Part shown: one piece after another, positions 1-64,000 of the stretch
How positions within the stretch are numbered: the first letter of the stretch is position 1
Layout of the letters: every line of letters begins with the position of its first letter
DNA from: Gammaproteobacteria bacterium
GTDB lineage: Bacteria > Pseudomonadota > Gammaproteobacteria > Steroidobacterales > Woeseiaceae
Reading direction: 5' to 3'
Length of the DNA: 64,000 bases
Assembly: GCA_029884165.1 (NCBI GenBank)
Contig: JAOUIH010000001.1
Location: 1-64,000, forward strand
The notes under the pieces: generated by a model
Database searches by the model: none
Told to the model about the DNA's origin: nothing
Seen by the model: only the letters and a program-made list of their open reading frames with translations
Position numbers and translations under genes: made by a program

Positions 1-720
1 TGCGACTGACTCTCCGCAGGCCTTGAGGTACATGCGCCCGGTGGACGTGATGCGATAGCCGTCATAGCCGTCGAGCGAGCCGAACGCGAACTCTACGAGC
101 TGCAGAGCCCTCAGTTTTTCCAGGATCGCCTCGACCTGCGACGGGCGCAGGCGAATGATGTTCGCAATCTCGGGCGCCGTCAGCACGTAGCCCGGCTGCA
201 GTTTTGACTGGGTGCGGAGCACCGCCAGGTCGGCTTCGCTAATGGCAACGTCGGCCTCGACCGCCAGGCCGCGTGAGGGCATGCCGAATGGTCGCCACTC
301 ACGCAGGGCTTGCCATCGCCTGGCGATCGACCGCAGTCGCACCGTCGCAGCGATGCGCAACGAATCGATCCAGTAGGCCAACTTGCGAAGCAGCGAGCGC
401 GTGATGTGCAGGACGAGCAGCAAGGTAACGAGGTAAACGGCAATCGAGACCAGCAGGGAAGCGGCTCCGCCTGTCTCGGTCCCGGCCAATCCGAGTTGCG
501 CAATGAGATTGGGCGCGAACCTTGCCGTCGCGGACAGCACCCAGTCGCCGGGCAATAGCAGTGCCTGCTTCAGCCACAGCACGTGGTCTGCGAGGGTCAC
601 CTCGCCGTCGAGATTCAGGTCGCTGGCCCAGGGGGGCAGGAGCGGCGCCTCGTCGTTCGCCGGCATGTCATTCATGAATGGCTGGTTCACATAATGTATC
701 CGCGCGCCAAGCTCGCGCAT
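1..720 (-). CDS. partial membrane protein: dockerin/EF-hand-like loop, TM segment, winged-helix-like C-terminus
   Basis: The frame is open on the minus strand from an ATG at 720 (alternatives ATG 675, GTG 690) to the left edge, so the C-terminus is missing. Counting from 720, residues 34-45 form a calcium-loop-like motif (DLNLDGEVTLAD). Residues about 87-105 are strongly hydrophobic and look like one membrane segment. A basic stretch follows, then from about residue 165 a helix-rich region ending in GYRITSTGRMYL that resembles a winged-helix fold. I do not recognise the family. The gene is divergent from the Glt-like cluster starting at 971 and shares its 250-bp promoter region. The start codon is uncertain. 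The third-position GC pattern and coherent domain layout make this frame far more likely than the overlapping alternatives. Confidence 0.6.
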   Translation of the reverse strand, partial: MRELGARIHYVNQPFMNDMPANDEAPLLPPWASDLNLDGEVTLADHVLWLKQALLLPGDWVLSATARFAPNLIAQLGLAGTETGGAASLLVSIAVYLVTLLLVLHITRSLLRKLAYWIDSLRIAATVRLRSIARRWQALREWRPFGMPSRGLAVEADVAISEADLAVLRTQSKLQPGYVLTAPEIANIIRLRPSQVEAILEKLRALQLVEFAFGSLDGYDGYRITSTGRMYLKACGESVA

Positions 721-754
721 TGCGGGCACTTTGTTACGCGGCTGCGTCGCGATC

Positions 755-770
755 CGTGAGCAGGTTCACA
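755..770. promoter_or_regulatory. CRP/Clp-type palindrome
   Basis: CGTGA-N6-TCACA matches the CRP consensus TGTGA-N6-TCACA at 9 of 10 defined positions. It lies between the divergent genes at 720 and 971, so it could serve either. Very similar palindromes lie upstream of both DUF11/OmpA operons (11139 and 48261-48299). No clear -10 box was assigned. Confidence 0.45.
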
Positions 771-916
771 GATTGCTCGTGCGCGATCGCGCAGGCGTAA
801 CGCAGCGTATGCCGCAATGGTCGCTGCAACCCCATGCGATTTGAGGGATGGATCACAGATTGGATGCGACGATTCATCAACACTTGTGCGACGAAATGCC
901 GGCCTGCAACCGGCGC

Positions 917-936
917 GGATGCAAGTGCCTGCATCC
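917..936 (+). other. leader hairpin upstream of the Glt-like cluster
   Basis: GGATGCA and TGCATCC form a perfect 7-bp stem with a 6-nt loop, 35 nt before the ATG at 971. There is no U tract, so it is not a standard terminator. The rest of the 721-970 gap holds only the CRP-like site. Confidence 0.3.
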
Positions 937-970
937 CGGACCTTAAACCCGGCAAATCAAGGGCTTGAAC

Positions 971-1501
971 ATGCCTACACTGATGCGGAAATTTCTTTAT
1001 GTGCTGCTGCTCTGGGCTTCCGTTGCGAGCAGCGGTTCGCAGGACATATCCCAGGAGCAGATGCGCAGCCTCGACGAGCAGGTACAGGAGATCAAATCCG
1101 ATGTGCTCAACATCGCCGCGGAACTCGGGCGACTCGAGGAGCGCCTGCTGTATCCATCGAATACGCAGGTCGCGGTATTCGTTGCGCTGGCTGGCGGCGA
1201 CGAACTGCGGCTCGACGCGGTGCAGGTAGCGATCAACGGCGATCTCGTTGCGCATTACATTTACAGCTTCAAGGAACTCGAAGCGCTGCAGAATGGCGGG
1301 GTGCAGCGCCTGTATACCGGAAACGTGCCGACCGGCGAGCACCAGGTCAGCGTCAGCTACAACGGCAAGCTGAAGAACGGCAAGGACGTGAGCCGTTCTG
1401 AGCAATTCGTCTTCGTAAAGGGCGTCGAGCCCAAGATGCTCGGGTTCACGCTCGCAGGTTCGGAGTTCGGCCAAAACGGTATCCAGTTCGGAGACTGGTA
1501 G
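971..1501 (+). CDS. exported coiled-coil protein, first gene of Glt-like cluster
   Basis: The 176-aa product begins with a Sec signal peptide (basic MRK, hydrophobic FLYVLLLWASVAS) followed by a short acidic coiled-coil segment (residues about 25-55). The remainder is beta-rich (TQVAVFVAL, QRLYTGN, GEHQVSVSY), suggesting a small periplasmic domain. No enzyme motif is visible. An alternative ATG lies at 983. The stop is 2 nt before the next ATG (1504), so the genes are co-transcribed. From its position it is probably a periplasmic accessory of the TPR/TolQR machine downstream, but I do not recognise a named family and its function is unknown. Confidence 0.8.
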   Translation: MPTLMRKFLYVLLLWASVASSGSQDISQEQMRSLDEQVQEIKSDVLNIAAELGRLEERLLYPSNTQVAVFVALAGGDELRLDAVQVAINGDLVAHYIYSFKELEALQNGGVQRLYTGNVPTGEHQVSVSYNGKLKNGKDVSRSEQFVFVKGVEPKMLGFTLAGSEFGQNGIQFGDW

Positions 1502-1503
1502 AC

Positions 1504-3387
1504 ATGCTGCGCACGTCGCCCAGGCTTTTCGGGGTATCGCTGGCCGCCATCTGTGCGGCCGCTTCCGCCTCGGGCGAGGAACTCAAGGATCTCTATTTCG
1601 GTGAGGCGCTGTTCCTCGCTCGACAGGGCTACTATTTCGAGGCGCTGGAGCGACTGGACACCGAACTCGGGCAGCACTACGGGCTGGACGAGCCCGAGCG
1701 GGACAGCCTCTACTACCACATCAACGACGCCGAATTCTCTGTCGGCGACTTCGAGCTGCGCTACCGCATGCACCATCGCGCCGGGCGCGCGATCACCGCA
1801 GTGCTCGAGGGAGACGTCGACGAACTCGTGCGCAACGAAGCCGCATATCGACTGGCCCGAATCCACTTTCAGAAAGGGCAGATGGCCGACGCACTGCAGG
1901 CGCTGGCGCGTATAGACGGGCGAGTGCCGGACTCGATACGCGACGATATCGAGTTCCTGCGTGCGAATGCCTTCCTGTCGACAGGCCGGCCCGCCGAGGC
2001 TGCCGAAATCCTCAAGCGCCTGCAGGGCTCCGATGAGCTGGGCGGATTTGCATCCTACAACCTGGGCATTGCGCTGCTGCAAGACGGCCGTACCGAGGCA
2101 GCAGTCGAGCAGCTGGATCGCTCCGGCCGCATCGAGGCCCGTGACGAGCCGACTTTCGCGATCCGTGACAAGTCGAACATGGTACTCGGGACGATGCTGC
2201 TCGAATCGGGCGACTACGCGCTGGCCGGCCAGTACTTCGATCGTGTGCGCCTCGACGGACCGTTTTCGAACCAGGCCCTGCTGAGCTCCGGCTGGGCGGC
2301 GATGTCGAACGAGGACTACGACCGGGCCGTCGTCCCCTGGAGCCTGCTCGCGCAGCGCGAAGCCACGGATCTTTCTGCCCAGGAGGCGAAGCTCGCCCTG
2401 CCATACGCATATGGCAAGCTGGACGTGCACGGTCGTGCGGCCGAGTACTACGGCCGGGCGCTGGATTCCTTCGGCGTCGAGCTTGAGAAACTCGACACGT
2501 CGATCCTGAGTATCCGCGAGGGCAAGTTTCTCGAGGCACTGGTTCGGGAGGAGATCCGCCAGGACAAGGACTGGGTGATCCGCCTGCGCTCGCTGCCGGA
2601 AGCACCAGAGACCTATTACCTGATGGAGTTGATGGCCGCGCACAATTTCCAGACCGGCCTGCAGAACTACCTGGACCTCGAAGACCTGCGCAAGAAACTG
2701 GCATCCTGGGAATCGAGCTTCGACGCCTACGGGGACATGATCTCGATTCGGAGGGCGCACTACGAGCCGCTGCTTCCGGAGATAGACTCGCAGTTCCGTG
2801 CCCTCGATTCGCGCATGCGCCTGCGCCTCGAGCAGCACAAGCTGCTCGAACGCCGCATGCAGGCGATGCTTACGGCGCCGAGGCCCGAATTTCTCGCGAC
2901 CCGCGACGAGCAGGCGATGCTCGGTACGATCGAGCGCATCGAATTGCGGCTGCAGGAAGCGGGCGTCGCGCCCGAGTCTGACAATTACCAGCGCCTGAAG
3001 CGCCTCAAGGGCCGGCTACTCTGGACGCTCCATACCGAATATCACGAGCGACTGGCTGCGTTTGAGCAACACTTGTACGAACTCGGCGCAGCCATCGCCG
3101 TGGCAGAAGCGCAATACGAACAGTTCGTGCGCGTGCGCCAGGCCGCGGTTCACAGCTTCGAGGGCTACGAAAAGGGCATCGCTCGCATGCGGACCAACGT
3201 CCGCGAGTCGCTGGCAACGGTCAATACCCTGATGGCGCGGCAGGGGCGCCTGCTCGAGATCGTCGCGATCGACGAACTGACCGCGCGGCGGGAGCGGCTG
3301 GAGAAGTACCAGAACGACGCGCGCTTTGCCCTGGCTGACAGTTACGACCGCGCGACGCAGGTGCAGGCAAGGAGGCTCGACGAATGA
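1504..3387 (+). CDS. periplasmic TPR-repeat protein of Glt-like cluster
   Basis: The 627-aa product has an N-terminal signal peptide (cleavage near ASASG-EE) and repeated TPR-type helix pairs across residues about 25-330, for example ALFLARQGYYFEALERL, AAYRLARIHFQKGQMADALQ and ASYNLGIALLQDGRTEAAVE. The C-terminal half (about 380-620) is highly helical and charged, likely coiled coil. It overlaps the next gene by 4 nt (ATGA). Helical-repeat periplasmic proteins of this kind are established parts of Agl-Glt machines, where they scaffold the periplasmic module. Assignment to a particular Glt protein cannot be made by eye. Confidence 0.85.
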   Translation: MLRTSPRLFGVSLAAICAAASASGEELKDLYFGEALFLARQGYYFEALERLDTELGQHYGLDEPERDSLYYHINDAEFSVGDFELRYRMHHRAGRAITAVLEGDVDELVRNEAAYRLARIHFQKGQMADALQALARIDGRVPDSIRDDIEFLRANAFLSTGRPAEAAEILKRLQGSDELGGFASYNLGIALLQDGRTEAAVEQLDRSGRIEARDEPTFAIRDKSNMVLGTMLLESGDYALAGQYFDRVRLDGPFSNQALLSSGWAAMSNEDYDRAVVPWSLLAQREATDLSAQEAKLALPYAYGKLDVHGRAAEYYGRALDSFGVELEKLDTSILSIREGKFLEALVREEIRQDKDWVIRLRSLPEAPETYYLMELMAAHNFQTGLQNYLDLEDLRKKLASWESSFDAYGDMISIRRAHYEPLLPEIDSQFRALDSRMRLRLEQHKLLERRMQAMLTAPRPEFLATRDEQAMLGTIERIELRLQEAGVAPESDNYQRLKRLKGRLLWTLHTEYHERLAAFEQHLYELGAAIAVAEAQYEQFVRVRQAAVHSFEGYEKGIARMRTNVRESLATVNTLMARQGRLLEIVAIDELTARRERLEKYQNDARFALADSYDRATQVQARRLDE

Positions 3388-6300
3388 CGCGCTTCCCTCG
3401 GCTGCCCTTATTGCTGCTTCCCGTCGTGCTGGTCGCCTGCGGAACCTACGACCGCAATCGTGGCACCCTGGCTGACCTGAAGAGCGTCGAGCCGGACGTG
3501 GCCGATGTGCACATCGACGACAGCCTCGAGCGTGCGGAAGCGAGCTACCGGCGATACCTGGAACAGACGCCATCGAGCGCGATGGCGCCTGAAGCCATGC
3601 GCCGCATGGCGGATCTGCAGATCGAAAAAGAGTTCGGAATCATCGGCTCCGGCGACCTGGTCGAGATGGCCGTCGCGGAAGACAAGGTGGCACTCGCCAG
3701 GCCGCCGCAGGCCGCCATGCTGCCGCTGGAGGGCGACTCCCCCGAAACGGGACTGGGCCAGGGCGGTTACGACGAATCGACCGAGGATTTCGAGAGGCGA
3801 GCGGCCGGAGAGCAACGCTTCGTGGCGGCCGAATCGGGCGAAAGGCTTGAGCTGCCGGAAGGCGCGCGGGAAACGGCGCTGTCCGGCCCGCTCGAGGCGA
3901 TAGAGACCTACAAGCGAATTCTCGAGCAGTACCCGAATTACGAGCGCAACGACCAGGTCCTGTACCAGATGTCGCGCGCCTACGATGAACTCGGTCGCAA
4001 CGACGAGGCGGTCGAGGTCATGGCGCGGCTGATCGCCGGCTATCCCTATTCGCGGTACATCGACGAAGTACATTTCCGGCGGGGCGAGTACTTCTTTGTC
4101 CGCAAGAAGTACCTGGACGCCGAGGAATCGTACTCGGCTATCATAGAGCGGGGGTCGACATCGTCCTACTACGAACTAGCCCTGTACAAGATGGGCTGGA
4201 CCCTCTACAAGCAGGAACTGTACGAAGATGCACTACGGCGCTACATGGCAATGCTGGATTATCGCCTGTCGATCGGCTACGACTTCGACCAGGCGGGCGA
4301 AACCGACGACGAACATCGCGTCGCCGACACGTTCCGCGTCATCAGCCTGAGTTTTTCGAACCTCGGGGGCCCAGAGGTCATCGACGAATACTTCGACGAA
4401 TACGGCCACCGCAGTTTCGCCGACCGCATCTACAGCAACCTGGGTGAGTTCTATCTGAGCAAGCTCAGGTACCAGGACGCGGCGTCGGTCTACAACTCGT
4501 TCATAGCGCGCAATCCCTATCATCGCGTCGCGCCGCATTTCAGCATGCGGGTCGTAGAAATCTACGAAGAAGGCGAATTTCCGAAGCTCGTGGTCGACTC
4601 GAAGAAGGAGTTCGCGACACGCTACGCGCTCAACGGCGACTACTGGCTGCACTTCGACCCGAACGATGCGCCGGAAGTCATGGGCTTTCTAAAGACGAAC
4701 CTGACGGATCTCGCCAACCACTACCACGCGCTGTACCAGAACGACGAGCTGCTCGCCGAGCGGCCCGGGAATTTCAGCGAAGCGTCTCGGTGGTACCGCC
4801 AGTTCCTGGCCTCGTTCCCGCAGGACGACGAATCGCCGCCAATCAATTACCAGCTGGCCAACCTGCTGTTCGAAAACGGCGACTTCGGCCCGGCCGCTGT
4901 CGAGTACGAGCGCACGGCCTACGAGTATCCGCGACACGAACAGTCCGCTGCGGCGGGTTACGCCGCTGTCTATTCGTTCCGGCAGGAACTCGAAGGCGCC
5001 ACCGGCGCACGTCGATCGGACGTCCGCCTGACGGCGGTAGAGAGTTCGCTCCGGTTCGCCGAGGCGTTTCCGGAGCACGAGGAAGCGCCGGTGGTCCTGG
5101 GTGCCGCGGCCGCCGACCTGTACGACATGAAGGACTTCGAGCGCGCGATCGCGTCGGCCCGTATGCTGATCGAACGCTACCCGGGCGCGGAGCAGTCGCT
5201 GGTGCGCGGTGCATGGGTCGTGGTCGGCCACTCGTCGATCGATATCGCGGAATATCCGGACGCGGAATTTGCCTACACTCGCGTGCTCCAGTTGATGCCG
5301 CCGGAGGACGAGGGTCGTGCCGCGATCGTCGACGGACTTGCCGCGTCGATCTACAAGCAGGGCGAGCAGGCGAACCTGCTCGAGGACTACCGTGCCGCCG
5401 CGAACCATTTTCTCCGTATCAGTGACGTCGCGCCGACATCGGCGATAAGGACCTCGGCCGAGTACGATGCGGCCGCTGCGCTGGTCAAGCTCGAGGACTG
5501 GGGAATGGCCGCCGGCGTTCTCGAAGACTTCCGGGCTACGTTTGCAGATCACGAGCTGGCCGCGGACGCGACACGCCAGCTCGCCTTCATCTATCGTGAA
5601 GACGGTCAGCTGCTGAAGTCGGCCGAGGAGCATGTGCGAATCGCCGACGAATCCGCGGACCCCGAGGTCCGGCGCGAGACCCTGCTGGTCGCCGGCGGCC
5701 TCTACGAGGAGGCGAACAGCGTCGACAATGCGATCGAGGTCTACGAACGTTACATCGTCGAGTACCCGATGCCGCTGGACGTTGCGCAGGAGACCAGGAT
5801 GCACGTCGCCGGGATTCACGAGGATCGAGGCGACATGGCCCGCTACTACGACGAATTACGCGAAATCGTCGCGGCAGACGCTGCGGCCGGCGGTGCGCGT
5901 TCCGATCGCAGTCGTTTCCTTGCCGCGAAGTCGGCCCTGGTTCTGACCGAGCCCTTGTACGAACGCTTTGCCGGGCTGGAGCTGATTCAACCGTTCGAAG
6001 AGAGCCTGGCAGAGAAGCAGGCGCGCATGGATACCGCGATGGCTGCATTCGAGGCGCTCGTTGCCTACGAGGTGGGCGAGGTGACTGCGGCAGCGACTTT
6101 CTATATCGCGGAGATCTACTTCGATTTCAGCGTATCGCTGATCGAGTCGGAGCGGCCGGAGGGCCTGTCGAGCGCCGAAGCGTCGGCTTACGAACTCGTC
6201 ATCGAGGAGGAGGCCTATCCATTCGAGGAGCAGGCCATCGAGGTGCACGAGAACAACTTCGAGCTCCTGCGCGTCGGCCTGTACAACCCGTGGGTGCAGA

Positions 6301-6521
6301 AGAGCCTGGACAAGCTGGCCGTCCTGATGCCGGGTCGATACGCGAAGAACGAGATCAGCAGCGGGTTCCTGGGCTCGATCGATTTCTACGCCTACCGAAT
6401 GCCGATCGTGCCGGAGATCGTCCCCGGCGGCGGCCAGAACTCGGCGCTGAGCGACCCGGTCGATGGCCAGGTAACGCCCGGCGCGACAGCGCGGGTGTTC
6501 CCGGGCGAGGCGCAGGACTGA
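3384..6521 (+). CDS. large TPR-repeat outer-membrane lipoprotein of Glt-like cluster
   Basis: The 1045-aa product starts with a type II signal peptide ending in lipobox LVAC (lipidated Cys about residue 19). The residue after the Cys is Gly, not Asp, so outer-membrane sorting is expected. TPR-like repeats run through most of the protein (YQMSRAYDELGRNDEAVEV, YKMGWTLYKQELYEDALRRY, NYQLANLLFENGDFGPAAVEY, LAFIYREDGQLLKSAEEHV). Size and architecture fit the long TPR proteins of Agl-Glt-type clusters (GltD/GltE group by architecture only). It overlaps the preceding gene by 4 nt. The last about 100 residues lack clear repeats. Confidence 0.85.
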   Translation: MTRFPRLPLLLLPVVLVACGTYDRNRGTLADLKSVEPDVADVHIDDSLERAEASYRRYLEQTPSSAMAPEAMRRMADLQIEKEFGIIGSGDLVEMAVAEDKVALARPPQAAMLPLEGDSPETGLGQGGYDESTEDFERRAAGEQRFVAAESGERLELPEGARETALSGPLEAIETYKRILEQYPNYERNDQVLYQMSRAYDELGRNDEAVEVMARLIAGYPYSRYIDEVHFRRGEYFFVRKKYLDAEESYSAIIERGSTSSYYELALYKMGWTLYKQELYEDALRRYMAMLDYRLSIGYDFDQAGETDDEHRVADTFRVISLSFSNLGGPEVIDEYFDEYGHRSFADRIYSNLGEFYLSKLRYQDAASVYNSFIARNPYHRVAPHFSMRVVEIYEEGEFPKLVVDSKKEFATRYALNGDYWLHFDPNDAPEVMGFLKTNLTDLANHYHALYQNDELLAERPGNFSEASRWYRQFLASFPQDDESPPINYQLANLLFENGDFGPAAVEYERTAYEYPRHEQSAAAGYAAVYSFRQELEGATGARRSDVRLTAVESSLRFAEAFPEHEEAPVVLGAAAADLYDMKDFERAIASARMLIERYPGAEQSLVRGAWVVVGHSSIDIAEYPDAEFAYTRVLQLMPPEDEGRAAIVDGLAASIYKQGEQANLLEDYRAAANHFLRISDVAPTSAIRTSAEYDAAAALVKLEDWGMAAGVLEDFRATFADHELAADATRQLAFIYREDGQLLKSAEEHVRIADESADPEVRRETLLVAGGLYEEANSVDNAIEVYERYIVEYPMPLDVAQETRMHVAGIHEDRGDMARYYDELREIVAADAAAGGARSDRSRFLAAKSALVLTEPLYERFAGLELIQPFEESLAEKQARMDTAMAAFEALVAYEVGEVTAAATFYIAEIYFDFSVSLIESERPEGLSSAEASAYELVIEEEAYPFEEQAIEVHENNFELLRVGLYNPWVQKSLDKLAVLMPGRYAKNEISSGFLGSIDFYAYRMPIVPEIVPGGGQNSALSDPVDGQVTPGATARVFPGEAQD

Positions 6522-6539
6522 CATGGACGGCGGCGAGAA

Positions 6540-7187
6540 ATGAAATACCCGAGCAATCATTCGACCCGGTCCGATAACTGGCTTGCCGTGGCCGCGATGG
6601 CCGCCGCTACTGCCTTCGGCCTGACCGGGTGCGCCACGCCCGTGGCAAAGAAGCCGCAGGCACGTATCGAAATCCAGGAGGAGATCGGCTTTACGATTAC
6701 CGAGGAATCGCCGGCAGATGCGGAGATCCGCGAGGACTACCAGGCGGCGCTGGCGTTTCTCGAGCAGGAGCGCTTTGGGCAGGGCATCGAACGGCTCGAG
6801 CTCGTCGTCGAGCAGGCGCCCGAGCTCAGCGGGCCGCTTATCGACCTCGGCATTGCCTACCACCAGAAAGGCGATCTTGCCGCTGCCGAGTCGGCACTGG
6901 TCAAGGCGCTTACTGTAAACCCGGAGCATCCGATCGCTCACAACGAGCTTGGCATCATCTACCGCAAGACCGGGCGATTCCGCGAGGCGCGCGCAAGCTA
7001 CGAGCGGGCACTGGCCGTATACCCTGGTTTTCACTATGCGCGCCGAAATCTTGCGGTTCTGTGCGACCTGTACCTGGCTGATACCTCGTGCGCGCTCGAT
7101 AACTACGAGGCCTACATGAAGACCGTGCCGGAAGACAACGAGGCCGCTATCTGGATCACCGACCTCCGCAACCGGACGGGTCGCTAG
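6540..7187 (+). CDS. TPR lipoprotein, GltE-like
   Basis: The 215-aa product carries a lipobox LTGC (Cys about residue 31) and three to four canonical TPRs in the C-terminal two thirds (PLIDLGIAYHQKGDLAAAES, HNELGIIYRKTGRFREARAS, YERALAVYPGFHYARRNLA). Small TPR lipoproteins of this layout are typical of GltE in Agl-Glt clusters, where they act in the periplasm or at the outer membrane. The gap to the preceding gene is 18 nt and the next start follows within 9 nt, so it is part of the operon. The upstream ATG in MKYPSNHS is supported by a GGCGGCGAG purine-rich stretch. Confidence 0.8.
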   Translation: MKYPSNHSTRSDNWLAVAAMAAATAFGLTGCATPVAKKPQARIEIQEEIGFTITEESPADAEIREDYQAALAFLEQERFGQGIERLELVVEQAPELSGPLIDLGIAYHQKGDLAAAESALVKALTVNPEHPIAHNELGIIYRKTGRFREARASYERALAVYPGFHYARRNLAVLCDLYLADTSCALDNYEAYMKTVPEDNEAAIWITDLRNRTGR

Positions 7188-7196
7188 GAGCAGGTG

Positions 7197-7556
7197 ATGT
7201 CGAGACTTGCCGCCATTACAGTCGGACTCCTGCTGAGCTGCTCTGCGGTGCTCGCAGACGATGAAGCCGCCGATAGCAACGATGCCGAGGCCATCGAAGG
7301 AGAGGCCGTCGAGCAGGAGGCCGTGGCAAAGAGCGCGGGCGTTTCCCCGGACCAGCCCAAGACCATGTCGGGCATGTCGATTCTCGGTAATGAGGAAGCC
7401 CCGAAATCACTGGTCATCGTGCCGTGGAAGGGTTCCGAACTCGGCAACGATATCTCGCTCAACGATTCGCTGGACGAACGTGCGCGACCGGTCGACCGGG
7501 ACGTGTTCGAGCGCGAGCTCCGCTACTACTCGATACGCAGCGGCGCGCAGAACTAG
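7197..7556 (+). CDS. small exported acidic protein of Glt-like cluster
   Basis: The product is about 119 aa with a clear Sec signal peptide (ending SAVLA-DD), an acidic low-complexity linker, and a conserved-looking C-terminal segment (KSLVIVPWKGSELG, then RPVDRDVFERELRYYSI). ATG 7197 is preferred over GTG 7194 because GGAG lies 6 nt upstream. It sits between a TPR lipoprotein and the TolQ-like gene, so it is likely a periplasmic link between these parts. I know no named domain for it. A 273-nt gap follows before the TolQ-like gene, which may hold a second promoter. Confidence 0.75.
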   Translation: MSRLAAITVGLLLSCSAVLADDEAADSNDAEAIEGEAVEQEAVAKSAGVSPDQPKTMSGMSILGNEEAPKSLVIVPWKGSELGNDISLNDSLDERARPVDRDVFERELRYYSIRSGAQN

Positions 7557-7829
7557 CGCCCGGGACCTGCGCAGAAGCGCGGTTCCCGAACCTCGTCCTG
7601 TCGCCGGCCTGCACTACGCATTCTTTTTCGATCGCGCTGCGCTGCCTCTTGGCGCGGTCACACAATCCATCGAGCTCGAAATCACGGATGCAGCGCGCCG
7701 ATTGACGCACTGCGTCGAACTAATTGTCGTCGATCGTGTACTGCATCACATCTGCGGACGCCGACTGGACTTATTCTTGGACCCGTCCATGAGATGGATT
7801 ACGACATTTTGTCAAATGAGGATTTGGTG
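7557..7829 (+). other. intergenic gap before TolQ-like gene
   Basis: This stretch has no supported ORF. An imperfect GC hairpin (GGGACC...GGTTCCC, 7564-7590) could slow or terminate transcription after the TPR genes. TTGACG at 7703 resembles a -35 box, but a well-spaced -10 was not found. No riboswitch was recognised. Confidence 0.3.
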
Positions 7830-8486
7830 ATGGACGTTTTTTATTCAATCGTAAGGTTCTTCGCTTCGGGCGGCATCTTCATGTATCCGATCCTGGTCGT
7901 TTTCGCCGTTGGCGTCGCGGTCGCGATCGAGCGTTATGTCACTTTGTCGCGCGTGACCTACAGGAACCAGAGCATCTGGGAACAGGTGCAGCCACTGCTG
8001 GCAGAGGGTGAGTTCGAAAGGGCGCGCGAGATCACGGGCAAGGACGAATCCACGATATCGCAGGTCCTGAACATGGGCCTGTCATTGCAGGGAACCGTAC
8101 GCCGCCGCGAAGACATCGAGATCGCGATGGAGGAGAGCATGATGGAGATCGTGCCGCGACTCGAGAAACGCACGCCCTATGTCGCGCTGGCCTCGAGTAT
8201 CGCGACGCTTCTCGGTCTGCTCGGCACGATCATGGGCCTCATCCAGGCGTTCACGGCGGTCGCCAACGCGAATCCGGCCGAAAAGGCCGATCTGCTGACG
8301 GCCAGCATCTCCGTCGCGATGAACACAACCGCGTTCGGGCTGATGGTCGCTATCCCGCTTCTGGTCACGCACGTCGTGCTGACGAGCAAGACGGGTGAGA
8401 TCGTCGACAGTCTCGAGATGGCATCGGTCAAGGCGCTGAACGTGATTACGAAGCGCGCCAAGCGCCAGCTCGACATCGCCGCCTGA
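7830..8486 (+). CDS. TolQ/ExbB/MotA-family proton channel (AglR/AglQ-like)
   Basis: The 218-aa inner-membrane protein has the MotA/TolQ/ExbB layout: an N-terminal TM (residues about 12-32), a cytoplasmic loop with EEGMxExx-like helix (AMEESMMEIVPRLEKR), and two closely spaced TMs (TLLGLLGTIMGLIQAF and NTTAFGLMVAIPLLV) with the small and hydroxyl residues that line the proton path. ATG 7830 is chosen because GAGGA lies 8 nt upstream; an in-frame ATG at 7794 lacks a ribosome binding site. With the two ExbD-like genes that follow it should form the proton-motive-force-driven motor energising the AgmX-like protein and the periplasmic TPR parts. Confidence 0.93.
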   Translation: MDVFYSIVRFFASGGIFMYPILVVFAVGVAVAIERYVTLSRVTYRNQSIWEQVQPLLAEGEFERAREITGKDESTISQVLNMGLSLQGTVRRREDIEIAMEESMMEIVPRLEKRTPYVALASSIATLLGLLGTIMGLIQAFTAVANANPAEKADLLTASISVAMNTTAFGLMVAIPLLVTHVVLTSKTGEIVDSLEMASVKALNVITKRAKRQLDIAA

Positions 8487-8498
8487 GGATAAGCGACC

Positions 8499-8990
8499 AT
8501 GGCGCGACGACACCATTACAAGCGGCGTTCGAAAGACGCACCGGAGCTGGATGTCACCACCTTCCTCAATCTCATGGTGGTTCTGGTGCCGTTCCTGCTG
8601 ATCACCGCCGTCTTCTCGCGCCTTACGATCGTCGAGCTCAACTTGCCGAGCTCGTCGGGCGGGCCGGCGCCGGTACAGCCGAACTTCCGCGTGGAGGTCA
8701 TCGTGCGCGAAACCGGCCTCGAGATAACCAATGGTACGTCGATCATTGCCGCCATTCCGAAGGTCGAGGAGGAGTACGACCTGGAAAGGCTGTCGGAATA
8801 CATGGTCGAGCTGAAGCGGAGCTACCCGAGCCACGACTCGGCGTCAGTCCTCCTGGAGCCCTTCATTCCGTACGACTACCTGATCCAGGTGATGGACGTG
8901 GTCAGGGCCGTTGAAGTGGAAGGCGAGACTCCGGAAGAGATGCAGCTGTTCGCGCTGTTTACGGAAATTTCCGTGGGAGAAGCTCCGTGA
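8499..8990 (+). CDS. ExbD/TolR-family protein lacking the TM aspartate
   Basis: The 163-aa protein has a short basic cytoplasmic N-terminus, one TM segment (residues about 19-38) and a periplasmic ExbD/TolR domain. In ExbD/TolR the TM carries one essential proton-carrying Asp (typical pattern LIDVxxxLLxFF). The aligned position here is Asn24 (TTFLNLMVVLVPFLL). The partner gene at 8987 keeps the Asp, so a mixed ExbD dimer with a single protonatable Asp is likely. It overlaps the next gene by 4 nt. Confidence 0.9.
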   Translation: MARRHHYKRRSKDAPELDVTTFLNLMVVLVPFLLITAVFSRLTIVELNLPSSSGGPAPVQPNFRVEVIVRETGLEITNGTSIIAAIPKVEEEYDLERLSEYMVELKRSYPSHDSASVLLEPFIPYDYLIQVMDVVRAVEVEGETPEEMQLFALFTEISVGEAP

Positions 8991-9490
8991 GAAATACGCG
9001 CCGGATCAAGCGGATGTCCCGCAACCGCACGAAAGTGACGAAGATGAATCTTACGTCGCTGATGGACGTCTTCACGATTCTCGTCTTCTTCCTGCTGGTG
9101 AACTCCGGTTCCGTGGAGGTCATGGAAGCCCCGAAGCAGGTGACCCTGCCCGAGTCCATGGTCCAGGAAAAACCGCGCGAAACGGTCGTCATTTTCGTCA
9201 GCCCGGACGAGGTGCTCGTCCAGGGCAAGTCGGTGATGAAGGTCGCCGACATTCTCGAATCAGGCAGCTCCAACATCGCGCCGATCACAGAGCGCCTCGC
9301 CGAGCTCCGCACCAGCGTCGTAGGGCCGTCGACGAAGTGGGTATCGGAGAGCCAGGAGGTCACGATACTCGCCGACAAGTCCGTGCCCTTCACGGTGATC
9401 AAACGGATCATGACTTCCTGTACCGGCGAAGGTTACGGGCAGGTGTCGCTGGCTGTAATTCAGAAAGCCTCGCAGACGTCGGCGATTTGA
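8987..9490 (+). CDS. ExbD/TolR-family protein with conserved TM aspartate
   Basis: The 167-aa protein starts with GTG in a GTGA overlap with the previous stop. A basic N-terminus (residues 1-19) is followed by a TM with the expected acidic residue Asp27 in NLTSLMDVFTILVFFLL, then a periplasmic TolR-type domain. It is the presumed proton-responsive partner of the Asp-less protein encoded just upstream. In AglRQS and ExbBD motors, torque or force is passed through this subunit. Confidence 0.92.
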   Translation: MRNTRRIKRMSRNRTKVTKMNLTSLMDVFTILVFFLLVNSGSVEVMEAPKQVTLPESMVQEKPRETVVIFVSPDEVLVQGKSVMKVADILESGSSNIAPITERLAELRTSVVGPSTKWVSESQEVTILADKSVPFTVIKRIMTSCTGEGYGQVSLAVIQKASQTSAI

Positions 9491-9527
9491 CGCCGCCCAT
9501 CCGCAGCAGGACGCAGCAGGTGAACGC

Positions 9528-10952
9528 GTGACTTCCGAACTGGATCGAATACGACAAGAGCAAAAGGCGATCGAAGCGCAGATCGTGCAGGTGCAGCAGA
9601 AGCTTGGCGCCCTGGAAGCCGATCTGCGCAACTTGGACGCCGAACTCGAAGCGCTGGGCGACAGGCGCGAGCAGTACGAATTGCTCCTCCAGATCTGCTC
9701 GGCGCTGGATCGCCTGGACGAGCTCGGGGCCTCCCGGCTCTTCTGGGGCGGCCGCCTGGGAGAGGACGTCTCGACTGATCACGTCGTGGACATTCGTGCG
9801 CGGGTGGAGGAATTCAGCGGGCAGTTCGACAAGGTCGGCGGCCGGCGTGAGGAGATCGTTCGTGAAATCCGGGAAGTCGACGAGGTGCTGGCCTACCTCG
9901 AAGACTCGCTGCTGGATCTCAAGGAAGCCGAGGAACACCGGCGCTCGGAGTGGCAGATCGAGCGCGAGCCCGAGGAAGAGCCGTTCCGCAAGCTCGTCAT
10001 GCCCTGGGCCCGGGGCTTCGAGGAAGACGACCGTTTCCGTAAGTCGATGCTCGTATCCGCGGCGGTCAGCGCGCTGCTCGCATTCCTGATCGGCATCATC
10101 GATCTGCCGATTCCCGATCGCGACGAGTTGCTGGAACTGCCCGAGCGCGTCGCCAACCTGATTCGGCAGGAACCGGAACCGCCGCCGCCTGCGGTGGTCG
10201 AGGAACAGCTGCCCGAACCGGAGCCGCTCGAGGCAGAGGACGAGCCGGTCGAAGAACTGGTGGCCGACGAGCAGCCGCCGGAAGTTACACCGGAGGCATC
10301 GGACGAACCGGCGCCGGCACCGGTGCCCGAGGAAAATCCGCAGCAGCAGGTACGCTCGAAAGGCATCCTGGCTTTCCGCGACAGTTTCTCGGAACGCGCG
10401 AAGGGCGGGCCGTCCGCCCAGCTGGGTGCATCCGCCCGGATCGGCAATGCGGGTGATGCTGCGGTCGGGCTGCCGACGCGGTCCATGGTCACGACGCAGG
10501 GACCGGGATCCAGTGGTGGCATCAACCTGGCGGAGATCAGCCGCGACGTCGGCGGCGGTGGCGGCGGTGGCATGGATGGTGTCCAGGTAACGCGTGTCGC
10601 GAGTTCGATCGGCGGCGACGGATCTGCCGACAGGCCGCTCTCGGGCGGTCCGTCAGCCGGCCGCACCGACGAGGAAATCCAGATCGTCTTCGATCGCTAC
10701 AAGGCAGCGCTTTACCGCCTGTATAACCGGGAGCTGCGGCGGGACCCGACGCTCCGGGGACAGATGATCCTCAAGCTGACGATCGAGCCGGATGGGACCG
10801 TGTCGATGTGCATACTGCAGTCGTCCGACATGGAGGCGCCGACGCTGGCCGACCAGGTCGTCGAGCGCGTCCTGGGCTTCGATTTCGGGGCCAAGGACGG
10901 CATCGTCGCGATGACCATAATCTATCCGATCGACTTCCTGCCAGCGAGCTGA
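9528..10952 (+). CDS. AgmX/GltJ-like TonB-type trans-envelope protein
   Basis: The 474-aa protein starts with GTG. Residues 1-125 are predicted coiled coil (cytoplasmic). One TM lies near residues 182-200 (VSAAVSALLAFLIGII). A Pro/Glu-rich periplasmic spacer (about 210-275) and a Gly-rich stretch follow. The C-terminal about 100 residues (EEIQIVFDRYKAALYRLYNR to TIIYPIDFLPAS) match the AgmX/PglI C-terminal, TonB-like domain. This fits the family role of coupling an inner-membrane TolQR motor to partners in the periplasm or outer membrane. Unlike myxobacterial GltJ, no zinc finger or GYF domain is visible at the N-terminus. It ends the cluster; a hairpin follows. Confidence 0.9.
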   Translation: MTSELDRIRQEQKAIEAQIVQVQQKLGALEADLRNLDAELEALGDRREQYELLLQICSALDRLDELGASRLFWGGRLGEDVSTDHVVDIRARVEEFSGQFDKVGGRREEIVREIREVDEVLAYLEDSLLDLKEAEEHRRSEWQIEREPEEEPFRKLVMPWARGFEEDDRFRKSMLVSAAVSALLAFLIGIIDLPIPDRDELLELPERVANLIRQEPEPPPPAVVEEQLPEPEPLEAEDEPVEELVADEQPPEVTPEASDEPAPAPVPEENPQQQVRSKGILAFRDSFSERAKGGPSAQLGASARIGNAGDAAVGLPTRSMVTTQGPGSSGGINLAEISRDVGGGGGGGMDGVQVTRVASSIGGDGSADRPLSGGPSAGRTDEEIQIVFDRYKAALYRLYNRELRRDPTLRGQMILKLTIEPDGTVSMCILQSSDMEAPTLADQVVERVLGFDFGAKDGIVAMTIIYPIDFLPAS

Positions 10953-10973
10953 TCGCGCACGCAATCAAACATA

Positions 10974-11011
10974 ATATGGCGACCGTGCCGCCCGTCAGCC
11001 GGTCGCCGTAT
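10974..11011 (+). terminator. hairpin terminator-like structure after AgmX-like gene
   Basis: ATATGGCGACCG (10974-10985) pairs with CGGTCGCCGTAT (11000-11011), 12 bp with one G-U. Flanking AATCA and TGATT could extend the stem with a bulge. There is no long U run, so efficiency is uncertain. Confidence 0.5.
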
Positions 11012-11138
11012 TGATTCCGCAGGCCCTGCTATCCGGGGGATACACTGGTACACGACACGCTCCCGGACAGCCCGCCGCCGCTGCATTTGTTGCACTGCTT
11101 GGCGGAATATCGAACTGCTCTTAGCAACACGATCAAGC

Positions 11139-11154
11139 TGTGATGCAGATCACC
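11139..11154. promoter_or_regulatory. CRP-type palindrome and promoter upstream of riboswitch
   Basis: TGTGA-N6-TCACC matches the CRP consensus at 9 of 10 positions. Its centre is 11146.5. A class II CRP promoter would place the transcription start about 41.5 nt downstream, near 11188. GATAGT (11177-11182) could be the -10 box. That start falls just before the first base of the riboswitch P1 stem (11191), so the geometry is self-consistent. Confidence 0.55.
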
Positions 11155-11190
11155 TAAATCGCGGGGCCTACTCTGCGATAGTTCCTCCCA

Positions 11191-11284
11191 GATTCTGACA
11201 AAGGCAAAACCACCGAAAGGTGGCGACGCAAAGTCACCGGTCTACCGGGCCACTGGGCCCCAGGACAGCGGGACCGCCGGAATC
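11191..11284 (+). ncRNA. cyclic-di-GMP-I (GEMM-I) riboswitch
   Basis: The element has the GEMM-I core. P1 is GATTC (11191-11195) with GAATC (11280-11284). AGGCAAAACCA leads to a P2 hairpin CCACC-GAAA-GGTGG with the GAAA tetraloop. The junction GACGCAAAGTCA is followed by the P3 arm CCGGTCTACC ... AGGACAGCGGGACCGCCGG, which contains the conserved AGCGGG-type strand that docks on the tetraloop. Vibrio Vc2 has the same order of elements. GEMM-I RNAs sense c-di-GMP and often control motility, pilus and extracellular-matrix genes. The downstream expression platform is not obvious: two short hairpins (11284-11303 and 11303-11319) follow without a U tract. Confidence 0.93.
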
Positions 11285-11347
11285 CGGCCCGCTATGGGAC
11301 CGGCAACAACGGATGTTGCATCGCTACCTCAGGGATCGAGGTCATAC

Positions 11348-11461
11348 ATGGCGCAATACGGCCGGCCGTCCGGCACGGATGGCAGACTTTCCCGCATGAG
11401 CCGCCGCTCGTACGAGCGGTGCCGCGCACCTGTGCTGGATTGCGCGGGGTGCGTCGCGTGA
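11348..11461 (+). CDS. small upstream ORF overlapping the giant gene's start
   Basis: The 37-codon ORF has an ATG with a GAGG ribosome binding site 6 nt upstream. Its stop TGA overlaps the GTG start at 11458 (GTGA). The basic, Cys-containing peptide (ending LDCAGCVA) resembles no family. Because the giant gene itself has only a weak ribosome binding site, translation may be coupled to this ORF. It could also be a leader read in a riboswitch-controlled way. No protein-level support is visible beyond the good initiation site and overlap. Confidence 0.35.
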   Translation: MAQYGRPSGTDGRLSRMSRRSYERCRAPVLDCAGCVA

Positions 11462-14400
11462 GCAGCGAACCGGGACCGCGCGCATTCGGGCGGGCGCTGG
11501 CGCGCGCCGCCGTGCTGCTCCTGGGCCTGGCCGGTTCGGCCGCCTGGGCTGAAGATTGTTCCGAATTTCCGAACGGCATCATCGACGGATTCGCCGGCGA
11601 CATCGCGCCGTCGCAGCTGCAGATCGACCGAAACTGCACGATTCGAAATTTCCCCGCCAGCAATCCGCTCAGCACGAATTTCAGTTTCCTCACGCAGCCC
11701 GGGCAGACGGACGAGCGCTGGCTGATCGTCTTCGACAACGTCGTGCACACGGGCCAGATGGCGTGTAACGCGGTCGCCGGGCATCGCATCTGGTTCGTCA
11801 ACGGTTCGTCGAGTTCGATCCAGGAGGGCTGCCAGAACCTGCTCATCCCGGTCGAGAAGATCGAAAAGCAGAACCCGGCCGGCACGACGACGGCGGCGAT
11901 CGGCGTGCCGTTCACCTACAGGCTGGTCATGCCGGTGTTGTTCGACGCCGGCACCGGCACCGTGATCAACGATTTCGGTTCGCTGAACGACCTGCACGGC
12001 GTAACGCTGACGGACGACCTCAACGCGACCGGCGTAGACCTCACCTACATCAGCCATACCGCGTACTGGCTGGACAGCGGCGTACCGGTCGCACACAGCT
12101 TCGACAATTCGAGCGGGCTGCTGAGCTTCGACGATTTCCCGATCATCCCCTCGGGCGACCAGATCGTCATCGAGCTGACCGTGGTGCTCGAGGATACGCC
12201 GCAGAACGTGATCGGCACGCAGTTCATCAACACCGCGAAATGGGATTTCGGCCGGCTCATCGACGACGTGTTCTACGAACCGCTGCCGGGCGAGTGGGGC
12301 ATATCTCCTCCCCTGACGATCGCAGGTCCCAGCCTGATCGTGACGAAATCAGGGCCGGCGACGCTCGGCAGGACGCTGAACCTCGGCCAGTGGGGTGAGT
12401 TCGCTATCGACGCCCACAATACCGGCCTGAGCGACGCGTGGGACGTCACCATCGTGGATCGCCTGCCGGACGGCCCGCAGGGCGGCATGTGCGACCTGAC
12501 CCCCGAACTTCTCGATGTGCAGGTGTACGGTCCTGACGGCACGACGCCGGTGCCCGGCAAGGGACCGCTTGCGGCCGGCACCGACTTCACGCTGAATTAC
12601 AACGATGCGCCGCAGTGCGAGCTCCGGCTGACGATGCTGACGCCGGAGGCGGCAATCGGGCCGGACGAGCACCTGGTGATCCGCTACCGGACTCAGCTCG
12701 ACGCCAACACCGACGACGGCGTGTCACTGACCAACGTCGCGGGCGCGATCGAGTATTTCAACGGCGATGACAGCAATCCCGACCGCCTGCGTTTCGCGCG
12801 GCCGCTGACCAACGGCACGCCCGGCGTCGCGGACCATCAGGACGCGCATACGGTCCTGACCCTGCTGTACGGCTATTTCTACGAGAAGACGGTCCGCAAT
12901 CTCACGAGTGGACAGGACCCGGCAGCAACCGCGGCACCGGGCGACACGCTGCGATACACGCTGCGACTGCAAACGACTGACGGCGCGCTCGACGACGTCA
13001 TCTTCCGAGACGACATGGGCTCGATGAACCCGACGGCCGTGTTCCTGCCGGGCACGCTCGCGCTGGTGCCCGGTAGCGTCCCGCCCGGCGCCGACACATC
13101 GAATACCGACCCGAACGGGGGCACGAACGGCGCGGGACTGCTCGACATCCGCAATCTCGACCTCGCCCCGGCTGACGAGGTAACGATCAGCTTCGACGTG
13201 ACCCTCGCTGCCGCGCTCCTCGACGGCACCGTCGTGACGAACCAGGCGAGCCTGCTCGGCTTCGGCGGCCTCAGCCTGGGCGTTAGCGACGACCCGACGG
13301 TCAACGGGCAGGCCGATTTCGACATTCCCGGCGACGAGGACCCGACCCGCGTCGTCATCGAGGGCATACAGCCGACGCCGCTCGTCAAGGCAACGACGCA
13401 GGCAACGGCCACGATCGGCGAGGAATTCAGCTACCTGGTCACTGTTCCCTCGGCGCCGCACCCGGCACCGCTGTTCGACGTCCGGATCCTCGACGATCTT
13501 GCCGCCTCCAGCGCCGACCTGGAGTTCGTCAGCGTCGCCCGCGTGTCGGGTTCCGGCAGCTGGACCCCGGTCAATACCGGCACGTCGACGAGCCTCGTGA
13601 TCGAGGACCCGGTCAACGGCATCGACATCCCGGTCGGCGAGCAGGTAGTTATCGAGATCACCGTGCGGCTCGTGGACACGCCGACGAACGTCGCGGGCCT
13701 GACGTTCTCGAACAGCGCCGCGTATACCTACAATCAGCTCGACAACGATCCGCTCACCGCGCGTCCCGGCGACCCGGGCACGAGCGGCCCGATGACGATC
13801 GTCGAGCCGGACCTTACGCTGGAAAAATCCGGCCCTCTGCAGATGCGGCTGAACCAGGCCGAGGTGTTTACGCTGAACGTGCACAACGTCGGCGACTCGA
13901 CGGCCTGGGGCGTATACCTCGCCGATATCCTGCCGAACACGGCGAACGGCGGCATGTGCGACGCCGCTCCGACGCAGGTGACGGCACAGCTCTACGAGGC
14001 GGACGGCACGACGCCCGTGGGTTCCGCGCTCGTCCAGGGCGTCGATTTTGCGCTGGCTTTCAGTCCTGCTCCCGATTGCGTGTTTGCGATCGACTTGCTG
14101 AGCGCCGCTGCGGCCATCGGGCCGGACCAGCGCCTGATTGTTACCTACTACGCTGAACTCGATGCGGACACGCAGCAGGATGCGGCCCTGACGAATATCG
14201 CGGGCGCGACCGAATGGCTCAGCCTCGACGACTCCGACCCGGTCGTGGCGGCAAACGCCCGCAACTACCAGCGGAACCTGACCGACGGCACCGTCGGCGT
14301 GCTCGACCACGAGGATGCGCACACGCTCGTGGAGTTCACGCCCGAGCTGATTTTCGAGAAGACGGTCGTGAACGTGACGACGGGCGACGACCCCGCGACG

Positions 14401-17400
14401 ACCGCGACGCCGGGTGACACGCTGCGCTACAGCCTGCGCATCGAGAACGCCAGCGATACCGCCGTTGACGGCTTCGACGTGGTCGACGAACTGGACCGGC
14501 TGAACGCCAGCCCGTCCTTCCAGCCTGGCACGCTGACCATCGTCACGTTGCCGGCCGGGGCCGATGACACGAATACCGACGCGAACGGCGGGGCGGCCGG
14601 CACCGGGCTCTTGGACATCCGCGGTCTCAGCCTCGGCGGGCTGGGCGACAGCGTGCTGATCGAGTTCGAAGTTACGCTGGCGCCGGTCATCGCGAACGGC
14701 AGCTACGTCAGCAACCAGTCGACTATCAATTACAACGGCTTCCCCGTCGCCCTGTCCGACGACCCGAACGTCAACGGCGCGGCGGATCCGGCGATCTCCG
14801 GCGACGAGGACCCGACCCGCGTGCTGATCCAGTCGGCGCCATATCTCAACATCGAGAAGGTCTCTTCCTACGAAACCGGCGACCCGACCGTGCTGCTCGC
14901 CGGCGAGACCTTGCGCTACACGATCACAGTGCAGAACACCGGCAGCGACAACGCGGCCGCAGTCGAGCTTGCCGACCAGGTGCCGGCCAATACGACCTAC
15001 GTCGCCGGCAGCACGACGCTGAACGGCGTCGCGGTGCCGGACGGCGCCAACGGGGCCTCGCCGCTGGTCGACGGCATACTGATCACCACACCGGACGACG
15101 CGACGCCCGGCGTTCTTGCCGCGGCGGCACCGCCGACCGCAGGCAGCACGGCGACGATCGTCTTTGACGTTATCGTGGACCCGAGCGTCGCGGACGGTAC
15201 GGTTATCTCCAACCAGGCGTTCGTCAGCGCGCCGCCCAATGGCCTGTTCGACCTGCCGTCCGATGACCCGCGCACGCCGGTCGAGGACGACCCTACGCTC
15301 GACATAGTCGGCGCGCTCCCGCTGATCTACGCCGAGAAATCGGCGGCACTGGAAGTCGACCTGACTTCGCCGGGCATCGTCGATCCGGGCGACACGCTGC
15401 GCTACACGATCACGATCTACAACAACGGCAGCGTGCCGGCGACGCTCGTCGAGCTGCTGGACTCGGTACCGACGAACACCAGCTACGTCGCCGATACGAC
15501 TACGCTTAACGGCGAGCCGGTCGGCCGCCCCGATGGCGGCGTATTCCCGCTGGCGGCGGGCCTGCCGGTGAGCTCTTCGGACCTGACGCCGCCGCTGCCG
15601 GGCACCGGCGAGGGCGTCCTGAACCCGGGCCAGTCGGCGACGGTACAGTTCAACCTGCTGGTCGACGCGGGTGTCGCGCCGGGGACGCTGATCACGAACC
15701 AGGCCGTGGTGTCGACCTATGAAGTGCCGGACCGGCTGACCGACGGCGACGGCAACCCGGCAACCGGACCCGAGCCAACAGTCGTGGTAGTCGGCGACGT
15801 ACAGCAGCTCGCGATCACGAAGCGGGTGCTCGTCGTCGGTGGCGGCATCGCCGAGGCCGGATCCACACTCGAATACATCGTCACGGTAACGAACATCGCG
15901 TCCGTGCCGGCACAGTACGTCGTCCTGTACGACGATCTCGATCTACCCGTGCCGGCGCAGCTCACTTTCGTCGACCAGTCCTGGACGATGAACGGGCTGG
16001 CCGACGGCATCACGATCGCCGGTTCGCTGCTGACCGCCGACTACTCGGCCGATAACGGGCCGCTCATGCCGGGCGCGACGATCGAACTCCGCTTCCGCGC
16101 TCTCATCGATGCGAGCCTGCCGATCGGCACGACTGTGACGAACGTCGCCGAGGTCAAGTGGAACGATCCGGAGCAGCGGGCCTCGGCGGAGGTCTCGCTC
16201 GACATCGGCGGTACGCCAGGTTCCGGCGCGCTGAACGGGTTTGCCTGGCACGACGCCGATTTCGACAACGTCTTCGACACCGGCGAAAGGCCGCTCGAGG
16301 GCTGGGCTGTCGAGGTGTACCTGAACGGCCAGCGCGTACACACCGCGTTCACGAATGCGAGTGGCATCTACCGGATCAGCGGCCTGGTCCCGAACTACCT
16401 GACGCCGGACACAGAGCAGTACGAGCTGCGCTTCGTTGCGCCGGGCGCGGGCACGCGTACCGCGCCGCTGGGCCTCGCCGACTCCGATTTCACGAACTAC
16501 CCGCAGCGGATCGGCAACATCGTCATTGCGTCGGGCGACAACCTGCTGAACCTGAACCTGCCGATCGACCCGAACGGCGTCGTGTACAACTCGATAGCGC
16601 GTGCGCCGATTGCCGGCGCGGTCGTCACGCTGCTGAGCGGCGAAAACGGTCCGCCGGTTCCGTCCGTGTGCTTCGACGACGCCATCCAGCAAAACCAGGT
16701 GACGCTGGTGGATGGCTATTACAAGTTCGACCTGAATTTCTCGGATCCGGCCTGCCCGAGCGGCGGGAGCTACACGATCCGGGTGACGCCGCCGTCGACC
16801 AGCTATGTCGACGGGCTGTCGGAGATCATCCCACCGGTGAATTTCGGCACCGGCAACCCGTTCAACGTGCCTGCCTGCCCGGCATCGGCGGACGATGCGA
16901 TCGCGGGCACGACGGCCTACTGCGAGGTCCAGCTCTCCGAGTTCGCGCCGCCGACGACGGTACCGGCTCGCAGCCAGGGCACGAGCTACTACGCCTTCCT
17001 GACGCTGGACGACAGCCAATTGCCGGGCTCGGGTCAGATCTTCAACAACCACATTCCGCTCGATCCGGTGCTGACGGGATCCGTCGCGATCACGAAGACG
17101 ACGCCTATGGTCAACGTCACGCGCGGCCAGCTCGTACCTTACGAGATCACCGTCAACAACACGTTCGAGATCGCCCTGACGGACGTCGAAGTCATCGACC
17201 GCTACCCGGCCGGCTTCAAGTACGTTGCCGGCTCGGCGCGCATCGACGGCGTGCCGGTCGAGCCGGCAGAGCTGCCGGGCGAACTCGTGTGGCAGAACCT
17301 CACGTTGGCCGCGACCGGGCGACACACCATCCGGATGCTGCTCGCGGTCGGCGCGGGCGTCACCGAGGGCCAGTTCGTCAACCGGGCCCAGGCCGCCAAT

Positions 17401-18093
17401 GCCATCACCGGCGCGGCGATGTCGGGCGAGGCGACGGCAACCGTGCGGCTGGTGCCGGATCCGACCTTCGATTGCACCGACGTCACGGGCAAGGTCTTCG
17501 ACGACATCAACCGCAACGGCTACCAGGATGGCGACGAAGCCGGGCTCCCCGGTGTGCGCCTGGTCACGGCCCGGGGGCTGGCGGCGACCACGGACGCGTA
17601 TGGCCGCTACCACATCACCTGCGCGACGACGCCGAACGAGAGTCGCGGCAGTAACTTCGTGCTGAAGCTCGACGACCGGACGCTGCCGAGCGGCTATCGT
17701 GCGTCGACGCGGCCCGTCCAGGTGCAGCGGGCCACGCGCGGCAAGACGCTGCGCTTCAACTTCGGTGCGTCGATACACCGGGTGGTCGGTCTGGACCTCG
17801 CCGACGCCGTGTTCGAGCCCGGCACGACCGAGATCCGGCGCATGTGGCAGCCGCGGATGGACCTGCTGCTCGGTGAGCTGAAGAAGGGTCCGGCAGTGCT
17901 GCGGCTGTCCTACCTCGCCGACGTGGAGGAACCGGGCCTGGTCGACGCGCGCGTCAAGGTCGTCAAGCGCCAGATCGAGCATGCCTGGGAGGAGCTTGCC
18001 TGCTGCTACCAGCTCGTCATCGAGCCCGAAGTTTACTGGCGCCTGGGCGAGCCGCCCGATGTGCCCCGGCAGGCCGGAGGTGAGCAACAGTGA
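11458..18093 (+). CDS. giant exported DUF11-repeat surface protein (c-di-GMP riboswitch controlled)
   Basis: The 2211-aa product (GTG 11458; an in-frame GTG lies at 11419) has a Sec signal peptide ending AAWA-ED. About ten DUF11/isopeptide-type beta-sandwich modules follow, recognisable by DPGDTLRYTITxxN, TNQAxxS and SDDPxVNG patterns, at residues about 130-1590 and 1874-1997. Two SdrD-B-like modules (GFAWHDADFDNVFD near 1592; GKVFDDINRNGYQDGDE near 2008) interrupt the array. Modules 1-3 and 4-6 are a tandem copy of the same three-module block. The C-terminal about 100 residues resemble a degenerate OmpA-like segment (AVLRLSYLADVEEPG). It should be periplasmic or surface-exposed and work with the OmpA/barrel protein encoded next (4-nt GTGA overlap). 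The exact role is unknown. Confidence 0.9.
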   Translation: MSSEPGPRAFGRALARAAVLLLGLAGSAAWAEDCSEFPNGIIDGFAGDIAPSQLQIDRNCTIRNFPASNPLSTNFSFLTQPGQTDERWLIVFDNVVHTGQMACNAVAGHRIWFVNGSSSSIQEGCQNLLIPVEKIEKQNPAGTTTAAIGVPFTYRLVMPVLFDAGTGTVINDFGSLNDLHGVTLTDDLNATGVDLTYISHTAYWLDSGVPVAHSFDNSSGLLSFDDFPIIPSGDQIVIELTVVLEDTPQNVIGTQFINTAKWDFGRLIDDVFYEPLPGEWGISPPLTIAGPSLIVTKSGPATLGRTLNLGQWGEFAIDAHNTGLSDAWDVTIVDRLPDGPQGGMCDLTPELLDVQVYGPDGTTPVPGKGPLAAGTDFTLNYNDAPQCELRLTMLTPEAAIGPDEHLVIRYRTQLDANTDDGVSLTNVAGAIEYFNGDDSNPDRLRFARPLTNGTPGVADHQDAHTVLTLLYGYFYEKTVRNLTSGQDPAATAAPGDTLRYTLRLQTTDGALDDVIFRDDMGSMNPTAVFLPGTLALVPGSVPPGADTSNTDPNGGTNGAGLLDIRNLDLAPADEVTISFDVTLAAALLDGTVVTNQASLLGFGGLSLGVSDDPTVNGQADFDIPGDEDPTRVVIEGIQPTPLVKATTQATATIGEEFSYLVTVPSAPHPAPLFDVRILDDLAASSADLEFVSVARVSGSGSWTPVNTGTSTSLVIEDPVNGIDIPVGEQVVIEITVRLVDTPTNVAGLTFSNSAAYTYNQLDNDPLTARPGDPGTSGPMTIVEPDLTLEKSGPLQMRLNQAEVFTLNVHNVGDSTAWGVYLADILPNTANGGMCDAAPTQVTAQLYEADGTTPVGSALVQGVDFALAFSPAPDCVFAIDLLSAAAAIGPDQRLIVTYYAELDADTQQDAALTNIAGATEWLSLDDSDPVVAANARNYQRNLTDGTVGVLDHEDAHTLVEFTPELIFEKTVVNVTTGDDPATTATPGDTLRYSLRIENASDTAVDGFDVVDELDRLNASPSFQPGTLTIVTLPAGADDTNTDANGGAAGTGLLDIRGLSLGGLGDSVLIEFEVTLAPVIANGSYVSNQSTINYNGFPVALSDDPNVNGAADPAISGDEDPTRVLIQSAPYLNIEKVSSYETGDPTVLLAGETLRYTITVQNTGSDNAAAVELADQVPANTTYVAGSTTLNGVAVPDGANGASPLVDGILITTPDDATPGVLAAAAPPTAGSTATIVFDVIVDPSVADGTVISNQAFVSAPPNGLFDLPSDDPRTPVEDDPTLDIVGALPLIYAEKSAALEVDLTSPGIVDPGDTLRYTITIYNNGSVPATLVELLDSVPTNTSYVADTTTLNGEPVGRPDGGVFPLAAGLPVSSSDLTPPLPGTGEGVLNPGQSATVQFNLLVDAGVAPGTLITNQAVVSTYEVPDRLTDGDGNPATGPEPTVVVVGDVQQLAITKRVLVVGGGIAEAGSTLEYIVTVTNIASVPAQYVVLYDDLDLPVPAQLTFVDQSWTMNGLADGITIAGSLLTADYSADNGPLMPGATIELRFRALIDASLPIGTTVTNVAEVKWNDPEQRASAEVSLDIGGTPGSGALNGFAWHDADFDNVFDTGERPLEGWAVEVYLNGQRVHTAFTNASGIYRISGLVPNYLTPDTEQYELRFVAPGAGTRTAPLGLADSDFTNYPQRIGNIVIASGDNLLNLNLPIDPNGVVYNSIARAPIAGAVVTLLSGENGPPVPSVCFDDAIQQNQVTLVDGYYKFDLNFSDPACPSGGSYTIRVTPPSTSYVDGLSEIIPPVNFGTGNPFNVPACPASADDAIAGTTAYCEVQLSEFAPPTTVPARSQGTSYYAFLTLDDSQLPGSGQIFNNHIPLDPVLTGSVAITKTTPMVNVTRGQLVPYEITVNNTFEIALTDVEVIDRYPAGFKYVAGSARIDGVPVEPAELPGELVWQNLTLAATGRHTIRMLLAVGAGVTEGQFVNRAQAANAITGAAMSGEATATVRLVPDPTFDCTDVTGKVFDDINRNGYQDGDEAGLPGVRLVTARGLAATTDAYGRYHITCATTPNESRGSNFVLKLDDRTLPSGYRASTRPVQVQRATRGKTLRFNFGASIHRVVGLDLADAVFEPGTTEIRRMWQPRMDLLLGELKKGPAVLRLSYLADVEEPGLVDARVKVVKRQIEHAWEELACCYQLVIEPEVYWRLGEPPDVPRQAGGEQQ

Positions 18094-21000
18094 ACGCCAT
18101 GATCATGCGTAGCCTGCTGCTGCTGATCGGCGCTGCGCTGGCATTGCCCGCGGTCCGTGCACAGGTTGTGGACGAAGCGGCCCTCGGCGAGACCGTCGAG
18201 CGACACCTGCCGATCGACGAACCGTACCTGCAGTGGGTCCAGGACCCGGACGAGCTGGCCACGGAAGAGGGCGACCAGATCGACGTCCGCGAGGTCATCG
18301 AGGACAAGCCGGAGACGATCAAGCTGACCGGCCTGGTGCCGCCAATAAACTTCGAGACCGGCGTCGCGCAGATTCCCGACACGACGGTCGTCGAACTCGC
18401 GGGCATCCTGGAGCGCATGCGGCACAGGCGCAATGTCCGCCTGCACCTGGTCGGCCATGCGGACAACCGGCCGCTGTCGCCGCGCCTCGCTGCCATTTAC
18501 GGCGACAACCAGGGCCTGTCACGCGAGCGCGCGGGCCAGGTGGCCGAGCACTTCCAGACGTCCCTGTCCCTGCCGCCGGAGGCGATCTCGTTCGGCTGGG
18601 CCGGCGATACGGAGCCCGTAGCCAGCAACGCCACGGAAGACGGCCGCGCACTGAACCGGCGCGTCGAGGTCGAGGTCTGGTATGACGAGCTGCGCGAGAG
18701 CGTGGCGCTCGAGGAGTTCCTCGTGCCGCACCAGATCCAGCGCGTCAAGGTGTGCCGGATGGAAACGGTCTGCAAACTCCGTTATGTCGACGGGCACTCC
18801 AAGCGCGCGCGCCTGCAGAACCTGATCGCGCCGCTCTATTACGACGAAGAAACGATAGAAGTCACGCCGCAGTTCGTCGACCAGGTGCAGCGCGGACTCC
18901 AGAATCTTCGCGACAAGCAGAACGTCACGGTGAAATTCGTCGGCTACACCGACGAGTCTCCGCTCACCGGGCGGACCGAACGCATATACGGCGACCACGT
19001 CGGCCTGTCGAAGGCTCGTGCGCGCCGCGTTGCGCTCGCGATACAGGAGGATCTCGGACTGCCGACGGCGGCCGTGGACAGCGACGGGCGGGGTGCCGAG
19101 AGGCCGCTCGGCGCAAACGAGACCGCCCAGGGTAGGGCGCTGAACCGCCGTGTGGAAGTCGAATTCTGGTACGACGATCCGCTGCAGGAACTCCCGAACG
19201 AACCGCAGCTGTGCCCGGAGTCCGCCGGCGCCGAACTCGTCACGAAGGTCTACGATCCGCCCTGGGGCAGGCTGGATACCGTCAGCTTCAGCGGCGGGCA
19301 GCCGGTGGTCCCGGCAGGCCTCGCCGACAAGCTCGCGCGCGCGATGCGCGACGTGGCGTCCAAGGAAAACGTGCGGCTGCGCTTTCTCGGCTACACGCGC
19401 AACGAGCGCCTCGATCGACGCACTGCGATGGTCTACGGCGACGATATCGGCTTGTCGGCATCGCGCGCTCGTCGCGTCATGGACGAGATCGGCAGCCAGT
19501 TGACCCTCGAGCCCGGCGAGATGGAGTTCGAAGGGCGCGGTTACCTGCATTCGAAGGACGTCGTGAACGCGGGCTTCGTCCAGGGCGATACCTCGCACGT
19601 CGAAATCCAGGTCGTTTACGACGAACTGGCGGTGCTCGACGACTACGAGGGCGTGGAAATCACGCGACTCACGCGCGAGATAGATCCGCAGAACCCGCTG
19701 GCGCTGAACCTTATGCGCATAACGGTCGACGGCGAGCCGATCGACGACCCGGAGCGCAGCTCCGCAGATATCCAGCGCTGCACGGACGTGGCTTTCGAAA
19801 GCGCGGACATCCAGTTCGGTTTCGACAACATGACCTCGGCGCCGCGGCTGGCGGTCAGCGCGCAGCCCGCGTCGGTGACCCTGCCGTCGCACCACGGCGA
19901 CCTGTACGTGGTACCGAAGGTCGAGCCGGTCCGTTTCCGCATGTACACGAACTACTCGCATTTCATCGAGCGGGCCGAGGTGCGTGTATTCGATAACGGG
20001 CAGTCGCTGGAAGCCGAGCCGCTGGCCGTCGTCCCGATCGATCTCGACGACGTGGCCGAGTGGGAGCCGCCGCTCGAGCACTTCCGGGCGCCGACGCGCG
20101 AGCTGGCCTACGTGTTGCGCAGCTATGGCCAGGACGGCAACTTCGACGAAACGCTGCCGCAGCCGCTGTGGCTCGTCTACGGAGAGACCGAATTCGACGA
20201 GAACGATCCCGAGCAGGGCGAGTCCCGCGCGCAGGATCCGTTGCTCGCATCCTGGGGCGAGACTTCGCTGGCCACGCAGAACATCGGCCTCGCGAGCGGC
20301 ACCGTAAGCGTCCGGGGCAGCGGTGTGCCCGAGGGTCACAGCGTGTGGGTTGCCGGGCGGCCGGTGCCGGTCGATCCCGACGGCAGCTTCGTGGCCGAGG
20401 AAATCCTCCCGCAGGGCAAGCACACGGTCGAGGTCGCGATGCTCGATGCGGAAGGCAACGGCGAGCTCTACCTGCGCGACCTGGAACTCAGGAACAACGA
20501 CTGGTTCTATGTCGGCATAGCCGACGTCACTCTGTCCCTGAACGAGACGAACGGGCCGATCGAACAGCTGGGCGGTTCCGCGCCAGCCGTAGACCCGACG
20601 TCTACCGCCGATGGCCGGCTCGCGTTCTTCGTCAACGGCAAGTGGGGCGATCACTGGAAGCTGACGGCGAGTGCGGACACCCGCGAGGGACCGATCGACG
20701 AGATGTTCGGCAATTTCCTGAACAAGTCGCCGGACTCGCTGTTCCGCCGGATCGACCCCGATTACTACTACCCGACCTTCGGTGACGACGGCACGGTTGA
20801 GGAAATGGCGCCGACGATGGGCAAGTTCTATGTGCGCGTCAGCGAGGACGAGAACTACGGCATGTGGGGCAATTTCAAGATCGGCTACATGCAGAACGAA
20901 CTCGCGCAGGTCGATCGGGGCCTGTATGGCGCAAACGCGCATTACCAGGCCGATGCCTCGACGGCTTTCGGCGAGCGGCGCCTCGTCGCCGACGCGTTCG

Positions 21001-23192
21001 TTGCGGAGCCGGGCACGATCCCCAGCCGTGAGGAGTTTCGTGGCACCGGCGGGTCGTTGTATTACCTGAAGCGCCAGGACCTGCTGGTCGGGTCGGAGCG
21101 GGTGCGCGTGGAGATTCGGGACAAGGCCTCCGGCATCGTGACCGGCGTGCTGAACCTGATGCCGTCGGTCGACTACGACGTCGATTACCTGCAGGGCCGG
21201 ATCATGCTGAACGAGCCGCTGTCGTCGACGGTGGACGACAACATGCTCGTTCGCAGCAACGCGCTGAGCGGCGACGAGGCCTACCTGGTCGTGCGCTACG
21301 AATACGCGCCGGGCTTCGACGAGATCGACGCAGTGGCGGCGGGCGGCCAGGCTCACTACTGGTTCGGCGACTACGTGAGGGTGGGCCTGACCGCCAACAC
21401 GAACGAGCAGGACGGGGAAGACAGCAGCCTGAATGCGGGCGACCTGACGGTGCGAATGAGTTCCGACACCTGGGTCAAGTTGCAGACCGCACAAAGCGAG
21501 GGCCTGGTTGCAACTTCGCTGCGCTCCGACGACGGCGGCTTCGGTTTCTACGGCTACGACCCGCTCTCGTTCCAAAACGCCCAGGCCGGGGCCTGGCGAG
21601 CAGACGTCAGCGCCAGCTCGAACGACCTGTTCGACTTCGGCGACAGTCGCATCACGCTGTATGTGCAGGAAGTGGAAGCAGGCTTCTCGGCGCCCGGGCT
21701 GTCGACGATCACCGATACGAAGAACGTCGGCGGAACGGTAAGCGTGCCGATACTGGATTTCGTCGCGCTGAACGCGAAATTCGACAAGCGGGAGCAGGAG
21801 CAGGGCATCGAGACGCAGGCCCAGGAAATCAACCTGAGCTATGATTTCGGCGACAACTGGGACGTCCGTGCCGGCTATCGCCAGGACGAGCGCGTGGATC
21901 GTTCGCCGCTGGTGCCGCTCACGCAGGAAGAGGGCGAGCGCTCCGATGTCGTCGTGCAGCTCGGCTACAACTCGCGCGCCGACTGGAACGCCTACGCGTT
22001 CATGCAGGAGACCGTTGCGACGACGGGCAACCGCCAGGACAACGGCCGCATAGGCGTCGGCGGCTCGTACCGGTACTCCGAAAAGCTGCGCCTGAATGCT
22101 GAGGTCTCGAGCGGCGACCTGGGGCCGGGTGGCCGGCTTGGTACGACCTACCTGCATTCCGACCGGACCAGCATGTACCTCAACTACGCGCTGGAGAACG
22201 AGCGCGGCGACAATGGCCTCAGGGGCTACCGCGGCGACGAGGGTAACCTCGTGGCGGGCGTGAAGACGCGCCTGTCCGACAGCACCAGCGTCTTCGTCGA
22301 GGAACGTTACCAGCACAACAGGACCATGACGGGCCTGACGCACGCGACCGGCGTGAGCCTCGCGCCGGTCGAGCGGCTCAACCTGAGCTTCAACACCGAC
22401 ATCGGCACCTTGCAGGATTCCCTGACGGGCGCCGAGACGGAACGGCTGGCGGTCGGCGTCCAGGTCGGCTATGGCTTCGAGCGGCTGCAGTTCTCCAGTG
22501 GCGTCGAGTATCGCAACGACCTCGTGCAGCAGCCGGACCTGGCCAGCAATGAGCGCGAGACCTGGCTGTTCCGCAACAACTTCCGCTTCGAGATGTCGGA
22601 GAGCGGCCGGCTGCTGGGCAAGCTCAATCACTCGCTGAGCGACAGTTCGCTGGGCGACTTCTACGCGGGCGGCTTCACGGAGGCGGTGCTCGGCTATGCC
22701 TACCGGCCGGTGACGCACGACCGGCTGAATACGCTCGTCAAGTACACGTACTTCTACAATGTCCCGACGACGGACCAGGTCACGCTGAAAAACACGGCCG
22801 CCGAGTACATACAGAAGAGCCACGTGGCGGCGGTCGACGTCACCTACGACATTTCACCGACGATATCGATCGGCGGCAAGTACGCGTACCGGCTGGGCGA
22901 GATCAGCCTGGATCGCGACAATCCGGAATTCTTCGACAACGGCGCGGCGCTGTACGTGCTGCGGGCCGACTGGCGCTTCCGTGAGCACTGGGAGGCGATG
23001 GTCGAGACGCGCCTGCTCGACATGACCGATCTCGGCGAGAGCCGCAGCGGCGCATTGCTGACGATTTCGCGCTGGTTCGGCGACAACGTGAAGATCGGCC
23101 TCGGCTACAACTTCACGGATTTCTCGGACGACCTGACCGACCTGGACTACGATCACCAGGGGCTGTTCCTGAACCTGACCGGCGCGATGTAG
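18090..23192 (+). CDS. giant envelope protein: three OmpA-like domains plus beta-barrel-like region
   Basis: The 1700-aa product starts at GTG 18090, 5 nt after GGAGGTGAG (ATG 18099 also possible). A signal peptide ends PAVRA-Q. Three tandem OmpA-like peptidoglycan-binding domains lie near residues 90-200, 250-365 and 395-510. The first two have the classic ALNRRVEV end; the third is altered (DTSHVEIQV). A beta-rich linker with an Ig-like module (residues about 740-800) leads to a long region (about 830-1700) of alternating amphipathic strands (DHWKLTASADTR, GNFKIGYMQNE, YLNYALENERG), consistent with an outer-membrane beta-barrel. It lacks the usual C-terminal aromatic residue (ends LTGAM). 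It likely anchors the DUF11 partner to peptidoglycan and outer membrane. Confidence 0.88.
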   Translation: MNAMIMRSLLLLIGAALALPAVRAQVVDEAALGETVERHLPIDEPYLQWVQDPDELATEEGDQIDVREVIEDKPETIKLTGLVPPINFETGVAQIPDTTVVELAGILERMRHRRNVRLHLVGHADNRPLSPRLAAIYGDNQGLSRERAGQVAEHFQTSLSLPPEAISFGWAGDTEPVASNATEDGRALNRRVEVEVWYDELRESVALEEFLVPHQIQRVKVCRMETVCKLRYVDGHSKRARLQNLIAPLYYDEETIEVTPQFVDQVQRGLQNLRDKQNVTVKFVGYTDESPLTGRTERIYGDHVGLSKARARRVALAIQEDLGLPTAAVDSDGRGAERPLGANETAQGRALNRRVEVEFWYDDPLQELPNEPQLCPESAGAELVTKVYDPPWGRLDTVSFSGGQPVVPAGLADKLARAMRDVASKENVRLRFLGYTRNERLDRRTAMVYGDDIGLSASRARRVMDEIGSQLTLEPGEMEFEGRGYLHSKDVVNAGFVQGDTSHVEIQVVYDELAVLDDYEGVEITRLTREIDPQNPLALNLMRITVDGEPIDDPERSSADIQRCTDVAFESADIQFGFDNMTSAPRLAVSAQPASVTLPSHHGDLYVVPKVEPVRFRMYTNYSHFIERAEVRVFDNGQSLEAEPLAVVPIDLDDVAEWEPPLEHFRAPTRELAYVLRSYGQDGNFDETLPQPLWLVYGETEFDENDPEQGESRAQDPLLASWGETSLATQNIGLASGTVSVRGSGVPEGHSVWVAGRPVPVDPDGSFVAEEILPQGKHTVEVAMLDAEGNGELYLRDLELRNNDWFYVGIADVTLSLNETNGPIEQLGGSAPAVDPTSTADGRLAFFVNGKWGDHWKLTASADTREGPIDEMFGNFLNKSPDSLFRRIDPDYYYPTFGDDGTVEEMAPTMGKFYVRVSEDENYGMWGNFKIGYMQNELAQVDRGLYGANAHYQADASTAFGERRLVADAFVAEPGTIPSREEFRGTGGSLYYLKRQDLLVGSERVRVEIRDKASGIVTGVLNLMPSVDYDVDYLQGRIMLNEPLSSTVDDNMLVRSNALSGDEAYLVVRYEYAPGFDEIDAVAAGGQAHYWFGDYVRVGLTANTNEQDGEDSSLNAGDLTVRMSSDTWVKLQTAQSEGLVATSLRSDDGGFGFYGYDPLSFQNAQAGAWRADVSASSNDLFDFGDSRITLYVQEVEAGFSAPGLSTITDTKNVGGTVSVPILDFVALNAKFDKREQEQGIETQAQEINLSYDFGDNWDVRAGYRQDERVDRSPLVPLTQEEGERSDVVVQLGYNSRADWNAYAFMQETVATTGNRQDNGRIGVGGSYRYSEKLRLNAEVSSGDLGPGGRLGTTYLHSDRTSMYLNYALENERGDNGLRGYRGDEGNLVAGVKTRLSDSTSVFVEERYQHNRTMTGLTHATGVSLAPVERLNLSFNTDIGTLQDSLTGAETERLAVGVQVGYGFERLQFSSGVEYRNDLVQQPDLASNERETWLFRNNFRFEMSESGRLLGKLNHSLSDSSLGDFYAGGFTEAVLGYAYRPVTHDRLNTLVKYTYFYNVPTTDQVTLKNTAAEYIQKSHVAAVDVTYDISPTISIGGKYAYRLGEISLDRDNPEFFDNGAALYVLRADWRFREHWEAMVETRLLDMTDLGESRSGALLTISRWFGDNVKIGLGYNFTDFSDDLTDLDYDHQGLFLNLTGAM

Positions 23193-23274
23193 GCGCCGGT
23201 CATGCTTGCCGGTTATGACGGCGGCGCCGCGGGTTTGCTAACCTAGCGGCGTCGCTGTCGAACCGGGAATTCAG

Positions 23275-24219
23275 ATGATCAACAGGCGCGATCTCCTCAG
23301 GTATTCCGCTGCGGCCGGTGCTGCACTGGCCTTCGACCTACGAGCCGCGCTCGCCGCCGGCGACCTGATTCAACGCCGGATCCCGTCGACCGGCGAGTCC
23401 GTGCCGATCATCGGCCTGGGCAGCTCGGCAACGTTCAGTCGCCTGGCCGGCAGTGGCGAGGTGGATGCGTTGCGCGAGGTCCTCGAGACGCTGGCCGATG
23501 CGGGTGGCACCGTGTTCGACACCGCGCCCGGCTACGGCGACGCTGAGGAGGTCGCCGGCGAGCTCGTGCAGGAACTTGGGATTGCGGAGCGCATGTTCTG
23601 GGCGACCAAGGTCAACGCGGTCCCGCGCGGCGGGCGCACGGCGGATCCGGCCGACTCGCTGGCGCAGATCGAGACGTCCTTCCGGCGCATCGGCCGTGAG
23701 TCGATCGACCTGATCCAGGTGCATAACCTTGCCGACGTGCCGACCCAGCTCGCCGTACTGAAAGACCTGAAGGAGCAGGGGCGGGTTCGTTATATCGGCG
23801 TTACGTCGACGAGCTCCTCCCGTTACGCGGATCTGGCCGAGGTCATGCGCCGCGAGCCGCTCGACTTCATCGGCGTGGACTACGCCGTCGATAACCTGGA
23901 GTCGGCCGAGATGATCCTGCCGCTCGCGGCGGACCGCGGCATAGCGGTACTCGTATACCTGCCGTTCGGGCGGACGCGTCTCTGGCAGCGGACCGCGGGC
24001 CGGGACCTGCCGGAATGGGCCGCGGAATTCGATGCGGCGAGCTGGGCGCAGTTCTTCCTGAAGTTCGCCGCCGCGCATCCGGCCGTCACGGCCGTCACCC
24101 CGGCGACCAGCAAGCCGCATCACATGCTCGACAACATCGGCGGCGGCATGGGGCGTCTGCCGGACGCGGCCATGCAGAAACGGATGATCGAGTTTATCGA
24201 CGCGCTGCCGTCGGCCTGA
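23275..24219 (+). CDS. aldo/keto reductase with Tat-type signal
   Basis: The 314-aa protein is an aldo/keto reductase TIM barrel: GLGSSATF near the start, the catalytic region FDTAPGYGDAEE with the active-site Asp and Tyr, Lys in FWATKVNA, then ESIDLIQVHN and RYIGVTS. The N-terminus NRRDLLRYSAAAGAALAF has a twin-arginine motif with a hydrophobic stretch, so periplasmic export of the folded NADPH enzyme is likely. The substrate cannot be inferred. It stands alone, 80 nt after the surface operon and convergent with the regulator gene at 24240. Confidence 0.88.
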   Translation: MINRRDLLRYSAAAGAALAFDLRAALAAGDLIQRRIPSTGESVPIIGLGSSATFSRLAGSGEVDALREVLETLADAGGTVFDTAPGYGDAEEVAGELVQELGIAERMFWATKVNAVPRGGRTADPADSLAQIETSFRRIGRESIDLIQVHNLADVPTQLAVLKDLKEQGRVRYIGVTSTSSSRYADLAEVMRREPLDFIGVDYAVDNLESAEMILPLAADRGIAVLVYLPFGRTRLWQRTAGRDLPEWAAEFDAASWAQFFLKFAAAHPAVTAVTPATSKPHHMLDNIGGGMGRLPDAAMQKRMIEFIDALPSA

Positions 24220-24239
24220 GGCCCGTCACTGGCAGGCTG

Positions 24240-26636
24240 TCAGGGAACGACGGCCGTTTCGGCATCCGGGGCGCGGGCACGGTAATCCTCGAGTTCCGCG
24301 GCGTCCGTTTCGGTCCATGACTCCGCCGAAGTTTCGCGCAGCGACTCCAGCAGCGCGACGGCAGAGGCCGCGTCGCCACCGAGAAAGGCGAGCCGTGCCT
24401 GCAGGCGGAACGTATCCGGTTGCTCCGGCCGCTCGAGCCGGAGACGCCCGACCAGCGGCTCTGCCTCGGCCATGAGCCCCAGGTCCAGGTAGGCGCGCGC
24501 GAGTTCCCGGGTAGCCTCGAGTTCGATCCCGTCGTCCCCGACCTCGCGGGCGATTGCGAGAGCGTCGCCCAGCAGGTCCGTCGCGCCTTCCGGATCGCCC
24601 GCGGCTATCCGGATCTCGGCCTGCAGCGCGAGTGCTCGCGCCTGCTCGCGGCGCTCGCCCCGCTCGATCGAGCGCCCGAGCAGCTCATCGGCGAGCGCCC
24701 TGGCCGAGACGACGTCGCCGAGGTCCAGCAGGCTGCGCGCGAGGTCGCGCATCGTCGCCTGCTCGTTCATGCGGTTGTCGATGTCCCGGAATATTGCGCT
24801 CGCCGCCCGGAAGCCGGCGGCCGCGTCCGCCGGGCGCCCGAGCAGCCGGTCGGCACTCGCCATGGCTGCCAGCGCCGAGGCGGTCACGTAACGGTCCTGG
24901 ATCTCGATGCCAATGTCGTGGGCCTGTACGGCGAACAGGCGAGCCCGCGACAGGTTGCCGCGTTCCAGCGCGAGGGCGGCGAGCGACAGGTAGCTCGAGC
25001 TCTCGCCGACCCGGTTGCCGAGTTCGCGGCGGATCGACAAAGCCAGCTCCTGCGCTTCCTCCGCCTCGTCGTAACGGCCCAGGTGGCGCAGAACGGAACT
25101 TAGCCGGCTCAATGCGGAGGCTTCGAACAGGCGGTTGCCCGTGACCCGGAAGTTGGCGATGGCTTCGCGTGACTGGAGTTCGGCCTCTTGGTAGCGGCCC
25201 AGCCGGATGAGGACGCCCGACAGGTTGTTCGTGATCGTGCCCGGCAGGGATTCGATGCCCTGCGCACGGGTCAGCTCGATGGCACGGTCGAGATACTCTT
25301 TCGCAAGCCTGTAATCCCCGGAATTGGACGCGACGAGCCCGAGATTGACATTGGCGGACGCCATGCGGTCGAGGTGCGTCGAGCCCTCGGTCAGGCGCAG
25401 CACGTCCTCGAACTGTTGCCGCGCGAGGTCGAGACGGTCTTGGTTCAGGTAGGCGATGCCGAGCGAATTGAGCGCGGCGGCCTGTTCGGAGACAGCACCC
25501 TCGGCGGCGGCTTCGGCCGCCAGCTGCTGCAGCAGCGGCTCTGCGATGTGCCACTCGCGCAGCGTGCGCGCCGACAGGGCATACTCGTAGCGCGGCCAGA
25601 ACAACTCCGGCTCCTGCTCCGTGACGACCTGGAACAGCCGCTTCGCTTCCTCGTTGCGGCCGGCGAACTGCAGACTCAGGGCGCGGGCGTAGGCCTCGTT
25701 CAGAAAGTCGTCGCCGGAGACCACGCGACGTATCTCGCCGTGGGCCCGGCCGTCCGAGACGAGCGCCGCGACCGTCGCCGCGACTTCCGGGATCATGCTC
25801 GTCGCCTCGGCTCCCACCGCGCTGCGCTGCTCGGGGCGACGGTGCCTGCTCGTCAGCTGATAGTGCAGCCGGTAGGCGCCCTCGACGTATTCCAGGCGGC
25901 CGGCGAGCACGTAGGTCGCGCCCTGGGTCTTCTGCAACAACTCCGGGAACTCGCTGCCGGCGGCGGTCAGCTCGGCCGCCGCGCGTCCGGCGGCCAGGCC
26001 CATGACCGACCGATCGCCGACGACCTCGATGCCGTGGTTTTCCAGCAGGCGATTCAACAGGCTCATCAGCCCGGTGTCGACCCAATCGAGCCCGCCGTCA
26101 CCGGTAGCGTTTTCGATCGGCAGCACGGCGATTCGCACGGGACCGGCCGTCACGTCGCGGCTCAGGGCCCACCAGGTACCCAGCGCGACAACGAGGGTGA
26201 GGGCGGCCGACAGCGGCAGCCAGCGGCGCGGCGGCCGCGCGCCCGCAGCCTCGGTTTCCGGGGCAGCCGTCGCGGGGGCCGGGCCGGGCGGTGCCTCGAT
26301 GTCGGGCAGGAACCGATAGCCGTGGCCGTGCACGGTGCGTATGACCGCCTGCCGCTCGGAATCGTCATCGACGGCGCGGCGCGCCTTCATGACCGAACGC
26401 GTCAGCGACGCCTCGGTAACGATGCTGCGCGGCCAGAGAACGTCCTGCAGTTCGTCCTTGTCGACCGCCCGGTCGCGATGCTCGATCAGGTAGCGCAGCA
26501 GTTCGAAGGCCTTCGGCTGGATCGCGACCGGCACCCCGGCGCGGCGCAGCTCGCGCAGCGCACAGTCGAGTTCGAACTCGCCGAAGCGATAGACGGGTTG
26601 CGGGGACTGCTTGCTGTCGGTCACGGGCCCAGGCAC
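24240..26636 (-). CDS. membrane-anchored winged-helix regulator with TPR domain (CadC-like layout)
   Basis: The 798-aa protein has an N-terminal OmpR/CadC-type winged helix (residues about 16-108: FGEFELDCALRELRR, AFELLRYLIEHRDRAV, RTVHGHGYRF). A linker and one TM (about 148-168) lead to a TolB-N-like segment (RIAVLPIENATGD) and a long TPR array (about 330-760). It is typical of one-component regulators in which the periplasmic or cytoplasmic TPR part senses a partner or signal. It is divergent from mddA, and two 12-bp direct repeats lie between them, so it may control mddA and itself. The ligand is unknown. Confidence 0.88.
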   Translation of the reverse strand: MPGPVTDSKQSPQPVYRFGEFELDCALRELRRAGVPVAIQPKAFELLRYLIEHRDRAVDKDELQDVLWPRSIVTEASLTRSVMKARRAVDDDSERQAVIRTVHGHGYRFLPDIEAPPGPAPATAAPETEAAGARPPRRWLPLSAALTLVVALGTWWALSRDVTAGPVRIAVLPIENATGDGGLDWVDTGLMSLLNRLLENHGIEVVGDRSVMGLAAGRAAAELTAAGSEFPELLQKTQGATYVLAGRLEYVEGAYRLHYQLTSRHRRPEQRSAVGAEATSMIPEVAATVAALVSDGRAHGEIRRVVSGDDFLNEAYARALSLQFAGRNEEAKRLFQVVTEQEPELFWPRYEYALSARTLREWHIAEPLLQQLAAEAAAEGAVSEQAAALNSLGIAYLNQDRLDLARQQFEDVLRLTEGSTHLDRMASANVNLGLVASNSGDYRLAKEYLDRAIELTRAQGIESLPGTITNNLSGVLIRLGRYQEAELQSREAIANFRVTGNRLFEASALSRLSSVLRHLGRYDEAEEAQELALSIRRELGNRVGESSSYLSLAALALERGNLSRARLFAVQAHDIGIEIQDRYVTASALAAMASADRLLGRPADAAAGFRAASAIFRDIDNRMNEQATMRDLARSLLDLGDVVSARALADELLGRSIERGERREQARALALQAEIRIAAGDPEGATDLLGDALAIAREVGDDGIELEATRELARAYLDLGLMAEAEPLVGRLRLERPEQPDTFRLQARLAFLGGDAASAVALLESLRETSAESWTETDAAELEDYRARAPDAETAVVP

Positions 26637-26764
26637 CTCGGTGTCGCGGGCGCTGCCCCGCGTGTCGGCGTGTCCCGGCTGATTCTACCGCGGGAGGAGT
26701 TACGGCCAACAAGGCCGGGCAGCGCCGGCCTGCGGCAGGCGGGGGGGCTCCCGGCCGGGGGTTC

Positions 26765-26798
26765 GCAAATGGTCAGCACGAGGTCTGCAAATGGTCAG
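26765..26798. promoter_or_regulatory. tandem operator-like direct repeats (GCAAATGGTCAG)
   Basis: GCAAATGGTCAG occurs identically at 26765-26776 and 26787-26798, 22 bp apart start to start (two helical turns on one DNA face). OmpR/CadC-type winged helices usually bind tandem direct repeats. The site lies 80-113 bp before the mddA ATG and about 130 bp before the regulator's start. Confidence 0.5.
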
Positions 26799-26877
26799 GA
26801 CCGGGTGGAGCGGCCGACGGCAAACTGCGCATCAAGCCAAACGGCCTAATCCAATCAACAACTTAGGAGATCAGACC

Positions 26878-27648
26878 ATGAAACGCACCGCCTTCCTCGC
26901 TTACGGCATCGCCTGCTATGCCGTCTTCTTCGCCACCTTCCTGTACGCGATCGGCTTCATCGGCAACCTGTGGGTGCCGAAGACGATCGATGCCGCGCCG
27001 ACGGTGCCGTTCGTCCAGGCGCTGCTCGTGAACACGCTGCTGCTCGGCGTATTCGCGATCCAGCACAGCGTGATGGCCCGGCCTGCCTTCAAGAAGTACT
27101 GGACCCGCATCGTGCCGCAGCCCCTCGAGCGCGCGACCTACGTGCTGGCCTCGAGCCTCGCCCTGGTCCTGCTGTTCTGGGCCTGGGAGCCGATGGGTGG
27201 GCTGGTCTGGGACGTCTCCGGCACGATCGGCGGCACCGTGCTGACGGCGCTGTATTTCGCCGGCTGGGCGCTGCTCCTGTACGTCACCTTCCTGATCAAC
27301 CACTTCGACCTGTTCGGCCTGAGCCAGGTGTGGAACGAGTTCCGGCAGCGCGAGGCGCAGCCGCTGAAGTTCGTGACGCCGAGCCTCTACCGCTGGGTGC
27401 GGCACCCGCTGTACGTCGCGTGGCTGATGATCTTCTGGATGGCGCAGACGATGACCGTCACGCACCTCGTGTTCGCGTTGGCCTGCACCGGCTACATCCT
27501 GATCGCGATCCAGCTCGAGGAGCGCAATCTGGCCGAGGCACACCCGGAATACGCGCAGTACAAGCGCAAGGTCCCGATGCTGATCCCGTCGTTCCGCCGT
27601 CGGCTCGACCGCCGCTCGGCGGCCGAACTGGTCGCAGACGCGAGCTAG
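26878..27648 (+). CDS. mddA: MddA-like methanethiol S-methyltransferase (NnrU/ICMT-type membrane protein)
   Basis: The 256-aa membrane protein has five or more TM segments and motifs shared with MddA and NnrU: IQHSVMARPAFKKYWTR, PLERATYVL, LINHFDLFGLSQVW and the SAM-binding RHPLYVAW plus a C-terminal LEERNLAEAHPEYAQYK typical of the isoprenylcysteine-methyltransferase fold. MddA converts methanethiol to dimethyl sulfide with SAM. ATG 26878 has an AGGAG box 7 nt upstream; the frame's extension upstream has none. The family also includes NnrU-like proteins of unclear function, so the substrate is inferred. Confidence 0.75.
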   Translation: MKRTAFLAYGIACYAVFFATFLYAIGFIGNLWVPKTIDAAPTVPFVQALLVNTLLLGVFAIQHSVMARPAFKKYWTRIVPQPLERATYVLASSLALVLLFWAWEPMGGLVWDVSGTIGGTVLTALYFAGWALLLYVTFLINHFDLFGLSQVWNEFRQREAQPLKFVTPSLYRWVRHPLYVAWLMIFWMAQTMTVTHLVFALACTGYILIAIQLEERNLAEAHPEYAQYKRKVPMLIPSFRRRLDRRSAAELVADAS

Positions 27649-27723
27649 GCAACGGGTCGGTGGCGGGAAGGGACGCCTGCCGCCGACCATCTGCACCTTT
27701 GAAAAGTTGAAAAGGACAGGCAC

Positions 27724-27855
27724 ATGAATGCATCGATCCAATCTGGCCTGCGCGAGCGCGTTGCACGCCTCGGCCTGCTGGCTTTCGCATTTTTTCTGGT
27801 GAAGGGCATGGCCTGGCTGGTCGCCAGCTGGGTCCTCGTCCGCGGCGTTACCTGA
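27724..27855 (+). CDS. small single-TM protein (43 aa)
   Basis: This short ORF starts at an ATG 6 nt after AAGGACAG. It encodes a basic N-terminus (GLRERVARLG) and one hydrophobic helix (LLAFAFFLVKGMAWLVASWV). It follows mddA by 75 nt on the same strand, and its last 8 nt overlap the 3' end of the convergent PhyH gene. The good initiation site and clear membrane-protein composition support it. Function unknown. Confidence 0.55.
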   Translation: MNASIQSGLRERVARLGLLAFAFFLVKGMAWLVASWVLVRGVT

Positions 27856-28765
27856 GTGCCGCGTCGCTGAGCTTGATCGCTTTGGAGTAAGGGCCCTCGA
27901 GGTCGTAGACCGGGTCGTTGAAGCGCGTGTGCGAGAACGCGGACCGATACGCCCTTTTCAGCAAGACGTCGTCGGGCACCCGGTCGATCGGCCGGAATGC
28001 GCGTTCCTCGTCGCTGATGTTCATGAAAGCGCCTTCGTCGTTCGAGCCGCGCAGCCCCGCTCGCGGCGCATTGGCGGCCGCGTTATAAGACGAGAAGATC
28101 ATCACCCGCGCCGTGTCGGTCGAGTTCAGGTCCGAGCCGTGCAGCGTGTTGCAGTGGAAGAATACGGCGTCTCCGACGTCCATTTCGGCGTGGTAGACGC
28201 CGAGTTCCCGTTTCGCGATGTCCACCCGCCGGAAGAGGTCGTCCATATTCGGATTGACCATGCTGATCGCGCCGATCCGCCCCATGCGGTGCGAGCCCGG
28301 TACGAACTGGACGCAGCCGTTCGCGCGGGTGACCGGCTTGACGGCGATAGCCGTCGTCAGCATGTGCGGGAACAGCACGCCGTCGTCGTACCAGCTCGTA
28401 TAGTCCTGGTGCCAGTCGACGCGCGCCTCGCAGCCGCGCGTCTTGATCGAGAATTTCGAGTGCCAGTGATAGCAGGGCTCGCCGAGCAGGTCTTCGGCGC
28501 TCCGCACCATGCGCTGCATGCGCGGAATCAGCCCGATGATGTCGTCGCCGAGTTCGACCCAGGTGCAGAAGGGGTGACCCTTGCCTTCGAGGTCGACCAT
28601 GCCGTACAGCCGCCCGTTAATAGTCGGGTCGGCGTCGTACGCGTCGGCGAGGGGCCGGAGTTCCTCCGCGCCGAAGAAATTGCGGACCACCAGGAAGCCG
28701 TCACGGTAATAATCCGCGACCTGGGCAGAGTTCAGGAGCGTGAGCCCGGTAGTATCTGCTTGCAT
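27848..28765 (-). CDS. phytanoyl-CoA dioxygenase (PhyH) family protein
   Basis: The 305-aa protein from ATG 28765 (upstream ATG 28819 possible) has the Fe(II)/2-oxoglutarate dioxygenase facial triad: H119-x-D121 in DWHQDYTSW and a distal His in HCNTLHGSD (about 209), with an Arg shortly after (ARVMIFSSY) for 2-oxoglutarate. Family members hydroxylate many small molecules (phytanoyl-CoA, ectoine, secondary metabolites). The substrate here is unknown, and the neighbourhood (mddA, kdpE) gives no hint. No ectoine genes are nearby, so EctD is not supported. Confidence 0.85.
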   Translation of the reverse strand: MQADTTGLTLLNSAQVADYYRDGFLVVRNFFGAEELRPLADAYDADPTINGRLYGMVDLEGKGHPFCTWVELGDDIIGLIPRMQRMVRSAEDLLGEPCYHWHSKFSIKTRGCEARVDWHQDYTSWYDDGVLFPHMLTTAIAVKPVTRANGCVQFVPGSHRMGRIGAISMVNPNMDDLFRRVDIAKRELGVYHAEMDVGDAVFFHCNTLHGSDLNSTDTARVMIFSSYNAAANAPRAGLRGSNDEGAFMNISDEERAFRPIDRVPDDVLLKRAYRSAFSHTRFNDPVYDLEGPYSKAIKLSDAALR

Positions 28766-28886
28766 GACTGAAGGGTCTGCCGGTTGCGGCTCGCCAGTTC
28801 GAACCGAGTCGGGCAACAATTATCACGGAACCCGCCGGCCGGCCAATAGCCGCGCCGCATCGTGAAACCGGGACCTGCCGTGGCTG

Positions 28887-28982
28887 CTAAGCCCGCCAGA
28901 ATTCCGGCGTAAACAGGACGAATATCGTCAGTACCTCGAGGCGCCCGAGGATGCATGCGAACGCGGCGATGAGCCTGATCAT
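28887..28982 (-). pseudogene. TrkH/KtrB potassium-transporter C-terminal remnant
   Basis: The minus frame reads LGRLEVLTIFVLFTPEFW followed by a stop at 28887. This is the characteristic C-terminal end of TrkH-type K+ transporters. Only about 25-30 codons remain; the rest of the gene is absent and the sequence to the right is the oppositely oriented kdpE. It overlaps the kdpE 5' end, which suggests a rearrangement between two K+-related genes. Confidence 0.65.
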
Positions 28983-29640
28983 CGAGGACGAAGCGCAGAT
29001 ACGGAGTTTCCTGCGCATTTCCTTCGAGGCCAACGGCTACTCGGTCCTCGAGGCGCGCCTGGCGGAGGACGGGCTGCTGCTGGCGGGCACCCGTCGGCCG
29101 GACCTCGTCGTTCTCGATCTAGGCCTGCCGGACATGGACGGGTCGCAGGTCATCGAGCGACTGCGCGAGTGGTCGGACGTGCCGATCCTGATACTGTCGG
29201 CGCGCCACGAAGAAAGAGACAAGGTGCGGGCGCTCGATGCGGGCGCGAACGACTACGTCACCAAGCCTGCCGGGATACACGAACTGATGGCCAGGGTCCG
29301 GGTATTGCTGCACGAGAAACCGGCACAGGAGATGGCATCGGCCCGCTTCGAGCATGGGGAGCTGCAGGTCGATCTGTCACGCCGCGAGGTGCAGGTTGGC
29401 GGCGCGCCGGTCGCGCTGACGCGCAAGGAATACGAACTGCTGCGCCTGCTGGTGCAACACGCGGGACGCGTGGTGACTCATCAGCAGATGCTCAAGACCC
29501 TGTGGGGGCCCAGTTTTGCCGGCGAGACACATTACCTTCGCGTCCTCGTCAGCGCCCTGCGGCAAAAACTGGGCGACGATCCCTCGGATCCCCGATACAT
29601 CGTCACCGAACAGGGTGTCGGCTACCGCCTGCTCGACTGA
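28951..29640 (+). CDS. kdpE: KdpE-like OmpR-family response regulator (orphan)
   Basis: Counting from 28951, the receiver domain has acidic residues at 12-14 (IEDE), phosphoacceptor D56 (VVLDLGLPD) and Lys105 (YVTKPAG). A C-terminal winged helix follows (LTRKEYELLRLLVQHAGRVV, YRLL end). Overall pattern (EAQIRSFLR, DLGLPDMDG, WSDVPILILSAR) is that of KdpE, which activates the kdpFABC K+ ATPase with sensor KdpD. No kdpD or kdpFABC is present here. The start is uncertain: ATG 28969 (MSLIIEDE) matches the usual KdpE N-terminus better. The gene begins within a trkH remnant on the other strand. Confidence 0.82.
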   Translation: MHANAAMSLIIEDEAQIRSFLRISFEANGYSVLEARLAEDGLLLAGTRRPDLVVLDLGLPDMDGSQVIERLREWSDVPILILSARHEERDKVRALDAGANDYVTKPAGIHELMARVRVLLHEKPAQEMASARFEHGELQVDLSRREVQVGGAPVALTRKEYELLRLLVQHAGRVVTHQQMLKTLWGPSFAGETHYLRVLVSALRQKLGDDPSDPRYIVTEQGVGYRLLD

Positions 29641-29793
29641 GCGGCGGCACGAGCGATCCATCCGGCTGCCGAATCGCGGTTCGCCCGGCCGGATAGTCGG
29701 CCTGCGGCGAGGGCCGGCAGCCCGCTGGCCCCGGTGCTAGTCCGGCCCGGCGAGGGAGGGCGTCCCCTGACTCCCGGCCGGGCAATAAATGTT

Positions 29794-29812
29794 AATGAGA
29801 ATCATTGTCATT
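29794..29812. promoter_or_regulatory. Fur box
   Basis: AATGAGAATCATTGTCATT resembles the 19-bp Fur consensus (repeats of NATWAT) closely. It lies 81 nt upstream of the porin ATG at 29893 in an AT-rich island within GC-rich DNA. It predicts iron repression of the porin, FMN-binding and PepSY-type genes. Confidence 0.85.
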
Positions 29813-29892
29813 TAGTCCTCCCGGCTATATGATTGCTGCATTCACGTTGTGTTCCGGCGCAGCGAGCCGCCGGGAGTAGAAGGAGAGTGGGG

Positions 29893-31158
29893 ATGTTCAG
29901 GGCAGGCATGCGCCGAGGGCCGGCGCTGGCCGTTATGGCGCTGGTGTGCTCCGGAATGGCGGCGGCCGAGGTGCCGTCGCCGGAGCAGATGTGGGAAATC
30001 ATCCAGGCGCAGCAGCGGCAGATCGAAGACCTGCAGCAACGGCTTGCGGCGACGAACCAGCGGGTCGATCGCACGGACCAGAAGGTCGCCGAGACCGAGG
30101 AAAAGGTCGAGATTACCGGCGACATGATCGAGGAAGGCGGCATGTCGCTCGCCGCGTCCTGGGCCGAGCGGACCAGCATCGGCGGCTACGGCGAGCTGCA
30201 CTACAACGACCTCGACTCCGGCAGCGAGATGGACTTCCACCGCTTCGTGCTGTTCTTCGGCCACCAGTTCAACGACCGCGTGCGCTTCATGTCCGAACTC
30301 GAAATCGAGCACGCGCTGGTCGGCGACGGCGAGCCGGGCGAGGTCGAGGTGGAGCAGGCCTACGTCGAGCTGGACCTGAACGACTACCACTCGGCGAAGG
30401 CAGGCCTGTTCCTGGTACCCGTCGGCATTCTGAACGAAACTCACGAGCCGCCAACGTTTTACGGCGTCGAGCGCAACCCGGTCGAGAGCAATATCGTGCC
30501 GTCCACCTGGTGGGAGGGCGGTGCCGGCATGCGCGGCGAACTGGCGCCTGGCCTGGGTTACGACTTCACCGTGACCTCCGGCCTGGACGTACCGCAGGAG
30601 GGATCCAACGCGTTTCGCATCCGGAACGGCCGGCAGAAGGTCGCGGAAGCGCGCGCCGAATCGCTCGCCTATACCGGCAGGCTGCGCTGGACCGGCGTGC
30701 CTGGCGTGGAGCTCGCGATGACGGCGCAATACCAGGAAGACATCACGCAGGGCGACCTGGATATCGGCGCGACCCTGCTCGAGGCGCATGCCGCGATTAG
30801 CCGCGGTCCGTTCGGCTTGCGCGCCCTGTATGCGCGCTGGGACCTCGACAACGCGGCCCTCATCGACGGCGTGGATCCGGCGGCGGCCGGGCGCGACCGG
30901 CAGGAGGGCTGGTACGTCGAGCCTTCGCTGCGGGGCAGCCTCGGCGACCTCGCGGGCGAGTTCGGCGCCTTCCTGCGTTACAACGTCTGGGACAACAACG
31001 CGGGCGCGAACAACGCGACCGAGCGCAAGCAGTACAACGCCGGCATCAATTACTGGCCGACGCAGCAGGTCGTGTTCAAGCTCGACTTCCAGCGCCAGGA
31101 CAATGCCGACGGGACGGACGACGACGGGTTCAACCTCGGTGTGGGCTACCAGTTCTAG
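29893..31158 (+). CDS. outer-membrane porin with N-terminal coiled coil (OprO/OprP-like)
   Basis: The 421-aa product (ATG 29893, strong AGGAGAGTGGGG box) has a signal peptide ending GMAAA-EV. A coiled coil follows (about 28-75, QAQQRQIEDLQQRLAATNQ), as in trimeric phosphate-type porins. The beta-barrel (YGELHYNDLDSG, FHRFVLFFGHQFNDRVRF, then alternating strands) ends in the canonical aromatic residue (LGVGYQF). Location behind a Fur box and before FMN-binding and PepSY-type genes suggests a role in iron or iron-chelate passage. Confidence 0.87.
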   Translation: MFRAGMRRGPALAVMALVCSGMAAAEVPSPEQMWEIIQAQQRQIEDLQQRLAATNQRVDRTDQKVAETEEKVEITGDMIEEGGMSLAASWAERTSIGGYGELHYNDLDSGSEMDFHRFVLFFGHQFNDRVRFMSELEIEHALVGDGEPGEVEVEQAYVELDLNDYHSAKAGLFLVPVGILNETHEPPTFYGVERNPVESNIVPSTWWEGGAGMRGELAPGLGYDFTVTSGLDVPQEGSNAFRIRNGRQKVAEARAESLAYTGRLRWTGVPGVELAMTAQYQEDITQGDLDIGATLLEAHAAISRGPFGLRALYARWDLDNAALIDGVDPAAAGRDRQEGWYVEPSLRGSLGDLAGEFGAFLRYNVWDNNAGANNATERKQYNAGINYWPTQQVVFKLDFQRQDNADGTDDDGFNLGVGYQF

Positions 31159-31216
31159 ATCGACGAATGCCCGGATACCGCGGAGGCAGGGACACGGTTA
31201 CCATGTGCGACCTTTT

Positions 31217-31744
31217 ATGATCACGACCATGAAGCACAATCTGATACTCCTCGTGACGCTGCTGGCCGGCGCCGCGACGGCCGCCGTTTACCAGGAACCG
31301 GTCGACTTCGTCAGCGAGGCCTTCGACGGGACCCCACCCGCACCCGATGTGCTGTGGCTGACCGGCACGCTGGGCGTCGAGGTGGAGCAGCTGCTGGGGC
31401 ATGCGCCCTTCAGCAAGCGCCTGCGTTACTGGTCCGAGGGTTCGCGCAGCGTCTGGATCCTGGACGAGATCGGCAAGGAGCAACCGATCACGACCGGGTT
31501 CGTCATCGAGAACGGGCGCATCGAGCACGTGCGCGTCCTGGTATTTCGCGAAAGCCGCGGCTGGGAGGTGCGCCACGAATTCTTCACGAACCAGTTCAAG
31601 GGCGCGTCGATGAACGGCGAGCGCACGCTTGACCGGTCCATCGACGGCATTTCCGGCGCCACGCTGTCCGTGCGCGCGGTCGAGAAACTGGCTCGCGTGG
31701 CCTTGCTCCTCGACAGCCGCATCAGCGACCGTGGCATGAGCTGA
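31217..31744 (+). CDS. exported FMN-binding protein
   Basis: The 175-aa product has a signal peptide (ILLVTLLAGAATAA) and a C-terminal FMN-binding domain with the flavinylation-type motif DGISGATLS, whose Thr can carry covalent FMN after ApbE action. A central part (RYWSEGSRSVWILDEIGKE) resembles FMN-binding redox proteins of Fur-controlled operons. ATG 31217 overlaps the stop of a six-codon leader ORF (31203-31220) that has GGAGG 14 nt upstream; ATG 31229 is an alternative. It likely passes electrons in the periplasm, possibly for ferric reduction with the PepSY-type neighbour. Confidence 0.82.
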   Translation: MITTMKHNLILLVTLLAGAATAAVYQEPVDFVSEAFDGTPPAPDVLWLTGTLGVEVEQLLGHAPFSKRLRYWSEGSRSVWILDEIGKEQPITTGFVIENGRIEHVRVLVFRESRGWEVRHEFFTNQFKGASMNGERTLDRSIDGISGATLSVRAVEKLARVALLLDSRISDRGMS

Positions 31745-31789
31745 GAATATGAGCAGAGCGCGCAGACCCGGGCTACGGGCCAGTCAAGC

Positions 31790-32515
31790 GTGAACAGGCA
31801 CCTGTGGCTCTGGCACCGGCGTCTCGGCGCCGCCGTCGCGGTGATGGTGATACTGCTCTGCATCACCGGCATCGCGCTTAATCACTCGGACAGGCTGGAT
31901 CTCGACCAGCGCCACGTCGGCACCGGCTGGCTGCTGGACTGGTACGGTATCGCCGCGCCGCAGTCCGGGCTCAGCCTGCGGACGGGTTCCCGCGAGGTGA
32001 CGCTGCTGGGCGATCACCTGTACGTTGACGACGCGCTGGTCGGCGCGCCGTTTTCGAACCTGCAGGGTGCCGTGGAGGCTGCCGGTTTGCTCGTCATCGC
32101 CGCCGGCGGCGACGTGCTGCTGCTGACGGCGGACCTCGAACTCGTGGAGCGTCTCGGCCATGCCGACGGCGTGCCGGCCGGCCTTGCCGGCCTGGCGTTC
32201 GACGGCGGCGGCATTGTCGCCCGCGACGGCAACGGCACGACCTGGCGGGCCGACGCCGATCTCGTCGGCTGGCAGCCGGCCGGTCCCGTGGCAGGCGTCG
32301 AGTGGCCGGAAGCGCATGCGACCGCCGCCGAGCGTGTCGCCCGGCTCGCGGCCGACTTCCGCGGTCGAATCCTGAGCATGGAAAAGCTGATGCTGGACCT
32401 GCACAGCGGCCGCCTGTTCGGCCGCTTCGGCCCGATGCTGATGGATGCCGTAGGCCTGATGATGCTGGTGCTTTCGTTCACCGGCATCTGGCTCTGGACC
32501 CGGTCCCGCACCTGA
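31790..32515 (+). CDS. PepSY-associated TM-family membrane protein
   Basis: The 241-aa product (GTG 31790) has an N-terminal TM (LGAAVAVMVILLCITGIAL) and a C-terminal TM (MDAVGLMMLVLSFTGIWLW), with a periplasmic domain between. HLWLWHRRLG and LMLDLHSGRLFG are typical PepSY_TM family motifs, whose His residues may bind heme. PepSY-type proteins with FMN-binding partners are established members of Fur regulons. Proposed role: membrane electron transfer to the exported FMN protein for iron acquisition. Confidence 0.8.
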   Translation: MNRHLWLWHRRLGAAVAVMVILLCITGIALNHSDRLDLDQRHVGTGWLLDWYGIAAPQSGLSLRTGSREVTLLGDHLYVDDALVGAPFSNLQGAVEAAGLLVIAAGGDVLLLTADLELVERLGHADGVPAGLAGLAFDGGGIVARDGNGTTWRADADLVGWQPAGPVAGVEWPEAHATAAERVARLAADFRGRILSMEKLMLDLHSGRLFGRFGPMLMDAVGLMMLVLSFTGIWLWTRSRT

Positions 32516-32599
32516 GCGGTCTGCGCCTGTCGGGCGTCGCCTTCAGCGCCGGGCGGGCAGGCACTTGCATCGCCCGGGCCGCAGGCACACATTGATCGC

Positions 32600-33916
32600 A
32601 TGATCGACAAGCCTGCAACGCCCGGCGAGCGCCTCGCCGACACCCTCAACCGGGACTGCCACTGCATCGACGTCGATTCGGCCGCCTTGCTCGAGCGGCT
32701 GGCGGCGCACCTCGGCGGGTCCGGTATCGCCGGCTCGCCGCTCGAACTGCGCGGCTACCCGTTTGCCGCCTCGCCGGTGTTCGTCTGGCGCGGTCACGTC
32801 GATGCGATGGCACGCTTCGTCACCACCTTCGAGTCTGTCGTCGCCGACGAGCGTGTGCGGGAGCGCCTGCTGGACAGCGCGCCGGCGGTCGCGCGCTCGG
32901 ACTTCGGCACGCGCGGCGTGTTTTTCGCTTACGACTTCCATCTCGGTCCCGGCAGCCCGCAGCTGATCGAGATCAACACGAATGCCGGTGGCGTGCTGCT
33001 GAACCTTTACCTGGCGGCGGCACAGCAGGCCTGTTGTGCTGAGGTCGACTCGTTCTTCGGCGGCCAGACGGATTTCGACGCGGTGGAACGCGAGATCGTC
33101 GGCATGTTCCGCGAGGAGTGGCACCTGCAGCGCGGCGAGCAGGCGCTGGAAACGATCGCGATCGTGGACGTCGCGCCGGAGACGCAACCTCTTTACGCCG
33201 AGTTCGTGCTGTTCCGGGCGATGTTCCGGCGCAGCGGCCTCGATGCGCTGATCGTCGATCGTAACAACCTCGAGTTCTCCAATGGCGCACTCCGGGCCGG
33301 CGGGCGGCGAATCGACCTCGTCTACAATCGGCTCACGGACTTCTACCTGCAGGAGCCGGAGTCGGCCGCGCTGCGCGCCGCCTACGAGTCCGGTGCCGTC
33401 GTGCTGACGCCGGCGCCGCGCCATTACGCCTTGTTCGCCGACAAGCGCAGCCTCCCGCTGTTTTCCGACGCGGCGGCCCTGCGCGCACTGGGCATCGATG
33501 GCGAACGCATCGCCGTGCTGAATGCGTACCTGCCCGCCGCCACGCGGGTGACCAGGGACGATGCCGAGCGGCTCTGGGCGAATCGCAAGAAACTGTTCTT
33601 CAAGCCGGCGACGGGCTACGGCAGCCGCGGCACCTACCGGGGCGCGAAGCTGACGCGCCGTGTCTGGGAGGAAATCCTGAACTCGGATTACATCGCCCAG
33701 GCGGAGGTGCCGCCGGGGGAGCGACGGATCCGGATCGACGGCGAATACCGTTCGCTCAAGGTCGACATTCGCTGCATTACCTACCGGGGCCGCATCCAGC
33801 AGCTCTCGGCCCGGCTGTACCAGGGTCAGACCACGAACCTGCGCACGGCCGGCGGCGGCCTGGCGACGGTCTTCGCGACGCCGGCGCTGGCGGATTTCGC
33901 CGGCGATCCCGGCTAG
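32600..33916 (+). CDS. circularly permuted ATP-grasp-like protein
   Basis: The 438-aa protein has two ATP-grasp-like signatures in swapped order: LIEINTNAGG (E-x-N metal-binding type, about residues 117-126) precedes KKLFFKPATGYGSRGTYRG (Lys plus glycine-rich loop, about 331-348). This order is typical of circularly permuted ATP-grasp families. The substrate is unknown. RLRIDGEYRSLKVDIRCITY near the end looks like the second metal-binding side. It stands alone; the convergent polX follows 13 nt later. Confidence 0.65.
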   Translation: MIDKPATPGERLADTLNRDCHCIDVDSAALLERLAAHLGGSGIAGSPLELRGYPFAASPVFVWRGHVDAMARFVTTFESVVADERVRERLLDSAPAVARSDFGTRGVFFAYDFHLGPGSPQLIEINTNAGGVLLNLYLAAAQQACCAEVDSFFGGQTDFDAVEREIVGMFREEWHLQRGEQALETIAIVDVAPETQPLYAEFVLFRAMFRRSGLDALIVDRNNLEFSNGALRAGGRRIDLVYNRLTDFYLQEPESAALRAAYESGAVVLTPAPRHYALFADKRSLPLFSDAAALRALGIDGERIAVLNAYLPAATRVTRDDAERLWANRKKLFFKPATGYGSRGTYRGAKLTRRVWEEILNSDYIAQAEVPPGERRIRIDGEYRSLKVDIRCITYRGRIQQLSARLYQGQTTNLRTAGGGLATVFATPALADFAGDPG

Positions 33917-33929
33917 CCCGGAGCACCGG

Positions 33930-35651
33930 TCAGCGGCGCCGCAGCCGCTTTTGCAGGGCCGCGAGCGACAGCGTGTTCACGACGTCTTTCTTTTCGAGCC
34001 AGCCGCGGCGCGCCTGGTCGATTCCGTAGCGCATCGTGTCGAGGCCGTCCACGCTGTGCGCGTCGGTCGCGACGGCGATGCCGACGCCGATGTCTTTAGC
34101 CAGGCGGCAGGCTTCGTCGTTCAGGTCGAGCCGGTCGGGGTGCGCGTTGAGTTCGAAGATGCAGCCGCGCTCGTGCGCCGCCTCGAGCAGCCTTTCGAGG
34201 TCGAGCTCGCAGGGATCGCGGCGGTTGATCAGGCGTCCCGTCGGATGTGCAAGTATGTTGAAGTACGGGTTGTCCATCGCGCGCAGGATGCGCTCCGTCT
34301 GCTTGCGGCGCGTCAGCCGGAGCTGGTAGTGCACTGCGCAGACGGTGAAATCGAGTTCCTTTAGTACGTCGTCCGGCAGGTCGAGCGAGCCGTCCTCGAG
34401 TATGTCGACCTCGACGGATTTCAGCACGACGATCCCGTCGAGCTTCGCATTGAGGCGATCGATCGCGCGGACCTGGGCCAGCAGCCGCTTGCGATCGAGG
34501 CCGTGCGCGACGCTGACGTGCTTCGAGTGGTCGTTGATCGACAGGTACTCGTAGCCGCGCTCCTTCGCGGCCTCGGCCATGCGGCTTATCGTGTCCCGCC
34601 CGTCGGTGGCCTTCGAATGGCAGTGCAGGTCGCCGCGTATGTCCTCGAGGGTCACGAGCTTCGGCAGCCTGCCGCGGCGCGCGGCATCGATCTCGCCGCG
34701 GTCCTCGCGCAGCTCGGGCGGGATCAGCGGCAGCCCGAGCTTCGCGTATACGGAAGCCTCGGTCTGGCCGGCGACGCGGCGCTCGCCCTTGAACACGCCG
34801 TACTCGTTGACCTTGTAACCCTTGCGCATGCCGCGCTTGCGCAACGCGATGTTGTGCGACTTCGAACCGGTGAAGTACACCAGCGCGGCCCCGTAACTGA
34901 CCTGCGGAACGACGCGGACGTCGACGGACAGCCCGGCATGCAGCCGCACCGTCGAGCGAGTCTTGCCGCTCGATACGATCTCGTCGACCTCGTCATAGTC
35001 GGCAAGGCGCTGCATGACGGGCGCGCCCTTCGATGCGGTGACGAGGACGTCGAGGTCGCCAACGGTCTCCCGGCGGCGCCGGAAGCTGCCCGCGACGACG
35101 ACCTCCCTGACGCCGTCGCAGCCGGCGAGCCAGTGAACGAGGGCATCGGCGACGTCTTCCGCGTCGGCCAGTTTCATTCGCCGTTCGCGGCCGGCGTGCG
35201 CCTCGACGCGCTTGCGGATTGCCTCCTCGGTTTTTGGCCCGAACCCAGGGAGCTCGCGGATCGCGCCGCTGTCCGCGGCGCGCCGAAGGTCCTCGACGCT
35301 GCGGATGCCGAGCTCGTCGTAGAGGCGGCGCACGCGCTTCGCGCCCAGGCCCTCGATGGCCATCAGGTCGCTGAGTTCGACGGGTGTGCGCTGGGCGACC
35401 TCGTCCAGCAGCGGCAGCCGGCCGGTCTCGACGATGGTTTGGATCTTGCCGGCCAGGTCGTCGCCGATGTCCGGCAGCTCGGCGAGGTCCATGCCCTCGT
35501 CGATGAGATCGGCCATGCGGCGCGGGTGGCTGCGTACGGTCGCTGCGGCGTTCCGGTAGGCACGCACGCGGAACGGGTTCGCGCCCTCGATCTCGAGCAG
35601 ATCGGCGAGCGTCGCGAAGAAGTCTGCGATGTCGCTGTTATGGACCGGCAT
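33930..35651 (-). CDS. polX: DNA polymerase/3'-5' exonuclease PolX
   Basis: The 573-aa protein has the full bacterial PolX layout: N-terminal 8-kDa HhH region (FRVRAYRNAAATVRSHPRR, LPDIGDDLAGKIQ), Pol beta-like palm with the GDLDVLVTASKG catalytic aspartates, then a C-terminal PHP domain (DLHCHSKATDGRDTI, SINDHSKH, NAHPDRLDLND, ATDAHSVDGLDTM) with metal-binding His/Asp residues for 3'-5' exonuclease and AP-endonuclease activity. ATG 35651 matches the usual N-terminus (MPVHNSDIADFF). Role: base-excision and gap-filling repair. Confidence 0.93.
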   Translation of the reverse strand: MPVHNSDIADFFATLADLLEIEGANPFRVRAYRNAAATVRSHPRRMADLIDEGMDLAELPDIGDDLAGKIQTIVETGRLPLLDEVAQRTPVELSDLMAIEGLGAKRVRRLYDELGIRSVEDLRRAADSGAIRELPGFGPKTEEAIRKRVEAHAGRERRMKLADAEDVADALVHWLAGCDGVREVVVAGSFRRRRETVGDLDVLVTASKGAPVMQRLADYDEVDEIVSSGKTRSTVRLHAGLSVDVRVVPQVSYGAALVYFTGSKSHNIALRKRGMRKGYKVNEYGVFKGERRVAGQTEASVYAKLGLPLIPPELREDRGEIDAARRGRLPKLVTLEDIRGDLHCHSKATDGRDTISRMAEAAKERGYEYLSINDHSKHVSVAHGLDRKRLLAQVRAIDRLNAKLDGIVVLKSVEVDILEDGSLDLPDDVLKELDFTVCAVHYQLRLTRRKQTERILRAMDNPYFNILAHPTGRLINRRDPCELDLERLLEAAHERGCIFELNAHPDRLDLNDEACRLAKDIGVGIAVATDAHSVDGLDTMRYGIDQARRGWLEKKDVVNTLSLAALQKRLRRR

Positions 35652-35765
35652 ACGCGGTGGCCGGGCCGAATCGGCGGACCCCGACCCGCATCGACTATAC
35701 ACGCCTCGGCCGGCCCGCCCCCTGTCGGAAATCCGCTATGGCGCGGCGCCGGGTCTGCGCGCCTA

Positions 35766-36947
35766 ATGGGAGCAGCAACCGGGGCGACGACGATGGCGGA
35801 CCAGGCCACGATCTCCGCGGTCCGTGGCCTGATGCACGATTTCGCGGTGCGGACCGGGCTCTCGGCGGCCGGCCGGGCGCCGCGCCGCTACCTGTGGACC
35901 GATGCGCACGCGGTCTGCAATTTCCTCGGCCTGTACCGTGCCTCCGGCGATCGCCGCGATCTCGACCTGGCCGTGGCGCTCGTCGACCAGGTCCACGCGG
36001 TGCTGGGGCGGCACCGTCCCGGCGATACTCGCCGCGGCTGGATCAGCGGGCTGCCCGAGGAAGCCGGGCGTGAGCACCCGACGGCCGGCGGCCTCCGTAT
36101 CGGCAAGCCGCTGCCCGAACGCGCTCGTGACGAGCCTGCCGACGAGCGGATCGAGTGGGACCGTGACGGCCAGTATTTCCACTACCTGACGAAGTGGATG
36201 CACGCGCTGGCGCGCATGGCGGCGGTCACGGGCAGCGACCGCTATCTCCGCTGGGCCATCGAGCTTGCGACAGCGGCGCTCGCGGGCTTCGTCGCGCCCA
36301 CGCGCACCGGCGACGCGCAGCGGCTCTACTGGAAGATGAGCGTCGACCTGTCCTATCCGCTGGTGTCGTCGTCCGGCCTGCACGATCCCCTCGACGGCTA
36401 TCTCACGTTCAGCGAGTTGCAGCACGCCCGGGCACGGTTCCCGGCCGACGCGCTGGGGGACATCGGGGCAGAAGTCACGTTGCTCGGCGCGATGCTCGAC
36501 GGCCAGTACTGGCACACCGACGACCCGCTCGGCATCGGGGGGCTGCTCGTCGATGCGCACCGCGCGCTCGAGCTGACCGGGCAGGGCGCGTTGCCGGACC
36601 GCTCGCTGGTGCCGCGCCTCACCGCTGCGGCGGCCGAGAGCCTACAGTTCTACGCCGCGCACGCGGGGCTGTCGCTGCCCGCGGACAACCGGCTCGCGTT
36701 TCGCGAGCTGGGCCTCGCGATCGGGCTGCACGCGGTCCCGATGATCGCCCGCGCGGCGGCCGGCCAGCCGGAACCGGTGCGGCACAGTGCCCGGTTGCTC
36801 GTACGGCACGTCGCTCTCGCGGAGCGCATCGAACGCTTCTGGCGCGAACCGCGGCACCAGCAGTCGCACACCTGGCGCGATCACGAGGACATCAACGCGG
36901 TAATGCTCGCGACAAGCCTGCTGCCGGACGAGTTCCTGGCGGTGTGA
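35766..36947 (+). CDS. conserved hypothetical protein, possible alpha/alpha-barrel
   Basis: The 393-aa protein (ATG 35766; ATG 35793 also possible) has no signal peptide and is mostly alpha-helical, with repeated helix pairs and aromatic/acidic clusters (YLWTDAHAVCNFLGLY, RGWISGLPEEAGR, EWDRDGQYFHYLTKWMHAL, LYWKMSVDLSYPLV, HTWRDHEDINAVMLA). This pattern suggests an (alpha/alpha)6 six-hairpin fold as in glycoside hydrolases or epimerases, but no catalytic motif is certain. It ends about 100 bp before the original dusA start and has no operon partner. Confidence 0.75.
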   Translation: MGAATGATTMADQATISAVRGLMHDFAVRTGLSAAGRAPRRYLWTDAHAVCNFLGLYRASGDRRDLDLAVALVDQVHAVLGRHRPGDTRRGWISGLPEEAGREHPTAGGLRIGKPLPERARDEPADERIEWDRDGQYFHYLTKWMHALARMAAVTGSDRYLRWAIELATAALAGFVAPTRTGDAQRLYWKMSVDLSYPLVSSSGLHDPLDGYLTFSELQHARARFPADALGDIGAEVTLLGAMLDGQYWHTDDPLGIGGLLVDAHRALELTGQGALPDRSLVPRLTAAAAESLQFYAAHAGLSLPADNRLAFRELGLAIGLHAVPMIARAAAGQPEPVRHSARLLVRHVALAERIERFWREPRHQQSHTWRDHEDINAVMLATSLLPDEFLAV

Positions 36948-37043
36948 TCGAACAATGCCGCGCTCGACGACAGCGCCGGCCCGTGGGGCTAAGATTCGCG
37001 TTTGTTCGCGCCGACCGGGGATGACGCGACCCCGTACGAACGG

Positions 37044-37118
37044 ATGGACCACAGGATCTCAGTTGCCCCGATGATGGATTGGACGGACGGAATCGGAATA
37101 ACGTATCGAGGTCAGTAG
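37044..37118 (+). pseudogene. displaced 5' end of the original dusA
   Basis: ATG 37044 opens MDHRISVAPMMDWTD, the standard DusA N-terminus, then diverges at 37089 into island DNA and stops at 37118. The intact dusA at 42217 has the same SVAPMMDWTD-type start but a different upstream sequence. This is the chromosomal 5' stub left by integration of the island in dusA. Confidence 0.85.
37062..37088 (+). repeat. attL-like 27-bp direct repeat
   Basis: This copy begins GTTGCCCCGATGATGG and is identical over 27 bp to 42250-42276; the flanking bases differ. It is the left boundary of the dusA island. Confidence 0.85.
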
Positions 37119-37126
37119 CTTGGGGA

Positions 37127-37150
37127 TTCAGCGTAGCGGCGTGTCGCACC
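37127..37150 (+). repeat. 24-bp dispersed repeat, copy 1
   Basis: This copy reads CAGCGTAGCGGCGTGTCGCACC in its core and matches 38668-38691 at 21 of 24 positions. It lies just inside the left island end; its partner lies just beyond the IS3 end. It may be the terminus of a vanished insertion element. Confidence 0.4.
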
Positions 37151-37229
37151 GGTGTTGCACTGTCGTTTCTACTACTTCAGTCCCAATTCATCGCTTGCAA
37201 GGCAGGCGTTTTCCCTTCATTACGGGTCG

Positions 37230-37248
37230 AGTATGAATAGTTCATACT
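37230..37248. promoter_or_regulatory. palindromic operator-like site before RHH antitoxin
   Basis: AGTATGAA-TAG-TTCATACT is a perfect 8-bp inverted repeat with a 3-bp spacer, 20 bp before the ATG of the RHH gene. RHH antitoxins commonly repress their own promoter at such palindromes. Confidence 0.55.
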
Positions 37249-37267
37249 GTGCACGAGGCCAACTGCC

Positions 37268-37504
37268 ATGGGTTCTGCTGTCAAGAAAACCATTTCGCTC
37301 CCACCCGACCTGGCGAGGCAGATCGAAGAGATCGCCGAAACAGAAGGTAAGTCGGTCAGCGCCGTCGTCCAGGACGCGCTGCGACTGGCGCACCGCGAGT
37401 ACCTGAAGCGGGAGTACGCCGGGATTCAGGGCTACTGGAGTCGGAAGGCTCGAGACAAGGGCATCCTTACGGAGAAAGATCTGCGCCGGTACCTCAGCGA
37501 TTGA
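37268..37504 (+). CDS. RHH-type antitoxin
   Basis: The 78-aa protein has a ribbon-helix-helix N-terminus (KKTISLPPDLARQIEEIAET, SVSAVVQDALRLAHREYL) and a charged C-terminal tail for binding a toxin. It precedes a PIN-domain toxin that starts within its stop codon (TTGA overlap). The toxin is truncated, so the antitoxin may now be only a repressor or a neutral relic. A palindrome 20 bp upstream is its probable operator. Confidence 0.8.
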   Translation: MGSAVKKTISLPPDLARQIEEIAETEGKSVSAVVQDALRLAHREYLKREYAGIQGYWSRKARDKGILTEKDLRRYLSD

Positions 37505-37737
37505 GAGTTGTCTTCGATACCAATATTTTCGTATCGGCGCTCGTGTTTCCCGGGAGTCGAGCGGATGCCGCCATCAGACGAATCCTCGATGGCGAGGACG
37601 AACTGCTCGTTTCCCGAGCGATCATCGACGAACTTCTGACCGTACTGGCTCGGAAGTTCGCCCGTGATGCCGATGAGTTGGGCCGGGTTGCAGTCTTCCT
37701 AACCGATCTGGTTTGTCCCTTACCGCCGTCGCCGTGA
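37501..37737 (+). pseudogene. truncated PIN-domain toxin
   Basis: Starting at TTG 37501, the frame gives MRVVFDTNIFVSALVFPGSR, the N-terminal PIN motif with the first catalytic Asp, and ELLTVLARKF with the second acidic site. At about 37713 the sequence changes into the truncated IS3 transposase, and the frame ends within it after 78 aa. PIN toxins of this type are about 130-145 aa, so the C-terminal acidic residues are missing and RNase activity is unlikely. Confidence 0.8.
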
Positions 37738-38269
37738 ACTCCGCACCGTTATCGGAGCGGAGGTAATCGGGTGGCCCGTGCAGCAGGATCACGTCAGCCA
37801 GTGTCTCCAACACCGTTTCCTGGTTTTGCCTGCGCTCGGTACGGATAGCGAGGCACTCCCTCGAGTACTCGTCGATGGCGGCCAACATGCGGAACGCGCG
37901 TCCATCGTGAGTTCGATCCATGACGAAGTCATAAGACCAGACGTGATGACGGTACTGCGGGCGATGACGCACACAAGACCCGTCACTCAGCCACAGGCGG
38001 CTCCGCTTCGGTTGCTTCTGCGGTACTTTCAGCCCCTCGCGACGCCAGATGCGCTCCACCCGTTTGTGGTTGACGTGCCGGCCTTGATGTCGAAGCAGCG
38101 CGGTGATGCGCCGATAGCCGTAACGGCCATATTCGCTGGCCAGCCCGACAATTGCTTGCGTCAGGGCATCCTCGTCATCGCGCACGACGAGCGTGCGGCG
38201 CTGCGTCGATCGCGGCTGTCCCAGCACCCGGCAAGCCCGCCGCTCGGAGATTGTCAGCGTCAGCTGCAC
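37714..38269 (-). pseudogene. IS3 OrfB transposase, 3'-truncated
   Basis: The rve integrase domain is recognisable: SERRACRVLGQPRSTQR, YGYRRITALLRHQG, WSYDFVMDRTHDGR (first catalytic Asp) and YLRSDNGAEFTATAVRD (second Asp). The final DDE glutamate region (NGYNESFNGKLRDE in complete relatives) is absent because the gene is cut at about 37714. In intact elements OrfB is made as a frameshift fusion with OrfA. Confidence 0.82.
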
Positions 38270-38580
38270 GTGGTGAACCGCCTGACGGCGTCGTTCGGGG
38301 CTTGGTATTTTCCCTTCAGGGCTTCCTCGAGGATCGCTTTGTCTAGCGCCTGTTCGGCGACCAGCTTCTTCAGGCGGGCATTCTCGCGCTCCAGGTCCCT
38401 GAGTTTCCTGGCCTGGGATACCTGCACGCCGCCGTATTCCTTCCGCCAGCGGTAGTAGCTCTGCCCGGAGATCCCCAAATCCCGGCAGACCTCGCCGGTC
38501 GTCTTGCCGCCGGCGAGCTTGATCTCGGCTTCTCGCAACATGTGGATGATCTGTTCGGGTTTGAAGTGCCTTCTCCCCAC
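38260..38580 (-). CDS. IS3 OrfA helix-turn-helix protein
   Basis: The 106-aa product has the HTH of IS3 OrfA (RRHFKPEQIIHMLREAEI, EVCRDLGISGQSYYRWRKEY) and a leucine-zipper-like tail (LRDLERENARLKKLVAEQAL), then DKAILEEALKGKY at the usual frameshift zone into OrfB. It looks complete, but the element's transposase is truncated, so no transposition function is expected. Confidence 0.85.
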   Translation of the reverse strand: MGRRHFKPEQIIHMLREAEIKLAGGKTTGEVCRDLGISGQSYYRWRKEYGGVQVSQARKLRDLERENARLKKLVAEQALDKAILEEALKGKYQAPNDAVRRFTTCS

Positions 38581-38667
38581 TGTCGTACTCCTAGATTCCA
38601 GTGAAAGTCTCTCTCACTCGGTGGAGTCGTTCGAGGGGGGGCGGTCATAATATCAGTGGTTTACGAA

Positions 38668-38691
38668 ATCAGTGTAGCGGCATGTCGCACC
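38668..38691 (+). repeat. 24-bp dispersed repeat, copy 2
   Basis: This copy reads CAGTGTAGCGGCATGTCGCACC in its core and matches 37127-37150 at 21 of 24 positions in the same orientation. It lies about 20 bp outside the IS3 end. The 38648-38883 gap holds nothing else recognised. Confidence 0.4.
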
Positions 38692-38883
38692 CTGATTTCC
38701 GTTCATTTTCCCGAAAAATTGCTGTTGCAGTGATTGCCTGCTAGGAGGCATTGCTACGCCTTCCTTGGGCGGCCCCCGATTAGGCCCAGGGTCGTTGCGA
38801 TCAAGTTCGTCGATTTCTTCGTTTCACTGCCGCCGCTATTTTGTTGTCTGTCACCGGTCATAAGCCCGGTCCACAGTCCGCAG

Positions 38884-40122
38884 CTACTCGCGCTGCTCCG
38901 GAAATAATGCCGGCATCCATCGAGACGCCAGCTTGGCAGGGAAAGTGATACGTAAGGGACTTTTTGTTGTTCTGGCTGTGACAACGCCGCGATCGATCAG
39001 GGCTGCGACAACGCGGCGGGCTGTGCGCTCGCTCGTATCGAGTAGTTCGGGAACGTCGCCACGCGGCAGTTCGCCACGGAACAGGATGGCTTCGAGGACC
39101 GTACCTGCCTGCTTGGGCAGTTTGCCGGTCGCGACCTCTTCATCGGCCCAAAGCTTGATCCTTGTGCGGAGTCTCTCAGGGTGGACAAGCTCTTCCATGA
39201 ACTTCACCTGATCCAGGCAGGTCTCCAAGAAAAAGCGCGTAAATCTCGCGAGCGCTTCTTCACTTAGATGGCCGCGCCCGTCAAGATCATTGCGGCGTGT
39301 TGCGTCGCAGGCAACCAGGAGTTGCTTGTACGCCTGTTCGTCGCGTGCAAGGCCTCTTGCCACTGACCAGATACCGCCCGTGTCCAGGGCTTCCCGCAAG
39401 GTTGCATAGGACATCAGGCGAGCAACCCGGCCATTGCCATCGAGGAACGGATGAATCCAGAGCAGGCGATGGTGTGCCGCCGCCGTTGCCAGAATCGCTT
39501 CGGACTTTCCAAGGCCGCTATAGACTTCTTCGAACCTTTTCAGAAAGCGGGGGATGGCTCCCGGGCTGGGGGCGACATGTCGTCCGACCTCGACATCGCG
39601 TTCACGCAAGCCCCCGGGAACGACGGCAAGCTTCTCTTTGCTCTGCGGGTGTTCAATACAAAGCAGGTCATCCGGCAAGAGTTCGCAGAAGCGCCGGTGA
39701 ATCTCGATGATGCCTTGGGCGGTGGTCGCGCGTCCGTCCAGCCCGCCCTCGTCAATCCACGTCTGAACGGCAATATGGGCCTTGGCCTCAAGCTGCAGAT
39801 TGCGCTGCTTTTTGTCAGCGCTGAAATCCTCTTTGAGTGCACGCTCAATATCGACCGGGTGGGTGTCATGCCCCTCAATGAGGTTGCTGTAATAGCAGTT
39901 CATAGCCCGCACTAACTGGGCTAACGCCGTCATGACGCCGTCCGGCAGGCTTCTCCGGAAGCCGCTCGCCGCTTGGGCCAATTCCACGGCCAGGTCGCTA
40001 AGGGCCGGGCGGTGCTTGGAGCCCTGCGACAGCACGAGCGGCTCCAGCATGCTGAGGCTTTCGCCCCGATCATCCGTGGCCGCTAGTTTGGCCGGATTAT
40101 TGTCCGGTTTATAATCGACCAT
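38884..40122 (-). CDS. Fic-domain protein (class II, AMPylator-type) with C-terminal winged helix
   Basis: The 412-aa protein has the Fic core motif HPFLDGNGRVAR (His224) and the preceding flap region. An N-terminal inhibitory helix with SNLIEG (79-84), matching (S/T)xxxE(G/N), marks it as a self-inhibited class II Fic. The C-terminal part (about 330-400: RGDVPELLDTSERTARRVVAAL) is a winged helix, as in many chromosomal Fic/DOC-like regulators. Fic enzymes usually transfer AMP to target proteins. There is no separate antitoxin, in line with intramolecular inhibition. The promoter region (40120-40165) is unusually AT-rich, and no ribosome binding site is visible. Confidence 0.9.
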   Translation of the reverse strand: MVDYKPDNNPAKLAATDDRGESLSMLEPLVLSQGSKHRPALSDLAVELAQAASGFRRSLPDGVMTALAQLVRAMNCYYSNLIEGHDTHPVDIERALKEDFSADKKQRNLQLEAKAHIAVQTWIDEGGLDGRATTAQGIIEIHRRFCELLPDDLLCIEHPQSKEKLAVVPGGLRERDVEVGRHVAPSPGAIPRFLKRFEEVYSGLGKSEAILATAAAHHRLLWIHPFLDGNGRVARLMSYATLREALDTGGIWSVARGLARDEQAYKQLLVACDATRRNDLDGRGHLSEEALARFTRFFLETCLDQVKFMEELVHPERLRTRIKLWADEEVATGKLPKQAGTVLEAILFRGELPRGDVPELLDTSERTARRVVAALIDRGVVTARTTKSPLRITFPAKLASRWMPALFPEQRE

Positions 40123-40154
40123 AATATTTTTAAAACAAATAGTTACCAGATTAG

Positions 40155-40511
40155 CTACAAAAAAACGGCCGGAATAATGGCCGCTTTATTGGCCGGACGA
40201 CGATACGCTGTATTCCAGGCGGGATCAAGCATCTCCAAAGCCCGGTCGCAGGCGTCCTCTGGCCAAACATCTCCGTTCGAGCCTGCCTGGGCCAGAAAGG
40301 CCATCTCGATGCCGGCCCGGGCAATTGGTCTCGGGACATGCACCTGCGCAGCGGCACGCGCGGTGATCCCGCTCTCTACCTGATCACAACGACGGACCGT
40401 CAGCGTGCTGCCAAGGCGTTTCACACGTGTGGCGCTGATCCTTGCTGCCTCCACCGTCATGATCATGACGGCCATGTCCAGGCCGTGCCTGCAATGGTCT
40501 GGCGTGTTCAT
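40155..40511 (-). CDS. small ORF overlapping the RHS stop (possible immunity-gene relic)
   Basis: The 118-codon frame begins at an ATG that overlaps the RHS stop codon (TGATG, 40509-40513) and ends at a TAG inside the U-tract of a terminator hairpin. It contains hydrophobic and basic segments (GLDMAVMIMTVEAARISATR) and an acidic C-terminal part (GDVWPEDACDRALEMLDPAW). No family is recognised. In RHS loci a cognate immunity gene normally follows the toxin tip in this position, so an immunity relic is possible, but the frame could also be a frameshifted part of the RHS tail. Confidence 0.4.
   Translation of the reverse strand: MNTPDHCRHGLDMAVMIMTVEAARISATRVKRLGSTLTVRRCDQVESGITARAAAQVHVPRPIARAGIEMAFLAQAGSNGDVWPEDACDRALEMLDPAWNTAYRRPANKAAIIPAVFL
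40159..40184 (-). terminator. rho-independent terminator of the RHS unit
   Basis: On the minus strand CGGCC-ATTATTCC-GGCCG is followed by seven Ts. It ends the RHS/small-ORF unit just before the Fic promoter. Confidence 0.7.
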
Positions 40512-41194
40512 CAAGACAACTGGCGAATCTTGCCTTCGCGGGCATAACCGATTTCCGCACCGTGCAGTGCGGCGGCCACCAGCAGGCTGAAGATGAAATA
40601 CCCGCTCGGATCCGTGGCGTTGAGCGGGTTGTTCCAGGCGTAGCTGTAGCGGTTCAGGCTGGCGGACCGGAGGGGGTCCTGGACGATCGGGTCGGCCTGC
40701 AGGAACCGGCCGAGTGTCGGGTCGTAGATGCGCCCGTTCATGTGCACGATGCCGGTCTCGTCCAGCATCTCGTGGCCCGTGAACCCCCGGGTGGTCAGGC
40801 TGTGGTCGAACCCGCTGAGTTCTCCCGCCGTGAACGCGCTCCAGTCGGTCGCATCCCGCCGCTGGCCCCAGGCATCGAACGACTGCTCCTGCACGATCGC
40901 ACCCGTGGCGTCCGTGATCACGTCCACCGAGCCCAGGTGGTCCTGGTGGACGTAGTGGGTCTCCCTCGAGTCCAGGACGCTGTCCGTGCCAAAGTGCAGC
41001 GTCTCGACGGCGACCCCGGCGATATACCGTTTCCGGTCCTGGTTGCCGTTCGGGTGGACGATGATCTCCATGTTGCCGAGAGGGATGGTCCGAGCAATCG
41101 TGCATTTACCATGTTCATGCCCCGCTTCGGCTGTTCCTGTGGCGGCCCCACCAGGGCACTCGGAGTCCGGTCCGCCGGCACCGAGTGCATGCAA
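40511..41194 (-). pseudogene. RHS-repeat protein C-terminal remnant
   Basis: The frame contains the RHS-associated core: HYVHQDHLGSVDVITDATGA, FDAWGQRRD, RGFTGHEMLDETGIVHMNGR, YDPTLGRFLQADPIVQDP, NRYSYAWNNPLNATDPSGY. Full RHS proteins exceed 1000 aa; here only about 190 residues remain and the sequence before about 41105 no longer looks like RHS. After DPSG, where a variable toxin domain normally begins, only 28 residues follow, so no active toxin is expected. It is transcribed toward the Fic gene. Confidence 0.85.
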
Positions 41195-41560
41195 TCGCTG
41201 ACGGCCCGGACGCTAGGCCGGGGATCAATGAGATGTCAAATATGGGTGTTTTGGACCATTAACGGCATTGATGATTAACCAATTGCAAACTATTGATCTG
41301 GTTTGCCCGTGGGCGTGTACCGACCGAGTGCCGAATCCAGGCATGCGAGCGGGCACGTCCGGGAGTTTGCGCACGCGAGTCCCGGCAATTGGCCGCCTGC
41401 ATCGCCGCGACCGGGTGCGCCGGACCGGCGCGACAACTACGGGGCGGGCGTTGCGATCCCGTGGGCACCGGGCGTGCCGACGGAAAGGGGGTTCAGGCCA
41501 GAACCAGGCTGGGAGGTACGGCTGACAGGCAGGTTCCCGGATTCAAATGCGGGCCCGTTT
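41195..41560. other. island stretch without recognised gene
   Basis: Between the RHS remnant and the VapB promoter I see no supported gene in any frame. The AT-rich segment near 41230-41300 lacks repeats or obvious promoters. This is probably debris from the deletion that removed the RHS 5' part. Confidence 0.4.
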
Positions 41561-41590
41561 TGTGTAGAGTTCTGTGTGGAGGTACACACA
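41561..41590. promoter_or_regulatory. VapBC operator-like inverted repeat over the RBS
   Basis: TGTGTA (41561-41566) and TACACA (41583-41588) form an inverted repeat, with an inner TGTGT/ACACA pair (41573-41577 and about 41584-41590). The VapB ribosome binding site GGAGG lies between the inner arms, so bound antitoxin would cover it. This is typical autoregulation for VapBC. Confidence 0.5.
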
Positions 41591-41591
41591 A

Positions 41592-41792
41592 ATGGCCACG
41601 AATCTCGCGGTTGACCCGGATCTCATCGAGCGCGCGTTGCAGGTCAGTGGTGAGCGCACTAAAAAGGCCGCGGTTACGAAAGCGCTCCAGGAGTTCATCG
41701 CGCGCCGGGAGCAGAAGCAACTGGCGGAACTTTTCGGCCGTCTCGAGTGGGACCCGGATTACGACTACAAGAAGGACCGGTCACGCGATTGA
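41592..41792 (+). CDS. vapB: VapB-type antitoxin
   Basis: The 66-aa protein has the VapB/MazE-like N-terminus (MATNLAVDPDLIERALQVSG, KKAAVTKALQEFIARREQ) typical of RHH VapB proteins, with an aromatic/acidic tail (LEWDPDYDYKKDRSRD) for inserting into VapC. ATG 41592 has GGAGG about 9 nt upstream. Its TGA overlaps the TTG start of vapC. The pair is the only intact toxin-antitoxin unit in the island. Confidence 0.88.
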   Translation: MATNLAVDPDLIERALQVSGERTKKAAVTKALQEFIARREQKQLAELFGRLEWDPDYDYKKDRSRD

Positions 41793-42211
41793 ACGTCTTC
41801 GTCGACACGTCCGTCTGGTCGCTGGCCCTGCGGCGCGATGCGCCGCCCGATGTACCCGAGGTTGCCGAACTGAGGCGCGCGCTCGAGGCGGGTGCGGTCT
41901 ATTGCACAGGCCTGGTGCTGCAGGAACTCCTGCAGGGCTTCGCGAAACCGAAAGCGCACCGTCAGATCGTCGACCGGTTCGCCGCACTGCCGTTGCTGGT
42001 TCCGGACCGGGACGACCACATACATGCGGCTGACATACGCAACCGCTGCCGCCGGAAGGGCGTCCAGGCCGGGACGATCGACGCCCTGCTGGCGCAGCTT
42101 TGTGTACGGTACGACCTGACGATGCTCACCACGGACAAGGACTTCGATAACATGGCATCGGTCGTCGCGTTGTCCGTTTGGCGGCCGAACCCCTCCCAGA
42201 CGCCCCGCTAA
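41789..42211 (+). CDS. vapC: VapC PIN-domain toxin
   Basis: The 140-aa PIN ribonuclease starts at TTG 41789, overlapping the vapB stop (TTGA). It shows the four acidic sites: Asp6 in NVFVDTSVW, Glu46 in LVLQELLQG, Asp in GTIDALLAQLC, and Asp in MLTTDKDFD. Length is normal for VapC. It cleaves RNA (tRNA or rRNA in known cases) unless bound by VapB. It lies 5 nt before the dusA ATG, so it may keep dusA transcribed from the island promoter. Confidence 0.9.
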   Translation: MNVFVDTSVWSLALRRDAPPDVPEVAELRRALEAGAVYCTGLVLQELLQGFAKPKAHRQIVDRFAALPLLVPDRDDHIHAADIRNRCRRKGVQAGTIDALLAQLCVRYDLTMLTTDKDFDNMASVVALSVWRPNPSQTPR

Positions 42212-42216
42212 TCGCC

Positions 42217-43200
42217 ATGAGTATCGCTACAAATTCCCCAATTATTGCGGTTGCCCCGATGATGGATTGGACGGACCGGCATTGCCGCTATTTCCTGCGG
42301 CTGCTGAATCCGGGCGTCCGGCTGTATACGGAGATGGTGACAGCACAGGCACTGCACTATGGCAATCCTGCGGAGCTGCTGCGCTTCGATCCCACTGAGC
42401 ACCCGGTCGCCCTGCAGCTAGGCGGCAGCGATCCGGCGCTGATGGCGGAAGGGGCGCGACTGGGCGCCGCGGCGGGCTACGACGAAATCAACATCAACGT
42501 CGGCTGCCCGTCCGATCGCGTGCAGAGCGGTGCCTTCGGTGCCTGCCTGATGGCCGCGCCGGAAACAGTTGCCGATTGCGTCAGGGCGATGCGTGCGGCG
42601 GTCGAGGTCCCGGTCACGGTCAAGACCCGTATCGGCATCGATGACCAGGACAGCTACGAATTCCTGCGCTCCTTCGTGGACACGGTCGCCGCCGCGGGCT
42701 GCGACACCTTCGTCATGCACGCCCGCAAGGCGATCCTGTCCGGGCTGAGCCCGAAGGAGAATCGCACGGTTCCGCCGCTGGACTACGAGCGCGTCTACCG
42801 CCTGAAAGCCGACCGGCCCGACCTGGCGATCGTGCTGAACGGCGGCATCACGACCCGGGCCGAGTGCGAGCGCCACCTCGCCGCGGTGGACGGCGTGATG
42901 ATCGGCCGCCAGGCCTACCAGCAACCGTGGTTCCTGACCGAGCTCCGGGATCTGGCCGGCATCGTCGGGCCGGACGTGCCGAGCCGCGAGTCCATCGTCG
43001 AACAAATGCTGACTTACGTCGAACGCGAGCTGGCGGCCGGTGCCGAACTGAAGCACATCACGCGGCACATGTTGGGCCTGTTCGCCGGGCAGCCCGGCGC
43101 CAGACGCTGGCGGCGCTACCTGAGCGAAAACGCCCATCGACGCGGCGCGGGGATCGAGGTGCTGCGCGATGCACTATCCAGGCTCGCCGTAGCGGCCTAG
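42217..43200 (+). CDS. dusA: tRNA-dihydrouridine(20/20a) synthase DusA (chimeric 5' end)
   Basis: The 327-aa flavoenzyme reduces U20/20a in tRNA. Visible motifs are VAPMMDWTDRHCRYFLRLL, the FMN region ALQLGGSDP, catalytic Cys in NINVGCPSDRVQSGAFGA, VMHARKAILSGLSPKENR and NGGITT. ATG 42217 lies in island DNA; the conserved DusA sequence begins at attR (42250), so residues 1-11 (MSIATNSPIIA) are island-supplied and replace MDHRIS of the original gene. Function should be retained because this is the normal outcome of dusA-targeted integration. Confidence 0.93.
   Translation: MSIATNSPIIAVAPMMDWTDRHCRYFLRLLNPGVRLYTEMVTAQALHYGNPAELLRFDPTEHPVALQLGGSDPALMAEGARLGAAAGYDEININVGCPSDRVQSGAFGACLMAAPETVADCVRAMRAAVEVPVTVKTRIGIDDQDSYEFLRSFVDTVAAAGCDTFVMHARKAILSGLSPKENRTVPPLDYERVYRLKADRPDLAIVLNGGITTRAECERHLAAVDGVMIGRQAYQQPWFLTELRDLAGIVGPDVPSRESIVEQMLTYVERELAAGAELKHITRHMLGLFAGQPGARRWRRYLSENAHRRGAGIEVLRDALSRLAVAA
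42250..42276 (+). repeat. attR-like 27-bp direct repeat
   Basis: This copy is identical to 37062-37088 and lies inside dusA codons for VAPMMDWTD. It marks the right end of the island. Confidence 0.85.
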
Positions 43201-43267
43201 CCAGTCCGGTACTCGGCCGCTACAATGCCCGCCTCTTCATAGCCCCGGACCGGAGACAGTGCCCGTC

Positions 43268-44089
43268 ATGAGCCGCAAAGCAGCGCGTGCGCACACGCCG
43301 ACGATGGCCGAACAGGCCGACATCCACGAGCTTTACGAAGCCGCGGTCCAGAACGTCGAGCACGAGATCGAGTTTCTCCAGCAGACCTTCGGCGAGCTGC
43401 GCGGACGGCGCGCCCTGAGTTTCCGCGAGGACTTCTGCGGCACCGCGAGCGCCTCCTGCCAATGGGTGAAGCAGGGCAAGAAGTACAGCGCGGTCGGCGT
43501 GGATATCGATCCCGCCGTGCTCGAGTGGGGGCGGCAGCATCGCGTCGGCCGATTGCCCGAGGCCGACCGGGCACGAGTCCGCCTGCTCGAGTCCGATGTC
43601 ATGGCTGCCGAGACGGCGCCCGCCGACATCGTCGTGGCATTCAATTTCAGCTACTTTATTTTCGATACGCGGGACAGCATGCGGGCCTATTTCCGCCGGG
43701 CCTGCGAGGCGCTGGTGGACGACGGCGTATTCTTCCTCGACGCCTTCGGCGGTCCCGAGGCTCAGCAGGAGCAGCGCGAGAAAACCAAGCACGATGGCTT
43801 CACCTACATCTGGCACCAGGCGAAGTTTCACCCCGTGACGCACCGGATACGCTGCCACATCGACTTCAAGTTTCGTGACGGTTCGAAGATCAAGAAGGCC
43901 TTCACCTACGACTGGCGGCTCTGGACGCTGCCGGAGTTGCGCGAGCTGCTGACCGAGGCGGGCTTTCGGAAGGTGACCGTGTACTGGGAAGGCGAGGACG
44001 AAGACGGCGAGGGCAACGGCGAGTTTTCGCCGACGGAGAAGGGCGACGCGGACCTGGCCTGGATCGCTTACATCGTCGCCGAAAAATAG
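43268..44089 (+). CDS. class I SAM-dependent methyltransferase
   Basis: The 273-aa protein (ATG 43268; GTG 43259 possible) has the Rossmann-type SAM-binding pattern: FREDFCGTASASCQWV as motif I, VGVDIDPAVLEWG with the acidic end of beta 2, RLLESDVM, and DIVVAFNFSYFIF as motif IV. The C-terminal part contains aromatic strands (FTYIWHQAKFHP) and an acidic insertion (EGEDEDGEGNGE). The substrate is unknown. Lack of a signal peptide implies a cytosolic enzyme. It stands alone after dusA. Confidence 0.82.
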   Translation: MSRKAARAHTPTMAEQADIHELYEAAVQNVEHEIEFLQQTFGELRGRRALSFREDFCGTASASCQWVKQGKKYSAVGVDIDPAVLEWGRQHRVGRLPEADRARVRLLESDVMAAETAPADIVVAFNFSYFIFDTRDSMRAYFRRACEALVDDGVFFLDAFGGPEAQQEQREKTKHDGFTYIWHQAKFHPVTHRIRCHIDFKFRDGSKIKKAFTYDWRLWTLPELRELLTEAGFRKVTVYWEGEDEDGEGNGEFSPTEKGDADLAWIAYIVAEK

Positions 44090-44246
44090 CCAGCTTATTA
44101 GTGGCTTGCCCTGCGAATCAGGCAACTCACTTAAATAAAGGTTATTGGACATAATGTTCGCGAAGCCGCGCGCATAGCGCTTATAATCGCCGCAGCAAAT
44201 GCCGCCTCCCGCGGCGTTGCGGGACCGGATGACAGGGTGAGCCCGG

Positions 44247-45143
44247 ATGGCCAAGGACCTGGAAGTTGCGATTCTGTTTGCCGACGTCGTCGGCAGCACG
44301 CAGCTTTATGAGCATCTCGGCGACACCCGCGCCAGCGAGACGGTCTCGCGCTGCCTCGAAATCATGAAAGAGGCCACCTACCAGAACGACGGCACCGTCA
44401 TAAAGACGATCGGCGACGAGGTCATGGCGACCTTTCCCAGCGTCGACGAGGCCATGGTAGCGGCCAAGCAGATGCAGGCGCGGATCAGCGCCAGGTCCGG
44501 CGGCAAGGACGACCAGCCGGTATCGATCCGGATCGGCTGTCACTTCGGCCCGGTCGTCAAGGAGCACAACGACATCTTCGGGGCAGCCGTGCACACGGCA
44601 AACCGGATGACCTCACAGGCGAAGGCGCGGCAGATCGTCGTATCGGGTACCACGGTCGAGCACATGACCCCGGAGTGGCGGGCGCAGACGCGCCAGATCG
44701 ACGTCGCGACGGTGCGCGGGCGGCTGGACGAGATCGCGTTGTACGAGGTCCTGTGGCAGCCGGAAGAGGCGACCAGCATGCTGCCGACGATCGACTGGGA
44801 GTCCAAGCAGCGTCGCCCGGCCAAGCTGACGGTCACGTTCCGAGGTAAGACGGTCGTGGTCGACGACCGGCGCAAGAGCATCAACCTCGGCCGTTCGGAG
44901 GAGAACGACCTGGTCATCAAGGGCAACCTGATTTCCCGGATCCACGCAAAGGTGGAGAAACATCGGGGCAAGTTCCTGCTGGTCGACCAGAGCACCAACG
45001 GTACGTTCCTGCACGACGCGCAGGGCAACGAGTCGTTCATCCGCCGGGACAGCAGGGAGCTGCACGGCGAGGGCCTGATCGGCCTCGGCGCGGCGGCCAA
45101 GCCTGGCTCGCCGCTCGCCATCCACTACGTTTGCGAGGAATAG
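44247..45143 (+). CDS. class III adenylate cyclase with C-terminal FHA domain
   Basis: The 298-aa soluble protein begins directly with a cyclase domain. Metal-binding Asp13 (LFADVVGS) and Asp57 (KTIGDEVMA), and substrate-selecting Lys53 and Asp109, are the adenylate-type set by alignment to Rv1625c (K296, D365). The transition-state Asn is replaced by His116 (AAVHTANRM), but the Arg (120) is kept. Residues about 208-290 form an FHA phosphothreonine-binding domain (INLGRSEENDLV, SRIHAKVEKH, QSTNGTFL). It could be regulated by Ser/Thr kinases and supply cAMP for the CRP-like sites in this window; both are inferences. Confidence 0.87.
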   Translation: MAKDLEVAILFADVVGSTQLYEHLGDTRASETVSRCLEIMKEATYQNDGTVIKTIGDEVMATFPSVDEAMVAAKQMQARISARSGGKDDQPVSIRIGCHFGPVVKEHNDIFGAAVHTANRMTSQAKARQIVVSGTTVEHMTPEWRAQTRQIDVATVRGRLDEIALYEVLWQPEEATSMLPTIDWESKQRRPAKLTVTFRGKTVVVDDRRKSINLGRSEENDLVIKGNLISRIHAKVEKHRGKFLLVDQSTNGTFLHDAQGNESFIRRDSRELHGEGLIGLGAAAKPGSPLAIHYVCEE

Positions 45144-45175
45144 CCGGCTGATCGACGGCCGCCGGCCCGGAAACC

Positions 45176-46930
45176 TCAGGCGCCGTTCAGCGCTTTCAGT
45201 ATTTTCGCGTGCTCGGCCTTGAGTTTAGCCGGCACTCGATCGCCGAACGTCTCGATGTACTCGCCGACGGCCGCCATCTCGGCCTGCCACTTCGACGGAT
45301 CGACCGAGAGCAGGGCGTCCATGGTATCCGTGCTGATGTCTAGACCCGAGAGATCGATGCCGCCCGGTTCCGGCAGGTAACCGATAGCCGCGTCGCGCGC
45401 GCCCATCCGCTCTTCGCAGCGATCGACTATCCAGCGGAGCACGCGGAGGTTCTCGCCGAAGCCGGGCCACAGGAACTTGCCGGCTGCATCCTGGCGGAAC
45501 CAGTTGACGTGAAAGATCCGTGGCAGGAGCTTCGATTGCTCGCCGAAAGACAGCCAGTGCGCCCAGTAATCGGCGAAGTTGTAGCCGCAGAACGGCTTCA
45601 TCGCCATCGGGTCGCGGCGTACCACGCCGACCTCGCCGGTCGCGGCCGCGGTCGTCTCGGAGGCGACGCTCGCGCCCACCAGCACGCCATGGTTCCAGTC
45701 GCGGGCCTCGTACACGAGCGGCGCGAGTTCGCGGCGGCGGCCGCCGAACACGATGGCCGAAATCGGTACGCCGCGCGGCGCCTCGGCCAGCGTCGAATAG
45801 GCGGGGTTGCGTTTCGCCGCTACGGTAAAACGCGAATTCGGGTGTGCGGCCGGGCCGTTCGCGGCGTCGTACTTGCGGCCCATCCAGTCGACGGCCGGGG
45901 CCCCGACCTTCTTGTCTTCCCACCACGGCTCGTTGTCGGCCGTCAGCGCCACGTTCGTAAAGATCGTGTCGCCGTGAATCATGTCGAACGCGTTCTTGTT
46001 CGTTTTCTCGTTGGTGCCCGGGACGACGCCGAAGTAGCCGGCCTCGGGATTGATCGCACGCAGCTTGCCGTCCTCGTCCATGTGCAGCCAGGCGATGTCG
46101 TCGCCGAGCGTCCACACGCGCCAGCCCTTGTGCGATTCGGGCGCGATCAGCATCGCGAGATTGGTCTTGCCGCAGGCTGACGGGAAGGCGCAGGCGATGT
46201 AATGCACTTCGCCCAGGGGATTCTCGATGCCGAGGATCAGCATGTGCTCGGCCATCCAGCCCTCGTCGCGGGCCTGCCAGCTCGCGATCCTGAGCGCGTG
46301 GCACTTCTTGCCGAGCAGCGCGTTGCCACCGTAGCCCGAGCCCACGCTCTTGATTGTCAGCTCCTCCGGGAAGTGCATGATGAAGCGCTTCTCGGGATCG
46401 AGGTCGCCGGTCGAATGGAGACCCTTGACGAACGTACCCTCGCGCTCGATGCGTTTCAGCGCGTCGGTACCGATGCGCGTCATCATGCGCATGTTGACGA
46501 CCACGTACGGGCTGTCCGTTATCTCGACGCCGAGGCGGGCATAAGGCGACTCGATCGGACCCATGCAGTAGGGGATCACGTACATCGTTCGCCCCTGCAT
46601 CGCTCCGTCGAACAACGCGTCGATTTTCGCATGGGCCTCGTCCGGCGCCATCCAGAGGTTATTCGGGCCGGCGTCGCCCTGCTCGCGCGTGCACACGAAG
46701 GTCAGGTGCTCGACGCGCGCCACGTCGGATGGGTGGGAGCGATGCAGGTAACAGTTCGGGTAGGTCTTCGGGTTGAGTTCGAGCAGATCGCCGGTACGCA
46801 GCATCTCGTTGATCAGTCGCTTGTTTTCGGCGTCGCTGCCGTTGCACCAGTGGATATTTTCGGGTTGGGTCAATTTGGCTACGGAATCTACCCACGCCTG
46901 CAAGGCGGCCAACGAGGTCGTCATAGTCAT
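45176..46930 (-). CDS. pckG: phosphoenolpyruvate carboxykinase (GTP)
   Basis: The 584-aa protein matches GTP-type PEPCK throughout: the PEP/oxaloacetate region (GYGGNALLGKKCHALRIAS), the P-loop-like AFPSACGKTNLAML, the metal site WTLGDDIAWLHMDEDG, GYFGVVPGTNEKTN, and FGGRRRELAPLVYEARDW. It catalyses GTP + oxaloacetate to PEP + GDP + CO2 in gluconeogenesis. Two start codons (residues 1 and 3) are equivalent. It is monocistronic and convergent with the cyclase gene. Confidence 0.96.
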   Translation of the reverse strand: MTMTTSLAALQAWVDSVAKLTQPENIHWCNGSDAENKRLINEMLRTGDLLELNPKTYPNCYLHRSHPSDVARVEHLTFVCTREQGDAGPNNLWMAPDEAHAKIDALFDGAMQGRTMYVIPYCMGPIESPYARLGVEITDSPYVVVNMRMMTRIGTDALKRIEREGTFVKGLHSTGDLDPEKRFIMHFPEELTIKSVGSGYGGNALLGKKCHALRIASWQARDEGWMAEHMLILGIENPLGEVHYIACAFPSACGKTNLAMLIAPESHKGWRVWTLGDDIAWLHMDEDGKLRAINPEAGYFGVVPGTNEKTNKNAFDMIHGDTIFTNVALTADNEPWWEDKKVGAPAVDWMGRKYDAANGPAAHPNSRFTVAAKRNPAYSTLAEAPRGVPISAIVFGGRRRELAPLVYEARDWNHGVLVGASVASETTAAATGEVGVVRRDPMAMKPFCGYNFADYWAHWLSFGEQSKLLPRIFHVNWFRQDAAGKFLWPGFGENLRVLRWIVDRCEERMGARDAAIGYLPEPGGIDLSGLDISTDTMDALLSVDPSKWQAEMAAVGEYIETFGDRVPAKLKAEHAKILKALNGA

Positions 46931-47161
46931 CTTTCTGCATTGCTCCGTGACGGAATCGGAAGGGACCCGGGTCGAACCCGCCGGCCGTTATGTCGGGCCC
47001 CGAAAAAGGGCCGCAATTATACATGGCCCGATGATTTCCGCAGCAACGAATTGGCCGGACGTCGAGCGTCCCGGCCATGGGTTCGGGACCGGCGCGGCGA
47101 CGTCGGGCAATGACAATGCCGCAACGACCGCCCACGGAGGGCGATGGCACGCGCAGATTCC
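46931..47161. other. intergenic region upstream of pckG
   Basis: This gap holds no supported gene. It should contain the pckG promoter (minus strand); no strong -10/-35 pair or riboswitch was found. Confidence 0.3.
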
Positions 47162-47197
47162 AAAAAAAAACCGCCGGCCCGGAAGCCGGACCGGCGG
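47162..47197 (-). terminator. strong rho-independent terminator downstream of phasin gene
   Basis: On the minus strand a near-perfect GC stem (CCGCCGGTCCGG with CCGGGCCGGCGG) is followed by nine Ts. It ends the phasin transcript about 125 nt after its stop. Confidence 0.85.
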
Positions 47198-47320
47198 TCA
47201 GTCGTTTCCGGCCTCAGGGGGGTGAGAGCCAGACTTGTTGAGGGCCGGCCACCAGGGCCGATACCTCGGGGGAGTCAATCGTCGCGGGACACCGTTGCGA
47301 GTTCCGCGACGCCGCAGGCT

Positions 47321-47947
47321 TCAGGCCGTCTGTGCCGGTGCCTGGGCCTGCGTCGCGGTCGCGGCGGCTACCGGCTTCGCCGGGGCCGTCCTGCGGGGCG
47401 CGGGCTTCCTGGCGGCCGGCTTGCCGGCGGCTTTCTGCTTCGCTGCCGGCTTTTTCGCCGTTGCCTTTTTCGCCGTGGCCTTCCTGGTCGTGGCCGGCTT
47501 GCGGGCGGCACGCTTGCGGCCGCGAATTTCGCCAACCGTTTCGGCCAGCAGGTCGCGGACTTCGCCGCCTGCGCCGGCAACGATGGCCAGGGTCTCGCGC
47601 GTGTCCTCGGCGAAACGCGAGGCATTGGCCGGGATCAGCCTGGCCTGGGTCCGGATCAGCTCACGCAGGTTCTTCGCGGCCGCGGCGGCGTTCAGCCGCT
47701 GCGCTACCGCGTCGATCTGGTGTTCCAGCATCTTCGCCTGCTGTTTCATGACCCGGTCGGCGGTCCGGTGGCTGACGGCCGACAGCTTCAGGCCGAGCTT
47801 GGACAGCGTCTGCACGGGTTTCTTGCCCTCGACGACGCGGCCGGCCGCCTTCTCGGTCCGGCTGCGCGCGGTGGCTACGATGGCGTCGTAACGACCGCGG
47901 GCCTCGGTGGCGATGCGGGAAATGGGGGTCTCGACTCGAGCGTTCAT
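47321..47947 (-). CDS. phasin-family protein with Lys/Ala-rich tail
   Basis: The 208-aa protein (ATG 47947, AAGGAG box) has an alpha-helical amphipathic phasin-like region (residues about 1-140: YDAIVATARSRTEKAAGRVV, MLEHQIDAVAQRLNAAAAAK) and a C-terminal histone-H1/AlgP-like tail rich in K, A and P (about 145-208). Phasins coat polyhydroxyalkanoate granules; Lys-rich tails can bind DNA, as in PhaM- or PhaF-like proteins that link granules to the nucleoid. No PHA synthase is in the window, so this rests on sequence alone. Confidence 0.72.
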   Translation of the reverse strand: MNARVETPISRIATEARGRYDAIVATARSRTEKAAGRVVEGKKPVQTLSKLGLKLSAVSHRTADRVMKQQAKMLEHQIDAVAQRLNAAAAAKNLRELIRTQARLIPANASRFAEDTRETLAIVAGAGGEVRDLLAETVGEIRGRKRAARKPATTRKATAKKATAKKPAAKQKAAGKPAARKPAPRRTAPAKPVAAATATQAQAPAQTA

Positions 47948-47991
47948 CGCTGGATCTCCTTGATGATGCGGTGCGGCATTTGTTGCATCGC

Positions 47992-48020
47992 ACAATAATG
48001 CTGCACTGCGGCATTGTCAA
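47992..48020 (-). promoter_or_regulatory. sigma-70 promoter of phasin gene
   Basis: On the minus strand TTGACA (48020-48015), a 17-nt spacer and TATTGT (47997-47992) form a near-consensus sigma-70 promoter 45 nt before the phasin ATG. Confidence 0.8.
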
Positions 48021-48260
48021 GCGCCGGGTAGAGCTGCCCGGTGCGACGGGATGGCGCTCGATGAAAAGGTTTGTATATCAGAGCCTTGTGGGCGCGGCCT
48101 CGGGCGGCCGACGCAGCGCCCCGGGCACCCGCCGCCGAAATCGCGCGGACCTGCGCGGACCAGGGACCCGGTCGGGCTGCGGCGTGCCCGCCTGACATAA
48201 ACGTCGCCCCGGAACGGCCGGCGCTGAGCCCACAGGCCTTGCGGCTGCTGGCTTTCGCTC

Positions 48261-48299
48261 TGTGAGCACCTTCACGGACCAAGCGTGAGCGCGCTCACA
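48261..48299. promoter_or_regulatory. two tandem CRP/Clp-type palindromes upstream of second DUF11 operon
   Basis: Site 1 is TGTGA-N6-TCACG (48261-48276); site 2 is CGTGA-N6-TCACA (48284-48299), whose inner 14 bp are a perfect palindrome. Each matches CRP consensus at 9 of 10 positions. Centres are 23 bp apart, close to two helical turns. The next gene starts at 48439. The rest of the 48021-48438 gap has no ORF and no c-di-GMP riboswitch. Confidence 0.6.
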
Positions 48300-48438
48300 G
48301 TTCCGGCAGAAACCGGGCCCTTTTCCTGACCCGCCGTCCCGTTTCGAAGACAGTCGGCCGAGGCGACGACACTCGCCCGTTTTGGCGCGCACGGCATACC
48401 GGACCGCATCGGTCCGCCCGGCACGCCGGGGACCGCAC

Positions 48439-49446
48439 ATGACCCGAACCGACTGTAAACCTTCCTGGCTGCGCACCGGCGCCGCCCTGTTGCTCGGCAC
48501 GGCCATCGTTGCCGCGCGACCAGCACTCGCGGACGGCACGCCCGCCGGTACGGCGATCGACAACACGGCCGTCGTCAGCTTCGAGCTCGGCGGCACGACC
48601 ATTACGCAGTCGTCGAATACCGTTACGCTCACCGTCGACGAGCGCCTCGACGTCGCCATCGTTGCGCAGAGCCCGCAGGTCCTGGTGGCGCCCGGCGAGA
48701 CGGACCGCAGCCTGTTGTTTACGGTCACGAATACCGGCAACGGCAGCGAGGTCTTCACGTTCCTGATGGACAGCTCTCTGCCCGGGGACGACTTCAACCC
48801 GACGCCCGCGGTGCCCGCAATCTATTTCGATACGGACGGCAGCGGCGACTTCAGCGGCGGCGACGTCGCGTATACGCCCGGCGGTAACGACCCGCTGCTC
48901 GCGCCGGACGAGTCGGTCAACGTGCTCGTCGTCAACGACATGCCGGGCGGCTTCCCGAACGGCAGCACCGGACTGTCGCAATTGACGGTGACCGCTGCCA
49001 CGGGCAGCGGCGCGGCCGGCGACAATTTCCCGGGCCAGGGCGATGGCGGTGTCGACGCGGTCGTCGGCGCGTCGGGCGCCGCGGCCAGCGCCAGTGGCGA
49101 GTACGTCATCGCGGACGTCCAGGTCACGGTGCAGAAGTCCGTCGCCGTGCTCGATCCCTTCGGCGGCAACGAGCCGGTGCCCGGCGCGACCTTGACCTAC
49201 AGCGTCACGGTCGAGGTGACCAACGGCGGCACAGCGACGAATGCGGCTGTCCGCGACGCCGTGCCCGCCAGTACGACCTTCGTGCCCGGCAGCATCGAGC
49301 TGAACGCGGTGGCGCTGAGCGATGCGACGGACGGGGATGCCGGCGAACTCGATACCAGCGGCGCACCGACCGTGGTCGTGCGCCTCGGCGACCTGACCCA
49401 GGCGGCTGGCATCCAGACCGTTACCTTCCAGGTAACCATCAATTGA
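48439..49446 (+). CDS. secreted DUF11-type protein, first gene of second surface operon
   Basis: The 335-aa product has a signal peptide ending RPALA-DG. An N-terminal module follows (GTAIDNTAVVSFELGGTTI, SSNTVTLTVDERLDV) that recurs in two other proteins of this operon. A middle beta-domain has Asp-rich, Ca-binding-like loops (YFDTDGSGDFSGGDV). A C-terminal DUF11 module closes the protein (VQKSVAVLDPFGGNEPVPG, LTYSVTVEVTNGGTATNA). It is a paralogue of the protein at 50101. No membrane anchor is seen, so it may be secreted or held by the OmpA/barrel protein of this operon. Function unknown. Confidence 0.85.
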   Translation: MTRTDCKPSWLRTGAALLLGTAIVAARPALADGTPAGTAIDNTAVVSFELGGTTITQSSNTVTLTVDERLDVAIVAQSPQVLVAPGETDRSLLFTVTNTGNGSEVFTFLMDSSLPGDDFNPTPAVPAIYFDTDGSGDFSGGDVAYTPGGNDPLLAPDESVNVLVVNDMPGGFPNGSTGLSQLTVTAATGSGAAGDNFPGQGDGGVDAVVGASGAAASASGEYVIADVQVTVQKSVAVLDPFGGNEPVPGATLTYSVTVEVTNGGTATNAAVRDAVPASTTFVPGSIELNAVALSDATDGDAGELDTSGAPTVVVRLGDLTQAAGIQTVTFQVTIN

Positions 49447-49478
49447 TTTCCATGAGCGATACGAACCAGGGGGTTCAC

Positions 49479-49967
49479 ATGAAAACTCTACTCAATGCAG
49501 TTCTTGTTCTTGCCGCAATTGCCGGAGCGACTCACGCGCATGCGCAGCAGGGGCACCTGAACGTCACGACGATCGTGCAGAAGGAAGAGGTTGTCGTCGA
49601 CGAGAACGGCCAGCAGAGCACGCGGCTCGTCGCGGCGGCCAAGGTCGTGCCCGGTGACCAGGTCGTCTACACGGTGACCTTCGCGAACGTCAGCGACGAG
49701 GCGGCCGACAACATCGTGATCACCAATCCGCTGCCGGCCGAGATGACCTATGTCGAAGGATCGGCCTTCGGTCCCGGTGCCGAGATCGAGTTCTCCGCCG
49801 ACGGCGGCAAGTCCTTCGCCGCGCGGGAAAAACTGACGGTGCCGGACGAGCAGGGCGGCCAGCGGCAGGCCAGAGCCGAGGACTACACGCACATCCGCTG
49901 GGTCATGCGCGAGCAGGTGCGGGCCGGCTCGCAGGGCGTCGCGCAGTTCCGCGCGCGCCTGAACTAG
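49479..49967 (+). CDS. small secreted single-DUF11 protein
   Basis: The 162-aa product has a signal peptide (VLVLAAIAGATHAHA-QQ) and one DUF11-like beta-sandwich (VVPGDQVVYTVTFANVSDEA, DNIVITNPLPAEMTYVEGSA), ending in a strand typical of the family (AQFRARLN). Such small proteins are among the most common DUF11 forms in marine and soil gammaproteobacteria; role unknown. ATG 49479 lies 32 nt after the preceding stop. Two strong hairpins follow before the next gene. Confidence 0.85.
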   Translation: MKTLLNAVLVLAAIAGATHAHAQQGHLNVTTIVQKEEVVVDENGQQSTRLVAAAKVVPGDQVVYTVTFANVSDEAADNIVITNPLPAEMTYVEGSAFGPGAEIEFSADGGKSFAAREKLTVPDEQGGQRQARAEDYTHIRWVMREQVRAGSQGVAQFRARLN

Positions 49968-50010
49968 GCGTATGCGCCTGGGCCGCCGTGCTCATGCGCG
50001 CCACGAACCT

Positions 50011-50067
50011 GGCCGCCCGCAGTGCTGCGGGCGGCCAATGCCGTTCTGCCGGCAGGAATGCCGGCAG
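50011..50067 (+). other. pair of intercistronic RNA hairpins
   Basis: Hairpin 1 is a perfect 12-bp stem (GGCCGCCCGCAG with CTGCGGGCGGCC, 50011-50036, 2-nt loop). Hairpin 2 is a perfect 9-bp stem (CTGCCGGCA with TGCCGGCAG, 50046-50067, GGAA loop). There is no U tract. They may stabilise the 5' mRNA part or partly terminate transcription, setting a ratio between subunits. Confidence 0.6.
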
Positions 50068-50100
50068 GGCGTTTATCAAGGCAACACAAGGAGTACCGTT

Positions 50101-51192
50101 ATGAAACTTGCAATCGAGGCCATGCGTCGCCTGTCGGGGCTCGCCGTGCCGCTACTGCTGCTCTCTGCGCAGCAGGCGCTGGCCGCCGGCACCCTCGCGG
50201 GAACGACCGTCGAAAACCTCGCCGAGGTGAACTACCAGGTCGGCGGAGTCGACCAGGAAGTCATCGAGTCCTCGCCGACCGGCAACTCGACGCCGGGAGC
50301 GGGGCTGGGCGTGACGACGGATTTCGTCGTCGACAATCGCGTCGACTTCACGCTGGTGGAATCCGGTGACCTGGGTCACGCGACCGTCACCCCGGGCGAA
50401 CTGGACGAATTCCTGCAGTTCCAGCTTACTAATACGGGCAACGCGACCCAGGACTTCCTGCTGACGGCGCTGAACCTGGCGCTGGGATCGGACGTCGACG
50501 GCAATATCGACACCGACCAGATGGCCAACATCGAGGTCTTGGTCGACGACGGCGACGACGTACTCGACGCCGGGGACGTCGACAACTGGGTCGACGAACT
50601 GGCGCCGGATGCGCAGATCACCATCTTCGTCCGCGCCGATGCCACACCGGCGGTCGATTTTCTTGCTGGCGACGTGGCCAACATCGAGCTGCAGGCGGTG
50701 GCGGCGTCGGCGGCCGACCCGGGCAACCCGGGAACCGCGGTCACCGAAGACAACGGCCCCGACGTCATCGATGCCGTGCAGATCGTGTTCGGCGATGCCG
50801 GCGAGGACAACCTCGAGTCGGCGCAGGACGGCTACATCGTTTCGTCCGCGTCATTGACGGTTACCAAGGAATCGCTGCTGATCGCCGACCCGTTCAACGG
50901 CGGCACGAATCCGAAGCACATACCGGGCGCCGTCGTGCAGTACACGATCACCGTGGCGAACGCCGGAACCGAGGCCGCGACCAACGTCGTGCTGACGGAC
51001 CCGCTGACAGACGTCCTGCCGATCGGCAACGTCACGACCGACAACGGTGCAGCGGATAGTTGCACCGTCAGCGATGCCGACGCCGACTTCTGCGGGTTCA
51101 CCGGGGGCACGCTGACGATCGGCCCGAGCGCGTCGCTCGACGTACCGGCCGGCGGGCAGCTGACCGTGACCTTCCAGGTCGAGATCCAGTAA
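50101..51192 (+). CDS. secreted DUF11-type protein, paralogue of 48439
   Basis: The 363-aa product has a signal peptide ending QQALA-AG. The same N-terminal module (GTLAGTTVENLAEVNYQVGG) is followed by an Asp-rich domain with Ca-loop-like motifs (GSDVDGNIDTDQ, DDGDDVLDAGDVDN) and a C-terminal DUF11 module (ADPFNGGTNPKHIPG, VQYTITVANAGTEAATNVVL). Layout equals that of the 48439 product. ATG 50101 follows an AAGGAG-type box. It probably forms part of an extracellular or cell-surface structure with its paralogues. Confidence 0.85.
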   Translation: MKLAIEAMRRLSGLAVPLLLLSAQQALAAGTLAGTTVENLAEVNYQVGGVDQEVIESSPTGNSTPGAGLGVTTDFVVDNRVDFTLVESGDLGHATVTPGELDEFLQFQLTNTGNATQDFLLTALNLALGSDVDGNIDTDQMANIEVLVDDGDDVLDAGDVDNWVDELAPDAQITIFVRADATPAVDFLAGDVANIELQAVAASAADPGNPGTAVTEDNGPDVIDAVQIVFGDAGEDNLESAQDGYIVSSASLTVTKESLLIADPFNGGTNPKHIPGAVVQYTITVANAGTEAATNVVLTDPLTDVLPIGNVTTDNGAADSCTVSDADADFCGFTGGTLTIGPSASLDVPAGGQLTVTFQVEIQ

Positions 51193-51239
51193 GCGACGGC
51201 ATAACGGTGCTCGATCGCGTGCGCAGGTTTGGCCGGCTG

Positions 51240-54200
51240 ATGGCTGCCCGGATGGGCAGCCCGGGCCGGCCCGCGGCCTGGCCCGCTCCACCCGGAGCGG
51301 GGCGGGCCGGTCCTGTGCGCGCGACACCTCGGGGGGAACAGCCGTTCCCCCCGAGGTGCATTCGGATCGAACGCAGGAGAGCCTGTTGCACTCGCCGGTG
51401 GCTTAGTTTCTGCGCCGTTTTCGCGGCGCTGGCCGCCCAGGCGGCGCCTCCCGGCGCGGTCATTTCGAACCAGGCGCTGCTGCGCTACGAGTCGGTGCCC
51501 GGCATCACGGCCGAGATCGCGTCGAACGAGGTCAGGCTCGTCACCGCGGTCGTCCGCAGCGACTCCCTGCTCGACTTCACGCGCGTCGTACCCGTCGCGG
51601 CGGGCCAGTTGCAGGAGCCGGTTGGCCCGTCGGCCTGCCTGCAGGGCGGCGGCTACGTCAGCCAGCCGAACCCGGTGCTGCCGGGTGGCATCGCGATCGA
51701 TCCGTCGCAGCCGCAGGATCTCGTTGAGACCTCCGCCTTCAACCTCGGCGAGACGCTGTTCCTGCGCCTCGAGGACTCCGACCAGAACGTCGATTTCGCC
51801 GTTGTCGATACCGCGACCGTCACGCTCACCGAACCGGCGAGCGGCGACAGCGAGTCGATCCGCCTCACGGAAACCGGCCCGGACACGGGCGTGTTCGCCG
51901 GCTACGCGCAGACCGCGGGTGGGCCGGCCGTTCCGGGGGACTGCCTGTTGCAGGTGGCTTCCGGCAGCGACATCCGCGTCGATTACGTCGACCCGGCGGA
52001 CGCCGCCGATGCGAGTTCGGCCAGCGCGATACTGGATCCGGCCGGCCGCGTCTTCGACTCGCGGACGGGGTTCCCGGTTGACGGCGCGACGGTGACGCTC
52101 GTGGATGCGATTTCCGGTCAGGCCGCTACGGTCTTCGGCAACGACGGCACCAGCACGTACCCGAATGCCGTCGTCAGCGGCGCCGGTGTGACCGACAGCG
52201 GCGGAACCTTCTATGCCTTCGGTCCCGGCGAGTATCGCTTCCCGGTCGTGCCGTCCGGCGACTATCGCCTCGTGGTGACGCCGCCGGCCGATTACGCCGC
52301 GCCGTCAGGCGTGCCGATTGCCGAACTGCAGCTGCTGCCCGATGCGCCATATGCGCTCGGGCCGGCCTCTTTCGGCAACCCGTTTGCCTACCCGGGCGAC
52401 GGACCGTTCACGTTCGACTATCCGCTCGACCCGCAGTCGACTTCGCTGTTCCTCTCGAAATCGACGACGACGACGATCGCGGCGCCGGGCGATTTCGTGC
52501 GCTACGAGATCGTCGTCGAGAACACGGCACCGCTCGACCCGGCCAACACGGTGACCGTCGTCGACAGCCTGCCGGTCGAGCTGCGCTACGTCCCGGGTTC
52601 CGCGCGCGTCGACGACGTGGTCGCCGCGGACCCCGTCATCGATCCCGCGACCAATGCGCTCGAATTCATTCTTGGCGATCTCGCCGCGGGCCGCCGCATT
52701 CGCCTGGCCTACGTCGCGGAGATCGTCGCCGGCCAGCGCGAGCAGGACATCACGAACACGGCGCTCGCGCGCTCGGCCGCCGGCCTGGTGTCGAACGAAG
52801 CGAGCGCGCAGATACGCCTGAGCGAGGAGCTGTTCCGCTCGACGAGCACGCTGATCGGCCGGGTCGTCGAGGGCGACTGCAGCCTCGACACGTTCGCGGA
52901 AGATCGTGGCGTCAGGGGCGTGCGCGTCTACCTCGAGGACGGCCGTTACGCCATCAGCGACGAGGGCGGGCGCTTCCACTTCGAGGGTCTGCCGCCCGGC
53001 ACGCACGTCGCGCAGATGGACCCGGCGACGATTCCCGACGGGTTCGAGGTCCGGCCCTGTGCAACCGCCGGCCGATTCGCAGGACGCGGCGACTCGCAGT
53101 TCGTCGAACTGGCCCACGGCGCGCTGATCCGCGCCGACTTCCACCTGCAACGGCAGGCCACGCCCGAGGGTAAGGTCGACATCGAGCTCAGCAATTCCGG
53201 CAATGGCAATGCCGAGGAGGTCGTCTACGAACTCACGCTGCGTGGTCACGGCAACATACCGATCAGCGAACTCGAAGCGGTCGTCCTGCTGCCGGATGGT
53301 GTCGCATACGTGCCGGGCACTGCGCGCGCCGACGACGGCAGCTCGCCCGCGCCGCGCAGCATAGGGCAGTCGCTGACCTTCGGACTCGGCAGCCGCGAGG
53401 GCAACTGGCAGACACGTATCCGGTTTACGGGCGCGATCGTCGACGCGGTAACCGGCGAACTGCGTGCACGGGCACTGGCTCGCTTCGATTCCCCTGCAGA
53501 GAACGGGCAGCAGACGCCGATAGCCGAAGCGCTGATGGTGCGCGAAGGAGCCATCAGCAAGAACGAAGGATACGTGCTGCATCTCACGTTCGAGACGCTG
53601 TCGGCCCAGTTGTCCGCCGATGACCGGGCAGAGCTCGACCGGCTGATTGCCGACTGGGACGGGGTTCGCGAGATCCGCATCAGCGCGGTTGGCCATAGCG
53701 ATGCCCGCCCGATCGCGCCGGCGAATCGCCAGCTGTTCGCCGACAATTACGCATTGTCGCGTGCCCGCGCGCTCGCGGCGGCCAACTACATCGCCGGGGC
53801 ATTGGCCGTGCCGGCGGAGAATATCCAGGTCGAGGGGCGCGGTCCGGACGACCCGGTGGCCGGCAACGACGACGCGGAGGGCCGGCGCCAGAATCGCAGG
53901 GTCGAAATGGTCATGTCGGGGCGGCGCCCGGCGCGGCAGGCGTTCCTGCGGGTCGAGCAGGCGAGCAGCGGAACGCTGGTCGCGAAAACGAAGGGGCTCC
54001 TGCCCGGCACCGGCGCGAGCATTGCCGAACTGGAGCACGAGCGACGAATGACCGAACACCTTGCGCCGCCGGCGCAGGTCGAACTGCACGTCAACTCGCT
54101 GCGGCAGGGCATCGCCTGGGTAACGCCGCAGGAAGACTTCCGGCCGTCGATACCGGCGCTGAAGATTGCGATCAGCCACCGGCCCGATCAGAGCCTGCAC

Positions 54201-57182
54201 CTGCTGGTCAACGGCAGCCCCGTCGGGCCGGCCAACTTCGACGGTCGCGACGTGAACACGGCCGGTACGGTAGCGATCAGCCGCTACGCTGGCGTGGACC
54301 TCGTCGAGGGCCCGAACCGGATCGTCGCGGAAGTCGTCGGACGAGACGGGCAAGTCGTGGAACGCCTCGAGCGCAGCGTACATTTCGCCGGACCGGCGGT
54401 GCGCGCGGAACTGCTCGAGAGCGAATCGATCCTCCTTGCCGACGGCCGCACCCGGCCCGTCTTCGCCGTGCGTTTCTTCGACCGCTTCGGCGAGCCGGCG
54501 CGACACTCGACGGTCGGGACGTTTGCCGTCGAGGCGCCGTACCGATCGCGCTGGCAGGTGGAGCACGATCGCATGAACAAGCTGGCGACGATCGGCAGCA
54601 ACGAGCCGCTCTATACGATCGGTCGCGACGGCATCGCGTACATGGAACTCGAGCCAACCAGTCAGAGCGGGCTCGCGACGCTCGCCTTCGATTTCGAAGG
54701 CCGGCGGCGGCAGGAGTTGCGCGGCTACCTCAAGGCCGATGCCCGCGAGTGGGTCCTGGTCGGTTTCGGCGAGGGCACGGTCGGATACAAGACGCTCCGC
54801 GACAACCAGGTCGCGGCAATCGCCGCCGGCAACGAAGACGGCTATTACGACGAGGGCCGCCTCGCATTTTTCGCCAAGGGCAGCATCAAGGGCGAGTACC
54901 TGCTGACCCTCGCATACGACTCGGATCGCGATCGAGAGGCGGCCCGCGACCGCTTCCAGACCAACGTGGATCCCGACGAGTACTACACGCTGTACGCCGA
55001 CAACACGGAGCAGCGGTTCGAGGCGCCGAGTCAACGCAAACTGTACGTCAAGCTCGAGCGCAATCAGTTCATGGCGCTGTTCGGCGACTTCAGCACCGGG
55101 CTCTCTGCGACCGAGCTGACGCGCTACGAGCGGCGCTTCAACGGCTTCAAGAGCGAGTTCAGGGGCCGCAACGTCGACTACACCGTGTTCGCCAGCGAAA
55201 CGGACCAGTCCTTCCTGCGCGACGAGATCCAGGGCGACGGCACGTCCGGGCTGTACCGCCTGAGCGGCGCGCCCCTGGTCGTCAACAGCGAAACGATTCG
55301 CATCGAGGTCCGCGACCGCTTCGACCCGGCGGTCGTCCTGGCCAGCCAGACGCTGCATCGCTTCCTCGACTACAATCTCGATCCGTTCGACGGCGCGCTG
55401 TTCTTCAAGAAACCGGTACCGTCGCGCGACCAGGACTTCAACCTGGTCTACATCGTCGCCGAGTACGAGAGCCGCTCCGGTTCCAACGAGGACCTGATCG
55501 CGGGCGGCCGCGTCGCCCTTGGAACTGGGAGCGACTCGGTCGAGCTCGGCCTCACCTACATAGACGAGGGTCAGCAGGGCGCGGAAGCAGACCTGGCCGG
55601 CGTCGATTTCCGCTGGTGGCTGACCGACGCGACCGTGGTTCGGGCCGAAGCGGCACAGAGTTCCCGCGCAACGACCACGGGCCAGGACGAGGGCGAGGCG
55701 CAGGCGCTCAGCGTCGACCATCGCAGCGACGGCATCGATGTGCGTGCCTATTACCGCAGGGTCGAAACAGGCTACGGGCTGGGCCAGCAGTCGACGGCGG
55801 AAAAGGGAATCAGCAAGTACGGCCTGGACGGCCGCTACGCGCTGAATGAAAACCTGACGCTCAATGCCCGCGCCTCGCAGCAGGAGAACCTGGATACCGG
55901 CGCCGAGCGGACCGTCGCCGAGGCCGAGTTGCTGTACCGCGACGACGTATACACCGCGACGCTCGGCGTGGCGCACGCGGCCGACGAATTCACCGGCGGC
56001 GTCAAGAACGAGAGCGACCTGCTGACGGCAGGGATCAGCAGCCGGGTGCTGGACAACCAGCTTGTCGTGCGCGCGAACGGCAACCTGGGGCTGGGCGACG
56101 ACCCGGCCAACCCGGACTACCTGTCGAAATACGTCGTCGGCGTGGATTACGAGGTGGTCTCGGGAGTGGAAGTCTTTGCCGAATACGAGGACGCCGAAGG
56201 CCGGGACATCGATACGGAGATGACACGGCTCGGCGTACGCGCCAGCCCCTGGCATCGCGCCCGGTTCACGAGTTCGCTGAACAACGAGACCAGCGAATTC
56301 GGGCCGCGCCTGTTTGCCAACTACGGGCTGACGCAGGGCTTCCAGGTAAACGAACAGTGGGTCGTCGACATCGGCCTCGACCAGGCGCGGACGCTGACCG
56401 GTACGGACCTGCGGAGCTTCGACGATGACCGCGAATTCGCGTCAGGCTCGAGGCGCGAGGACTACGTGGCCGGTAGCCTCGGCACGCTGTACCAGTCCGA
56501 AACCTGGAGCATCAACACGCGGGTCGAGTATCGCCAGTCGGACAGCGAGGAGCGGACGACGCTGGTCTCCGGCTGGTATCGCGAGCCGACGCTGGGCCAC
56601 GGACTCTCGGCCGGCCTCACGCTGATGAAGAGCGACCAGGCCGGATCGATGGAGAGCACGACGGCCGACCTGCGCTTCGGCTGGGCATGGCGCGTCGCCG
56701 ACAGCCGCTGGTCTTTCCTCGATCGCATCGACCTGGTCTTCGAAGACAGCGCGGCGAGCGCTGCCAGCCGGCGCAGCTGGCGCCTGATCAATAACTTCAA
56801 CGCGAACCGCCGCATGGGCGCCGCAACCCAGCTGTCGCTGCAATATGCCTTCAAGTACGTGCGCTCGGAGTTCGGCTCGGACGCGTATACCGGGTACACC
56901 GACCTCACCGGGCTCGATTTCGCGCGTGGCTTTGCACAACGCTGGGAAGCCGGCCTGCACGCGAGCGTCTACCATGCCTGGGAGTCGGGTGTCGTCGACT
57001 ACGGTGCCGGCCTCGACCTCGGCTTCAACCTGCGCGACAACGTCTGGATCACGCTCGGCTACAACGTCGCCGGGTTCCACGATGACGACTTCGCGGCCGC
57101 CCGCTATACCGCCGCGGGACCGTACCTGCGGATCGCCGTCAAGGCCGACCAGGAGACCCTCAGGCGCGTGGCGGGACGCTGA
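51240..57182 (+). CDS. giant envelope protein joining DUF11, OmpA-like and beta-barrel-like parts
   Basis: The frame gives about 1980 aa from ATG 51240 (start uncertain: GTG 51207 and ATG 51252 also possible; a large hairpin at 51327-51356 suggests initiation may lie after it). A signal-peptide-like segment (WLSFCAVFAALAAQA) precedes the shared N-terminal module (PPGAVISNQALLRYESV). Counting from 51240: carboxypeptidase-regulatory-like module about 275-330, DUF11 about 400-520, SdrD-B-like module about 535-600, second DUF11 about 640-740, one OmpA-like domain about 777-897 (ISAVGHSDARPI, RRQNRRVEMVM), linker, barrel-like region about 1160-1980. It corresponds to the two separate proteins at 11458 and 18090 in one chain. 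Confidence 0.88.
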   Translation: MAARMGSPGRPAAWPAPPGAGRAGPVRATPRGEQPFPPRCIRIERRRACCTRRWLSFCAVFAALAAQAAPPGAVISNQALLRYESVPGITAEIASNEVRLVTAVVRSDSLLDFTRVVPVAAGQLQEPVGPSACLQGGGYVSQPNPVLPGGIAIDPSQPQDLVETSAFNLGETLFLRLEDSDQNVDFAVVDTATVTLTEPASGDSESIRLTETGPDTGVFAGYAQTAGGPAVPGDCLLQVASGSDIRVDYVDPADAADASSASAILDPAGRVFDSRTGFPVDGATVTLVDAISGQAATVFGNDGTSTYPNAVVSGAGVTDSGGTFYAFGPGEYRFPVVPSGDYRLVVTPPADYAAPSGVPIAELQLLPDAPYALGPASFGNPFAYPGDGPFTFDYPLDPQSTSLFLSKSTTTTIAAPGDFVRYEIVVENTAPLDPANTVTVVDSLPVELRYVPGSARVDDVVAADPVIDPATNALEFILGDLAAGRRIRLAYVAEIVAGQREQDITNTALARSAAGLVSNEASAQIRLSEELFRSTSTLIGRVVEGDCSLDTFAEDRGVRGVRVYLEDGRYAISDEGGRFHFEGLPPGTHVAQMDPATIPDGFEVRPCATAGRFAGRGDSQFVELAHGALIRADFHLQRQATPEGKVDIELSNSGNGNAEEVVYELTLRGHGNIPISELEAVVLLPDGVAYVPGTARADDGSSPAPRSIGQSLTFGLGSREGNWQTRIRFTGAIVDAVTGELRARALARFDSPAENGQQTPIAEALMVREGAISKNEGYVLHLTFETLSAQLSADDRAELDRLIADWDGVREIRISAVGHSDARPIAPANRQLFADNYALSRARALAAANYIAGALAVPAENIQVEGRGPDDPVAGNDDAEGRRQNRRVEMVMSGRRPARQAFLRVEQASSGTLVAKTKGLLPGTGASIAELEHERRMTEHLAPPAQVELHVNSLRQGIAWVTPQEDFRPSIPALKIAISHRPDQSLHLLVNGSPVGPANFDGRDVNTAGTVAISRYAGVDLVEGPNRIVAEVVGRDGQVVERLERSVHFAGPAVRAELLESESILLADGRTRPVFAVRFFDRFGEPARHSTVGTFAVEAPYRSRWQVEHDRMNKLATIGSNEPLYTIGRDGIAYMELEPTSQSGLATLAFDFEGRRRQELRGYLKADAREWVLVGFGEGTVGYKTLRDNQVAAIAAGNEDGYYDEGRLAFFAKGSIKGEYLLTLAYDSDRDREAARDRFQTNVDPDEYYTLYADNTEQRFEAPSQRKLYVKLERNQFMALFGDFSTGLSATELTRYERRFNGFKSEFRGRNVDYTVFASETDQSFLRDEIQGDGTSGLYRLSGAPLVVNSETIRIEVRDRFDPAVVLASQTLHRFLDYNLDPFDGALFFKKPVPSRDQDFNLVYIVAEYESRSGSNEDLIAGGRVALGTGSDSVELGLTYIDEGQQGAEADLAGVDFRWWLTDATVVRAEAAQSSRATTTGQDEGEAQALSVDHRSDGIDVRAYYRRVETGYGLGQQSTAEKGISKYGLDGRYALNENLTLNARASQQENLDTGAERTVAEAELLYRDDVYTATLGVAHAADEFTGGVKNESDLLTAGISSRVLDNQLVVRANGNLGLGDDPANPDYLSKYVVGVDYEVVSGVEVFAEYEDAEGRDIDTEMTRLGVRASPWHRARFTSSLNNETSEFGPRLFANYGLTQGFQVNEQWVVDIGLDQARTLTGTDLRSFDDDREFASGSRREDYVAGSLGTLYQSETWSINTRVEYRQSDSEERTTLVSGWYREPTLGHGLSAGLTLMKSDQAGSMESTTADLRFGWAWRVADSRWSFLDRIDLVFEDSAASAASRRSWRLINNFNANRRMGAATQLSLQYAFKYVRSEFGSDAYTGYTDLTGLDFARGFAQRWEAGLHASVYHAWESGVVDYGAGLDLGFNLRDNVWITLGYNVAGFHDDDFAAARYTAAGPYLRIAVKADQETLRRVAGR
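51327..51356 (+). other. strong hairpin near the start of the fused giant gene
   Basis: CCTCGGGGGGAAC (51327-51339) and GTTCCCCCCGAGG (51344-51356) form a perfect 13-bp stem with a 4-nt loop. Its 3' arm contains a GAGG that would be the only ribosome-binding-like sequence near the signal peptide codons, so it may hide the start. Confidence 0.6.
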
Positions 57183-57257
57183 CCCGCCGGCCTCATTCGG
57201 CGCGCAATGCCCCGATAGCCCACGGATCCGACGGCAGCCTTCCGGTATAGTGCCGCT

Positions 57258-59186
57258 GTGCAATCCTTGACCGAATTCTTTGGGCCCGGGAGCCCGCTCG
57301 AGTCCCTGCTGCCCGGGTTCCAGCCCCGCCCCGGGCAAGCCTGGATGGCGGAGGCCGTCGCAGAGGCGATCGCCACGCGCGGACGCCTCGTCGTTGAAGC
57401 CGGCACCGGCACCGGCAAGACTTTCGCCTACCTGCTGCCCGCGCTGCTGTCGGGTCACAAGACGATCATCTCGACGGGTACGAAGGCGCTGCAGGACCAG
57501 CTCTATCACCGCGACCTGCCGCTGGTCTGCAAGGCGGTGGGGCGACCGGCGACGACCGCGCTGCTGAAGGGCCGGGCCAACTACCTGTGCCTGCACCGGC
57601 TCGAATCGGCGCCGGCCCGCGACGCGGTACTCGCCGCCGAACTGGCCGCGGTGCGCGCATGGCGTCACCGGACGGACAGCGGGGACCGGGCGGAACTCGT
57701 CGACGTGCCGGAGGATTCGCCGGTGTGGCCGCTGGTGACCTCGACGGTGGACAACTGCCTCGGGCAGAAATGCGACTTCTACAAGGAGTGCCACGTCGTG
57801 CGGGCGCGCCGCGCGGCCCAGGAGGCGGACCTCGTCGTCGTGAACCACCACCTGCTGCTGGCCGATCTCGCGATGAAGGAGGAGGGTTTCGTCGAGTTCC
57901 TCCCCGGCGCCGAGGCCGTGATACTCGATGAGGCACACCAGATTCCCGACCTGGCCGCGCAATTTTTCGGCCTGTCGATCGGCAGCCGCGAACTCGAGCG
58001 CCTGTTCGAGGAATTGCGTGCGGCCACACTTCCCGTCAGCCAACCCGCGTTGCAACGACTGATCGACGCGGCCGACACGGCGGTGAAGAAGCTGCGCGCG
58101 GCCGCGCCGCGGCAGGAAGGCCGCTACGAGCTTTCGACCGTCGCCGCCGAAATCACCGACGACCTGCAGGGACTGCGCGCCGCGATCGACGACCTGCAGC
58201 GCGCCGTCGGGACACTGACCGGGGCATCGATCGAGGTGGACAAGCTGCACGAGCAGCTTCTGCTCGCGGCCGAGCGCCTCGCATGCCTGGCGAGCGAGGA
58301 TGCCTGGGACGGACTGCGCTGGCTGGACGTGAATCCGCGCTCGATCCGCCTGAACCTGACGCCGCTCGACGTCGCCGACAAGCTGACCAGCCTCACCGGT
58401 TCCGGCCTGCAGGCCTGGGTGTTCACGTCGGCAACGCTCGCGGTCGGCGAAGACTTCAGCCACTTCACGTCGCGGATGGGGCTCAAGGGTGCGAGCTGCA
58501 TCTCCTTTCCCAGTCCCTATGCGCTGGCCCGGAACGGGCTGGTGTACCTGCCGCCCGGCCTGCCGGACCCGTCCGATGCGGGCCATACGGGGGCGATGCT
58601 CGAGAGCGTGCTGCCGCTCCTCGACCTCACGTCCGGCGGCGCCTTCTGCCTGTTCACCAGCCACCGCGCGCTGGCAGCGGCGAAAAAGTGGTTCCGGTCC
58701 CGCAAGAAGCGCCTCCGCGGCCGGCCGCTGCTGGTGCAGGGTGAAACGCCGCGCGACGAGCTGCTGCGCCGATTTCGCGAATACGGCGACGCGGTGCTCC
58801 TGGGTACCGGCAGCTTCTGGGAGGGCGTCGACGTGCGCGGCCGGGCGCTGACCATCGTGGCGATCGACAAGTTGCCGTTCGCGTCGCCCGGCGATCCGCT
58901 GATGATGGCGCGGCTCGAGTTTATCCGGCGCCAGGGCGGCAACGGCTTCACCGAGCACCAGCTGCCGCTCGCCGCGCTGGCGCTGAAGCAGGGTGCCGGC
59001 CGCCTGCTGCGCGATCCGGCGGACTATGGCGTCGTGGTACTGTGCGACCCCAGGATCCGGACCCGGAGCTACGGCCGCATGTTCCTCGACTGCCTTGCAC
59101 CGATGCCCGACACCAGCTCGCCGGACGACGTTGCCAGGTTCTTCGCGGCGCATGAGCTGGCAGGCAGCCGGGAGCTGCGCGCATGA
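57258..59186 (+). CDS. yoaA: ATP-dependent DNA helicase YoaA (DinG/XPD family)
   Basis: The 642-aa helicase (GTG 57258) has Walker A EAGTGTGKT (Lys54), Walker B DEAH (ILDEAHQIP), C-terminal helicase motifs (TGSFWEGVDVRGRAL, GAGRLLR) and the Fe-S cluster cysteines (NYLCLHRLE, then NCLGQKCDFYKECH), which mark the DinG/YoaA/XPD group. The gene is adjacent to tsaB, as yoaA is in E. coli, which supports YoaA rather than DinG. It aids replication-fork and damage tolerance with 5'-3' helicase activity. It overlaps tsaB by 4 nt. Confidence 0.93.
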   Translation: MQSLTEFFGPGSPLESLLPGFQPRPGQAWMAEAVAEAIATRGRLVVEAGTGTGKTFAYLLPALLSGHKTIISTGTKALQDQLYHRDLPLVCKAVGRPATTALLKGRANYLCLHRLESAPARDAVLAAELAAVRAWRHRTDSGDRAELVDVPEDSPVWPLVTSTVDNCLGQKCDFYKECHVVRARRAAQEADLVVVNHHLLLADLAMKEEGFVEFLPGAEAVILDEAHQIPDLAAQFFGLSIGSRELERLFEELRAATLPVSQPALQRLIDAADTAVKKLRAAAPRQEGRYELSTVAAEITDDLQGLRAAIDDLQRAVGTLTGASIEVDKLHEQLLLAAERLACLASEDAWDGLRWLDVNPRSIRLNLTPLDVADKLTSLTGSGLQAWVFTSATLAVGEDFSHFTSRMGLKGASCISFPSPYALARNGLVYLPPGLPDPSDAGHTGAMLESVLPLLDLTSGGAFCLFTSHRALAAAKKWFRSRKKRLRGRPLLVQGETPRDELLRRFREYGDAVLLGTGSFWEGVDVRGRALTIVAIDKLPFASPGDPLMMARLEFIRRQGGNGFTEHQLPLAALALKQGAGRLLRDPADYGVVVLCDPRIRTRSYGRMFLDCLAPMPDTSSPDDVARFFAAHELAGSRELRA

Positions 59187-59881
59187 AGCTGCTGGCGCTC
59201 GATACCTCGTCGGATGCCTGTTCGGTCGCACTGCTCGCCGGCGACGAGGTCCGCGAAGATCACCGGATTGCACCACGCGAGCACACGACGCTCATCGTGC
59301 CGATGATCCGGGACCTGGTGGCCTCCGCCGGCCTCGACTACGCCCAGCTGGACGCAATCGTCATCGGCAACGGGCCGGGCTCGTTCATCGGGATGCGGAT
59401 CGGCGCCTCGGTCGCGCAGGGGATCGCCTATGCCGCGGGGCTCGAGCTCGTGCCCGTGAGTTCGCTCGCGGCCATCGCCGTCGCTGTGCTCGGCGACCCG
59501 GCGGTCGAGCGCGCACTGGTTGCGCAGGATGCCCGCATGAACGAGGTCTATCTCGCCGAGTACGCGAGGGGTCAGGACGGCTTGCCCGAGGCCGTCGGTG
59601 CGGCCCGCCTGCACCCGGCGGCGGAGCCGGCCGTGCCGGCCGGGCGAGGCGGGGCGTGGGCAGCCGGCGGCGGCTGGACTCGTTACCCGCAGCTGCTGGC
59701 GGCGAGCCGGCCCGGGCTGGCCGGCGTCTCGGCGGAACGCTATCCGCGTGCGGCATCGCTGCTCGCGCTGGGCCGGCGCGACTTCGCGCTCGGAAGACGT
59801 TGTGCGCCGGAGGCGCTGCAGCCCGAATACCTGCGTACCCGGGTAGCCGAGCAAACGGCCGCTGGCAGCACCGCTTCGTAA
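59183..59881 (+). CDS. tsaB: tRNA threonylcarbamoyladenosine biosynthesis protein TsaB
   Basis: The 232-aa ASKHA-fold protein shows LALDTSSDACSVAL and IGNGPGSFIGMRIG, the usual TsaB/YeaZ signatures. It supports TsaD and TsaE in making t6A37 in tRNAs. The C-terminal third (residues about 125-200) is more variable, as expected. It overlaps yoaA by 4 nt (ATGA). Confidence 0.95.
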   Translation: MKLLALDTSSDACSVALLAGDEVREDHRIAPREHTTLIVPMIRDLVASAGLDYAQLDAIVIGNGPGSFIGMRIGASVAQGIAYAAGLELVPVSSLAAIAVAVLGDPAVERALVAQDARMNEVYLAEYARGQDGLPEAVGAARLHPAAEPAVPAGRGGAWAAGGGWTRYPQLLAASRPGLAGVSAERYPRAASLLALGRRDFALGRRCAPEALQPEYLRTRVAEQTAAGSTAS

Positions 59882-59969
59882 CACGGCTGTAATATGGGCC
59901 TGCTGTAATGCCGCACAACCGGAGCCGGGAGTCGGCCCGCAATTCTGTATATATAGAGTAGTCACCGAT

Positions 59970-60662
59970 ATGACAGCGGCGAAGATACTGATCGTCGAGG
60001 ACGAAACCCCGATCCGCGAGATGATCGCGTTCCACCTGCACCGGGCCGGCTACGAAACGCTGGAGGCGGCCGATTGCCGCGAGGCCAGGCAGCTCCTGGC
60101 CGACGAGCGGCCCGACCTCGCGCTGATTGACTGGATGCTGCCCGACATGAGCGGCCTCGAACTCACCCGCACGCTGAAGCGCGACAAGGAACATGAAGAT
60201 CTCGCCGTAATCATGCTGACCGCGCGCAGTGACGAGCACGATAAGGTGTCCGGCCTCGAAGGCGGCGCCGACGACTACGTCACCAAGCCGTTTTCGGCCC
60301 GCGAGCTGATCGCCCGTATCCAGGCCGTTTTGCGACGCTCCTCGCAGTCGGTCGAGGACGTGGTCAGCGCCGGGAGCCTGCGGCTCGATCCCGCCGGGCA
60401 TCGCGTGACCGCCGACGGCGCCGACGTGCAGCTCGGCCCGACGGAGTACCGACTACTGAATTTCCTGATGACCCATCCGGATCGCGTCTACAGCCGAACG
60501 CAGCTCCTGGACCGCGTCTGGGGCGCCAACGTCTACGTCGAGGAGCGCACGGTCGACGTGCATGTGCGGCGCCTGCGCAAGGCGCTGTCCGAGCACGGAG
60601 CCGACGCCTACGTACAGACCGTGCGCGGCGCAGGCTATCGATTCTCCACGCGGGTAGCCTGA
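59970..60662 (+). CDS. phoB: phosphate regulon response regulator PhoB
   Basis: The 230-aa OmpR-type regulator has acidic Asp11, phosphoacceptor Asp54 (ALIDWMLPDMSG), Thr84 and Lys106 (VTKPFSAREL), then a winged helix (TEYRLLNFLMTHPDRVYSR, VDVHVRRLRKAL, VRGAGYRF). Sequence and the downstream phoR and phoU identify PhoB. It activates Pho genes at low phosphate. Its stop overlaps the phoR start (TGATG). TATATA near 59949 could be its -10. Confidence 0.95.
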   Translation: MTAAKILIVEDETPIREMIAFHLHRAGYETLEAADCREARQLLADERPDLALIDWMLPDMSGLELTRTLKRDKEHEDLAVIMLTARSDEHDKVSGLEGGADDYVTKPFSARELIARIQAVLRRSSQSVEDVVSAGSLRLDPAGHRVTADGADVQLGPTEYRLLNFLMTHPDRVYSRTQLLDRVWGANVYVEERTVDVHVRRLRKALSEHGADAYVQTVRGAGYRFSTRVA

Positions 60663-61996
60663 TGCGCGACGCGCGACGCAAATTCGTGCTGGGCATTGCG
60701 CTGCTGCTCGCGGGCGGGGCCATAATCGGCTGGCTGTACGGACGGCCGTTCATCGGGCTCGCTACGGCGGCGATCGTGGCGCTCGCCTGGCAGGTCCGCC
60801 AGTTGCTCGTGTTCGAAAGGGCGCTGCGCACGGGCGATTTCGAGGAGCTGCGCTACAGCCGCGGCATCTGGGCGCAGATCTACGCCGAGTACAATTACCA
60901 GCGCTATCGGGGCCAGAAGTATCGGCGGCGCTACAAGCGGCTGTTGAAGGAAGTCCGAAACTCGACCAAGGCCCTGCCGGACGGTGCCGTCCTGCTGAAT
61001 GCGGATTTCGAGATACTGACCTGCAATCCCGCATCGGATGAGCTCGCCGGGTTCCGTGGCCGGCAGGATCGCGGGCAGCGGGTCGACAATATCGTCCGTG
61101 ATCCCGCGTTCACCGAGTACCTCAGGAGCCGGCAATTCGACCGCGCGGTCGAGATACGCTCGCCGCTCTACGATGGCCAGTGGCTGAACCTCCGGATCGT
61201 GCCCTACGGGGCAGACCAGTACCTGCTGTTGATTCGCGATATCACGGAACGCATTCGGCTCAGCAAGATGCGGCGCGAGTTCGTCGCGAATGCGTCGCAC
61301 GAGCTGCGCTCGCCGCTGACCGTCATCAGCGGCTACGTCGACGCCCTGTCGACCGATCCGGAGACGCCGGAAACCTGGAAAAAACCGGTGGTGGCCATGC
61401 AGGAGCAGGCGGAGCGGATGAAAACGATCATCTCCGAGCTGCTGGAACTGTCACGCCTGGAGAGCGCGACCACGGACCCGGGACGCGAGCGCATCGATGT
61501 CTGCGCGTTGCTCACGTCGGCCAGGAAGATCTACGCGGACCGGCAGGACGTTGCGAAGATCGAGATCGAATGCGTCTCTCCAGCCATCCTGCTCGGGCGC
61601 GCGTCCGAGATCGAGTCGGTGATCGCGAACCTGCTGTCGAACGCGGTACGCCACACGCCGCCCTCGGGTCGAATCACGCTGAGCTGGCGGGCAGGGCCCG
61701 AGGGTGGGCTGCTCGCCGTCGAGGACACGGGGGAAGGGATCGACCCGGAGCTGATCCCGCGCCTGACCGAGCGTTTCTTCCGCGTCAATCGCGGGCGCAG
61801 CCGGGCGGACGGCGGCATAGGGCTGGGGCTGGCGATCGTCAAGCACGCGCTGGGGCGGCACGGCGCCGAACTCGAGATCGAGAGCCAGGTCGGAAAGGGC
61901 AGCAGCTTCACCTGCCGCTTCCCGGTGGACCGCCTGGTAGGGGCGGAGCTGGTGCCGCTCCGCGCCGCCGGGGCGCAGGATGCCGACAAGGCGTGA
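60662..61996 (+). CDS. phoR: phosphate regulon sensor kinase PhoR
   Basis: The 444-aa kinase has two N-terminal TMs (about 9-25 and 30-45), the PhoR-type basic linker, a PAS domain (about 95-195: LPDGAVLLNADFEILTCNPA), HisKA with His213 (FVANASHELRSPLT) and HATPase with N (NLLSNAVRHTP), G1 (DTGEGIDPE) and G2 (GIGLGLAIV) boxes. It phosphorylates PhoB in response to PhoU/Pst state. It is cotranscribed with phoB. Confidence 0.95.
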   Translation: MRDARRKFVLGIALLLAGGAIIGWLYGRPFIGLATAAIVALAWQVRQLLVFERALRTGDFEELRYSRGIWAQIYAEYNYQRYRGQKYRRRYKRLLKEVRNSTKALPDGAVLLNADFEILTCNPASDELAGFRGRQDRGQRVDNIVRDPAFTEYLRSRQFDRAVEIRSPLYDGQWLNLRIVPYGADQYLLLIRDITERIRLSKMRREFVANASHELRSPLTVISGYVDALSTDPETPETWKKPVVAMQEQAERMKTIISELLELSRLESATTDPGRERIDVCALLTSARKIYADRQDVAKIEIECVSPAILLGRASEIESVIANLLSNAVRHTPPSGRITLSWRAGPEGGLLAVEDTGEGIDPELIPRLTERFFRVNRGRSRADGGIGLGLAIVKHALGRHGAELEIESQVGKGSSFTCRFPVDRLVGAELVPLRAAGAQDADKA

Positions 61997-62072
61997 GCCG
62001 CGTCATTAAATTGGCGCAGGATTTGGAGTAATGTGCCCGTTACCGGGCGCCCGGCAAGGAATTCGACGAACT

Positions 62073-62786
62073 ATGCAACCAATTGATTTGACAGGCCACA
62101 TCTCCAAGCGTTTCAACAAGGAGCTCGAGGAGCTCCGCAACAGCGTGCTGACGATGGGCGGGCTGGTCGAGACCCAGCTCAACAGCGCGATCGCGGCCAT
62201 CGTGAGCGGCGACAGCGAACTGGGCCTTGCCGTGGCCCGGGACGACTACAAGGTGAACAACCTGGAAGTCGAGATCGACGAGGAGTGCAGCCGCGTGCTC
62301 GCCACCCGCGCGCCGGCGGCGAGCGACCTGCGGCTGATCGTTGCCATCATCAAGACGATCACCGACCTGGAGCGCGTCGGCGACGAGGCCGAGAAGATCG
62401 GTTTTCTCGCGTCCAAGCTCGCCGCGATGGACCGACCGTCGGATTCCTACCGCGAGCTGCGCAGCCTGGGGAATCACGTTCTGCAGATGCTGAAGGATGC
62501 CATGGACGCATTCGCCCGGCTTGATACCGAGGCGGCCTACAGCGTGGTCCGCGAAGACGAACTCGTCGACGGAGAGTACGAAGCCATTACGCGCCAATGC
62601 GTGACGTTCATGATGGAAGACGTGCGCAGCATCAAGCGCGTGATGAACGTAACCTGGGCAGCGCGGGCGCTGGAGCGCATCGGCGATCACTGCAAGAACA
62701 TCTGCGAATACGTCATTTACATGGTCGAAGGCCGCGACGTGCGTCACACAGACATCGCGGACCATGACGCCGCCCGGGAGGAATGA
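62073..62786 (+). CDS. phoU: phosphate transport system regulator PhoU
   Basis: The 237-aa all-helical protein (ATG 62073 with AAGGA box) has two PhoU repeats, each with the metal-binding ERIGD-type motif: TDLERVGDEAEKIGF in the first and RALERIGDHCKNICEY in the second. It represses Pho signalling through PhoR and PstSCAB. No pst genes are in the window. It follows phoR by 76 nt and directly abuts dsbB. Confidence 0.95.
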   Translation: MQPIDLTGHISKRFNKELEELRNSVLTMGGLVETQLNSAIAAIVSGDSELGLAVARDDYKVNNLEVEIDEECSRVLATRAPAASDLRLIVAIIKTITDLERVGDEAEKIGFLASKLAAMDRPSDSYRELRSLGNHVLQMLKDAMDAFARLDTEAAYSVVREDELVDGEYEAITRQCVTFMMEDVRSIKRVMNVTWAARALERIGDHCKNICEYVIYMVEGRDVRHTDIADHDAAREE

Positions 62787-63302
62787 GTGAGGCTGGCCAC
62801 GGCAATCGCGAACCGGCGCCTCCTGAATCTCGCGGGCTTGCTTGCCTGCGCCGGCATGATGGGCTTCGCGTTGTATGTGCAGCACGTGCTGTACTACGAT
62901 CCCTGCCCGTTGTGCGTGCTGCAGCGCATCGCGGTCATCTCGATGGGTGCGATCTTCCTGGTCGCAACCGTGCATGGCACGGACGGCGCGTTTCGCTGGG
63001 TTTACGCTGCGCTGATCGGTCTCGCGGGCGCGGGCGGAGCGGGGGTGGCCGCCCGGCACGTCTGGCTGCAGCACCTGCCGGCCGACAAGGTGCCGTCCTG
63101 CGGGCCGGGCTTCGACTACCTGGTCGACACGCTGCCGCTGGCAGACGCACTGAAAAAAATCTTCAGCGGGTCGGGCGAATGCGCGAACGTCGACTGGTCG
63201 CTCCTCGGTCTGTCGATGCCGGCCTGGGTACTGATCGCCGTCGTGCCGCTGGCTTTGTTCGGCATCTGGGCGAACGCTCGCCGGGCGCCGCGGCGCTGGT
63301 AG
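62787..63302 (+). CDS. dsbB: disulfide bond formation protein DsbB
   Basis: The 171-aa inner-membrane protein (GTG 62787, immediately after the phoU stop) has four TMs and both redox pairs: C40-PL-C43 in the first periplasmic loop and C105/C132 in the second. Arg after CPLCVLQR fits the quinone site. It re-oxidises DsbA and passes electrons to quinone. Confidence 0.95.
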   Translation: MRLATAIANRRLLNLAGLLACAGMMGFALYVQHVLYYDPCPLCVLQRIAVISMGAIFLVATVHGTDGAFRWVYAALIGLAGAGGAGVAARHVWLQHLPADKVPSCGPGFDYLVDTLPLADALKKIFSGSGECANVDWSLLGLSMPAWVLIAVVPLALFGIWANARRAPRRW

Positions 63303-63303
63303 A

Positions 63304-64000
63304 TCAGGCCAGCAGCCGCTCCGCGATGTCGAGGTAAATCGCCGCCAGCCGCGGCACGTCCTCGAGCTCGACGTACTCGTCGACCTTGTGTATCGACGCG
63401 CTGACCGGGCCCAGTTCGACGACCTCCGCGCCGGCGGGCGAAATGAATCGACCGTCCGACGTGCCGCCACCGGTCGACAATTCCGGCGCCTGCCCTGTCT
63501 CCGCTCGAACTGCATCGACGACGGCCTCGATCAGCGGTCCCGGGCCGGTCAGGAACGGTTCACCCGACAGGTGCCAGTCGAGCACGTAGTCGAGTTCGTG
63601 CGCTCCGAAGATCTGCTCTACGCGATCGCGTATCGCCGCATGATCCCACTCGGTCGAATAGCGAAAATTGATGCGTGCACGGAGCTCGCCCGGCGTCACG
63701 TTGACGGCCCCGGAACTGCTCGAGATTTCGACGACCTGGAAGCTGGTCGGTGGAAAATGCGCGTTGCCCTCGTCCCAGACGATGTCGTGCAGCTCCGCCA
63801 AAACCGGGGCGAAACGGCGGATCGGGTTATCCGCCAGCTGCGGATAGGCCACGTGTCCCTGCACGCCGGTCACCAGCACGCGGCAGCTCAGCGAACCGCG
63901 CCGGCCGATCCGGATCGTGTCGCCAAGCGCGACGGCGCTGGATGGCTCGCCCAGCACGCACCACTCGATCCGCTCGCCGCGCTTTGCGAGATCTTCGATG
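63304..64000 (-). CDS. dapE: succinyl-diaminopimelate desuccinylase DapE, partial
   Basis: The gene runs off the right edge; 232 C-terminal residues are present. They match DapE: WCVLGEPSS, GDTIRIGRRGSLSCRVLVTG, QGHVAYPQLADNP, NVTPGELRARINFRYS, and STGGGTSDGRFISP followed by VELGPVSASIHKVDE with metal-ligand His near the C-terminus. It hydrolyses N-succinyl-LL-diaminopimelate in lysine and peptidoglycan synthesis. It is convergent with dsbB. Confidence 0.95.
   Translation of the reverse strand, partial: IEDLAKRGERIEWCVLGEPSSAVALGDTIRIGRRGSLSCRVLVTGVQGHVAYPQLADNPIRRFAPVLAELHDIVWDEGNAHFPPTSFQVVEISSSSGAVNVTPGELRARINFRYSTEWDHAAIRDRVEQIFGAHELDYVLDWHLSGEPFLTGPGPLIEAVVDAVRAETGQAPELSTGGGTSDGRFISPAGAEVVELGPVSASIHKVDEYVELEDVPRLAAIYLDIAERLLA

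Follow-up and report, generated by a model that had tools for sequence, protein, structure and literature searches.

The giant DUF11 gene in the window (the whole stretch of 64,000 nucleotides analysed here) is preceded by a c-di-GMP-I riboswitch behind a CRP class II-type promoter. We consider it highly likely that this riboswitch is functional and sets the expression of a short leader ORF, the DUF11 gene and an outer-membrane-barrel gene, by a competition for one strand of its P3 helix that would act on translation or on read-through. The riboswitch class is well known, and its conserved wiring to this operon context is apparently undescribed. The features of the promoter, the leader and the genes behind it are the following:

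11139..11154, + strand, CRP-type palindrome TGTGATGCAGATCACC with its centre at about -42.5 (exact-motif count and clade conservation)
11177..11182, + strand, -10 element GATAGT (in clade promoters SATAGT keeps a distance of 29.5-30.5 nt to the CRP-site centre)
11191..11284, + strand, c-di-GMP-I aptamer including P1 (RF01051, 72.9 bits, model match 11193-11281)
11191-11195 (GATTC) and 11280-11284 (GAATC), + strand, the two P1 strands, read from the sequence
11237..11242, + strand, P3 5' strand segment CCGGTC, which can pair with 11298-11303
11298..11303, + strand, candidate anti-aptamer element GACCGG, paired when the window leader is folded to minimum energy without constraints
11338..11342, + strand, Shine-Dalgarno-like GAGGT, read from the sequence, 5 nt before the ATG at 11348
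11348..11461, + strand, 37-codon leader ORF from a conserved ATG, its stop overlapping the GTG start of DUF11
11458..18093, + strand, giant exported DUF11/isopeptide-domain protein of 2211 aa (DUF11 149.7 bits, SdrD_B)
18090..23192, + strand, OmpA-domain protein of 1700 aa with a C-terminal outer-membrane beta-barrel (OmpA 74.9 bits, barrel model)

The Rfam covariance-model scan of the whole window returned a single hit, RF01051 (c-di-GMP-I) at 11193-11281 of the + strand, and the match spans all 87 model positions (1-87). The original prediction had read P1, a GAAA-capped P2, the GACGCAAAG junction and P3 from the letters and had proposed a scan with this very model; all these parts were found in the sequence and in the model alignment, and the score was high, 72.9 bits (E 2.3e-12) against a gathering score of 35 bits. 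The GAAA tetraloop on P2 is CACCGAAAGGTG, and GGC, GCAAA and CC occur in the alignment at the positions equivalent to the ligand contacts, which we take to be G20, A47 and C92 in the numbering of Vc2. Judged by its sequence, the element is a genuine c-di-GMP-I riboswitch, and it would be expected to bind its ligand. The host should make c-di-GMP, since its genome encodes 18 GGDEF domains. The assembly (4.28 Mb, 94% complete) holds eight RF01051 matches. Elsewhere in this genome two tandem c-di-GMP-I riboswitches stand before a predicted exported lipoprotein-like ORF (L199, G000:C144:27628-28031), and a c-di-GMP-I riboswitch stands before a spore-coat-U/usher-type pilus cluster (L203, G000:C9:5042-5128).

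A CRP-type site and a -10 element with a start just before P1 had also been predicted; the site and the -10 were borne out, both lying at fixed spacing in related operons. The window contains 4 exact TGTGAN6TCAC matches, where 0.19 would be expected; TGTGATGCAGATCAC at 11139-11153 (+) is among them, and counting from the -10 GATAGT places the predicted transcription start at about 11189, two nt 5' of P1. A TGTGAN6TCA-type site centred at -41.5 or -42.5 was present in all 24 Woeseiaceae-clade promoters tested, 18 with an intact aptamer and 6 with a decayed or lost one; the clade comprises the loci that group in the barrel tree, some under other taxon names. Counted from the SATAGT -10, the centre is at -41.5 in 22 of the 24 and at -42.5 in the window and L117, and the site carries one mismatch in four. 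The window promoter, with its TGTGAN6TCA palindrome near -41.5 and its -10, is thus of the CRP class II type, and CRP would be predicted to bind the palindrome. As CRP-type site and aptamer occur together in the clade promoters and the window's genome encodes a CRP orthologue (matching solved CRP with E about 1e-79), the operon is likely to receive two inputs, cAMP-CRP for carbon status and c-di-GMP. The CRP-type site is absent from both Acidobacteria riboswitch loci. A second DUF11/OmpA-type locus of the window, at 48382-57182, has two CRP-type palindromes close upstream (48261-48299), and the window scan gave no Rfam hit for a riboswitch there; there the DUF11 portion is spread across several frames (of 354, 174, 406 and 2040 aa), and either a broken gene or an assembly error may be the cause. 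Genes for a response regulator, a PhoR-type histidine kinase and PhoU lie at 59970-62783.

At least one RF01051 match was found in 97 of the 107 genomes of the family Woeseiaceae. With a model built from the family riboswitches, the aptamer was located between the TonB-like and DUF11 genes at 18 Woeseiaceae-clade loci (the window included) and at two Acidobacteria loci, counts that are not independent because the loci are related. The two Acidobacteria genomes contain no RF01051 match besides the operon aptamer, so that the riboswitch goes with the operon. The order TPR-ExbB-ExbD-ExbD-TonB-like-DUF11-barrel is common to the Woeseiaceae clade and some Acidobacteria, and the DUF11-barrel pair stands first in the cluster of Desulfuromonadales. 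The operon occurs without any RF01051 match in six genomes checked, from Microbulbifer (L131, L134, L135), Alcanivorax (L107, L118) and Alkalilimnicola (L112). Riboswitch presence needs 13 changes on the barrel tree, and gains and losses cannot be counted because many contigs end before the site. As far as these comparisons go, the placement of the riboswitch in this operon is conserved and not accidental.

At the 16 loci measured, a conserved ATG follows the aptamer end by 59-70 nt, and in the window (ATG 11348) by 66 nt. Most relatives have this ATG in the DUF11 reading frame; in the window, L076, L089, L087 and L159 it opens a leader ORF of 29-47 codons. At all five of these loci the stop of the leader ORF overlaps the DUF11 start as NTGA, so that the window DUF11 gene probably starts at GTG 11458 and is coupled to the leader ORF at 11348-11461 before it. 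The DUF11 ORF of the original prediction is real, and its start at 11419 was probably misplaced, as the comparison favours GTG 11458.

The leader between the aptamer and this ATG contains a candidate expression platform, a downstream element complementary to the P3 5' strand. In an alignment of 18 leaders, eight columns 3' of the aptamer match the P3 5' strand with 84.7% of their cells paired, as compared with 19-60% when slid by one to three columns, and the covariation score is 0.239 versus at most 0.100 when slid. None of 500 shuffles matched the observed cells paired or the score, counts which are not probabilities because the sequences are related. RNAalifold picked the anti-P3 helix unprompted. 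L098 shows compensatory changes (GTTACCG/TGGTAAC), as do L090 and L160 (GTCTCCGG/TCGGGGG). Those family riboswitches analysed that lie elsewhere give a weaker signal (mean z 0.2, versus 1.5 here, p 0.004). In the window itself, GACCGG is displaced relative to the conserved YGGTGA element of the relatives, and its pairing (11237-11242 with 11298-11303) is not significant taken alone (p about 0.1). Folds were computed for sixteen leaders (window to L153, with L162, L160, L120 and L124 outside the set), once without constraint and once with a forced aptamer, and the mean accessibility of the start region (-16 to +3) shifted by less than 0.1 between the two states in 15 of them; the exception was L076, where it dropped from 0.46 to 0.23 with the aptamer forced. 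Simple sequestration of the start region has no general support from the folding of these 16 leaders, and because accessibility is nearly constant in 15 of them a translational step is not supported by folding. The terminator scan of the window leader found no intrinsic terminator on the + strand.

In the mechanism that we propose, the transcript would begin about two nt before P1 from the CRP class II-type promoter. When c-di-GMP is bound, P3 would form and the downstream element would be freed from the P3 5' strand; competition for this strand would set translation of the leader ORF, and hence of DUF11, or read-through. The riboswitch would in this way set the expression of all the coupled ORFs, from the short leader ORF through the gene for the giant DUF11 protein to that for the OmpA/outer-membrane-barrel protein. 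Comparison of the loci shows the aptamer, the conserved promoter geometry, the conserved context and, in relatives, the covarying anti-P3 helix; translation would be the controlled step. Among known c-di-GMP-I riboswitches there are both ON and OFF switches (PMC6366702), so the sign of control does not follow from the class, and only the precedent of adhesins tilts it slightly towards ON.

The aptamer has decayed at several related loci. It is damaged or partly deleted in L149, L158, L166 and L085, none was recognised in L159 and L087, and the promoter is kept at all of them; these six loci form a natural series of riboswitch loss behind a retained CRP-type promoter. The decay or loss at six clade loci implies that c-di-GMP control is dispensable, and comparison indicates that it is lost in parts of the family. 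With decayed aptamers behind an intact promoter at related loci, the window aptamer might itself be vestigial, a recognisable sequence that no longer regulates in this genome, but we hold this to be very improbable because it scores far above the cut-off and its conserved core is intact, unlike the decayed copies (85.6 bits with model R1 for the window, about 18 bits or less for those copies). The leader ORF at 11348-11461 has also to be considered as an assembly frameshift artefact, with DUF11 truly starting at ATG 11348, since most relatives have the conserved ATG in the DUF11 frame. The distance from this ATG to the start of the mature-protein motif is about 203 nt in the window versus about 132 nt in L117, which a single lost or gained base fails to explain, and the same NTGA overlap occurs at four further loci; an artefact is accordingly improbable, though less so than a vestigial aptamer.

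A true c-di-GMP-I riboswitch could also act by transcription termination, e.g., Rho-dependent, and not by translation, which we regard as unlikely but as the more serious of these alternatives. In L099 (Desulfuromonadales) two tandem c-di-GMP-I aptamers, 228 nt apart, stand 5' of a DUF11 gene (L099:898-1204), and behind each of them lie a long G+C-rich hairpin and a T run, elements that the consensus scan did not list as terminators. The folded Woeseiaceae leaders, without a clear change in the start region, also leave room for termination. On the other side, the window leader is free of intrinsic terminators on the + strand, and the constant 59-70 nt between aptamer and ATG together with the overlapping leader ORFs fits a translational step. 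Anti-P3 competition that would set translation of the coupled leader ORF, or read-through, remains our preferred reading.

The nearest precedent for a dual cAMP-CRP and c-di-GMP input is V. cholerae gbpA with its Vc1 riboswitch (PMC4744006, PMC4545359). Both systems have a c-di-GMP-I riboswitch at the transcript start, a surface gene and a CRP-type promoter (cAMP-CRP-activated in gbpA), and both leaders lack an obvious terminator or anti-Shine-Dalgarno. Vc1 regulates the surface-attachment gene gbpA positively. The present system differs from gbpA in its target, a giant DUF11 protein together with an outer-membrane barrel, in the covarying anti-P3 element that the relatives conserve, and in the leader ORF that overlaps at some loci. 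The c-di-GMP-I riboswitch Bc2 of Bacillus thuringiensis controls a large adhesin, the cap collagen adhesin (PMC4933901); it has been described as an ON switch by transcription read-through (PMC6366702), whereas the window leader is without an intrinsic terminator in the scan.

The genes on the 5' side of the riboswitch promoter belong to the same conserved cluster:

1504..7187, + strand, three TPR proteins of the conserved cluster (domain hits, synteny in relatives)
7794..9490, + strand, MotA/TolQ/ExbB protein and two ExbD/TolR proteins (Pfam, synteny in relatives)
9528..10952, + strand, TonB-like protein with an AgmX/PglI tail (NF033768, 52.9 versus 40)

The original prediction placed c-di-GMP control of large surface proteins next to a gliding-type motor. 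The first part holds in that the riboswitch fronts a giant DUF11 surface-type gene; the motor genes, in contrast, precede the promoter, and the gliding equivalog models fail. Because the promoter sits 3' of the ExbB/ExbD/TonB-like genes, control by the riboswitch should fall on the DUF11 and barrel proteins and not on the motor, and read-through into the DUF11/barrel genes from upstream is possible. The system resembles Myxococcus Agl-Glt in its TolQ/ExbB-ExbD-type motor, its TPR proteins and its AgmX/PglI-tailed protein. Unlike those of Agl-Glt, the window proteins score below the equivalog cut-offs for GltG (45.9 versus 650), GltJ (21.7 versus 450) and GltE (34.4 versus 225); with the AgmX/PglI tail recognised and the GltG and GltJ cut-offs so far away, 'gliding-type' denotes a distant resemblance only. 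The giant DUF11 protein contains an RrgB_K2N isopeptide domain (66.8 versus a cut-off of 30), and its gene overlaps the barrel gene by GTGA at 18090. The structure model of the barrel is of moderate confidence (pLDDT 70, pTM 0.55) and resembles outer-membrane barrels generally, such as TonB-dependent receptors and LptD, with none singled out for a specific assignment. Most likely the DUF11 and barrel proteins are the portion of an envelope complex that lies at the cell surface, with their ExbB/ExbD/TonB-like neighbours supplying its energy.

A literature search, with most subscription papers outside its scope, found no report pairing DUF11 with a c-di-GMP-I riboswitch, AgmX or OmpA/ExbB/tetratricopeptide, which is weak evidence of novelty, and none pairing Woeseiaceae with c-di-GMP or a riboswitch. 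How the two V. cholerae c-di-GMP-I riboswitches work has been reported as unclear (PMC4744006), and the conserved covarying element 3' of the aptamer offers a specific and testable candidate platform for a gammaproteobacterial member of the class. The aptamer decay series shows how riboswitch control may be lost while the promoter stays. More tentatively, c-di-GMP might work through the anti-P3 switch on translation of the leader ORF, to which the giant isopeptide-type DUF11 protein and its outer-membrane barrel are coupled. These two proteins would then form the outer part of an ion-driven envelope machine, undescribed so far and present in several phyla, and cAMP-CRP would supply the second input. 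The riboswitch may serve as a regulatory clue to this conserved and apparently undescribed cluster, in which, across several phyla, giant DUF11 proteins are combined with an ExbB/ExbD motor.
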